A stretch of DNA of 37,012 bases. Origin: Arthrobacter sp. SO3. GTDB lineage: Bacteria > Actinomycetota > Actinomycetes > Actinomycetales > Micrococcaceae. Below, piece after piece: positions 1 to 37,012 of this stretch. The notes beneath the pieces were generated by a model. The model was not told the origin of the DNA. It saw only the letters and a list, made by a program, of their open reading frames with translations, and searched no databases. Position numbers and translations under genes: made by a program. The stretch spans positions 17,133-54,144 of the forward strand of contig NZ_MQTS01000238.1 of assembly GCF_020532825.1 (NCBI RefSeq). The letters are read 5' to 3'. Position 1 is the stretch's first letter, and each line of letters opens with the position of its first letter.

Positions 1-1
1 C

Positions 2-94
2 GCCCTCCGGACCGCCACGCTCCGCCGGGACCCGCTCTCCACACAATGGTTCCTGGAAAGCATCAGCGACGCCGAAGAGACCACCGAACATTGA
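2..94 (+). CDS. 3' end of an unidentified gene
   Basis: The frame is open from the window edge and ends at a TGA at 92-94, giving about 30 residues that finish in an acidic stretch (SDAEETTEH). Too little is visible to name a family. The stop overlaps the TTG start of the next gene (TTGA), the usual arrangement of translationally coupled genes, which supports it as real coding sequence and as the upstream member of an operon. The gene is truncated by the window only. Confidence 0.5.
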   Translation, partial: ALRTATLRRDPLSTQWFLESISDAEETTEH

Positions 95-465
95 ACCGCC
101 AACCCATCAACGATCAGACGTGGGAAGGGATCCGGACGGAATTCACTCTACCGACCCTGCAGCAGGTGCGGCGCCGGCTCTCCGAGCTGATGGACGACCC
201 CGAACCCGTGATGCGCCAGCTCGTCCGCGTCTTCATCGACGACGGCACCTTCTGCCCGGGATTCCAGTTCCTCCCCGGCGGACAACTCCAACCAACTGTC
301 ACAACGCTCTTTCGTCGCGCCATGGAGCTGGGAATTCCTCATAACTACTTCACAGTTTGGATGGTAACCCCGTCCAAGGACCTTGCCGGCACCCGGCCCC
401 TCGACCATGTCAAGGCCGACCCCGCTCCCCTGGTTCGCGCGCTGGATTCCTTCCGCTGGCGTTAA
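91..465 (+). CDS. Small protein, possible antitoxin-type toxin-binding domain
   Basis: A 124-aa protein when started at TTG 91, which overlaps the upstream stop codon. An in-frame ATG at 46 would add 15 Arg-rich residues that read like another frame of the upstream gene, so TTG 91 is preferred. The C-terminus contains a W-x-x-TP-S-x-x-L-x-G-x-x-PL pattern (VWMVTPSKDLAGTRPLDHV) followed by a short helix. This resembles the C-terminal toxin-binding region of Xre/MbcA/ParS-type antitoxins. The match is only to a general pattern and no RES-type toxin gene follows, so the function is tentative. It could equally be an unrelated plasmid protein. The BREX operon begins about 280 bases downstream. Confidence 0.55.
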   Translation: MNRQPINDQTWEGIRTEFTLPTLQQVRRRLSELMDDPEPVMRQLVRVFIDDGTFCPGFQFLPGGQLQPTVTTLFRRAMELGIPHNYFTVWMVTPSKDLAGTRPLDHVKADPAPLVRALDSFRWR

Positions 466-745
466 AACTGGCGTTTGACGGCCCTGACGGGTGCGCAGCG
501 TTCGTTCATGGGGCTCGCCTATGACAGCCCGGATCTGGCAGCGCCGATTCTGACGCGGCTCGCAGCCGGAAGAACCAAACAGGCCCGGCGCCCTGGATGG
601 GCGCACGCTCGCGTACGCGCCTCAGCCGCGGAAAACACTAAAGGCAGCCACTAAGGACGGCTCAACCCGTTTACATCCGGTCAAATCCCCCTGAAAAGGG
701 TAATGCGATAGCCTAGTTTGTCTAGTACCTATTGGAGGTCCCACC
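466..745. other. Spacer between the left-edge genes and the BREX operon
   Basis: Holds no convincing gene. A 59-codon frame runs from TTG 475 to TAA 652-654 on +; it is rich in Ala, Arg and Leu but lacks a ribosome binding site, so it is at most a gene remnant. The last 90 bases are less GC-rich and should contain the BREX promoter. CTAG occurs at 713-716 and again at 722-725, just before the GGAGG ribosome binding site of the first BREX-associated gene, and could be part of a regulator site. No clear -35/-10 pair was identified. Confidence 0.4.
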
Positions 746-949
746 TTGGCCGAACCTTGGCTGTCCGCCGATGACATCGCCACCCATCTAGGGATCACAA
801 AAGACACGGTCTATGCGTGGATCACCGATAAGCGTATGCCAGCCCACAAGGTCGGCAGGCTCTGGAAATTCCAGACAAGCGAGGTCGACGAGTGGGTCCG
901 TAGCGGCGGCAGCGACGGCTCAGAAATCGACGATAACAAGTCCACCTGA
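746..949 (+). CDS. Excisionase-type HTH DNA-binding protein leading the BREX operon
   Basis: A 67-aa protein starting at TTG 746, preceded by GGAGG seven bases upstream. It begins WLSADDIATHLGITKDTVYAWI, with conserved W-K-F and EVDEWV later: the compact winged helix of the MerR/excisionase-like HTH_17 family, which binds DNA as a small regulator or accessory factor. It lies 68 bases before brxA in the same direction, so it probably regulates BREX transcription. Most described BREX regulators are the larger WYL-type BrxR, and none is visible here. A role as a recombination directionality factor is possible, but no integrase gene is adjacent. Confidence 0.8.
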   Translation: MAEPWLSADDIATHLGITKDTVYAWITDKRMPAHKVGRLWKFQTSEVDEWVRSGGSDGSEIDDNKST

Positions 950-1017
950 CCTACGCAGCCCAGTGCAAGCATCCGGCAGAACGCAATTTTCTTACCTAAG
1001 ATCCGAAAGGTGCCCCT

Positions 1018-1641
1018 TTGGTTGAGCAGCCTGCCGCCGCGAAGCAGCGCTATGCACTCTCCTTTACTAGCGGAGCCCTCCTCATGCGTGAGGCAGTGAT
1101 CGTTGCGCCCTTATTCCGGCGGGAAGATGACCTTCTCAAAGTTCGAGCGTTGATCGCCGAGGAGAACTTATTGCAGGCCCGCACAGTCGCCTCCGGTTTC
1201 AGGCTTGCGCGGGAAGTTACCCAGCGGCTCGCCGTTCTGACCGGTAACGAGATCGAGCTGTTCATCCAGGCAACGTCAACTGAGCGCGGACACCTGTTAT
1301 GGGCGGCGGCCTGTCGTCGATATGACCTGGTCGGAGAGTTCGCTGAGGAGGTCGTACGCGAGCGGTTCCTCTTGCTTACGCCGACCCTCACACATGAAGA
1401 CTTTGACAGCTTCGTGCGTGCCAAGTCTCTGTGGCACGCCGAGCTGGCTGACCTCAAGGACTCCACTCGGCGGAAGCTACGTTCAAACTTGTTCCGGATG
1501 CTCAATGAGGCGGGCTTGCTTTCTGGTGGGCGCATACAGCAGGCGACGATGTCTCAACGCGTCGCCAACGCCTTGGCGGCGCGTACTCCGAATAACCTGC
1601 GGTTCTTCCCGACCACCAATGCTGCTTCCGGGAGGGCCTAA
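1018..1641 (+). CDS. brxA: BREX protein BrxA (DUF1819 family)
   Basis: A 207-aa protein, the usual BrxA length of about 200 residues. It starts at TTG 1018 behind GAAAGG. The N-terminal YALSFTSGALLMREAV segment and the run of basic helices to the end fit the DUF1819 family, a small all-helical DNA-binding component of BREX type 1 systems. It is followed after two bases by brxB and sits first among the core BREX genes, the canonical position. No enzymatic motif is expected or seen. Identification rests on sequence character plus position in the complete brxA-brxB-brxC-pglX-pglZ-brxL order. Confidence 0.9.
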   Translation: MVEQPAAAKQRYALSFTSGALLMREAVIVAPLFRREDDLLKVRALIAEENLLQARTVASGFRLAREVTQRLAVLTGNEIELFIQATSTERGHLLWAAACRRYDLVGEFAEEVVRERFLLLTPTLTHEDFDSFVRAKSLWHAELADLKDSTRRKLRSNLFRMLNEAGLLSGGRIQQATMSQRVANALAARTPNNLRFFPTTNAASGRA

Positions 1642-1643
1642 AA

Positions 1644-2243
1644 GTGACACGGACCGCGCTATCAAGTCAGGAAGAGCACCTGTTCGCTGTTCTCAGTGGC
1701 AGACGATTTCTCCAGATGGAAGGCCTGAGCAACGAGGTGCCGTTCTTCATCTACCCCTACGACCCCGAGCATGCACTCGCGGTCACAGAGTCGAAGAAGC
1801 GCATCAAGAACCGGCTGGCGAACAAGGGCGTCGTCGTCCGAGAGGTCAACCTCTACGACCTGTCAGTAGAGATTCTCAAGGAACGCGGTGTCTGGGATCG
1901 GCTGATCGCGCTCGAACCCGAGCAGGACAAGGCAGATTTCCGGGAGTTGCTCCAAGGGATGCTCGACCCGCAGCTCCACATCGCATCCGCGATCCGAGCC
2001 CAGCTCGCCGAAAATAACTTCGATATCTTCTTCCTCACCGGCATCGGCGAGGTCTTCCCGTATATCCGTTCGCACAACGTGCTGCACAACTTGCAGAGCG
2101 TCGTGACTGATAGGCCGATGCTCATGTTTTTCCCCGGCCGCTACGAGCAGTCCGACACGCTGGGGTCATCGCTCGTGCTGTTCGGGCGACTCAAAGACGA
2201 CCAGTATTACCGAGCCAAGAACATCTTGGAACAGGAGGCTTGA
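1644..2243 (+). CDS. brxB: BREX protein BrxB (DUF1788 family)
   Basis: A 199-aa protein starting at GTG 1644, just after the brxA stop, with GGGAGGG upstream inside the end of brxA. The central pattern of a hydrophobic strand (IFFLTGIGEVFPYIRSH), then PMLMFFPG and a final DQYYRAKNI, is characteristic of DUF1788. BrxB is required in BREX type 1 systems, but its biochemical role is not settled. The stop lies four bases before the brxC ATG, with the brxC ribosome binding site AGGAGG inside the end of brxB, so the two are translationally linked. Confidence 0.9.
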   Translation: MTRTALSSQEEHLFAVLSGRRFLQMEGLSNEVPFFIYPYDPEHALAVTESKKRIKNRLANKGVVVREVNLYDLSVEILKERGVWDRLIALEPEQDKADFRELLQGMLDPQLHIASAIRAQLAENNFDIFFLTGIGEVFPYIRSHNVLHNLQSVVTDRPMLMFFPGRYEQSDTLGSSLVLFGRLKDDQYYRAKNILEQEA

Positions 2244-2247
2244 CACG

Positions 2248-5200
2248 ATGAATCTGAACCAGATCTTCGCTAAAGACGTTCAGCGCCCGATAGAGGGCGT
2301 CATCAAGGCAGACGACACGGCGCACCTGGGCACCGAGGTCGACGAGTACGTGTTGACCAACGAAGCGGCCAAGGGCATGGAGCAGTTGCTTGAGGCATAC
2401 ACGGACTACACCAACGCGAACGGCGTCTGGATCTCTGGCTTCTTCGGTTCCGGTAAGTCCCACTTGCTGAAGCTGCTCGCGCACCTCCTCGGCGACGTGG
2501 ACGGCCAGGCGTTCCCGCGAGAGCGCGTGTCCGAGAGCTTCCGGTCCAAGGCGCAGGATGAGTTCCTACCGGCACTGCTGACTCAGGCTGAGCGAATCCC
2601 GGCAAAGAGCCTGCTGTTCAACATCGATCAGAAGGCCACACTCATCACGAAGGACCAGACCGACGCCTTGCTGAAGGTGTTCGTCAAGGTCTTCGACGAA
2701 AGCCGCGGCTACTTCGGCAATCAGGGGCACGTCGCCCGGTTCGAGCGCGATCTGGACAACCGCGGCCAGTACGAGGCGTTCCAGGCGGCATACTCCCGCA
2801 TCTCCGGACGCAACTGGGCACAAGGCCGGGAGGAAGGCGTGCTCGAAGAGGTCAACGTGGCAAAGGCGTACGCCGAGGTCAGTGGTCAGACCGAGGGCAC
2901 ACCGACTAACATCCTCACCAAGTACCGCAACGAGTACAAGGTTTCGATCGAGGACTTCGCCGACGAAGTGAAGGCGTGGCTCGACAAACAGGAAAACGGC
3001 TTCCGGCTGAACTTCTTTGTCGATGAGGTCGGCCAGTTCATCGGATCGAACACACACTTGATGCTCAATCTCCAGACGATCGCCGAGTCGCTGAACACCA
3101 AGTGCCAGGGCCGTGCGTGGGTGTTCGTGACCTCGCAGGAGGACATGGACAAGGTCGTTGGCGACCGCACCAAGCAGCAAGGCAACGACTTCTCCAAGAT
3201 TCAGGCCCGGTTCGCCACCCGAGTGAAGCTCACCAGCGCCGATGTGGAGGAGGTCATCCGCAAGCGCCTGCTGGAGAAGAACGAGGCGGGCGAGGCGGCG
3301 CTCACCGGGATCTACGCCGAGCAGCACGCGAACTTCAAGACCCTGTTTGACTTCGTGGACGGCGCGAAGACTTATCGCAATTACACCGACGAGGCGCACT
3401 TCGTCGGCACTTACCCGTTCGTTAGTTACCAGTTCCCGCTTTTCCAGGCCGCGATCGAGGGTATCTCCGACCACAATGTGTTCGAGGGCCGCAACAGCTC
3501 AGTCGGTGAACGGTCGATGCTCGGCGTCGTGCAGCAGGTCGCCAAGGGGATCGGTGACGTCGAAGTGGGCAGGCTCGCGACGTTCGATCACATGTTCGCA
3601 GGCATCCGGGCCTCGCTGAAGTCCGCGGCGCAGCGATCGATCGATGTGGCTGAGCGCAACCTGGACAACTCGCTGGCCGTGCGGCTACTCAAGGCCCTGT
3701 TCCTCGTGAAGTACGTCGAGGGCTTCCATGCCACCACGCGCAACCTGGCCGTGCTGGTATATGACCGTTTCGGGCTGGACCTTCCCGCGCTATCCAAGCA
3801 GGTGCAGGAGGCCCTGACACTGCTCGAGACGCAGACTTACGTGCAGCGCAACGGCAACCTCTACGAGTACTTGACCAACGAAGAGCAGGTCATCGAGGAG
3901 GAGATCAAAAACGTCGATATCGACGCCTCGGAGGTCAGTGGTCGGCTGTTCAAGATCGTCTCCGGCGACATCGTCCGCACGAGCAAGTTGCGGTACGCCA
4001 AGAACGGGCAGGACTTCGCTTTCGGGTACAAGCTTGACGATCAGGTGTACGGGCAGCAACGCGAACTGACCGTGCACTTCATTACCCCGGAATACCCGTT
4101 CGGCCCTGAAGAGACCAGGATGCACAGCGCGGGCAAGGACGAGCTGCGCGTCATCTTGGAGCCCGATGAGCGTGCCCTTTCGGACCTGCGCCTGCTGATC
4201 AAGACCGAGAAGTACACCAAGCGCAAGCAGACGACTTCGTTGTCGGCGATCGAGGACCAGATCCTGCGCTCGAAGGCGACGCAGAACGTCGAGCGCGAGA
4301 AGGAACTCATCGAGCGCATCCGCCGGGCCCTTGGCAAGTCGGACCTCGTGATCAACGCCGCCGACGTAGCCGCCTCCTCGCAGGACGCCCTCGCGCGCGT
4401 GACCGACGGCTTCCAGGACCTCATCAGCCGCACTTACACCCAGCTCAGCCTGCTCGGTGGGTCTACCTTTAGCGAACAGCAAGTTGCTGCCTTTGCCAAC
4501 CCCCAGTCAGGCATGATCGACGATTCGTCGCTGTCGTTGCTGGCTGTTCCAGGTGACGAGGTGCTCTCGTTCGTGCTGCAACGCGACCGGCTCGGCGAGC
4601 AGATAACGGTCAAGACGATCGTGGATGCATTCCAGGCCAAGCCCTACGGATGGGATCTCGCCTCGATCGAGGTCGTCATCGCCTGGCTCATCGGCAATTC
4701 GAAGATCACGGTCACCGTCGATGGAAACATACTCAAGCGCACCGAGGTCCCCGCGATACTGCGCAATACGCAAAAGCACTCGCACGCGGTGCTCTCCCCG
4801 CAAAAGCTCTTCGACGAGCGCAGGGTCGCGACATTCCGCAAGTTCTGCACAGACTTCTTCGACGAGACAACCGCACCAAAGGACCCACTGGAGCTGGCCC
4901 GCCACGGCAACGACCGGCTGGGGGCAAAGCTCGGTGAGCTGAAGGCGCGGGTGAGCGGGTCGAAGTACCCGTTCGTGGAGCAGTTGGCCGCCCCCATCGC
5001 CCTGCTCGAGCGGGCCGTGGGCAAGCCCGATGAGTGGTATCTGACCGAGTTCAGTCTCGGCGACGAGCTGCTCGACGCCAAAGAGAACGTGATCGACCCG
5101 ATCCAGTCGTTCCTCGGCGGCGGGCAGAAGGTCATCTATGACGAGGCTGTCGCGCTGCTCGTCGCAAACACTAACAACCTCGGCTACCTGCCCCCAGGAA

Positions 5201-5733
5201 GCGACGCTGACGCCGTCAAGCGGATGCTGGACGACGCGAATGCCTTCCGCGGTAACCGCATGACTCAGCTCAAGCAGGCCACAAACGCATTGGCAGCGCA
5301 GATCGACGACGAGCTCTCCACCAACCGCAACGTTGTCATCGAAATCATCGAAGGACGCAAGACCGAGGTACTCGACAGCGCCTACTACAAAGATGCCACC
5401 GAGGAAGCACAACAGCGGGTGACCCTTACGATCGATCAGATCGTCGCCCGCGTAGGCAATGAACTGCAGATTGCGCTCATCCGCGAGCAGGGCAACAGCT
5501 TCGAAGAAAAAACCTACCCCTCGCTGCTCGACCAGCTTGCATCCTCTACCCGGCCCACGGACGGCACAGACAGATCTGGACCGGTGCTTCGGCAGACTAT
5601 CTCGGTTAGGACAATCACCGTGCCCGGTGCCCACGGTGTGCTAGAGAACACCGAGGATGTAGACCGCTACCTTGATGCACTCCGCCGCGCGCTGCTGAAC
5701 TCGCTCACCGACGGAAAGCGAATCGCACTCTGA
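2248..5733 (+). CDS. brxC: BREX ATPase BrxC (PglY/BrxC family)
   Basis: An 1161-aa P-loop ATPase, normal length for BrxC (about 1200 aa). A Walker A motif GFFGSGKSHLLKLL is at residues about 64-77, after a short N-terminal segment. A probable Walker B strand (LNFFVDEVGQF) lies near residue 255. The rest is a long helical scaffold typical of the family. BrxC is the large ATPase of the BREX complex and is needed for both host methylation and phage restriction. Strong ribosome binding site AGGAGG nine bases before ATG 2248. The stop TGA overlaps the pglX ATG by one base (TGATG). Confidence 0.95.
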   Translation: MNLNQIFAKDVQRPIEGVIKADDTAHLGTEVDEYVLTNEAAKGMEQLLEAYTDYTNANGVWISGFFGSGKSHLLKLLAHLLGDVDGQAFPRERVSESFRSKAQDEFLPALLTQAERIPAKSLLFNIDQKATLITKDQTDALLKVFVKVFDESRGYFGNQGHVARFERDLDNRGQYEAFQAAYSRISGRNWAQGREEGVLEEVNVAKAYAEVSGQTEGTPTNILTKYRNEYKVSIEDFADEVKAWLDKQENGFRLNFFVDEVGQFIGSNTHLMLNLQTIAESLNTKCQGRAWVFVTSQEDMDKVVGDRTKQQGNDFSKIQARFATRVKLTSADVEEVIRKRLLEKNEAGEAALTGIYAEQHANFKTLFDFVDGAKTYRNYTDEAHFVGTYPFVSYQFPLFQAAIEGISDHNVFEGRNSSVGERSMLGVVQQVAKGIGDVEVGRLATFDHMFAGIRASLKSAAQRSIDVAERNLDNSLAVRLLKALFLVKYVEGFHATTRNLAVLVYDRFGLDLPALSKQVQEALTLLETQTYVQRNGNLYEYLTNEEQVIEEEIKNVDIDASEVSGRLFKIVSGDIVRTSKLRYAKNGQDFAFGYKLDDQVYGQQRELTVHFITPEYPFGPEETRMHSAGKDELRVILEPDERALSDLRLLIKTEKYTKRKQTTSLSAIEDQILRSKATQNVEREKELIERIRRALGKSDLVINAADVAASSQDALARVTDGFQDLISRTYTQLSLLGGSTFSEQQVAAFANPQSGMIDDSSLSLLAVPGDEVLSFVLQRDRLGEQITVKTIVDAFQAKPYGWDLASIEVVIAWLIGNSKITVTVDGNILKRTEVPAILRNTQKHSHAVLSPQKLFDERRVATFRKFCTDFFDETTAPKDPLELARHGNDRLGAKLGELKARVSGSKYPFVEQLAAPIALLERAVGKPDEWYLTEFSLGDELLDAKENVIDPIQSFLGGGQKVIYDEAVALLVANTNNLGYLPPGSDADAVKRMLDDANAFRGNRMTQLKQATNALAAQIDDELSTNRNVVIEIIEGRKTEVLDSAYYKDATEEAQQRVTLTIDQIVARVGNELQIALIREQGNSFEEKTYPSLLDQLASSTRPTDGTDRSGPVLRQTISVRTITVPGAHGVLENTEDVDRYLDALRRALLNSLTDGKRIAL

Positions 5734-8700
5734 TGGAAACCACAGCGCTGAGGTTATTCGCCGCCTGGGCTCGCACCGCACTCATCCGCGAGGTGTCAGC
5801 CCGCATCTCCGTCGTCCTAGCGTCGCAAGAGCTGCGCCAGGAGCAGCCCAACGCCGTCGGCGCGCTGGAGAAAGCCGTCACTGGCGCCGGCGACCAGGGC
5901 CGCGACACCGTAGCCGAGAGAGTTGCCTACACGTGGTTCAACCGCATCATCGCGCTGCGGTTCATGGATGCCAACGGCTACACCGGCATCGGTGTCGTCT
6001 CGCCCGAACGGGGCCGCGAGGGAGGGCAGCCCGAGCTTCTCGCCGAGGCCAAGCGCGGGAACATCGACAGCGCCGTCGTCACGAACAAGCGCACGGTGGA
6101 AAGCGTCACGAGCCTGCTCAACGGCACGCGCCGCAGCGATGACCCGCAGGGCGAGGCGTACGCGCTGCTCCTCGCGGAGTACTGCCGCCATTGGAACGGC
6201 TCGTTGCCGTTCATGTTCGAACGTGAGGGCGACTATACCGAACTGCTCATCCCGGCGAACCTGCTCGCCGACGGCTCCATGCTGACTCGTGCTGTGAGTG
6301 TGCTCACCGAGGAGGTCTGCCAGGACGTTGAAGTCATCGGCTGGCTGTACCAGTTCTACATCTCGGAGCGGAAAGAGGAGATTTTCGCCGGATTCAAGAA
6401 GAACAAGAAGGCCGGCGCCGCCGAGATCCCCGCCGCCACCCAGCTCTTCACCCCCCACTGGATCGTCCGCTACCTCGTCGAGAACTCCCTCGGACGGCTC
6501 TGGATGCTCAACCGGCCCATGTCCCGCCTGGTCGACCAGATGGACTACTACATCGCCCCGGTCGCCGAGGAGACCGACTTCCTGAAGATCAACAGCCCCG
6601 AGGAGCTCAAGGTCATCGACCCCGCATGCGGCTCCGGTCACATGCTCACCTACGCCTTCGACCTCCTGTACGCCATCTACGCGGAAGAGGGCTACGCACC
6701 AGCCGATATTCCCGGCCTCATCCTCACCCATAACCTCTACGGCACCGAGATCGACCCCCGAGCCGGCGCCCTGGCTGCATTCGCCCTCACCATGAAAGCG
6801 CGAGCTCGCCAGCGCACATTGTTCACCAAAAAGGTCGAGCCGAACGTCTGCGTGCTGGAACCGATCTCCTTCACGCCGCAGGAGCTTGACTTCCTGCTCA
6901 CCTCTGGCGGCGATCGCCACGCCGAGACTTCGTTCTGGAATCAGTTCGAGCACGCCGACACCTTTGGCGCACTTATCGTTTCTCCTACCGACGTCCTCCC
7001 GAGGATTCTGACGGCTCACCTCGAGGACGTCCGCGCTGGCGCCTATGATCTATTGACCTTAGACGTAATTCAGCGTGCGAATGCGGTGCTCGATCAGGCG
7101 GGGTATCTCACACGACGCTACAACGTTGTCGTGGCAAACCCGCCCTATATGGGCACTGGAAACATGGGCGCTGAGTTGACTAGCTGGGTGGTTGCGAACT
7201 ACCCGGTAGAGCGTCAGGATTTGTACGCCTGTTTTTTGAACGTTGCGAAGCGAATCTCCCTGCCTCGAGGCGTGATCGCGATGATCGTAGGCGACACCTG
7301 GTTGGCTCTTCCGAGTTTTGAGGGCTTCCGCGAGGAGCTGCTCGGCACGACTCGGCTAGAGAGCCTCGTTCACCTTGATGACGTCTCGAATCACCCCGAC
7401 ATCTTCGGTGCCAACACCGCGTTCATCATGACCGTCGGATTGCGAAGTGACCAACGTTGCCGGTTCATCGCGCTAGAGGACAACAGCGCCGACCAGAAGG
7501 ACGAGAAGCTGCAGCTTGCGGCCTCGGGCCATGAGCACAAATGGGTACACGAGATTCGCCCGACTGAATTCGCGAACGTTCCCGGAAGCATATTTGCGTA
7601 CAAGCTGACCGATGAAGAATTCGAGGCATTCGAATCTGGTGTGAGGCTCGGCGATATCGTCGAACTCCGGGAAGGCATCAATACTGGAGAAAATGAGCGC
7701 TTTCTCCGTCGATGGTGGGAAGTCGCATACAGCCGCACTTCCATCACTGAGCGCAGTTCGTCGCTCCCCTCGCAGAAGTGGGTGCCGCACAAGAAGGGAG
7801 GCGCGTATCGGAAGTGGGCGGGTAACGATGAGTTCGTCGTCAACTGGCTTAACAACGGTGCCGAGATTCGCGCATCGCCGCGTGCGAGACCCCAAAACAC
7901 CCAATACTTCTTCCGGCGCTCGGTGTCGTGGAGTCGGATCTCTTCTGGGGAATTCTCGCTTCGCTACTACGACAACGGATACGCGTTTGACTCCACCGGA
8001 CCGTCGGGCTTCGGCGCTGATCACGACTTGGAGCTCTCTCTCGCGTTCCTTAATAGCAATCTCGCTAAGCGGTTCCTCGCCGCTCTGAGCCCGACGCTTG
8101 ACTACCGGCTGCGGAATATGGGTAACCTGCCAGGTCCCCGCGATCGTGAAGGTCTGAATCTGAGTCATGTCGAGGAGCTGGTGTCAACGGCACAACGGGA
8201 CTGGGACGAGCACGAGACCGCGCCGGGTTACACGCGAAGTCCGCTCATACTGGCCGGGAAGCGCAGCATCCGCGAAGCATGGGATTCGCTCTCAAAGGAC
8301 TGGTCGGCCCGAGTCGCCCGCACCGTTGAGCTTGAGTCGGTTAACAACGCGGTCATGGCCGACGCTTACGGTCTGCATCACGTTGATACTGCCGCGAACC
8401 AGCAGCGCGTATCGCTCTGGTGCAACCCCGACTTCGCGCTCGCCCAGATCGGTGCCGGCCGGCGCGAGGAGGCCTTCTTGCAGGCCTCAGTTGCGGAGTT
8501 CGTTTCCTATGCCGTCGGCTGCATGTTCGGTCGTTTCAGCCTTGACGAGCCGGGTCTCCTCCTTGCGGATCAAGGCGGCACTTTGCAGGACTACCTCGTC
8601 AAGGTTCCGGTCCCGACGTACATGCCGGATGCCGACAACGTCATACCGATCGTCGATGGCGATTGGTTCGAGGACGACATCGTCGCCAGGTTCCGGCAGT

Positions 8701-9215
8701 TCCTGCGCGTGGCCTTCGGCGAGCAGCAACTCGAAGAGAACCTTCGGTTCGTCACCGAGGCACTTGGCGTGAAGGATATGCGCGACTACTTCCTGAAATC
8801 CTTCTACAAGGACCACGTGCAACGGTACAAGAAGCGTCCTATCTACTGGCTGTTCTCCAGTTCGAAGGGCTCGTTCAGCGCGCTGATCTACATTCACCGC
8901 TACACGCCGTCGACGGTCTCGACAGTGCTGAACGAGTATCTGCGCGAGTTCAAGGCAAAGTTGGAAGCCAGCCGCCAGCACCACGAGCGCCTCACCGCCG
9001 GAAGCGGCACACCACGCGAGAAGGCTGCCGCGCAGAAGGAAGTCGACCGTCTGCGCAAGGTGCTGCTCGAACTCGACGAGTACGAACACGACGTCCTGTA
9101 CCCGCTGGCGACCCAGCAGGTACAGATCGACCTCGATGACGGTGTGAAGGTGAACTACCCGAAGTTCGGTACTGCGCTGAAGAAGATTCCCGGGCTGGAG
9201 GCAAACGATGAGTGA
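5733..9215 (+). CDS. pglX: BREX adenine-N6 DNA methyltransferase PglX
   Basis: An 1160-aa class I methyltransferase. S-adenosylmethionine-binding motif I, DPACGSGHML, starts near residue 294. The catalytic motif IV, NPPY, starts near residue 469 and marks an N6-adenine enzyme. The C-terminal half after about residue 620 should carry the target recognition region. PglX marks host DNA at a non-palindromic site so that BREX can tell it from phage DNA. Length is normal. It starts at ATG overlapping the brxC stop, with only a weak ribosome binding site, so translational coupling is likely. From about 7000 to 8150 the wobble bases become visibly more mixed than in the flanks, suggesting an exchanged specificity segment. 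Confidence 0.95.
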   Translation: METTALRLFAAWARTALIREVSARISVVLASQELRQEQPNAVGALEKAVTGAGDQGRDTVAERVAYTWFNRIIALRFMDANGYTGIGVVSPERGREGGQPELLAEAKRGNIDSAVVTNKRTVESVTSLLNGTRRSDDPQGEAYALLLAEYCRHWNGSLPFMFEREGDYTELLIPANLLADGSMLTRAVSVLTEEVCQDVEVIGWLYQFYISERKEEIFAGFKKNKKAGAAEIPAATQLFTPHWIVRYLVENSLGRLWMLNRPMSRLVDQMDYYIAPVAEETDFLKINSPEELKVIDPACGSGHMLTYAFDLLYAIYAEEGYAPADIPGLILTHNLYGTEIDPRAGALAAFALTMKARARQRTLFTKKVEPNVCVLEPISFTPQELDFLLTSGGDRHAETSFWNQFEHADTFGALIVSPTDVLPRILTAHLEDVRAGAYDLLTLDVIQRANAVLDQAGYLTRRYNVVVANPPYMGTGNMGAELTSWVVANYPVERQDLYACFLNVAKRISLPRGVIAMIVGDTWLALPSFEGFREELLGTTRLESLVHLDDVSNHPDIFGANTAFIMTVGLRSDQRCRFIALEDNSADQKDEKLQLAASGHEHKWVHEIRPTEFANVPGSIFAYKLTDEEFEAFESGVRLGDIVELREGINTGENERFLRRWWEVAYSRTSITERSSSLPSQKWVPHKKGGAYRKWAGNDEFVVNWLNNGAEIRASPRARPQNTQYFFRRSVSWSRISSGEFSLRYYDNGYAFDSTGPSGFGADHDLELSLAFLNSNLAKRFLAALSPTLDYRLRNMGNLPGPRDREGLNLSHVEELVSTAQRDWDEHETAPGYTRSPLILAGKRSIREAWDSLSKDWSARVARTVELESVNNAVMADAYGLHHVDTAANQQRVSLWCNPDFALAQIGAGRREEAFLQASVAEFVSYAVGCMFGRFSLDEPGLLLADQGGTLQDYLVKVPVPTYMPDADNVIPIVDGDWFEDDIVARFRQFLRVAFGEQQLEENLRFVTEALGVKDMRDYFLKSFYKDHVQRYKKRPIYWLFSSSKGSFSALIYIHRYTPSTVSTVLNEYLREFKAKLEASRQHHERLTAGSGTPREKAAAQKEVDRLRKVLLELDEYEHDVLYPLATQQVQIDLDDGVKVNYPKFGTALKKIPGLEANDE

Positions 9216-11703
9216 GACGGCCGCTATCCGACCACACCTTGAACGTCGTTTCGAAACACAGCGGGTGGTGTTCTGGCATGATCCCGAGGGTGAGTACGAC
9301 GCCGACCTTGACACGCTAGGCCTGGAAGGCGTTCAGACTGTTCGTGTTTCCAACGACGAGTATGCGATCAAATACCGGTTGCTGCACCAAGAACCCAGGG
9401 CCAAGTTCCTTGTCTACCGCTCCGGTGCCGTGCCGACAGGGATAGGCAACTGGCTGCTTGATCTGGAGCTGGCCTACGGCATATTCACCGCGGACCGAAC
9501 CTCGCTAGTGCAGCAGGAACTCGGGCTCACGGCCGCCGGTATCGGCGATGTCGTGCTGGCCCGTGAGAACTTCTTCCGCTTGGTCAAGCGCGTCCAGGGC
9601 CTGAAGAAGCTACTCGACGCTGACGATGACGCCCTGCTGCTGCAAGCCAAGATGTCGGCCGTTCTGCTCGGTCAAAGCGAGCACAGCTTGCTGGAGATCA
9701 CGCGCACCCTGCTGATCGAGAACGCCGGCGGCATGGATCTCAAGTACGGTGCTCTCGCCGAGCACGGCCTCGACGAGTTCTACTGGCAAGGCGTGGCGTC
9801 GATCTACGGCTATAGGTCGCCGAACCCCAGCATCGCCGATCTCGTGCTGTGGGTGTTCCGGCAGGCCAACGCCGGATTCAAGTCCGAACGACCCGGCGGC
9901 TTGCGCAACATCCAGCTTGATTTCGGGAGCTTTCGCAACGACCGGCGCAGCCAAGAGGCATTGACGACGCTCGCAAGGCGCGCAGCGCGAGACTTGGACT
10001 ACGCCAGCACCATCGAGGACGCAAGCTTCCGCGACCTCGTAGGAAACGACCTGTTCGAGGAAGCTGACCGCAAAATCATCAGCGACCTGGCGCGCGCGGT
10101 CGCAGAGCGAACCGTTACCCCCCGCGAGGTCACCGAGATCATCCGCAGCCGCCAAAGCAGCATCTGGGTCGACGGGTATCGCAAGCTGTACGCAGCGATC
10201 GGCTGCGCCTCCGACCTTCTGACCGCGCTCAGCACGCTCGACCTGGCGATGCAGTCCTTCGACGAAGGATTGGGGCGATATCAGAGTGACTGGTTCCGGA
10301 TCGACCAGCTCTACCGGCAGTTCACATACGCAGCCCGCACTGCCGAGTTCACCGGCCCGCTGGAGGCGCTGCGCGCCCAGGTGGAGAAGTTCTACGCGAA
10401 CAAGTTCCTCTACGACCTGGGCAACGCCTGGCAGCAGCAGGTCGATGGCATCGAACGGTGGCGTTCCGCCGCGCTCCGACCACAAACCTCTTTCTACACC
10501 GACCACGTCGTACCCATCACGAAGGATGGCCGGCGCAAGGCCGTCGTTATCGTCTCGGATGCCCTGCGGTATGAGATCGCCGACGAACTCGGCTCACGCA
10601 TCCGTCAGGAAGACCGTTACGACGCGGACCTGAAGGCCATGCTCGGCGTGCTACCCAGCTACACCCAGCTCGGCATGGCCGCGTTGCTGCCACACAGCTC
10701 GATCGGACACTCCCAGGACGGCGATCCCGTCCTGGTCGACGGCCAGCGCACGGACGGCACCGTGAACCGTAGCAAGGTTCTCGATGCCGTGGAGGGGAAG
10801 GCGATCCAGGCTGAGGATGTTTTCTCTCTTACCCGAGACGAACTGCGGGAGCTGTACCAGGAGCACCAAGTTCTGTATGTCTACCACAACCGCATTGACG
10901 CGACTGGGGACAAGGCAGGCACGGAGCGCCAGGTCTTCGAGGCAGCCGAGGACACGCTTCGCGAGCTTGTCGATCTGGTTAAGCGACTGACGAACGCGAA
11001 CGCGACGAACATCCTCATCACAGCCGACCACGGCTTCCTGTTCCAGGACACGGCGCTCAAGGACGCCTTCTACCTGTCGACCCTGCCGCAAGGTGACGAT
11101 ATTAAGGTGACCAACCGTCGTTACGTCCTCGGTCGCGGCTTGAAGGAAGACCCCGCTTTCAAGACCTTCACATCAGCTCAGCTCGGCCTCGACAGCGACC
11201 TGGACGTGCAGATACCAAAGTCGATTCACAGGCTGCGGCTGCCCGGGGCCGGCTCGCGTTTCGTCCACGGCGGTGCGGCCCTGCAGGAGGTCGTCGTCCC
11301 AGTGCTCGCGATCAACAAGAAGCGTAAGAGCGACGTGCGAACGGTCAACGTCAAGATCATGCCCGAGTCGGACAAGATCACCACAGGCCAGCTGGTCATC
11401 AAACTGTTCCAGGTTGAGCCCGTGAGTGAGAAGATTCACCCTCTTGTGCTGCGCGCAGGGCTATACGTCGGCGAGACCCTCATCTCGAACCATCTCGCCC
11501 TCACGTTCGACCAAGACTCGGCTGACCAGCGTGAGCGCTACCAGAACGCGCACATGCTACTCAGCCAGGACGCGAACGACTACAACAACCGCCCGGTGGA
11601 GTTCCGGCTCGAAGAACTCATCCCGGGCACGAATCAGTGGCGCATCTACGGTAAGGCGATCTACACGCTGAAGCGGTCCTTCGCCTCGGACTTCGACTTC
11701 TAA
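9208..11703 (+). CDS. pglZ: BREX phosphatase-fold protein PglZ (BREX-1 type)
   Basis: An 831-aa PglZ-domain protein of the alkaline phosphatase superfamily. The metal-site patterns are VVIVSDALRYE near residue 446 and ITADHGFLF near residue 603, both expected for this fold. The N-terminal RRFETQRVVFWHDPEGEY segment is typical of type 1 PglZ. PglZ is a core BREX component present in all BREX types; proposed roles include metal-dependent nuclease or phosphatase action within the complex. The ATG lies eight bases inside the pglX end, with GGAGG seven bases upstream, so the genes are coupled. The 13-base gap to brxL is the largest after brxA. Confidence 0.95.
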   Translation: MSETAAIRPHLERRFETQRVVFWHDPEGEYDADLDTLGLEGVQTVRVSNDEYAIKYRLLHQEPRAKFLVYRSGAVPTGIGNWLLDLELAYGIFTADRTSLVQQELGLTAAGIGDVVLARENFFRLVKRVQGLKKLLDADDDALLLQAKMSAVLLGQSEHSLLEITRTLLIENAGGMDLKYGALAEHGLDEFYWQGVASIYGYRSPNPSIADLVLWVFRQANAGFKSERPGGLRNIQLDFGSFRNDRRSQEALTTLARRAARDLDYASTIEDASFRDLVGNDLFEEADRKIISDLARAVAERTVTPREVTEIIRSRQSSIWVDGYRKLYAAIGCASDLLTALSTLDLAMQSFDEGLGRYQSDWFRIDQLYRQFTYAARTAEFTGPLEALRAQVEKFYANKFLYDLGNAWQQQVDGIERWRSAALRPQTSFYTDHVVPITKDGRRKAVVIVSDALRYEIADELGSRIRQEDRYDADLKAMLGVLPSYTQLGMAALLPHSSIGHSQDGDPVLVDGQRTDGTVNRSKVLDAVEGKAIQAEDVFSLTRDELRELYQEHQVLYVYHNRIDATGDKAGTERQVFEAAEDTLRELVDLVKRLTNANATNILITADHGFLFQDTALKDAFYLSTLPQGDDIKVTNRRYVLGRGLKEDPAFKTFTSAQLGLDSDLDVQIPKSIHRLRLPGAGSRFVHGGAALQEVVVPVLAINKKRKSDVRTVNVKIMPESDKITTGQLVIKLFQVEPVSEKIHPLVLRAGLYVGETLISNHLALTFDQDSADQRERYQNAHMLLSQDANDYNNRPVEFRLEELIPGTNQWRIYGKAIYTLKRSFASDFDF

Positions 11704-11716
11704 GGAGAGCGCACCC

Positions 11717-13861
11717 ATGAACGAAGAAAGCGAAGTCAGCCAGGAAGTACCCGCTGGGGCCAGCGCGTCGGCACAGGCTACTCCGGCGCTGAGCGAGCTG
11801 GACCGCAAGATCAACAAGTTCTTCCCGGGCGTGGTTGTCCGCAAGGACTTGGTGAAGGCCGTCAAGGGCAACGCCATCGTTCCCTCCTACGTGCTGGAAT
11901 ACCTGCTCGGCCAGTACGCGGCCTCCGACGACGAGGCCACCATCCAGGCGGGCATCGACACGGTGCGTAAAATTCTCGCCGAGCACTACGTGAACCGGAA
12001 CCAGTCCGAACTGGTGAAGTCCACGATCAAGGAGCGCGGGCGCCACCGCATCATTGACAAAGTGACCGCCACGCTCAACGAGAAGGATGACGTTTACCAG
12101 GCCGAGTTCGCCAACCTCGGCATCAAGGGCGTGCTCGTCGAGTCCGCCACGATCAAGGCCCACCCAAAGCTGCTCGTCGGCGGCGTGTGGTGCATCTGCG
12201 ATGTCGAGTACTTCCACAGCGACGACGCCCGCGTGGTGCCGTGGATACTCGGGTCGATTAAGCCCATCCAGTTGTCGAAGTTTGACTTCGAGGCCTATCT
12301 AGCGGCGCGGGGCGAGTTCACAACCGGCGAGTGGACCGACCTGCTCGTGCAGTCGATCGGGTTCAACCCCGGGCTATTCGGACGCCGCGCCAAGCTCATC
12401 CAGCTCGTTCGGCTCATCCCCTTTGTCGAGCGCAACTACAACCTCGTCGAACTCGGCCCCAAGGGCACCGGCAAGTCGCACATCTTCTCGGAATTCTCAC
12501 CCCACGGCATGCTCATCTCCGGTGGCGAGGTCACCGTCCCGAAGCTGTTCGTCAACAACTCCAACGGCCGCATCGGTCTGGTCGGCTACTGGGACGTCGT
12601 CGCTTTCGACGAGTTCGCGGGTAAGAAAAAGCGCACCGACAAGGCACTCGTCGACATCATGAAGAATTACATGGCGAACAAGTCGTTTTCCCGCGGCGTC
12701 GAGACCCTTGGTGCGGAGGCGTCAATGGTGTTCGTCGGCAACACCTCGCACACCGTGCCCTACATGCTCAAGCACTCCGACCTGTTCGACGAGCTGCCCG
12801 AGAGCTACCACGATTCGGCCTACCTCGACCGACTGCATCACTACATCCCGGGCTGGGAGGTTGACACCATCCGAAATGAGATGTTCTCCAACGGGTACGG
12901 GTTTGTTGTTGACTACATTGCCGAAGTGCTCAAATCGATGCGCTCAGCGGACTACTCCGACCGCTACCAGCAGCACTTCACGCTGTCATCGGATATCTCG
13001 ACCCGAGACCGCGACGGCATCCACAAGACCTTCTCCGGCCTGATGAAAATCCTCTACCCGCATGGGGAAGCCTCCTCCGAAGAGATTGAGGAAATCCTTC
13101 AGTTCGCCATCGAGGGCCGCAAGCGTGTCAAAGACCAGATCCTACGCATTGACTCGACCATGGGCCACGTCAAGTTCGGCTACCTCGACATGGCCGGTAC
13201 ATGGCACCCTGTCTCTACCCTCGAAGAGGATGAGTACCCGGAATACTACTACCGCGAAGACAGCGGGGCTGCTGAGGCAAAGGACGTAACGGGCGGTCCG
13301 CCTGCGGCCGGTTTCGTGGCTACTACTGAAGGCGGGCAACCGACTCCGGTGGAGTCGATCACCGAGAAACTGCTGTTCGAAGGTCACCGGGAGTTCCAGG
13401 AGAACCAGAGGGGAATTTCGTTCGACACCCTCCTCGCCCCGTACCTACGTGGAGCCACGCAGATCACGATAATTGACCCATACATCCGGCAGTTCCATCA
13501 GGCCCGCAACCTCATGGAAGTCATCGAGTGCATCGCGGCCACCAAGGAGGCTGCCGACGAAGTGAGTGTAAAGCTCATCACGTCAGAGAACACCGAAGGA
13601 GAGGACAAGCTCCGGAAGCAGTTCGAGCTGTTGCTGAAGGTGAAGCAAGGAGCGTCCGTCGGCGGCATCGACGTCGACGTCATCTTCGACGGCAGCCTTC
13701 ATGATCGGTCTATCCTCACCGACACGGGATGGAGGATCCTTCTCGGTCGCGGGTTGGACATCTTCCAGCACGTCACCGGCGACGCCTTTGATCTCGCAAG
13801 TAGGCTCCAGGAGTTCCGTCAGGTGAAGGCGTTCGGAGTGACCTATATCCGGGAGATTTAG
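11717..13861 (+). CDS. brxL: BrxL-type AAA+ ATPase with an MITD1 C-terminal-like domain in place of the Lon domain
   Basis: A 714-aa protein with GGAGAG before ATG 11717. Residues about 20-505 match the BrxL core: Walker A GPKGTGKSHIF near 248, Walker B VVAFDEFAG near 293, and GNTSHTVPYML after it. Canonical BrxL (about 680 aa) ends in a Lon-like domain. Here a Pro/Gly/Thr linker (about 520-545) is followed by a region with ITIIDPYIRQFHQARNL, SLHDRSI and GRGLDIFQ, which closely follows the MIT_C (phospholipase-D-like) domain of MITD1. No Ser-Lys Lon dyad region was recognised. It occupies the normal last position of the BREX-1 operon. The ATPase should act in phage restriction; the role of the tail is unknown. 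Confidence 0.9.
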   Translation: MNEESEVSQEVPAGASASAQATPALSELDRKINKFFPGVVVRKDLVKAVKGNAIVPSYVLEYLLGQYAASDDEATIQAGIDTVRKILAEHYVNRNQSELVKSTIKERGRHRIIDKVTATLNEKDDVYQAEFANLGIKGVLVESATIKAHPKLLVGGVWCICDVEYFHSDDARVVPWILGSIKPIQLSKFDFEAYLAARGEFTTGEWTDLLVQSIGFNPGLFGRRAKLIQLVRLIPFVERNYNLVELGPKGTGKSHIFSEFSPHGMLISGGEVTVPKLFVNNSNGRIGLVGYWDVVAFDEFAGKKKRTDKALVDIMKNYMANKSFSRGVETLGAEASMVFVGNTSHTVPYMLKHSDLFDELPESYHDSAYLDRLHHYIPGWEVDTIRNEMFSNGYGFVVDYIAEVLKSMRSADYSDRYQQHFTLSSDISTRDRDGIHKTFSGLMKILYPHGEASSEEIEEILQFAIEGRKRVKDQILRIDSTMGHVKFGYLDMAGTWHPVSTLEEDEYPEYYYREDSGAAEAKDVTGGPPAAGFVATTEGGQPTPVESITEKLLFEGHREFQENQRGISFDTLLAPYLRGATQITIIDPYIRQFHQARNLMEVIECIAATKEAADEVSVKLITSENTEGEDKLRKQFELLLKVKQGASVGGIDVDVIFDGSLHDRSILTDTGWRILLGRGLDIFQHVTGDAFDLASRLQEFRQVKAFGVTYIREI

Positions 13862-13883
13862 TAATCGCGGGGTGAAAATGGGA

Positions 13884-13901
13884 GGGTGAGCTCCGACACC
13901 C
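13884..13901 (+). terminator. Weak hairpin after brxL
   Basis: GGGTG (13884-13888) pairs with CACCC (13897-13901) around an 8-base loop in the 77-base gap between the convergent brxL and the next minus-strand gene. There is no T-run, so it is a weak terminator candidate at best. Confidence 0.25.
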
Positions 13902-13938
13902 CTAGTCCGGCCAAGCCTACATTTCGTCAGGGGGCAGG

Positions 13939-14577
13939 CTAGATCTCTCCACAGTTGATCTTGTACCTGCAAAGGGCATTGAAGCTACTGAAGGCATTGA
14001 TGCCAGCGGCTAACTCGTCCGGAGACTCAAGGCGCATTCTTGTCACCCAGTTCTCGACGCGTGCCCTCAGCTCCTGCGGGAGCCTCCCGTCCGCGCCGTC
14101 ATTGTCATCAGGCCCGAAGAGCGGATGCTTCTTAGCCAAGACCCACTTGCCGTAATCTGCCAACTCCTCCATGCTGTCGAAGCCCTGTGCCTCTTGCATG
14201 GCCTCAATAACCTGGGCGCCGTTGAACAGGTTGTCGAAAGCTACGTAGGCACCATGCATGAGGCCCCCAAGATCCCACCATGCGATTACGTCTGCTTCAG
14301 TGACGCCTTCTCTTTCCCAGCGGGAGCCTTCTTGGGCGCGGATGGATTCGACGTAGAAAGTTAGGTGCATTTCCGGGGAATGGGTAAGCCCAGCCATCAG
14401 TCGACCCATTGGAAGATCAATCCGGTGCAGGCCTCGTTCCTCAGCGGTACTGAGCTCATCCCGTATAGGTTCCTCGACAGCTTGGAACGCGTCCGGCGAT
14501 GACATACCAGTTCTGGATGCCAAGAGCTCTGCGAAGTACCTGACGATCAGATTCTCATACATGGTTTTCGTTGGCAC
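13939..14577 (-). CDS. Unknown protein, second gene of a two-gene cassette
   Basis: A 212-aa acidic, mostly helical protein, not recognised as any family. It starts at GTG 14577, three bases after the stop of the 229-aa gene; an alternative ATG lies five codons further in. Notable stretches are a Trp-rich centre (VIAWWDLGGLMHGAYVAF) and a C-terminal segment with two Cys. No signal peptide, transmembrane helix or nuclease motif is evident. It is convergent with brxL and was probably acquired as a unit with its partner. Its position between BREX and a STAND ATPase suggests a defence or toxin-antitoxin-like role by context only. Confidence 0.75.
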   Translation of the reverse strand: MPTKTMYENLIVRYFAELLASRTGMSSPDAFQAVEEPIRDELSTAEERGLHRIDLPMGRLMAGLTHSPEMHLTFYVESIRAQEGSRWEREGVTEADVIAWWDLGGLMHGAYVAFDNLFNGAQVIEAMQEAQGFDSMEELADYGKWVLAKKHPLFGPDDNDGADGRLPQELRARVENWVTRMRLESPDELAAGINAFSSFNALCRYKINCGEI

Positions 14578-14580
14578 TGT

Positions 14581-15270
14581 TCAGCCTTGCACCAATTGGG
14601 CGGCAGAAATGGCAAGCCCAGGAATTGAACCAATAAATCCAGCCGCTGCCGGGCGGTAGATCGTTTCTGCCATCGTCGCCCAGCGTCCCCGTGTTTCCCC
14701 ATCTGACTGACCGGCGGCTGCATAAAGGGCAACCCAGAGATCGTATAGCGACTGCTTTAAGTCCGTTTCTCCGAAAGCACTCTCTTCGGCGATACAACTG
14801 CGGATCGTTTGCACGATTTTGGAAACGTGCAGGCGGAGCTCCGGGGACAGGTTCTGGTCCTCCCCTAATAGAGAAACAACATTGTCCAAGTAGGACATGA
14901 TCTCCACAACTCGTTCCGGGGTAGGTGCCGGAAGGTGACCATCGATCGCGGCGGCCAAATTCTCCAGCGTATCCATAGCGTGGACGCTAAACACGCTTCC
15001 GTTGGAAGCAGCGTTCCATGCGTGGGGATAGTTCATGATGGCTTTGGTCCAGAGGCGGAAGCTGCGTCTGAATGATTTGACGCGGTAGCCACCGCGCTCA
15101 AGGTCGTCAACGCTGAGCTTCATGGCGGCTAAGAGGCACATGGCTTGAAGATGCTCGTCCAGGGCGTTCTCTTCATCGTCCTCAAGTCGGCGGGTTTTGA
15201 TCGGGCTCCCCCCTGGATGCTCACCCCAGGTCTGAAACAGTTCAAGTAGTTCGTGCGCGGGGTTCCTCAA
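14581..15270 (-). CDS. Unknown protein, first gene of a two-gene cassette
   Basis: A 229-aa helical protein of unrecognised family, starting at TTG 15270 with a weak purine-rich upstream segment (AGAGAG). The last 20 or so residues (AAAGFIGSIPGLAISAAQLV) are hydrophobic and Gly-rich, and could be an amphipathic or membrane-associating tail. It is followed after three bases by the 212-aa gene, so the two are co-transcribed and probably act together. No catalytic motif was found. The codon pattern is less GC-biased at the wobble position than in BREX, consistent with separate acquisition. Confidence 0.75.
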   Translation of the reverse strand: MRNPAHELLELFQTWGEHPGGSPIKTRRLEDDEENALDEHLQAMCLLAAMKLSVDDLERGGYRVKSFRRSFRLWTKAIMNYPHAWNAASNGSVFSVHAMDTLENLAAAIDGHLPAPTPERVVEIMSYLDNVVSLLGEDQNLSPELRLHVSKIVQTIRSCIAEESAFGETDLKQSLYDLWVALYAAAGQSDGETRGRWATMAETIYRPAAAGFIGSIPGLAISAAQLVQG

Positions 15271-15393
15271 CTACGTCTCTCTAACCTTAGAAGTGCCAAT
15301 CCCTTGAGCTTATCCATCGGGTCCAGACAATGGCCCTCCCGACGTCAACTCCTCCAGAAAAATTCAGCGTCCTGCCCCATGCTAGGAGGTTCG

Positions 15394-15432
15394 GCTGTGA
15401 CTGTTAACCGAGAATGGCGGTTTTTTCACAGC
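15394..15432. repeat. Nested inverted repeat in a structured intergenic region
   Basis: GCTGTGA (15394-15400) pairs with TCACAGC (15426-15432). Inside it, AACCG (15406-15410) pairs with CGGTT (15418-15422), which runs directly into six T residues on +. On + this looks like a short terminator; on - it would be a hairpin upstream of the 229-aa gene. TGGCGGTTT also occurs twice nearby (15416 and 15440). Confidence 0.4.
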
Positions 15433-15450
15433 TCAATTTGGCGGTTTCGA

Positions 15451-15494
15451 TGTCTTGTAAGCCTAGCGATTTGAGGCATCTAGGTTCTAAGACA
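15451..15494. repeat. Imperfect 44-base inverted repeat
   Basis: TGTCTT (15451-15456) plus CCTAG (15462-15466) pair with CTAGG (15480-15484) plus AAGACA (15489-15494), separated by unequal internal loops. It lies in the 270-base gap between the STAND gene end and the start of the two-gene cassette. It could be an operator for the cassette or a structured RNA element. Confidence 0.35.
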
Positions 15495-15502
15495 CATCGC
15501 GA

Positions 15503-15520
15503 CGCGGAATGCGCTCCGCG
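15503..15520 (-). terminator. Hairpin just after the STAND gene
   Basis: CGCGGA (15503-15508) pairs with TCCGCG (15515-15520) around a 6-base loop, 20 bases past the stop of the minus-strand STAND gene. A GC-rich stem at this position fits a terminator, but it lacks a U-run on the minus strand. Confidence 0.4.
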
Positions 15521-15540
15521 CAGGCTAAGGACCGTTGTCG

Positions 15541-18500
15541 TTAGTAATCGCGGATGCCGCGGACAGCCGCCCGTCGTGCCTTGACCAGGGCTTCTTTGAG
15601 CAACGGCTCGTAGACTTCTACGCCGCGTCGACCCAGGCGGGCGATGTCCTCGTCGTCGGAGACGGTGAGGTTTCGAAGAGTGTCGACTTTGGCTGCGTAT
15701 CGTTCGTGGTCCTCGCCGGAGAAAGATCCGACTTCAAGGGTGTTGAGGAGGTCGTCGGACTCGGGGTTGAGGGGCCGGAGCATGGTTGCGAGGGTGTCGA
15801 GTGGATAGCGGTGTCCGAATTGGAACTGGAGTGCGCCAAGGAGGTCACGGACGGAGATGCTGAAAGAAGGTTCGCTGACCGTTGCGGTGATCCAGTCGGT
15901 GTCCTTGCCTGCGATGACCCAGAAGAGTTCGGAGGCTAGTTCGGTGTCTCTGACTTGCTGCCAGAGCTTCTTCCGTTCGGGCGAGGCGAGGAGCTGGACC
16001 GGCTCGTTCCATTCGTCGAGGTCTCGGTAGCTACTGCGCATCGTGGTCGTGGCGTGCTTGGTGAAGACTTCGATGAAGACCTCTGGTGATGCTTTTGCGA
16101 GTGCAGTGAGCGCTTGGGTGTGGATATGGTCGTGTCTGCTGGTCTCAGGGACGGTGTAGGACTTCATGGCGTCGAGCCAGTCCGGGTCATCCGGCGTGGG
16201 GTCGTTGTCGTAGGCCCATTCGGCGACCCAAAGTGCTGCCGCGGTTCCGCGGACTTCAGGGTTTGGGTGAGTGAACAGCGCGTGCCTGGTTGGGTCGGGG
16301 GCGTGTTTCAGTGCAAATGCTGACTCGAGTTTTTGGACGTCACGGGGGGCAAGTTGGTCGACGACCCTTTGAATAAGGGACGAGTTCGTTGATTGGCCGA
16401 TGATGGCGCTGATGACGCGGTGTCGGCCTTTAGGATCGGCAAGTAGTCGGTCGGCGATCTCGGGGGTGAGTTGGTCCGTGCGGGCGCATAAGTCGATAAG
16501 CGCTGAAGCTGATCCTGCAAGGCCGTGGTCGATAGCTGCGGTGAGCCATTTGGTTGGTTCCGGGTCCGGCTGGTACGCGAGACGTGCGAAAACCTGCCAG
16601 GTTCCTGTGGTCGTTTGGCCGGCGGTCGCGAGCTCGGGGTCGTGGGCTTTCAGCCACTCCATCAGGGCTTCAGGTGCTTGTTGCTGGAATGGAGCGAGAG
16701 CTTTGTCGAGTGCGGCTTCTTTGCGGCGCCTGATTTCGTCGTAGGCGGTCAGGTGTTCGCGTTCGTGTGTAATGGCTGCGAACAGCTTGTCTGGTTCATC
16801 GAGCCGGATCTTGAGGGTGCTTGCTGCTTTGTTGAACCGGGCTCGTACGCCGGGGGTGCTGATGACCGGGGCGAGGGTGTTCGCAATGTTCTTCGCGATG
16901 CGTTTCCCGGCGCACACCTGGGCGTTGGTGGTCTTACCGCCGAATGGGAGGGCCCATCCATTCGCGATCCGCACCCATTTTTCGAGCAGGTCGATCAGTG
17001 TGAGTTGGGCGGTGGGCCTTAGCCCGGGGGTGCGAGTTGTAAGTGCCGGCTGATTGGCGTCGTACAGCGTTTCCATGTGAGTGGCGGCCCATGTGAACGA
17101 CTGCAGGATGAACTGGTTCAGGACCTCGGGGTTCATGTAGTTGCCGTCGAACGTCGGCGAGAGGATTTCGCAGGTGAGCGCTGCCCAGACGGTGTCGATG
17201 AGGTCGGCGTCGGGCACGGTCCGGACTGCCTCGACGAGTTTCAAGAGACCGGCGAGCTGGGGTTGGTCGCCACTGCGCGTGTCGCGGACTTCGTCGACGA
17301 GCTCCTTGACCGCCGGCTTGATGTCGCATCCTGCGTCTTCAAGGACGGAGATCGCTTTGACGAAGGTGCCAACGACGCCGGGGAGATAGCCGTCTACTGC
17401 ATCTGCGACGCGTGCGGCTAAAAGCTTAGCTTCGCTCTCGGCAGTCGTGGGATCCCCGGCATCGAGCGCTGTAGTTACGCGGGCTAGGTGTATGTCGACG
17501 ACGGCTTGCGCTTGTTCGGGGCCGAGTTGGCCGAAGCTTCGTAGCAGTTCGACGTCCTTCCTGGCGTCGGGCAGCACAGCGATTAGTTCGCCGGTAGTCG
17601 GAACTCTTGGGTGCGTTGCGCCGAGGAGTTTCGTATAGACCTGGGTCTGCATGATGTCGGCAGCGAGTTCAGGGAATGTGTCTTGGATGTCGCGCAGTCG
17701 GACAGGTGAGGCGGCGCCGGAAAAGTAGACCTCGGATGCGACGGCGGCAGCGATGATGTTCGGTTGGACACGGTAGGTCTGGGTGTGCTCGATCTGTTGG
17801 ATCTGATGGTTGTAGTACTTGTGGTTCTGGACGTCAACGAGGCCGGCGATCGCGACGGATCGAATGAGCCGGATGAGTTCGGGCTGGCGGATCTGTAGGA
17901 GGTCGGCCAGGCGACGCAGCTGGTCGTCGTTGACCTGGCCGAGGAGTGCCAGGGTGCCGAGCACGTCGACTGCGTCTTCCGACGTGTTGGACATGCGTAG
18001 GAAGGCGAATATATGGTCTCGCAGCGCGTTGCCGGTCCATACGGACTTCCAGTCACTTTCGTGAATGAGGAGGTCGGCAAGGTTCAGCGCCCAGGCTGGG
18101 CGGCCGGCAGCTTGTGTGAGGAGGTGCACGATCACTGAAAGCCGGGTGATGCCGCGTTCGCGGAGCATCGCTCCGAGCTCTTCGCGGGTAAGGAGGTCGA
18201 CCTCGAGCTGGAGCGAGTTTGGCAGGTGGTCTGCGATCCGGTCCCTTTCGTGTGGCCAGCACGTTGCGATGATGCGGTAGTTGAGCTCCTCCGCGTTGCG
18301 CAGTTGTAGGAGCAGGTCGACGTCTTGGAGTCGCGCGCCGGAGTCGTCGACCACCACCAGCGCGGGCTTAGCTTCGATGAGGTCATCGAGAAGTCGTTCG
18401 GGCGTGGGTTGCCGTTCGAGGAACAGGGCACCGTCAAGTTTGCTGGCTACGTGGCTCTTTCCGACGCCTGGAACTCCGAACAGGATCACGTCGGAGTCGG

Positions 18501-19047
18501 ACTCGTTCACTTCGGCGATGTGGGCGTCACGTCCGATGGTCGAAAGTTGTTGTTCGTCGGGGCGTGCTCCGCGCGGTTGACGCGAGAAGCTGAACGGTCC
18601 GCCTTCGATGTGGAGAATCTTGCGTCGCCAGACGGGGTTCTCGCGGAATTGGTTCGCGAACCATGCTCGGTCGTAGACCTGCACGAGTTCGCAATCGAAC
18701 TCCTTCGCGATGTCTCTGAGCTTCTCGCGCTTCGATCTGTTCGCTTCGGCGAGATTGACCGCGACGACACGCTGGACGGGGACGTGATTCTTGCGCACCG
18801 ACCGCAGGCTGTCTCGCAGGCTCCGCTTCGCGCCATCCCAACTCCGCGAGGACGTGATGATGAGACCGGTGATCCGCGAATCCTCAGTGATTTCTGCGTC
18901 AAGACCGAAGTCGGAGCCTCCGACGATGGGCACGAGTGCGGGGTGGACAGGACTGAGCAAGGAGGTCGCACAGTCTTCGAAATCGTGCGGGTTGATCCGC
19001 GCACGCATATCGGAAAGGCGTTGGTCGATGCGGTCGAGCAAGTTCAC
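15541..19047 (-). CDS. STAND-type NTPase with restriction-endonuclease-like N-terminus (Avs-like layout)
   Basis: About 1168 aa when started at GTG 19047, which has GAGG eight bases upstream; the frame stays open to 19158, with another possible ATG at 19074. The N-terminus has DFEDCATSLL, then GGSDFGLDAEI and IITSSR, matching the Mrr/REase-like fold core, though the usual Lys after the second strand is replaced by TSSR. A P-loop GVPGVGKSHVASKL and Walker B ALVVVDDSG follow, then winged-helix-like and long alpha-helical repeat regions to the C-terminus. This effector-NTPase-sensor order is that of antiviral STAND proteins, which bind a phage protein and activate the effector. The role here is inferred. 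It is divergent from the HEPN gene. Confidence 0.85.
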   Translation of the reverse strand: MNLLDRIDQRLSDMRARINPHDFEDCATSLLSPVHPALVPIVGGSDFGLDAEITEDSRITGLIITSSRSWDGAKRSLRDSLRSVRKNHVPVQRVVAVNLAEANRSKREKLRDIAKEFDCELVQVYDRAWFANQFRENPVWRRKILHIEGGPFSFSRQPRGARPDEQQLSTIGRDAHIAEVNESDSDVILFGVPGVGKSHVASKLDGALFLERQPTPERLLDDLIEAKPALVVVDDSGARLQDVDLLLQLRNAEELNYRIIATCWPHERDRIADHLPNSLQLEVDLLTREELGAMLRERGITRLSVIVHLLTQAAGRPAWALNLADLLIHESDWKSVWTGNALRDHIFAFLRMSNTSEDAVDVLGTLALLGQVNDDQLRRLADLLQIRQPELIRLIRSVAIAGLVDVQNHKYYNHQIQQIEHTQTYRVQPNIIAAAVASEVYFSGAASPVRLRDIQDTFPELAADIMQTQVYTKLLGATHPRVPTTGELIAVLPDARKDVELLRSFGQLGPEQAQAVVDIHLARVTTALDAGDPTTAESEAKLLAARVADAVDGYLPGVVGTFVKAISVLEDAGCDIKPAVKELVDEVRDTRSGDQPQLAGLLKLVEAVRTVPDADLIDTVWAALTCEILSPTFDGNYMNPEVLNQFILQSFTWAATHMETLYDANQPALTTRTPGLRPTAQLTLIDLLEKWVRIANGWALPFGGKTTNAQVCAGKRIAKNIANTLAPVISTPGVRARFNKAASTLKIRLDEPDKLFAAITHEREHLTAYDEIRRRKEAALDKALAPFQQQAPEALMEWLKAHDPELATAGQTTTGTWQVFARLAYQPDPEPTKWLTAAIDHGLAGSASALIDLCARTDQLTPEIADRLLADPKGRHRVISAIIGQSTNSSLIQRVVDQLAPRDVQKLESAFALKHAPDPTRHALFTHPNPEVRGTAAALWVAEWAYDNDPTPDDPDWLDAMKSYTVPETSRHDHIHTQALTALAKASPEVFIEVFTKHATTTMRSSYRDLDEWNEPVQLLASPERKKLWQQVRDTELASELFWVIAGKDTDWITATVSEPSFSISVRDLLGALQFQFGHRYPLDTLATMLRPLNPESDDLLNTLEVGSFSGEDHERYAAKVDTLRNLTVSDDEDIARLGRRGVEVYEPLLKEALVKARRAAVRGIRDY

Positions 19048-19302
19048 CTCAACCACCTCAGCGCTGACCTGCATCCGGACTTGTTGACGGGCCCCATGGA
19101 GCGAGTTTATGCGCGAGCGGCGACATCGCCACATCCACCTCTTATGGCTGAGCAACATGCACTGCCGTCAGATGGAAGAGCGGATCCTCTCGGGCAGGAT
19201 GACCATGGACGGTGACAGTTCATGTGTGGCCTAGAGTATCCGGAGCGGATGCCGGAGGACCTGCGCGGAAGCCCACTCCCAAAGTAGTCGAGAAGAGGAA
19301 AC
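19048..19302. promoter_or_regulatory. Divergent promoter region between STAND and HEPN genes
   Basis: About 255 bases shared by two divergently transcribed genes. The right side has a TAGAGT hexamer (19232-19237, TAnnnT type) below a TGACAG (19213-19218), but the 13-base spacing is short, so the promoter is only a candidate. CCGGAG occurs twice (19240-19245 and about 19253). The ribosome binding site AGAGGAA lies just before GTG 19303. Confidence 0.3.
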
Positions 19303-21072
19303 GTGGCGTACGAGTTCAATCCAGCCGATGTTCAGGTCGTATCAGATTTACTCGAAATGGTTGCGACCCCATCTGATGAACTATTGAAGATCTGGGAGCA
19401 GGTTAGTTTCGCTGAAGAATATAAGCTCTTGGACCAGAGCCTCCAAGCAGAAATAGACTTCGTCTTCTCGTATGAATTGCAAGAAGATTTCGGAACCGCC
19501 GGCGATGTGAATCTCGTCCAGTCTGCGCTTTCAGTCACGGTCACTCGCCCTATGTCAGAGACGCCGAAAAGCGCCTGGTCCCTTTGGGCGGAAGTGCACG
19601 ACGTTCTTCAGCCCTCAACCATGCGGGCCCACGTTGCCGACATACTTCTGACGGCGCGAGTAAGGCCTAAGCCCGACCATGCATCGGCGACGGTCGCATC
19701 TTATCTAGAGGTGGCAGAACTTGAAAAAGTTACCGCCCAGCAGGCTGCGCTGTCACTCGCAAGAGCAAACACCATTGCTCGTTCACGCAGAATGACTGAA
19801 GAACGGTCAGTTCGCCAGGCCATGTACACAAAAAGCGAGGTTCTTGCGAGCAGGCCGGAGACAAGCGGGCCAGCACTTACTCTCTTGGCTGCGCTTTCTG
19901 CGGACTCCCGCGGCGAGAACATGCCTGAAAAAGAACGGGAGGGGATTCGCAGTCGCCTTTTGACTATCGGAGGCGCGTCGACCTTCTTTACTGATGAAAT
20001 CGCCAAGTCACTTGCGCGACTTGCGGTAAACCCCGCTGAACTGGAATCAGCCCGCCGCTGGCACACGGAACAGTACATAGCCCGTGCCCGAGCCGATGAC
20101 CATGGCATGGGCAAGATGCACCACGCTCAAACCGCAGCAAGTTTAGCAAGCGACTACGGCCTTTCGGACCTCAAAGACGAAGCGGTGCTCGTCATGCAGT
20201 CTGTGGACCACGACTCCATGGGCTGGGAATCGGTTTACCACGACGTGAAAATGTCCAAAAACGCGTTTCGCGTCCATCTTCGAAGGTACGGGCCCGCACG
20301 TGATTGGAGTCATGCCCTCATGACGTTCCTAGCCAGTCCTTCACCGTCGGGAGACCATGAAGCAAACAAGCGGAGGGCCCAAAGGGCAGCTGCGGGATCG
20401 ATAAGATCACTCATCACGCGTACGGTCTACGGGGCGCATGGTCTTCCGGAGCGTACCAACGGCGACTTCATGGAAGAAGAAATCACACGGACTGAAACAA
20501 TCGCTCTTAGCACAACGGCGATTCTTCTTGCGCTTGAACTGGAACATATCCGTCAGCGTTTCCCAATGGCGCAAGCTGATGAAGTTGCCATTTGGATGGT
20601 GGAAACGCTGTCGGCAGATGAATCGCTTGCACACTTCTTCTCTGAGTTGCTCACCCTTCACTGGGCGGAGAAGTATTCAGATTCGGCGAGACTCTCAATT
20701 CCACTGATCGAAAGTGCCGCGCGAGGGCTGCTCCGTACACTCGATGAGCCGCTCTACAGGACCCAGCGAGGCGACTCTCCAGGGCGTTTCCCCGCGATGG
20801 ATTTCTACATTGATGCCCTCGCTAAGCGGGACCTCGACCCCGACTGGGTTCGAGCACTTCGAATGACGTTGTTGACGCCTGGGATGAACCTCCGCAATCT
20901 GGCTGCTCACGGATTCATGATGGATTTTTCTGAGCAACAATCTGCATTGTTGCTTCGCCTCGCAGGGCTCTTTTGTGCCATGCCTAACGATATTGATCAG
21001 CAAGGTCTAGAAGCATTGCCCACGATGACGCGGAGGCGGCTTCGGCGACGTCTGGGGTGGATCTGGTCATGA
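19303..21072 (+). CDS. Probable HEPN-domain ribonuclease (DUF4209-like)
   Basis: A 589-aa soluble, helix-rich protein starting at GTG 19303 with AGAGGAA just upstream. The C-terminal pattern GMNLRNLAAHGFMMDF carries an Rx4H motif (R531, N532, H536), the catalytic signature of HEPN RNases, in the form typical of DUF4209-like proteins, where an RN-x3-HG motif sits close to the end. HEPN proteins cut RNA and are common toxins or abortive-infection effectors. The rest of the protein is a long helical region that may sense the trigger. Wobble-base usage is less GC-rich than in BREX and STAND, suggesting separate transfer. No partner gene is adjacent on the same strand. Family assignment is moderate and the function is inferred. 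Confidence 0.75.
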   Translation: MAYEFNPADVQVVSDLLEMVATPSDELLKIWEQVSFAEEYKLLDQSLQAEIDFVFSYELQEDFGTAGDVNLVQSALSVTVTRPMSETPKSAWSLWAEVHDVLQPSTMRAHVADILLTARVRPKPDHASATVASYLEVAELEKVTAQQAALSLARANTIARSRRMTEERSVRQAMYTKSEVLASRPETSGPALTLLAALSADSRGENMPEKEREGIRSRLLTIGGASTFFTDEIAKSLARLAVNPAELESARRWHTEQYIARARADDHGMGKMHHAQTAASLASDYGLSDLKDEAVLVMQSVDHDSMGWESVYHDVKMSKNAFRVHLRRYGPARDWSHALMTFLASPSPSGDHEANKRRAQRAAAGSIRSLITRTVYGAHGLPERTNGDFMEEEITRTETIALSTTAILLALELEHIRQRFPMAQADEVAIWMVETLSADESLAHFFSELLTLHWAEKYSDSARLSIPLIESAARGLLRTLDEPLYRTQRGDSPGRFPAMDFYIDALAKRDLDPDWVRALRMTLLTPGMNLRNLAAHGFMMDFSEQQSALLLRLAGLFCAMPNDIDQQGLEALPTMTRRRLRRRLGWIWS

Positions 21073-21108
21073 CCTGCGCGCATAACTTCCCAGTTTGCAG
21101 TCCGACTT

Positions 21109-21129
21109 AGCGGCGAATGTAAAGCCGCT
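21109..21129 (+). terminator. Hairpin after the HEPN gene
   Basis: AGCGGC (21109-21114) pairs with GCCGCT (21124-21129) around a 9-base loop, 37 bases past the stop codon. No T-run follows, so this is a moderate terminator candidate. Confidence 0.4.
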
Positions 21130-21243
21130 CCATGGAAGGGCGCAACCCCTCGAATTCTCGTCTGGGTGAGGGCTGGTGTCGGGAGGCTCGTATGACCTTC
21201 CCTATGCATCGCTCACTAAAGGTTCCCTAGCTGGCGCCGCTAG

Positions 21244-21284
21244 CCGTCTCATAACCCTTGGGATGTGAGACGGTCCGGTGAGAC
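21244..21284. repeat. Extended palindrome with three TGAGAC half-sites
   Basis: CCGTCTCA (21244-21251) pairs with TGAGACGG (21266-21273), with a further CCC/GGG pair at the centre, giving a near-continuous 30-base palindrome. A third TGAGAC follows at 21279-21284. It lies 113 bases before the serine recombinase gene. Paired half-sites of this kind fit a resolvase binding site (res subsite) or a regulator operator; a hairpin terminator is less likely because no T-run follows. Confidence 0.5.
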
Positions 21285-21315
21285 AACAGTGCGGGCGTGG
21301 AACTCCGCAGCTCCG

Positions 21316-21384
21316 AGTGTCTTGCCACCGTGTATCGCAGCCTCCTGCTAGCTTTGCTGACATGAGCATTGGTTGCAAGACACT
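21316..21384. repeat. Inverted repeat directly upstream of the recombinase
   Basis: AGTGTCTTGC (21316-21325) is matched exactly by its reverse complement GCAAGACACT (21375-21384), spaced by 49 bases and ending 12 bases before the recombinase start. Together with the palindrome at 21244 it makes a composite site of the size expected for a resolution site. Confidence 0.5.
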
Positions 21385-21396
21385 TGCGGGGCTTAC

Positions 21397-22005
21397 ATGG
21401 GAAAACTGATCGGTTACGTCCGAGTCTCGACCAGGGCACAGGACTTCGACCGGCAGATCCGGGACCTGCTCGCAGCCGGTGTGCGACGTGATGACCTCTA
21501 CACCGACCACGGGGTCAGCGGCGCCCGGGCATCGAGGCCGGCATTCAAGAGGGCGCTGGAAGCACTGCACGAGGGGGACACGCTGGTGATCACCACGTTG
21601 GACCGGCTGGGAAGGTCCACGGTGAACATGCTCGGCCTCTCCGAAGAGCTGCGGGCCAGGGGCATCAACCTTCGGGTGCTGAACCTGGGCGGCGGGAATG
21701 TGGACACCGGCACCCCGATGGGATCCATGGTCTTCACCGTCATGGCGGCCCTGGCCCAGATGGAACTCGAGATCAAGCGCGAACGCATCAACGACTCCGT
21801 CACCAAACGCCGGGCCGCGGGGAAGGATCTGGGCGGACGGCGGCAGCAGTTCAGCGACAGCCAGATCAGCAACGCCCGCCGCCTCATCGACGCCGGGGAG
21901 GCAGCCACTCACGTCGCCCGTGACCTGGGCATGTCCCGGGCGACCCTGTACCGGCGGATCGGAGAGCTGGATGCCCGGCAATGGATCACCTCTCAGACGC
22001 CCTGA
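21397..22005 (+). CDS. Serine recombinase (resolvase/invertase family)
   Basis: A 202-aa protein when started at ATG 21397 (GKLIGYVRVST); a TTG eight codons upstream is less likely. The catalytic Ser is S11 in YVRVST. The resolvase core continues with VSGARASRPAF, TLDRLGRST and AQMELEIKRERI. A C-terminal helix-turn-helix (DSQISNARRLIDAG, VARDLGMSRATLYRRI) binds the site. The size matches small resolvases and invertases of the Tn3/Hin group. On a plasmid it would most simply resolve multimers; no transposase is nearby. The inverted repeats just upstream are the likely target and may also autoregulate the gene. Confidence 0.92.
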   Translation: MGKLIGYVRVSTRAQDFDRQIRDLLAAGVRRDDLYTDHGVSGARASRPAFKRALEALHEGDTLVITTLDRLGRSTVNMLGLSEELRARGINLRVLNLGGGNVDTGTPMGSMVFTVMAALAQMELEIKRERINDSVTKRRAAGKDLGGRRQQFSDSQISNARRLIDAGEAATHVARDLGMSRATLYRRIGELDARQWITSQTP

Positions 22006-22212
22006 GGCAGAACGGCGGCAGTGGCCCCCGCACCGGCCGGCTCACCCATCGGCCCTTTCGGCCGCAGCTGATGCCAAGCCGCCTCGGCGACTTCCGCTTT
22101 TGAAGCCAACTGTTGCCCCTGCCAACGATCGCCCTTAGGCTCATCCATGTGAGTGGCGGGGACGGTATTCCGAGAAGCGGAACCGCCCAGCGACCCGTGA
22201 AGGAAATCAAGC

Positions 22213-22416
22213 ATGGCAACAGGTACTGTCAAGTGGTTCAACTCCGAAAAGGGCTTCGGTTTCATTGCCCCTGACGACGGAAGCGCTGACGTGTTCGCAC
22301 ACTATTCGGCAATCGCATCCAGCGGTTACAAGTCCCTGGACGAGAACCAGAAGGTTCAGTTCGACATCACCCAGGGCCCCAAGGGCCCCCAGGCTGAGAA
22401 CATCCAGCCGCTCTAG
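22213..22416 (+). CDS. cspA: Cold-shock domain protein
   Basis: A 67-aa single OB-fold protein of standard CspA size. It has the RNA-binding motifs RNP1 KGFGFI (residues 13-18) and RNP2 DVFAH (26-30), with the conserved N-terminal GTVKWFN. It binds single-stranded RNA or DNA and melts RNA structure, acting as an RNA chaperone in the cytoplasm. GAAGGAA lies upstream of ATG 22213. It appears monocistronic: a 207-base gap follows the recombinase, leaving room for the long 5' leader typical of csp genes, and a strong hairpin follows the stop. A gene_symbol of cspA denotes the family, not proven orthology. Confidence 0.95.
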
Positions 22417-22424
22417 CAGTCCCG

Positions 22425-22459
22425 AGAGACTGGTCAGCCCTTGCGGCCGGCCAGTCTCT
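22425..22459 (+). terminator. Terminator hairpin of the cold-shock gene
   Basis: AGAGACTGGTC pairs with GGCCAGTCTCT (11 pairs, one G-U) around a 13-base loop, nine bases past the csp stop. Only TT follows the stem, but its strength and position make a terminator likely. Confidence 0.7.
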
Positions 22460-22561
22460 TGCTGTGTCCGGGGGCGAGAGTAAAACATCTGGCATGATGA
22501 CGTTAATCCGGGCGATAGCCGCCGCACAGCCTTTGGACCCGTTGCGACAAATCAGGCGACA

Positions 22562-23467
22562 CTAGGCTGATTCCGGAGAACCGTCATTCAGCGCCTCATC
22601 CTCGAGCTGCTGGAAGGTCCGGCCCGTGGCAGTCTTCCAGGTAATCCTTCCGTTGATGCTGCCGCCTAAAACCACCGCGCCAGCGGTGCTAGGACTGCTG
22701 AACAGCTGGTCCTTAACGAAGACGTAATCGTTACCGCGAATATCGACCACGCCCTGCTCAACTAGGTCAAGGCGCCGGCGCAGGAGAGAAGCTGGCAGCG
22801 AGGGGCGAGCCACAGCCTTGCCCGCCGACCCGGCGAGAACAAGGAGACCTTCCGTAGTTGGCCTTGCTCGGGCTTCAGTCCCGCCTTCCCGGAAGATCAG
22901 CGTCTCGGCCGCATCGTTGCCGCCGCCGCTGGGGCCGGCCAACCGGATCTCCCGGACAGGCTCAAGAATTGGGTAGCCGAGGGTTGTTAGGAGGACGGAG
23001 ATGGTCTCCAGATACTCGCGGCAGTCCGATTCGAGAGGCGCCGGCGTATGCGGGTTTGAGGCGTCATTGGCGTTGTGCAGTTCGTAGCGCCCGGCTTCCG
23101 TGGCCCTTCTTATGGCTTGCCATTCCATGTATCCCGTGTGTGTGTTCGTCCAGGCATTGGTGAGAGACACAGCAACCAGGGCGTGGTCCCAAAAGTCCTT
23201 TTTGTCCGAGTGCTGCTTTAGCCTATCGCCGATGTTTCCGCTCTGGCCTATGTAGCCGGACGGCCTGCCCGAGGGCGATGATCCAAACAGGAAGTAGACG
23301 CCCACCTGCTTGGATTCAGGCATTTCCCGGAAATCGCGGAGCAGAGGGCGCGGCACCTCGAATACGCGCACCGTTCGCGTGGTGATCTCAGCCATGCGGA
23401 TGCCGGCAGGGTCACCCTGCGGCAGATAGATCTGAATTGTCTGGGGTAGCGCCCTATTCCGAAGCAT
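22562..23467 (-). CDS. GIY-YIG nuclease family protein with DUF4357-like C-terminus
   Basis: A 301-aa protein with GAAGGA seven bases before ATG 23467. A short N-terminal domain leads to a GIY-YIG domain: GVY (56-58), GYIG (71-74), R82, H86 and the likely catalytic E115. The C-terminus (VFVKDQLFSSPSTAGAVVLG, then ITWKTATGRTFQQLEDEAL) matches DUF4357, commonly attached to this nuclease type. It should cut DNA, but the biological role of this family is not established; restriction-like or repair functions are possible. It is transcribed away from the large ATPase gene across a 336-base gap. Confidence 0.85.
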   Translation of the reverse strand: MLRNRALPQTIQIYLPQGDPAGIRMAEITTRTVRVFEVPRPLLRDFREMPESKQVGVYFLFGSSPSGRPSGYIGQSGNIGDRLKQHSDKKDFWDHALVAVSLTNAWTNTHTGYMEWQAIRRATEAGRYELHNANDASNPHTPAPLESDCREYLETISVLLTTLGYPILEPVREIRLAGPSGGGNDAAETLIFREGGTEARARPTTEGLLVLAGSAGKAVARPSLPASLLRRRLDLVEQGVVDIRGNDYVFVKDQLFSSPSTAGAVVLGGSINGRITWKTATGRTFQQLEDEALNDGSPESA

Positions 23468-23803
23468 GCGTAGATCCTTCCACAGCGGGAGTAAGGAAGC
23501 TGTTCGTTCGTGGTGCGGGTGCCGTCATTTCGGCACGAAGGATCGACCGCTGGTGTAGGCGGCTCCGGACACGGAGGCACTCGATGTCGTCAATATCAGC
23601 CGTCGTTTGACCGAAGTCGCCTGCCCCAAGCGTCATGTTATGCCGTCCCAGACTTCTATTAATCCCGCAAGATTTGTCGATGGGAGACTACTTGTTGTTG
23701 GACGGGGTTTTGAGACAGCAAGGGTTCGTGTTGATCCGCGAGTTCCTAGGCCCTCCCGACGCCACCTCAAAAGGGGCCCAACTGTCTAAGTAATGGATCG
23801 TTT
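23468..23803. other. Divergent intergenic region, GIY-YIG / ATPase
   Basis: This 336-base stretch should hold the promoters of both divergent genes. A 60-codon frame on + (23607-23789) has no ribosome binding site and is not believed. No clear repeat, RNA gene or promoter pair was recognised. Confidence 0.3.
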
Positions 23804-26575
23804 GTGAGACCGGCTGACTGCGCCAGAACCTCTACTAAGACCGCAAATGATGCTCCCTCCGTGTCGCTATCCATATGCAGTAGGCCGCGCTGTAAAGATC
23901 GGGAAGTGACTAACGAATCGCTCGAGCCGGTGGACCACGCAATACTCGAACTCCTTGAGTGGATCAAGAACCGCCCGTCATGGCATGCTGATGCTCTGAT
24001 ACGAGCTTCCAAGGGTCCTTTTAGCCCTAAGGAAATCCTCGAGCTCGCAGATAAATGTCTTTCGGAGTCCCAGGCCAGCTCCCTCCCAAAGCGTAGTGTC
24101 ACCGCTGAGGAGCTTTCGGTTACGACTAGCACAGCTCCACCAGTAACCCTGACGCAGATCAGCAACGCACAGAATGTGAATAAACTGGCAGCGAATCAGG
24201 TCCTTCAGTTCGCCCCAGCTGGGTTGACTGTCATATACGGAGCTAACGGGACGGGAAAATCTGGGTACACGCGCCTGCTTCGCCAAGTGTGCCAAGTCCG
24301 CGGATTGCCCGGGCAAGTCTTGCCCAACATTTATGCGCAGGCGCAAGGAATCCCCAAAGCAAATATCAGCTGGTCCATTGGAAACAGCGAGGAAACTTGT
24401 GAATGGACGCATGGCAGAACCGCGGCGGCAGCGCTGAAGAGTGTCTCGGTCTTCGACTCAAAGGCAGCAGACCACCACATTCATGACGGTGCTCAGGCAG
24501 CGTACACACCTGAGGCTCTAAGACTCTTGGAGAGTCTGGGCTCTGCACTTCGCCAGGTCGAAGAGGAGTTGCAGGGAAGGATAGACGCCAAAGAAGCAGG
24601 TCCTACACCCATTACGTTCCTGCACCAGGACTCGGAGCTAACTGAGCTGATGTCTGCATTGGGCCAGGAGGGCATCGAAGCCCGCATCAGGATGGCCTCC
24701 GTCCTCACGCCAGAAGAGGTGGAGAGACTGGCGGAGCTCACGCAGGCCTTGGAAGAAGCCTCCAGGACAGATCCATCCATAAAAATAGCCAGTCTCAAAC
24801 GCGTGACGAAAGAGGCTGAGGAACTGATTGAGAATTTGGAGGTCCTCGCCAGCTGCCTCGATGAAACGCAGATTGCAGCGAGCCGAGACAAGGCTGAAGA
24901 TGTCGCCGACAAGGCAACGGTGGCTGAAGCAAGCGCGGCTCTGCTCGCAGGAATGGAGCTGCCCGACCTCGGAGGCACAGTTTGGAAGCAGCTTTGGGAT
25001 GCCGCACGGACGTACTCTCGCTCCAGCGCCTATCCCGAGCATGCGTTTCCACATGTGGACGGAGATGCTCGGTGTGTCCTCTGCCAGCAGATCCTTGGGC
25101 AAGAAGCCAAGCGTCGAATGGAGTCCCTGGAAATACATGTGCATGACAAGGCACAACAGGAACTCAAAACTGCACGGGCCGAAACAGTTACTGCGTTTGA
25201 ATTAGTCCAACGCAAAGTAACCGCAGCGGTTCAGAACCTGGTTCCATCCGCCGAGCTCGCCGATCTGTCCCAAGAACTCAGCTTCTCGAAGGCGATAGCG
25301 CCCGTCTCAACGGCTGCGAAAGCCCGACTTGATTTCATGCAACGTCTTGTGGCCACCCCAAGCGAGTTTCAGCGGCCGCTAGCTGACGATGCCGAGTGGG
25401 ACGTCCCCAGCATTGTGGCCAGCTTCCAAACCGCCATCGCAGACTGGGATTTGCAGATGAGTGGGCTGGCGGAACTCTGTGATGAAGAAGGCCAAGCCAA
25501 ACTCCGCAAGGAACATCGGACCCTACAGGACCGTGAGGTCCTGGCGGCCAACCTGAATCCAGTCCTGGCGGAGAATCGACGACAGACGGATTTGAGAAAG
25601 CTCAAGGCGGCAATCACCACCACCAAGAGAAACGCGGTGACGCAGCAACACGGCAAGCTCTCTCAGCAACTGGTGACGGAGACACTTCGAGAAATTTTCA
25701 ACGACGAGCTACAGCAGCTCGGCGCTGGCCGTCTTCAGGTTTCCATTAGTCGAGCAGGTTCCGCCAATGCTGCCAGCACTTTCAAGCTCACTTTCGACGG
25801 CGTAGATGCAAAAAACGCTCTCGGTGAAGTGTTCAGTGAGGGCGAATGTCGGATAATCAGCCTCGCCCGATTCCTGACGGAGTTGCGGTACAGCAAGTCC
25901 AAAGCTGCAATCGTAATGGATGACCCCGTATCATCCCTGGATCACAAATACAGAGCCAAAGTCGCAAAACGCCTTGCCATCGAAGCTCTGGAGCGTCAGG
26001 TTGTCGTTTTCACCCACGACATCGCCTTCCTCGAACAGCTAAATCACCACGCTCCACATACCGGAGCCGACATCGAGTACCGAGTACTGGAAAACACTTC
26101 TGCCGGAGCGGGCACGTACAGCGGCACGTTACCTCCGTATGGCGCAAACCTTAGTAAACGGCTCGGCTACATCCGCAATCACTTGCAGCAAAATGAAAAA
26201 TACTGGGACAACAAGGCCGACAAGGAGTGGCGAGAAGCCAGCGAAACTCTTGTCAGAGAGATGCGCAAGGCTTGGGAAAGGGCAATCGAAGAGGTCCTCT
26301 TCAACGACGCGGTGACGCGTTTCGAACGTGCCGTCCAGACAAACCGAGTCCGCACGGTTACGGTCGACGACAGCGACTGGACTGCCATTGAAAATGCAAT
26401 GACCGAGCTCTCACGGCTCGGGCCCCATGACGAACCACAGGAAGCTCAGGACGAACCGCCAAGCCCTGCTGATATAAAGGCCCTCATTCAGGACCTTGAA
26501 GATTGGAAATCGGGCGTAGCCCAGAAGCGAAAAGCCACGGACAAGCGTAGGCCCAAGGTAACCGCCAAGATCTGA
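23804..26575 (+). CDS. Large SMC/RloC-like AAA ATPase with CxxC hook
   Basis: Up to 923 aa from GTG 23804; GTG 23906 would give an 889-aa product starting at TNESLEPVDHAILELL and is also possible. Walker A GANGTGKS is at 146-153. A coiled-coil middle carries a CVLC motif (C424, C427), a Rad50/RloC-type zinc-hook position. The ABC-like signature FSEGECRIISLARF (about 677) and Walker B AAIVMDDPVSSLDH (about 702) follow, then HDIAFL. The C-terminal 170 residues after the ATPase are helical and charged (REMRKAWERAIEEV) and could be an effector. The layout is that of AAA_13 proteins, which include anticodon nucleases such as RloC, so an RNA-cleaving defence role is possible but not shown. Confidence 0.85.
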   Translation: MRPADCARTSTKTANDAPSVSLSICSRPRCKDREVTNESLEPVDHAILELLEWIKNRPSWHADALIRASKGPFSPKEILELADKCLSESQASSLPKRSVTAEELSVTTSTAPPVTLTQISNAQNVNKLAANQVLQFAPAGLTVIYGANGTGKSGYTRLLRQVCQVRGLPGQVLPNIYAQAQGIPKANISWSIGNSEETCEWTHGRTAAAALKSVSVFDSKAADHHIHDGAQAAYTPEALRLLESLGSALRQVEEELQGRIDAKEAGPTPITFLHQDSELTELMSALGQEGIEARIRMASVLTPEEVERLAELTQALEEASRTDPSIKIASLKRVTKEAEELIENLEVLASCLDETQIAASRDKAEDVADKATVAEASAALLAGMELPDLGGTVWKQLWDAARTYSRSSAYPEHAFPHVDGDARCVLCQQILGQEAKRRMESLEIHVHDKAQQELKTARAETVTAFELVQRKVTAAVQNLVPSAELADLSQELSFSKAIAPVSTAAKARLDFMQRLVATPSEFQRPLADDAEWDVPSIVASFQTAIADWDLQMSGLAELCDEEGQAKLRKEHRTLQDREVLAANLNPVLAENRRQTDLRKLKAAITTTKRNAVTQQHGKLSQQLVTETLREIFNDELQQLGAGRLQVSISRAGSANAASTFKLTFDGVDAKNALGEVFSEGECRIISLARFLTELRYSKSKAAIVMDDPVSSLDHKYRAKVAKRLAIEALERQVVVFTHDIAFLEQLNHHAPHTGADIEYRVLENTSAGAGTYSGTLPPYGANLSKRLGYIRNHLQQNEKYWDNKADKEWREASETLVREMRKAWERAIEEVLFNDAVTRFERAVQTNRVRTVTVDDSDWTAIENAMTELSRLGPHDEPQEAQDEPPSPADIKALIQDLEDWKSGVAQKRKATDKRRPKVTAKI

Positions 26576-26866
26576 CCTAACGGTAGGGTTCTTCCGGACA
26601 AGCACGTCCCTGCGCGCTACAAACGCTGATAACAGCGCATACGTCGACTGGGAAGCTACAGGAGAAACTCCGGGTGCGGCAGAACCGTGAGCTGACCGCT
26701 CCCGGTGTCGTCACGGACCACTTGGTCCCGGTGCTTCATGGTCATAACCGTCTTCCATGTCGGCCGGTGCCGCGAAGTCTTCGTTGGTGAATTCTTAGAA
26801 TTCCCCCTGACCTTCGATAGCAGCGAACAGTCATCCGGCGTGATTACGAAGCCTTAAACTTTTCCT
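26576..26866. other. Intergenic region before lsr2
   Basis: 291 bases without a supported gene. A 29-codon minus frame is present but has no supporting features. The distinct element is the 15-base palindrome GAATTCTTAGAATTC at 26789-26803, 63 bases before the lsr2 start, a candidate operator in an AT-richer stretch such as Lsr2 or a repressor might bind. Confidence 0.4.
26855..26860 (+). promoter_or_regulatory. Probable -10 element of a leaderless lsr2 transcript
   Basis: TAAACT lies six bases before ATG 26867 and no Shine-Dalgarno sequence precedes the ATG. Transcription would then begin at or next to the A of the start codon, giving a leaderless mRNA, which is common in actinobacteria. 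The -35 region is not recognisable. Confidence 0.45.
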
Positions 26867-27178
26867 ATGGCACAAAGAGTAGTAACCCTTTTGGAAGACG
26901 ACTTCGACGGCTCCAAGGCGAGCGAGACACTTTCGTTTGCCCTTGACGGCGTCGAATACGCAATCGATCTCAATGATGCTCACGCACGTGAGCTGCGTGA
27001 AGCCTTCAGCCCCTACACGAAAGCAGCCCGGAAGACCGGCGGCCGGGCTCGCACAGCCCGTCCAGCTTCCTCCAATGCCCGCGAAGTCCGGCTGTGGGCT
27101 GTCGGCCAAGGCCTGCCTGTCAATGCCCGCGGTCGCATCCAGGGAGACATCATGGAAAAGTACGAAGCAGCGCACTAA
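26867..27178 (+). CDS. lsr2: Lsr2-family nucleoid-associated protein
   Basis: A 103-aa protein, close to the usual Lsr2 length. The N-terminal dimerisation domain starts MAQRVVTLLEDDFDG and includes FALDGVEYAIDL. A basic linker (about 52-66) leads to the C-terminal DNA-binding domain, with the minor-groove-binding RGR motif at 88-90 and the closing DIMEKYEAAH. Lsr2 is the actinobacterial xenogeneic silencer, binding AT-rich DNA and repressing foreign genes. A plasmid copy may damp the fitness cost of plasmid or island genes. It is monocistronic with a strong terminator. Confidence 0.95.
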   Translation: MAQRVVTLLEDDFDGSKASETLSFALDGVEYAIDLNDAHARELREAFSPYTKAARKTGGRARTARPASSNAREVRLWAVGQGLPVNARGRIQGDIMEKYEAAH

Positions 27179-27267
27179 GGGCTGCACCGCTCAGATTGAA
27201 GTTCGGCCAGCTGGGGCCGTCGGGCCAAGCGCAGAATCCCCTTAGAACGCCGCTTAGAAGACACGTC

Positions 27268-27299
27268 CGAGGCCAGAACATATTCGAGTTCTGGCCTCG
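27268..27299 (+). terminator. Strong terminator after lsr2
   Basis: CGAGGCCAGAAC (27268-27279) and GTTCTGGCCTCG (27288-27299) form a perfect 12-base-pair stem with an 8-base loop. GTTCATTTAA follows on +. It probably serves lsr2 and may also stop leftward transcription from the par operon. Confidence 0.8.
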
Positions 27300-27504
27300 G
27301 TTCATTTAATACCTGAGTGCAGCTACTTCGGCTGTGCTGGGCGACTGCCCTGAGGCACTGGTAGAGCGTTGCCAGGGTGGACCCTTCCGGCTGGCGTTCA
27401 CCGAGCAGGGCCAGCTCGAACTCAGCGAAAGCCCGTTGGTGGCCAGGCAAGAGCCGAACGCGCCCACACCCGCCTGCCGCCGTAGAGGATCAGGCCGTGT
27501 TGCG

Positions 27505-27873
27505 TCAGCTGTCTTTAAGTCGCCTACCGCCGGGAAGATTCTCACCCCAAGACGGGTACATCGCTCCGTCGTTGTGTTCGGCTTCGCGGCGGGCGGTCTC
27601 TGCTTCGATGGCTTTCGCCACAAAGTGGCTCCAGGTGTTGTCCCCTTCGAGGTAACTGGTCGCCCGGTACGCTGCCCGCGCGCGGTTCCGCAGTGCGGCG
27701 GGGATACTGACCGTCATATTAGCCGTCTCAGCTTCTTTGGGTTCTGCCTTTTTTGGCGTCTCCGGGCGGTGGCCGGGGAGCATCCGTGCCAGCGGCGCCT
27801 CGGCAGCCGGAGCTGCCGTGCGCCGCGGGGGCAATCCAAGTGCGGGGCGGCTGGGTGTCGGTTCGGCGCTCAC
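27505..27873 (-). CDS. Small ParB-like centromere-binding protein (probable ribbon-helix-helix)
   Basis: A 122-aa protein starting at GTG 27873, whose GTGA overlaps the parA stop by four bases; GGAGG seven bases upstream is a very good ribosome binding site. A Pro/Ala-rich disordered N-terminus (about 1-50) is followed by MTVSIPAALRNRARAAY, a beta strand plus helix typical of ribbon-helix-helix proteins, and by TWSHFVAKAIEAE, the second helix. Small RHH proteins are the usual partners of type Ib ParA ATPases: they bind the centromere repeats and repress the operon. Partner identity is strongly supported by position. Specific family membership is inferred. Confidence 0.8.
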   Translation of the reverse strand: MSAEPTPSRPALGLPPRRTAAPAAEAPLARMLPGHRPETPKKAEPKEAETANMTVSIPAALRNRARAAYRATSYLEGDNTWSHFVAKAIEAETARREAEHNDGAMYPSWGENLPGGRRLKDS

Positions 27874-28784
27874 GCGCTGACCTCCTGAGATTCTGCGACG
27901 GCGATGCGGCGGGTCACTTCCATGGCGACTGCGTGCAGGTCTTCGGCCACGCTGGAAGCCGATTTGGGCCCGGCGTTGCCGGCTTTCGCTTCACCGCGCA
28001 GGACTTCCCACCATTTCGGCCCCTTGCTGAGCTCCCGCTCGAGCTCATGGGCCAGCAGCCCACGCTCACGGCACGCCTGGGCCGTGGCCTCCGCGTGGCG
28101 GATGCTCATCGGGAACAGCACTTCGTCGGTGCCAAAATCGGCGGTGAGGTGGTCGCGGGTGACCTTGTGTACCTGCTTGGAATTCGTACCGGTACCAACC
28201 AGAACGACGCCCAATAGGTCCAGGGAGGGATTGAGGCCGACGACGCTGTCCATGCGTGCTGCGACGGCGGCGACACCTTTACGGCTGGACATGTCCGTCT
28301 TCAGCGGTACCAGTGCGTAGCGGGCGGCAGCTACCGCGGCGGCCTGCAGGGGCTCATTTCCCGGCGGGCAGTCCAGCAGGACCAGGTCATACTCCCCCGC
28401 GACGCCGGCAAGCAGTTTGGCCAGGGCGAGTTGCGCAGCGTCACGGTCCTTCTGGGCTTTGGCTCCAAGGAATGCCGCGGCATCGTCGAGATGGGGTCCG
28501 CCGGCAATGACATCGAGGTTGGGTCGGACAGCGGTCAGCAGGTCGGGTTCTCCGCCGAAGCAGAGCGAGGCCGCCAGACTTCTACCGCCGTCACCCTGGT
28601 CGGCGTAGCCGAGATCCTCGGCGAGGTTTCCTTGAGGGTCGAGATCGACGAGGAGCACACGCGAGCCGCCCTCGGCGAGGAGTCCGCCTACGTTGGCCAC
28701 CAAGCTGGTCTTGAAGACCCCGCCTTTGCCGTTGATTACCGCGATAACGCGGCTTAGGGCACCGCGGTCCAGATCGTATTTCAT
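27870..28784 (-). CDS. parA: ParA-type plasmid partition ATPase
   Basis: A 304-aa protein started at ATG 28784, which has AAGGGG upstream. The frame extends further upstream only because it runs through the 81-base repeats. The deviant Walker A is GKGGVFKTS (residues 19-27, with the signature Lys at 20 and the P-loop Lys at 25). Walker A' and B follow as VLLVDLDPQGNLAEDLG and YDLVLLDCPPG. There is no N-terminal HTH, so the operon is probably repressed by the small partner. It moves plasmid copies apart on the nucleoid before division. It is co-transcribed with the partner gene, downstream of the centromere repeats. Confidence 0.95.
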   Translation of the reverse strand: MKYDLDRGALSRVIAVINGKGGVFKTSLVANVGGLLAEGGSRVLLVDLDPQGNLAEDLGYADQGDGGRSLAASLCFGGEPDLLTAVRPNLDVIAGGPHLDDAAAFLGAKAQKDRDAAQLALAKLLAGVAGEYDLVLLDCPPGNEPLQAAAVAAARYALVPLKTDMSSRKGVAAVAARMDSVVGLNPSLDLLGVVLVGTGTNSKQVHKVTRDHLTADFGTDEVLFPMSIRHAEATAQACRERGLLAHELERELSKGPKWWEVLRGEAKAGNAGPKSASSVAEDLHAVAMEVTRRIAVAESQEVSA

Positions 28785-28813
28785 CAAATCCCCTTCCAGA
28801 GTGATCCCAGCGT

Positions 28814-28830
28814 AGCCAGTAACACTGGCT
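28814..28830 (-). promoter_or_regulatory. Palindromic operator candidate before parA
   Basis: AGCCAGT-AAC-ACTGGCT is a perfect 7+7 inverted repeat, 30 bases upstream of the parA ATG. The half-site resembles the CCAGT and TTGGC edges inside the 81-base repeats, consistent with binding by the same partition protein. Confidence 0.5.
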
Positions 28831-28860
28831 TTGCTTGTGAAGCTTGTTTCCGTGTCTTCG

Positions 28861-29058
28861 CTTTTTTCACTTGTGAAACGGGCGAAGCAAGCAAGCACGT
28901 ATTCACTTGCTTCGCCAGATTTACCAGTGTTCCTGTATTGGCTTTTTTCACTTGTGAAACGGGCGAAGCAAGCAAGCACGTATTCACTTGCTTCGCCAGA
29001 TTTACCAGTGTTCCTGTATTGGCTTTTTTCACTTGTGAAACCGGCGAAGCAAGCAAAG
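28861..29058. repeat. 81-base direct repeats: centromere (parS) or iteron array
   Basis: Two identical 81-base units (28861-28941, 28942-29022) and a third partial copy (29023 to about 29058). Each unit has a perfect 11-base inverted repeat, GGCGAAGCAAG against CTTGCTTCGCC, and a TTTCAC-TT-GTGAAA palindrome. TTCACTTG recurs at 28866, 28902, 28947, 28983 and 29028, alternating 36 and 45 bases. The array lies between rep and parA, where plasmid centromeres and iterons are found. All leftward frames stay open because 81 is a multiple of three, so frames here are not evidence of genes. Confidence 0.75.
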
Positions 29059-29108
29059 ACTTACCAACGCGGTCAGTTGGATCCATGTCGACTACCAACG
29101 CCGGCGAC

Positions 29109-30965
29109 CTACGCAGCTCGCCATAGCGTCCCGATCAGGTCAAATTCGGTTTCCGAGGGTGGGATCCAGTAGAGATCAGAGTCAGGTTCGTCCACTTCGT
29201 GTTCCGCCAGTTCGGGCGCGAGGTTCCTGTCCAGCCATGCGTGCCAGGCTGCGCGTTGCTTTCGGTGGATACTGATCTGCTCTGCGGCGTCGTCAAGTGC
29301 ACCGAGCCGCCGGGCCAGGGTTGTCAGGCTGGTTCCGGCCGTGATGCTCCAGTGCCCGTGCCTGCGTCCGATCATGTTGTAGCTGCTCATGGCGGCCAAC
29401 GCCGTTTCAACGGCTGTGCGACTGAGTCCTGTAGACCGGACAATTGCTGCTGTGGTGGGGGAGAGGCGTCCGCGTTCGATGGACTCGTAGACGAGGGCAG
29501 CGACGTCGCCCAGGGCACGGAATACAGGGCGGATGCCATGGATCTTCCCGCTGCGCCAGGAGAGTTCCCGGGCAAGTTGTTCAAAGTGCTGGGGGAGTTG
29601 GATCACGTAGGTGTCGGCGTTGCGGCCGCGTGCATCGGCAATTTTGGTCAGGATGCCGTCTGAGGCTTGTTCGAGCATCGGGAGCAACCTGGAGATGGTG
29701 CCGTGGTGCTTGCCCAATGCAGTGGCGAAGGTACGGCAACCTACATCCAGCACGTCAGTTTCCATGGTTCGCATGTAGCCGAGCACTGCGCGCAGCAGCA
29801 GGCGCAGGCTGAGGCCTTCGCGGCCGCGTTCTTTGAATCTGTGGTCAAGGACTGCGTACAGGACATTTTCAAGATCGTTTACGAGCTGGTGTGCAGCAGC
29901 TTTGCTGCTGGTTCTGCTGGCCCCCCCTGTGGGTATTGGTTGGCTTGTGTCGTTAATACGGGCATTCCTTTTGCCCGATGACGGGGTTCCCGTTTTCTGG
30001 ATCCAGCGGCAGGCCTCAGCCCACTCTTTATCGAGGAGGCGTTCCTGCCGGCGGGCGTCGGAGTAGAGGGCCGCGAGGCCGGGGAACTGGCCTCCCAGCT
30101 CGAGGCGGACCTGATCCAGGGTCCAGCCACAGGCTGCGAAGTGGTTCAGCACTGCCATGCGGGCTTCTGACGGGCTGGCGTACCGGGCGGTGTCATACAG
30201 GCCGGTTCGGGCCGCCAGACGCAGGGGGGACTGGCTCCCGCCAAAGGGGACCGGACTGACACCATTCGCTCTCGCCGGGGCTGCCATCTTGGCGGCGCGG
30301 GCCTTTAGCTCGCGTGCACGTTTGAGCTCCGGTGCCAGAGCCCGTCGGAGGGCCGCGACAGCGTGGACAGGGTTGCGGCGTCGCAGCACGTCGTATGCCT
30401 CGTTCAGGGCGGTGACGAGTGTCTGGTGGCCGCCGCGTTTGTGGGCACTTCCTGGGACCCGAATACAGCCGTCAGTGACGTTCTGGTGCGGGCTGGGATC
30501 AAGGCTGGCTGCCGTCTGTGCGAGGGCTTCAATCAGCTCACGAGCCGCTGGTGCTTCCATGCGCTCGGCCAGGGGAATGTAGAGGTGGCGTCCGCCGCTG
30601 GGGGAGTAGTCCGCGATGTATCGGACACCGCAGCTTTTCAAGAGGTTTCCGAGGCGTTGGGCGTCGTCATCGACTACGCCTTGCAGCGCTTTGGAAGTAT
30701 CCAGGTCGAGGCAGAGCGTAGCCACGGAGCCGTCTGCTCCGTGAATGGGAACCGCTGCCGGCTGCCTTGGCAAGGAAGCGGTGATCCGCGGTGGGTTTTG
30801 CGGCCGGGGGTATTGGAATCGGCCGTCGATCCATCGCCCCGGGCGGTAGGTCGGTGCACCGGCGATTAAAGGAGCGAGAGCCCATGCCATAGCGGGTGTG
30901 ATTTGACGCTCGGATTGCAGCGCGTCAGTTATTGACGGCACGGCCGCTACAGGTACCATAGACAA
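29109..30965 (-). CDS. rep: Plasmid replication protein with primase-polymerase-like domain
   Basis: A 618-aa protein started at TTG 30965, with AAGGGA seven bases upstream; ATG two codons later is an alternative. The N-terminal half has archaeo-eukaryotic-primase features: a metal-binding D-x-D in LCLDLDT (D87, D89), then SGGRHLYIP (about 123-131) and RVPGSAHKRGGHQT (169-182). The C-terminal half has helix-turn-helix-like segments (SPTTAAIVRSTGLSRTAVE), expected for origin binding. Such Rep proteins prime and start replication of actinobacterial plasmids. It lies upstream of the par repeats in the same direction. Expression is probably controlled by the hairpin-rich leader and the two small genes upstream. 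Confidence 0.85.
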   Translation of the reverse strand: MSMVPVAAVPSITDALQSERQITPAMAWALAPLIAGAPTYRPGRWIDGRFQYPRPQNPPRITASLPRQPAAVPIHGADGSVATLCLDLDTSKALQGVVDDDAQRLGNLLKSCGVRYIADYSPSGGRHLYIPLAERMEAPAARELIEALAQTAASLDPSPHQNVTDGCIRVPGSAHKRGGHQTLVTALNEAYDVLRRRNPVHAVAALRRALAPELKRARELKARAAKMAAPARANGVSPVPFGGSQSPLRLAARTGLYDTARYASPSEARMAVLNHFAACGWTLDQVRLELGGQFPGLAALYSDARRQERLLDKEWAEACRWIQKTGTPSSGKRNARINDTSQPIPTGGASRTSSKAAAHQLVNDLENVLYAVLDHRFKERGREGLSLRLLLRAVLGYMRTMETDVLDVGCRTFATALGKHHGTISRLLPMLEQASDGILTKIADARGRNADTYVIQLPQHFEQLARELSWRSGKIHGIRPVFRALGDVAALVYESIERGRLSPTTAAIVRSTGLSRTAVETALAAMSSYNMIGRRHGHWSITAGTSLTTLARRLGALDDAAEQISIHRKQRAAWHAWLDRNLAPELAEHEVDEPDSDLYWIPPSETEFDLIGTLWRAA

Positions 30966-30995
30966 CAGCTAGTCCCTTCGGGGTATAGCGAATGG

Positions 30996-31016
30996 AGCCC
31001 CCCTCGCGGGGGAGCT
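30996..31016. repeat. GC hairpin in the rep leader
   Basis: AGCCCCCC-TCGC-GGGGGAGCT folds into a G-C-rich stem with a 4-base loop, about 30 bases ahead of the rep start. It may be part of the origin or a translational control structure for rep. Confidence 0.4.
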
Positions 31017-31023
31017 TGGATAA

Positions 31024-31060
31024 GTTCAGATCGCTGATCCGCCAAGAAGAGGATCTGAAC
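31024..31060. repeat. Inverted repeat in the rep leader
   Basis: GTTCAGATC (31024-31032) is matched exactly by GATCTGAAC (31052-31060), spaced by 19 bases. It is a candidate binding site for a copy-control protein or part of the origin. Confidence 0.4.
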
Positions 31061-31071
31061 GCATACTTTTT

Positions 31072-31096
31072 GAAGGCCCGCCTAGTGCGGGCCTTC
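31072..31096. terminator. Perfect 10-bp hairpin between rep and the small upstream gene
   Basis: GAAGGCCCGC and GCGGGCCTTC form a perfect stem around CTAGT, six bases past the stop of the 75-aa gene. It is a terminator-type structure that would separate that gene from rep, though the T-rich side lies only on the plus strand downstream (AGTCTTT). Confidence 0.6.
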
Positions 31097-31101
31097 AGTC
31101 T

Positions 31102-31329
31102 TTAACTGGCCTTTGGTATAGGCAAAATCTCCTGGTTGCGCAGTTCATCAAGGTTGATGGAATCTATGTGGGCGGCAACCAGCGGAGTCAGGTAGTCGAC
31201 TGCGTTCGTACCAAGAATCTCCATGATTGCTCGCAGTTTCTCGGCCCGCGCAAGATCGGGCTTTACCACGAACGTGTGCCGGGGTCCCTTGGAAGGGCGG
31301 CCTCCTTGAGCAAGCTTCTGAATTGCCAT
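31102..31329 (-). CDS. Small basic protein, possible DNA-binding copy regulator
   Basis: 75 aa from ATG 31329 (MAIQKLAQGGRPSKGPRHTF); a longer frame to 31449 has no ribosome binding site and overlaps the next gene's end. The GRPSKGPRHTFVVKPDL start and the two helices after it (ARAEKLRAIMEIL, AVDYLTPLVAAHI) suggest a ribbon-helix-helix-like fold. It lies upstream of rep on the same strand, with a hairpin between. A regulatory role in plasmid copy number or maintenance is plausible from position only. Confidence 0.65.
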   Translation of the reverse strand: MAIQKLAQGGRPSKGPRHTFVVKPDLARAEKLRAIMEILGTNAVDYLTPLVAAHIDSINLDELRNQEILPIPKAS

Positions 31330-31405
31330 AGTGCCATCTAAGCGGTTTTGATAAACGAAACCGCGCAGGTCCTCGCGGCGTGTCGCTCTTTGGCTTTTGG
31401 GTGTT

Positions 31406-31618
31406 CTAAGACTCTTCAATTGCCAATGCCCCCCGTTGCATCCCATCAAGCTTGTTGGGACGCCCTTCCGCGCGGTCTATCAAAGCACCAACGTACTCAC
31501 CGAAGGACATGTTGTACCGCTGCGTCGCCTTCCAGGCGGTGTAATGCTGATCTGGGAGCACCAGGCAGTTCAGGGGTGCCTTCTTACCTATCAGCTTGGG
31601 TGGGCGGTATTCCTCCAT
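31406..31618 (-). CDS. Small basic protein, possible ribbon-helix-helix regulator
   Basis: 70 aa from ATG 31618, with GAGGG seven bases upstream. It reads MEEYRPPKLIGKKAPLNCLVL, then PDQHYTAWKATQRYNMSFGEYVGALIDRAEG: a strand followed by two helices, as in ribbon-helix-helix proteins. A perfect 7+7 palindrome lies 29 bases upstream and is a likely autoregulatory operator. It is followed 77 bases on by the 75-aa gene in the same direction. It may belong to the replication-control set. Not assigned to a named family. Confidence 0.65.
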   Translation of the reverse strand: MEEYRPPKLIGKKAPLNCLVLPDQHYTAWKATQRYNMSFGEYVGALIDRAEGRPNKLDGMQRGALAIEES

Positions 31619-31646
31619 GTCATCACCCTCACTTCGGTTTAAGACA

Positions 31647-31664
31647 ACCTGTAGATATACAGGT
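31647..31664. promoter_or_regulatory. Perfect palindromic operator candidate
   Basis: ACCTGTA-GATA-TACAGGT, with 7-base arms and a 4-base spacer, in the divergent region between the 70-aa gene (-) and the XRE gene (+). It is nearer the former (29 bases), so it is probably its promoter operator. Confidence 0.55.
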
Positions 31665-31773
31665 CCTGTCGCGGTTGCTCCTTCAAAAGACCCAGCAAGC
31701 GACAGACTACATACATGCTCCGCACATGCACAACTCACTGCCTGCACCCTGCGGTAGGCATCGGGTAACATTT

Positions 31774-31818
31774 CTTGTGTCAGCTGCCCGCCCGCCCTGT
31801 GTGGCCGGCCTACACAAG
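31774..31818 (+). promoter_or_regulatory. Inverted repeats before the XRE operon
   Basis: CTTGTGT (31774-31780) pairs with ACACAAG (31812-31818). Overlapping it, TGTGTGGCC (31798-31806) faces GGCCTACACA (31807-31816) with a one-base interruption. The TGTGT/ACACA half-sites just upstream of the regulator gene suggest autoregulation. Confidence 0.4.
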
Positions 31819-31847
31819 TGGCTGAGCTTGGCTAAGGAGCTGTATAG

Positions 31848-32306
31848 ATGGCAAATGGGGGCCGCAGCGTGTTTCTTACGCAGCAACAGAAGAAAGAGCG
31901 GCTAGCGGATCGCATGGGCATCCTGGTGGATATCTGGGAGGCAGATAACAACACTGCGCTCACTTACCCTCATGTCGAAGAAGCACTTTCCGCCCACGGA
32001 ATCCACCTGTCGCGGACACGGTGGTCCTACTTGATCAATGGCACTGGCAGCCTGGTGACGGATCAAGAACTGCTGAAGGGCATAGCAGAGTTCGTTTTTG
32101 CCGTACCAGCCAGTTATCTGTGTGATCTCAACAGCGAGACTCCTCCCGAGGTAGAAGCGCGCATGGAATTCCTTGTGCAGATGCGGAAGCTCAAGGTGAA
32201 GAACTTTGCAGCGAGAAACCTGGGGGCCACCTCGCCAGAAACACTGAGGACGATCACGAGGATCATCGATGCATCGATGAAAGACGACGAGAAAGACGAC
32301 AGGTGA
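31848..32306 (+). CDS. XRE-like HTH regulator
   Basis: A 152-aa protein with a strong ribosome binding site AAGGAGC seven bases before ATG 31848. Residues about 40-95 (VEEALSAHGIHLSRTRWSYL, then TDQELLKGIAEFVFAV) fit the helix-turn-helix of XRE-like regulators often paired with ImmA/IrrE peptidases. The C-terminus (about 100-145) is a charged helix. It is followed without a gap by the peptidase gene (TGA directly followed by ATG). The likely role is repression of its own operon, relieved when the peptidase cuts it. This is inferred from the known ImmR/ImmA pairing, not shown here. Confidence 0.75.
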   Translation: MANGGRSVFLTQQQKKERLADRMGILVDIWEADNNTALTYPHVEEALSAHGIHLSRTRWSYLINGTGSLVTDQELLKGIAEFVFAVPASYLCDLNSETPPEVEARMEFLVQMRKLKVKNFAARNLGATSPETLRTITRIIDASMKDDEKDDR

Positions 32307-32756
32307 ATGGCTCTCCCGCCGGTCCCGGAAAAGGTTCGGGAGTTATGCGGAGACGGCACGACATCGATGAAGGAAGTTGTCGACCGCTTGACCGTGATCT
32401 GTGAGAAGCCGATCAATCTGATCGAGTACAAGGAGTCCTGGGGTGCGCTGACGGCCTTCAAAGCCGAATTTGAAGATCGCATAAACGTCTATTTCCCCCC
32501 GCAGAAGTCGCGGCACTACAAACTTCACTGCATCTATCACGAGCTCGGACACATCTACTTGGAGAGCTTTCGGATTTCCTTGGCTCTGCCGGATCTCTCT
32601 GAAGAGATGCTGAGGGAAACCGCGGACGCGATTAGCGTTACCTGCCGGTCCGTTCCGAATCATCCTGTCGAACGGTGGGTGGAGGATTTCGCTTTCGAGA
32701 TGTCGAAGAAGACCCGTGGACGCGGCTCGTCCGATCCTGATCCTTTCCTCAGCTAG
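32307..32756 (+). CDS. ImmA/IrrE-like zinc metallopeptidase
   Basis: A 149-aa protein, ATG immediately after the stop of the XRE gene. The zinc motif HELGH is at residues 78-82 in HCIYHELGHIYL, and E126 in WVEDFAFEMS is a candidate third ligand. Size and motif spacing fit the short ImmA/IrrE (DUF955-like) family, which cleaves a partner XRE repressor in response to a signal. It is coupled to the regulator upstream and to a membrane protein three bases downstream. The partner substrate is inferred from operon position. Confidence 0.8.
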   Translation: MALPPVPEKVRELCGDGTTSMKEVVDRLTVICEKPINLIEYKESWGALTAFKAEFEDRINVYFPPQKSRHYKLHCIYHELGHIYLESFRISLALPDLSEEMLRETADAISVTCRSVPNHPVERWVEDFAFEMSKKTRGRGSSDPDPFLS

Positions 32757-32759
32757 ACC

Positions 32760-33674
32760 ATGAAACTTTTGCTCTTTGCGCTCCTGAGTGCCCTATGCCT
32801 CCTTCGGGTCCCCTCGGTGGTGAAGGTGGCGGAATCCCGGGCGTCGTGGCTGGCATCGATGTTCGGTCTGACGGCGCTCTATGTCCTGGGGACGGTTACA
32901 CCGCTCGAGGTCATCGACAGCTACCTCGGTGGCATCAACGTGACGAACCTGCTTCAAGCCATCTTCGCGCTACTGGCGATCTTCTTCTTCAATGACAGCG
33001 TGCGGCGTCTAGCGAACGTACCCATTGTCAGATGGACCTACTACGCCCCGTTGCTGAGCATTCCCATCATGATTGTCAGCTTCGCCCTGATTAAGGACAA
33101 AGCTCCAACAGCTGCGGACTTCATTGATACCCGCATGGACCAGCTCGCAACTGCCACATACAGCGGCACATACATGCTCGCGTTGTTGTTCACCGTGCTC
33201 AGGATCATCTACATGCTTCGGCACAAGGCGCGGGGCCCGTATGCAACATTCTCAGCGGGCCTGCTCGTGGTTGCGGCGGCTTGTTCGTGCCACATTACGT
33301 ACGTGGTGCTGTTCCATTTCTCACCCTGGGATGCCTTCGCCCAAGCGATCGGATCCTGGTTTGACCGCCTTTTCTATGTAGGACTCTCGGTGACGGCGGC
33401 GGGGTGGCTGATTCTTTTCCTGTCCAAGCAGCTCCCGAAATTGCGGCTCTGGATGATCGATGCACTCTGGCTTACGGCGTTGAGGATCCGGGTAAATGCA
33501 GATCAAGCCCGAGTCAGCCCGGCGTTGGACCTTTTCAATGAAACGCTCGAAAACGGGGTCTACAAAAGCCTCATCGTTCTGCACAACTACCAGCGGGGGA
33601 ACATGACGATGTTCCCGGAGTCTGTTGAGGGCAGAATCAGCAAAATTGAGGCCAAGCTAGACGCACAGACCTAG
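32760..33674 (+). CDS. Multipass membrane protein, MAB_1171c-like
   Basis: A 304-aa protein with about seven hydrophobic segments (near residues 1-18, 28-47, 62-78, 94-112, 137-153, 161-187 and 205-222) and a soluble C-terminal third (LWLTALRIRVNADQARVSPALDLF). This matches the pattern of the MAB_1171c-type putative transporters encoded in many actinobacteria after an XRE and an ImmA/IrrE-like gene. Its substrate, if any, is unknown; it may instead be a signal sensor or immunity factor. The stop overlaps that of the convergent hydrolase gene by four bases (CTAG). Confidence 0.75.
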   Translation: MKLLLFALLSALCLLRVPSVVKVAESRASWLASMFGLTALYVLGTVTPLEVIDSYLGGINVTNLLQAIFALLAIFFFNDSVRRLANVPIVRWTYYAPLLSIPIMIVSFALIKDKAPTAADFIDTRMDQLATATYSGTYMLALLFTVLRIIYMLRHKARGPYATFSAGLLVVAAACSCHITYVVLFHFSPWDAFAQAIGSWFDRLFYVGLSVTAAGWLILFLSKQLPKLRLWMIDALWLTALRIRVNADQARVSPALDLFNETLENGVYKSLIVLHNYQRGNMTMFPESVEGRISKIEAKLDAQT

Positions 33675-34822
33675 CCCTGCTCAGCCAAGATCGTCTTGCT
33701 GACCCAAGCCGTAAGTTCGTTGGAGAAGGTACAAGGCGAGGCATTCCACTCCTGGGTATGATGCGCCTCAGGTAGGGGAATCAGGGTGACGGTGTCAGGA
33801 TTCGCGCGTTGGAACGCCGCTGAGATCTCCCAGGGAACCTCTTGATCTGTGTAGGAGTGCAGGACCAGCGTCGGGACTGCCACCCGCTTAGGCACATCGA
33901 CCCATTCAAGTGCATCGAAATCGATCGGTTCCTCCAACCCGAGCATCCTCGCGAACGGGGGAGCCTGCAACAGGCACATGACAAGGCCGGCACCAATCGC
34001 CGGCACGCCAGCCCGCACCGCCCCCGCCGTGATGGTCTTGCGCCAGCTCGTGACCGGCCCTACCAGGACGACTCCGACGATCCGGTCCCGATGGGCGCTG
34101 CGCTCCGCTGTCAGCAGCGCAATGGTCCCACCCATTGACCAGCCGGAGAGGATGATGCGTCTGGCTCCACGAGCGACGGCGTAGGACACAGCGCTTTCCA
34201 CATCACGCCACTCCGTTTGCCCAAGGTGGCTCGATTCGGCCTGTGGTGGGCTGACCTCCGGGTCGCTGCGAAATGTGGGGACCAAGGAGGTGAATCCTAA
34301 AGAACTGAATGCGTGGACGTCCCGGAACATGATCGAGCGGTCGGTCCAGCTGCCATGGATATGGATCACCCATACGTCCGTGTTCTCAGCTTCAAATAGC
34401 CATGCAGGCGCCGCACCGTACGCGGTGGGGACGTCCACCTCTTCGAACCGTCCGCCGACAGCAGAGGGCTCGAAAAACACGTCCGGAGTCCAATCGACGA
34501 TTGGCCCCAGACGTCCCGGCACGGACCCAAGAGGATCAATCCGCCGTTCTACGTACTTTTGATCCTCATTGATCAGCGTGACCTCGCCGACTCTCGTGTA
34601 CTTCTCTGTCGCGGGGTCGAACACGCCAAAGTCGCCCGGGGCTTTGGTGTAGTCGTCCAAATCGATGCGGACTCTACGGCCATCATCTGTCAGTTCGGCA
34701 CGACGGTAGTCCTTTGGTCCCCGTTTAACGATCTTGCGGGCCATGACAACCGCGAATCCAGATAGTGCGGCCGCCGGTACAAGGAACGCGAGGCAGGCCA
34801 GGCCGCGCCGTGTCGTCAGCAT
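33671..34822 (-). CDS. Membrane-anchored alpha/beta hydrolase
   Basis: A 383-aa protein. One N-terminal hydrophobic segment (about 8-28, ACLAFLVPAAALSGFAVVMA) suggests a signal anchor. The hydrolase fold begins near residue 150 (VWVIHIHGSW, oxyanion-type HG). The nucleophile elbow is GWSMGG (S229), the acid is D326 in SYTDQEVPW, and the His is H354 or H355 in PEAHHTQEW. All three catalytic residues are present. The substrate is unknown; it could be a peptidase or esterase acting at the cell surface. It is transcribed opposite to its neighbours and is not obviously part of the conjugation set. Confidence 0.85.
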   Translation of the reverse strand: MLTTRRGLACLAFLVPAAALSGFAVVMARKIVKRGPKDYRRAELTDDGRRVRIDLDDYTKAPGDFGVFDPATEKYTRVGEVTLINEDQKYVERRIDPLGSVPGRLGPIVDWTPDVFFEPSAVGGRFEEVDVPTAYGAAPAWLFEAENTDVWVIHIHGSWTDRSIMFRDVHAFSSLGFTSLVPTFRSDPEVSPPQAESSHLGQTEWRDVESAVSYAVARGARRIILSGWSMGGTIALLTAERSAHRDRIVGVVLVGPVTSWRKTITAGAVRAGVPAIGAGLVMCLLQAPPFARMLGLEEPIDFDALEWVDVPKRVAVPTLVLHSYTDQEVPWEISAAFQRANPDTVTLIPLPEAHHTQEWNASPCTFSNELTAWVSKTILAEQG

Positions 34823-34915
34823 TAGGTCTCACCCTCCAGCGCCGAACCAGGAAGAGGAACGGCACTCAATCATCGTAACGTCGCCTGAATCCCTCATATC
34901 TGAACAATTCATGCC

Positions 34916-34956
34916 CACTACAGGCGTTGTACATGTTCACTACAGGCGTGTAATCT
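34916..34956 (+). promoter_or_regulatory. Promoter with tandem direct repeats before the wall-hydrolase operon
   Basis: CACTACAGGCGT occurs at 34916-34927 and again at 34938-34949, 22 bases apart (about two helix turns). TTGTAC (34927-34932) and TAATCT (34951-34956), 18 bases apart, form a plausible -35/-10 pair that the repeats bracket and fill. A regulator bound to both copies would control this promoter. The -35 match is moderate. Confidence 0.5.
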
Positions 34957-34999
34957 TTTGGTTGAGCCAGTCGACGTCCAAGGGGGAGGGGCGAATCTA

Positions 35000-36079
35000 A
35001 TGCACCGCACATCGCTTGGCCTAGTGGCCATCATTGCCATCCCCGGGCTGTTCTTCGGACTGATCTTCTCCATGCTTCTGCTTCTCGCCCCCGCGAAGCC
35101 AGCTGCCGCCACCTGCGGTCCGGCCGTCTCTGTTGTCATCGATGATGACGCCAAGGTCGAGGGCTACACCGAGGAGCAGTTGAAGAACGCCGCGGCGATC
35201 ATGGGTGCCGGTAAGGCACAGGACCTGTCGGTCAACGGGCAGATGATCAGCGTCATGGTTTCCCTTGGGGAGTCGGGGTTGCGGGTCCTGGATACCGGCG
35301 ACGGTGCAGGCCCGGACTCACGCGGGTTGTTCCAGCAGCGCGACAACGGCGCGTGGGGCTCCTACGCAGACCGCATGGACCCCACCATCAGCGCGACGAA
35401 CTTCATCAAGGCCCTGAAAGGCGTGGCCGGCTGGGAACGGCTGGAACCGACCCTTGCCGGCAACAAGGTCCAGCGCAACGCCGACCCCTACCACTACCAG
35501 AAGTACTGGCCCGAGGCCGTCAAACTCGTCCAGGCGCTCTCGAACTCGAAGTTCTCCCTGCAAGGCAGCGACTGCGCCATCCCCGGACAATCCGGCGCGG
35601 GGGATGACTACCCGTGGAAGAACTCCCCGACCTGGCTGCAGGTCGGCGCAAACTCGGCCAGCACCTCACCGCTGGGCATGTACTACCGCGAGTGCGTGGA
35701 CTTCGCCCTCTGGCGGGTCAACCAGCAGATGGGTTCGACCGGTGCCCCGTTCAAGTTCCTCAACGGCTCCTTCCGCCCGGACGGGCAGGGCCTCGGCTCG
35801 GCCCTGACCTGGAAGGCCGGCTGGGACGCCAAGGGCTGGGACTCCGGCAACACACCCCGGGTCGGCGCGGTTGTCTGGTACGCCCCCGGTGCCGGGGGAG
35901 CGGACCCGAACTTCGGCCACGTCGCGGTGGTCAAGGAAGTCAAGGATAACGGGACCTACGTCGAAGAGGGCTACAACGGCAACCCGGCCCCGGCGGACCA
36001 CAGCTACTACACCCGGACAGTGGCCAACGCTGTCCCCTCCGCTTTCCTGTACCTGCCCACCCAAGAGGAGAAGAAGTGA
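35000..36079 (+). CDS. Conjugation-associated cell-wall hydrolase (lysozyme-like plus CHAP)
   Basis: A 359-aa protein when started at ATG 35000, with AAGGGGGAGG upstream; the TTG 42 bases earlier lies within the promoter and is not used. The N-terminus has a signal-anchor helix (about 5-34, ending in AAATC). Residues about 75-175 are lysozyme-like/transglycosylase (SLGESGLRVL with E91, SRGLFQQR, WERLEPTLAG). The C-terminus is a CHAP amidase/endopeptidase: C232 in YRECVDFALW and H307 in FGHVAVV. It would open the peptidoglycan for a secretion channel. The stop overlaps the lipoprotein start by four bases. Known as a component of Gram-positive conjugation machines. Confidence 0.85.
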   Translation: MHRTSLGLVAIIAIPGLFFGLIFSMLLLLAPAKPAAATCGPAVSVVIDDDAKVEGYTEEQLKNAAAIMGAGKAQDLSVNGQMISVMVSLGESGLRVLDTGDGAGPDSRGLFQQRDNGAWGSYADRMDPTISATNFIKALKGVAGWERLEPTLAGNKVQRNADPYHYQKYWPEAVKLVQALSNSKFSLQGSDCAIPGQSGAGDDYPWKNSPTWLQVGANSASTSPLGMYYRECVDFALWRVNQQMGSTGAPFKFLNGSFRPDGQGLGSALTWKAGWDAKGWDSGNTPRVGAVVWYAPGAGGADPNFGHVAVVKEVKDNGTYVEEGYNGNPAPADHSYYTRTVANAVPSAFLYLPTQEEKK

Positions 36080-36594
36080 AAAAGCCCGTGACCCTGCTCG
36101 CCGTGGCGCTGCTCTGCGTTTCGTGCGCACCGGCAGGCAACACCACGACAGCGCCGTCGGCATCAGCGCCCGCCAGCCCCACCTCATCCGCGCCGGTCTC
36201 CCTGAGCGCCAACAGCGGACCCCAGGCACCGGGCGGCACGATCCCCGCCACCATCGGCATCAGCTGGGATCAGGCCAGCAAGGACGAAGCCATGGACGTC
36301 GCAGAGAACGCCATGACGGATTTCGCCCGCCCCGCCGTGGAGGAAAAGCAGTGGGCCAATGACCTGGCCCGCTGGCTGACCCCACAGGCCACCGCCGACT
36401 ACTCGGCAGTTGACCCGGCCAACATCCCCGCATCCCGCGTCACCGGCGCCGCCACCCTGAACGTCGATGAAGCCAACGGCTTCGGCGTCATGGCAGCGGT
36501 CCCCACCAACGCCGGGACCTACACGGTGCAGCTGATCCGCACCGGCAGGGACGCCCCGTGGAAGGTCAACCGCCTCACCCCGCCCGCCTCCTAA
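36076..36594 (+). CDS. Probable conjugation lipoprotein
   Basis: A 172-aa protein with an N-terminal lipoprotein signal (KKPVTLLAVALLCVSC, lipobox Cys C17), followed by a Ser/Thr/Ala/Pro-rich stalk (about 18-60) and a compact domain ending in VQLIRTGRDAPWKVNRL. The end of that domain resembles the small mixed folds of conjugation components such as TcpC-type proteins, but the match is too weak to name. It overlaps the wall-hydrolase stop (ATGA) and should sit on the outer face of the membrane beside it. A secretion-complex role is inferred from position. Confidence 0.75.
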   Translation: MKKPVTLLAVALLCVSCAPAGNTTTAPSASAPASPTSSAPVSLSANSGPQAPGGTIPATIGISWDQASKDEAMDVAENAMTDFARPAVEEKQWANDLARWLTPQATADYSAVDPANIPASRVTGAATLNVDEANGFGVMAAVPTNAGTYTVQLIRTGRDAPWKVNRLTPPAS

Positions 36595-36634
36595 ACGCCG
36601 GTACGTCCACCCCCCACACGTAAGGAAGAAGCTC

Positions 36635-37012
36635 ATGGGCACTACACCAACGCAAGTTATGGCCTTTCCCAACATCAGGGCCATCGTCCGGGACAACGGC
36701 ACCGCCGAGGTCATCGTCGCGGGCAACTCCCGCATCGTCCCTGCCGGAGACTCCATGCAGGAACTCCGCAACAACGCCCTGGCCCTCATCGTGGGCGAAG
36801 CCCAGACCCTCCAGCGCCCCGTCCGGGTCCGCATCGAGGACCCCGAAGGACACGGCGAACTCATCGTCCACCCGGACAACAAGATCGAATCCGTTTCCTA
36901 CGAGCCCGCTCCGGCCCGCCGCCGGGCAGAAGCCCCCGAAACCACGCCCGCGACCGCAGCGCCGGCCATCATTGAGACCGCACCCGCACCCGAGCCCATG
37001 GCGGTTCCTGCC
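36635..37012 (+). CDS. Unidentified gene, cut by the window end
   Basis: 126 codons open to the window edge, starting at ATG 36635 with AAGGAAG upstream. The first 80 or so residues form a compact mixed domain (FPNIRAIVRDNGTAEVIVAG, then VRVRIEDPEGHGELIVHPD), followed by a Pro/Ala/Glu-rich linker that probably leads to a second domain outside the window. It is transcribed with the wall hydrolase and lipoprotein genes and probably belongs to the same transfer operon. Not recognised. Confidence 0.7.
   Translation, partial: MGTTPTQVMAFPNIRAIVRDNGTAEVIVAGNSRIVPAGDSMQELRNNALALIVGEAQTLQRPVRVRIEDPEGHGELIVHPDNKIESVSYEPAPARRRAEAPETTPATAAPAIIETAPAPEPMAVPA

Follow-up and report, generated by a model that had tools for sequence, protein, structure and literature searches.

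The last gene of the BREX-1 operon of Arthrobacter sp. SO3 raises the question of why a BrxL protein should end in a domain resembling part of human MITD1, and what such a domain might do there. The operon lies complete and in the order brxA, brxB, brxC, pglX, pglZ, brxL on the + strand of the window, by which we mean the whole stretch of 37,012 nt that was analysed (Pfam, NCBIfam and PADLOC; Table 1), and none of its six genes contains an internal stop. The first-pass annotation had proposed from motifs that the brxL product keeps its AAA+ core while a MITD1-type tail of phospholipase D (PLD) fold takes the place of the Lon-like domain, and the domain matches bear this out. Both BrxL Pfam domains and both Walker motifs are present, and the protein scores well above the cut-off of the BrxL family. 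Its tail matches the MIT_C profile over all 142 positions (1-142; 127.4 bits, cut-off 25, E 4.9e-37), which is more than the conserved spine originally recognised. No Lon_C match appears in the protein up to E 1 in Pfam, and the match to the Lon-form family TIGR02653 stops at position 469 of 675, with 588.2 bits below the cut-off of 628.25. When the tail alone was compared with the PDB (phmmer, to E 10), human MITD1 was the sole match (E 9.2e-16, 61 bits); together with the full-length profile match, this single-sequence match rules out a chance likeness of motifs. A frameshift or a separate tail gene is likewise ruled out, because one continuous frame of 714 aa spans core and tail. The window protein is thus confirmed as a BREX-1 BrxL with a MITD1-type PLD-fold domain where the Lon-like tail would otherwise stand.

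Table 1. Genes of the BREX-1 operon and features of its BrxL protein, in nucleotide positions of the window.
Feature	Position	Strand	Evidence
brxA	1018..1641	+	Pfam BrxA, E 7.6e-50; PADLOC
brxB	1644..2243	+	Pfam BrxB, E 7.5e-41; PADLOC
brxC	2248..5733	+	NF033441 BREX_BrxC, 1131.9 bits
pglX (brxX), adenine methyltransferase	5733..9215	+	NF033452 BREX_1_MTaseX, 1245 bits
pglZ, type A	9208..11703	+	TIGR02687, 742.9 bits
brxL with MIT_C tail, 714 aa	11717..13861	+	TIGR02688, 622.5 bits (cut-off 329.3); PADLOC PDLC02508, residues 26-713, 1133.9 bits
BrxL_N domain, residues 35-165	11819..12211	+	Pfam PF20442, E 4.2e-47
BrxL_ATPase AAA+ domain, residues 177-480	12245..13156	+	Pfam PF13337, E 9.6e-128
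Walker A GPKGTGKS, residues 247-254	12455-12478	+	Sequence positions
Walker B VVAFDEFAG, residues 294-302	12596-12622	+	Sequence positions
Junction behind AAA+ core: RKRVKDQ, then VKFGYLD, TLEEDEYPEYY	13118..13249	+	Compared with other BrxL-MIT_C frames
Variable linker, residues 514-558, Gly/Ala/Glu/Thr/Pro-rich	13256..13390	+	Frame comparison
MIT_C PLD-fold tail, residues 566-712	13412..13852	+	Pfam PF16565
DPYIR (residues 587-591) and Q-x-x-N pocket motifs	13469..13510	+	Q and N invariant, 395/395
HxR-x4-D (HDRSILTD, residues 662-669), HKD-like with Arg for Lys	13700..13723	+	Counts in 395 domains
GRGLD (residues 677-681), at GSxN place of canonical PLDs	13745..13759	+	By-eye comparison with L087

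Elsewhere in the window, matches to the PADLOC candidate defence families PDC-S14 (22562-23467, -; 341 bits) and PDC-S06 (23804-26575, +; 616 bits) point to other likely defence genes near the operon. A 1205-aa frame (15541-19158, -) has no Pfam match to E 0.01 and no PADLOC match to E 0.001. The presence of a ParA-like ATPase (27870-28979, -) and of a protein with weak primase-type matches (29109-30965, -) suggests that the window may belong to a plasmid or an integrated element. A plasmid of Arthrobacter sp. Rue61a encodes a BrxL tail 86% identical to that of the window, and the window's own genome holds further BrxL pieces, namely a BrxL-MIT_C tail at the end of one contig (L002, G000:C134) and, on another (G000:C236), a BrxL core split over two frames.

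The form is in no way peculiar to this locus. At least 555 relatives were found among at least 594 stretches in one scan of species genomes. The best 80 of them, gathered by likeness to the window tail, include 79 in which a BrxL core occupies the tail's own frame, partially so in eight (the locus that has none there is L077), and 73 that hold one or more further BREX genes. How often the tail is used when BrxL itself is the starting point, the survey that the first-pass annotation had called for, can be judged from two samples of genomes. In the window's phylum, Actinomycetota, 20 of the 296 sampled genomes have a BrxL match, with tails of MIT_C type in five, Lon_C above the cut-off in seven, Lon-like below it in one, Schlafen SLFN_AlbA_2 in four, a kinase in one and unclassified in two (G216, broken by a stop, and G247, a fragment); G206, counted here under AlbA_2, also encodes another BrxL, whose Lon-like tail falls below the cut-offs. 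A Pseudomonadota sample around a Nitrosomonas genome (G297) yielded BrxL in 11 of 299 genomes, six with Lon_C and five with MIT_C, the latter count including the sample centre, which was picked for having MIT_C. Taken together, 10 of the 31 BrxL-bearing genomes carry the MIT_C tail and 14 a Lon-like one. A search of 50,697 phage records at E 0.01 gave no match of the window tail.

The substitution is also in print. A 2026 analysis reports that an "HKD-endoDNase" replaces the Lon domain in 1030 of 2913 BrxL-bearing taxa with type-1 BREX, holds that its HRD motif "likely" retains activity, and credits an earlier report to the Menshen paper of Li 2025 (PMC12839542). PF16565 is listed by title among BREX genes (PMC12715929), and some BrxL-MIT_C proteins already bear the NCBI name "MIT C-terminal domain-containing protein". 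Uniqueness to the window is therefore ruled out, and the BrxL-MIT_C fusion is itself already known and common. A word search of the main text of the 2026 report finds none of the words MITD1, MIT_C and dynamin, and none of the open-licence texts that we found discusses whether the BrxL tail is related to MITD1 or to dynamin-type proteins; one review names both MITD1 and dynamin (PMC7618577).

The comparison of tail types bears on the proposal, also made at first pass, that the locus reflects a swap of effector or targeting domain. The motif RVK[DEQ]Q follows the AAA+ core in 12 of 13 BrxL proteins of several tail types, L115 deviating, and beyond it a brief stretch of similar pattern precedes the point at which the tail types diverge. 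From the end of the core to the estimated start of MIT_C, the distance ranges from 60 to 100 residues (median 77) in 104 frames that are not of the B type described below. As read from these alignments, a shared junction and a variable linker would fit a slot for exchangeable modules that follows a ring loading onto DNA. That the tail position of BrxL is a site of domain exchange, among Lon-like, MIT_C, AlbA_2 and kinase domains, is supported by the architectures themselves. The exchange is thus real, while the idea that it is special to this window does not survive the published and widespread occurrence of the form. AlbA_2 tails were seen in L102, L105, L108 and L116, with the junction compared in three of them. 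The kinase tail is that of L114 (1444-3912, +), a Ser/Thr kinase (Pfam Pkinase E 1.3e-33) with HRDIKPQN present and DFN in the usual place of DFG. Only Lon and HKD tails are named in the BrxL section of the 2026 report (PMC12839542).

Outside BrxL, the domain has other homes. A 947-aa protein from a plasmid of a Candidatus Thiodictyon has Dynamin_N in front and MIT_C at the end, and with its last 258 residues as query, 83 of the 89 proteins listed contain both Dynamin_N and MIT_C. Such bacterial dynamin-like GTPases of about 945 aa ending in MIT_C include L142 (7628-10471, +) and P0124-P0212. On a Paenarthrobacter plasmid, IF2_N is joined to MIT_C (L144, 9452-10501, +; E 1.5e-30), and no BREX genes are annotated within 10 kb of this fusion. 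A long frame with an MrfA Zn-binding domain (L138, 1-1938, +) has a sub-threshold MIT_C-like match with LHDRW...GRGFD. Several low-scoring PF16565 matches from other phyla were set aside: L140, L141, L153 and L159 have the look of ABC-type ATPases, with an MGDRIVVM-like stretch, and are probably chance matches, and L139 and L154 are unlikely relatives.

On BrxL, MIT_C tails fall into two types, A, to which the window belongs, and B, found in L145 and L161 and in a B-like form in L162; the PglZ proteins adjoining these three are nearer BREX-6 than type A, all below the cut-offs. L161 is a Thioflavicoccus plasmid operon (24-12507, +) of a methyltransferase, a helicase-like protein, a DUF2290 protein, a PglZ nearest BREX-6 and the B-type BrxL. 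It is the B type that human MITD1 resembles more. The L145 tail matches MITD1 with 137 bits (E 4.9e-39) against the 61 bits of the window tail, median identity to MITD1 is 49% for B (116 rows), 33% for A (161 rows) and 28% for dynamin-type domains (89 rows), and in a search started from MITD1 even the lowest-scoring B row, at 117 bits, lies above the highest A row, at 85. The B rows were gathered by likeness to L145 (120 listed of the 1426 proteins found), and PF13337 is also present in 23 of those 120. A and B tails have a median identity of 32% to each other. In a tree of 76 rows, MITD1, the one eukaryotic sequence used in our trees, groups on a long end branch with the B and B-like tails (support 97/93). 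A tree that keeps it apart from every BrxL tail is not rejected either (p-AU 0.273), and in the tree so arranged the B and B-like tails form a branch without it, at a support that is not strong (78/76). The tree of BrxL cores sets the A and B types apart, so that two changes of tail are needed; a test from which the long-branched L115 was omitted does not reject a single clade of MIT_C-bearing BrxL (p-AU 0.065).

The letters of the putative pocket were counted in 395 domains. From 459 domains, 417 covered at least 72% of the profile and 396 of these were distinct, and the odd row L138 was excluded; the resulting set, in which fragments make up many of the A and B rows, comprises 181 A-type, 118 B-type, three B-like and two divergent domains, 89 rows from the dynamin-type search, the IF2_N fusion and human MITD1. 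The His of the HKD-like motif is present in all 395, as are the pocket Gln and Asn. At the Lys position, Arg stands in 394 and Lys in none; the only exception is a Cys in the BrxL of a Tenacibaculum plasmid (L160, 10444-12450, +). The Asp of "HRD" is kept in 357 and is Asn, Ser or Gly in 38, human MITD1 among them, and GLD of GRGLD is invariant in 394, that is, in every row with letters at the site. Compared by eye, the canonical PLD L087 (PF16565 21.3 bits, below the cut-off) reads HxK...D...GSVN where the MIT_C domains read HxR...D...GRGLD. Because Lys is never found and Asp is not invariant, HxR/GRGLD is, as far as sequence can tell, a fixed variant signature of MIT_C, unlike canonical HKD. 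These letters are common to BrxL tails, dynamin-type proteins and MITD1, but among the 89 dynamin-type rows 85 replace the Arg of DPYIR by Ala, Ser, Thr or Tyr, and 88 replace the Trp by Val, Leu, Ile or Thr.

What might such a tail do in a BREX ring? Our leading explanation, to which we give somewhat less than an even chance, is that the MITD1-type domain found in place of the Lon-like one is an effector directed at DNA; by this prediction, it would use its variant HxR/GRGLD site to nick phage DNA that lacks the modification and is held in the BrxL ring. The Lon form of BrxL is reported to assemble on DNA in an ATP-dependent manner, with its C-terminal domains placed at the equator, where the chamber is wide (PMC10164562). 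We suspect that the MIT_C form assembles on DNA in the same way; by analogy, its tail would lie close to the DNA inside the ring and could reach it, whereupon the Arg form of the HKD-like motif may act as a catalyst and nick the unmodified phage DNA. If it is not catalytic, the tail might instead serve as a phosphate-gripping DNA clamp. A conserved PLD-type pocket and a predicted place near DNA together make a DNA-directed effector, cutting or gripping, the likeliest role, and the invariance of the His favours some chemistry at the pocket. Against an effector stand the lack of any canonical HKD and the loss of Asp in 38 domains, as well as the recurrence of the same pocket letters in dynamin-type proteins and in MITD1, a protein with a reported role at membranes. 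BREX also works without the MIT_C tail, as the more frequent Lon-like form attests (14 against 10 of the 31 genomes), the Lon tail is called inactive, and PglZ is reported to be a BREX nuclease (PMC12839542).

Identical pocket letters in the BrxL, dynamin-type and MITD1 settings would also suit a membrane tether, in which the tail binds phospholipid as in MITD1, likely holding the BrxL ring at the membrane where phage DNA enters. The PLD-fold domain of MITD1, the nearest solved structure, is reported to bind membranes, and this binding to be essential for abscission (PMC6015221); dynamins, the partner family in most of the dynamin-type proteins listed, are membrane-acting as well. We nevertheless consider a tether rather unlikely, given that the domain follows a DNA ATPase at the loci collected for their similarity to the window tail and that the dynamin-type ligand may differ, to judge from the changed Arg and Trp. 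The alternative tails at the same place, Lon_C, AlbA_2 and kinase, also speak against it, and we know of no membrane role for them. Less probable still, in our estimate, is a purely structural replacement, in which the tail would make only the ring-to-ring contact of the Lon-like domain and the pocket would be idle in restriction. Such a role would agree with the reported tail-to-tail ring dimers that the C-terminal domain gives in Lon-form BrxL (PMC10164562), with a Lon-like tail described as having no catalytic dyad (PMC12839542), and with the variety of domains behind one junction. A spacer, however, needs no invariant His, Gln, Asn and GLD across hundreds of tails, let alone in dynamin-type proteins, the distance from core to MIT_C is variable, and one common contact made by kinase and AlbA_2 tails alike is unlikely. 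In the Lon form, the linker is given as residues 469-497 (PMC10164562).

The remaining alternative is the one proposed in print on those 1030 taxa, an ordinary HKD endoDNase with canonical catalysis, Arg merely taking the part of Lys (PMC12839542). The PLD fold shared with SauUSI and NgoAVII agrees with it, yet a Lys found in none of the 395 domains and an Asp that is not invariant indicate a fixed, different signature and no casual substitution. We take K898 of PLD1 and K758 of PLD2 to be the HKD lysines. PLD1 K898R and PLD2 K758R serve as inactive mutants (PMC3648575), which argues against ordinary catalysis by an HxR pocket, and we regard canonical catalysis as unlikely. A DNA-directed effector with variant chemistry remains the reading that we prefer. 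A bolder extension, which we think improbable, is that MIT_C would be a single family, spanning BREX rings, bacterial dynamins and MITD1, whose HxR/GRGLD site carries out a phosphodiester chemistry not recognised so far, and that the MITD1 domain would descend from a B-type BrxL effector tail, making MITD1 perhaps a living enzyme and not an inert membrane binder.

How BREX acts against phage is still debated, and an effector tail, if true, bears on that debate. Because the pocket letters are nearly the same, the role of the tail would speak also to MITD1 and to bacterial dynamin-like proteins, and with a slot open to Lon-like, MIT_C, AlbA_2 and kinase tails BrxL would be a ring that loads onto DNA and takes interchangeable effectors.

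Compared with known systems, the window tail has the PLD fold of the canonical HKD phospholipases D and nucleases but reads HxRx4D where these have HxKx4D. Among PLD-fold restriction enzymes, it matches SauUSI, the NgoAVII R protein and BfiI weakly, and the families of all three carry canonical HKD in contrast to its HxR. Menshen NsnC-like proteins (L136, 1414-3344, -; L137, 1396-3314, -), from two genomes of a sample around the cyanobacteriotal genome G296, have an MIT_C-like match, the motif HDRYLI...GF and an OLD/DUF3696-like ATPase as neighbour (ATPase family scans for L136), a kinship that is tentative because the scores are as low as 31.0 and 24.7 bits where the cut-off is 25. Lon-form BrxL (PDB 8emc, 8emh) aligns through BrxL_N and the AAA+ core with window residues 26-492 and then parts from it, Lon-like in its tail where the window protein is MIT_C. 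In human MITD1 (PDB 4a5z, 2ymb), a MIT domain stands at the N-terminus and the protein has ESCRT-III partners (PMC9477494), whereas the window BrxL does not have this architecture, no MIT domain being found among its Pfam matches to E 1. Closest of all is BrxL with the "HKD-endoDNase" (PMC12839542; PDLC02508), whose architecture and HRD motif are those of the window protein, and from motif and place we infer that the 2026 set and the PF16565 tails coincide. Where that report deems the motif likely active, our counts describe a fixed HxR/GRGLD signature that BrxL shares with MITD1.
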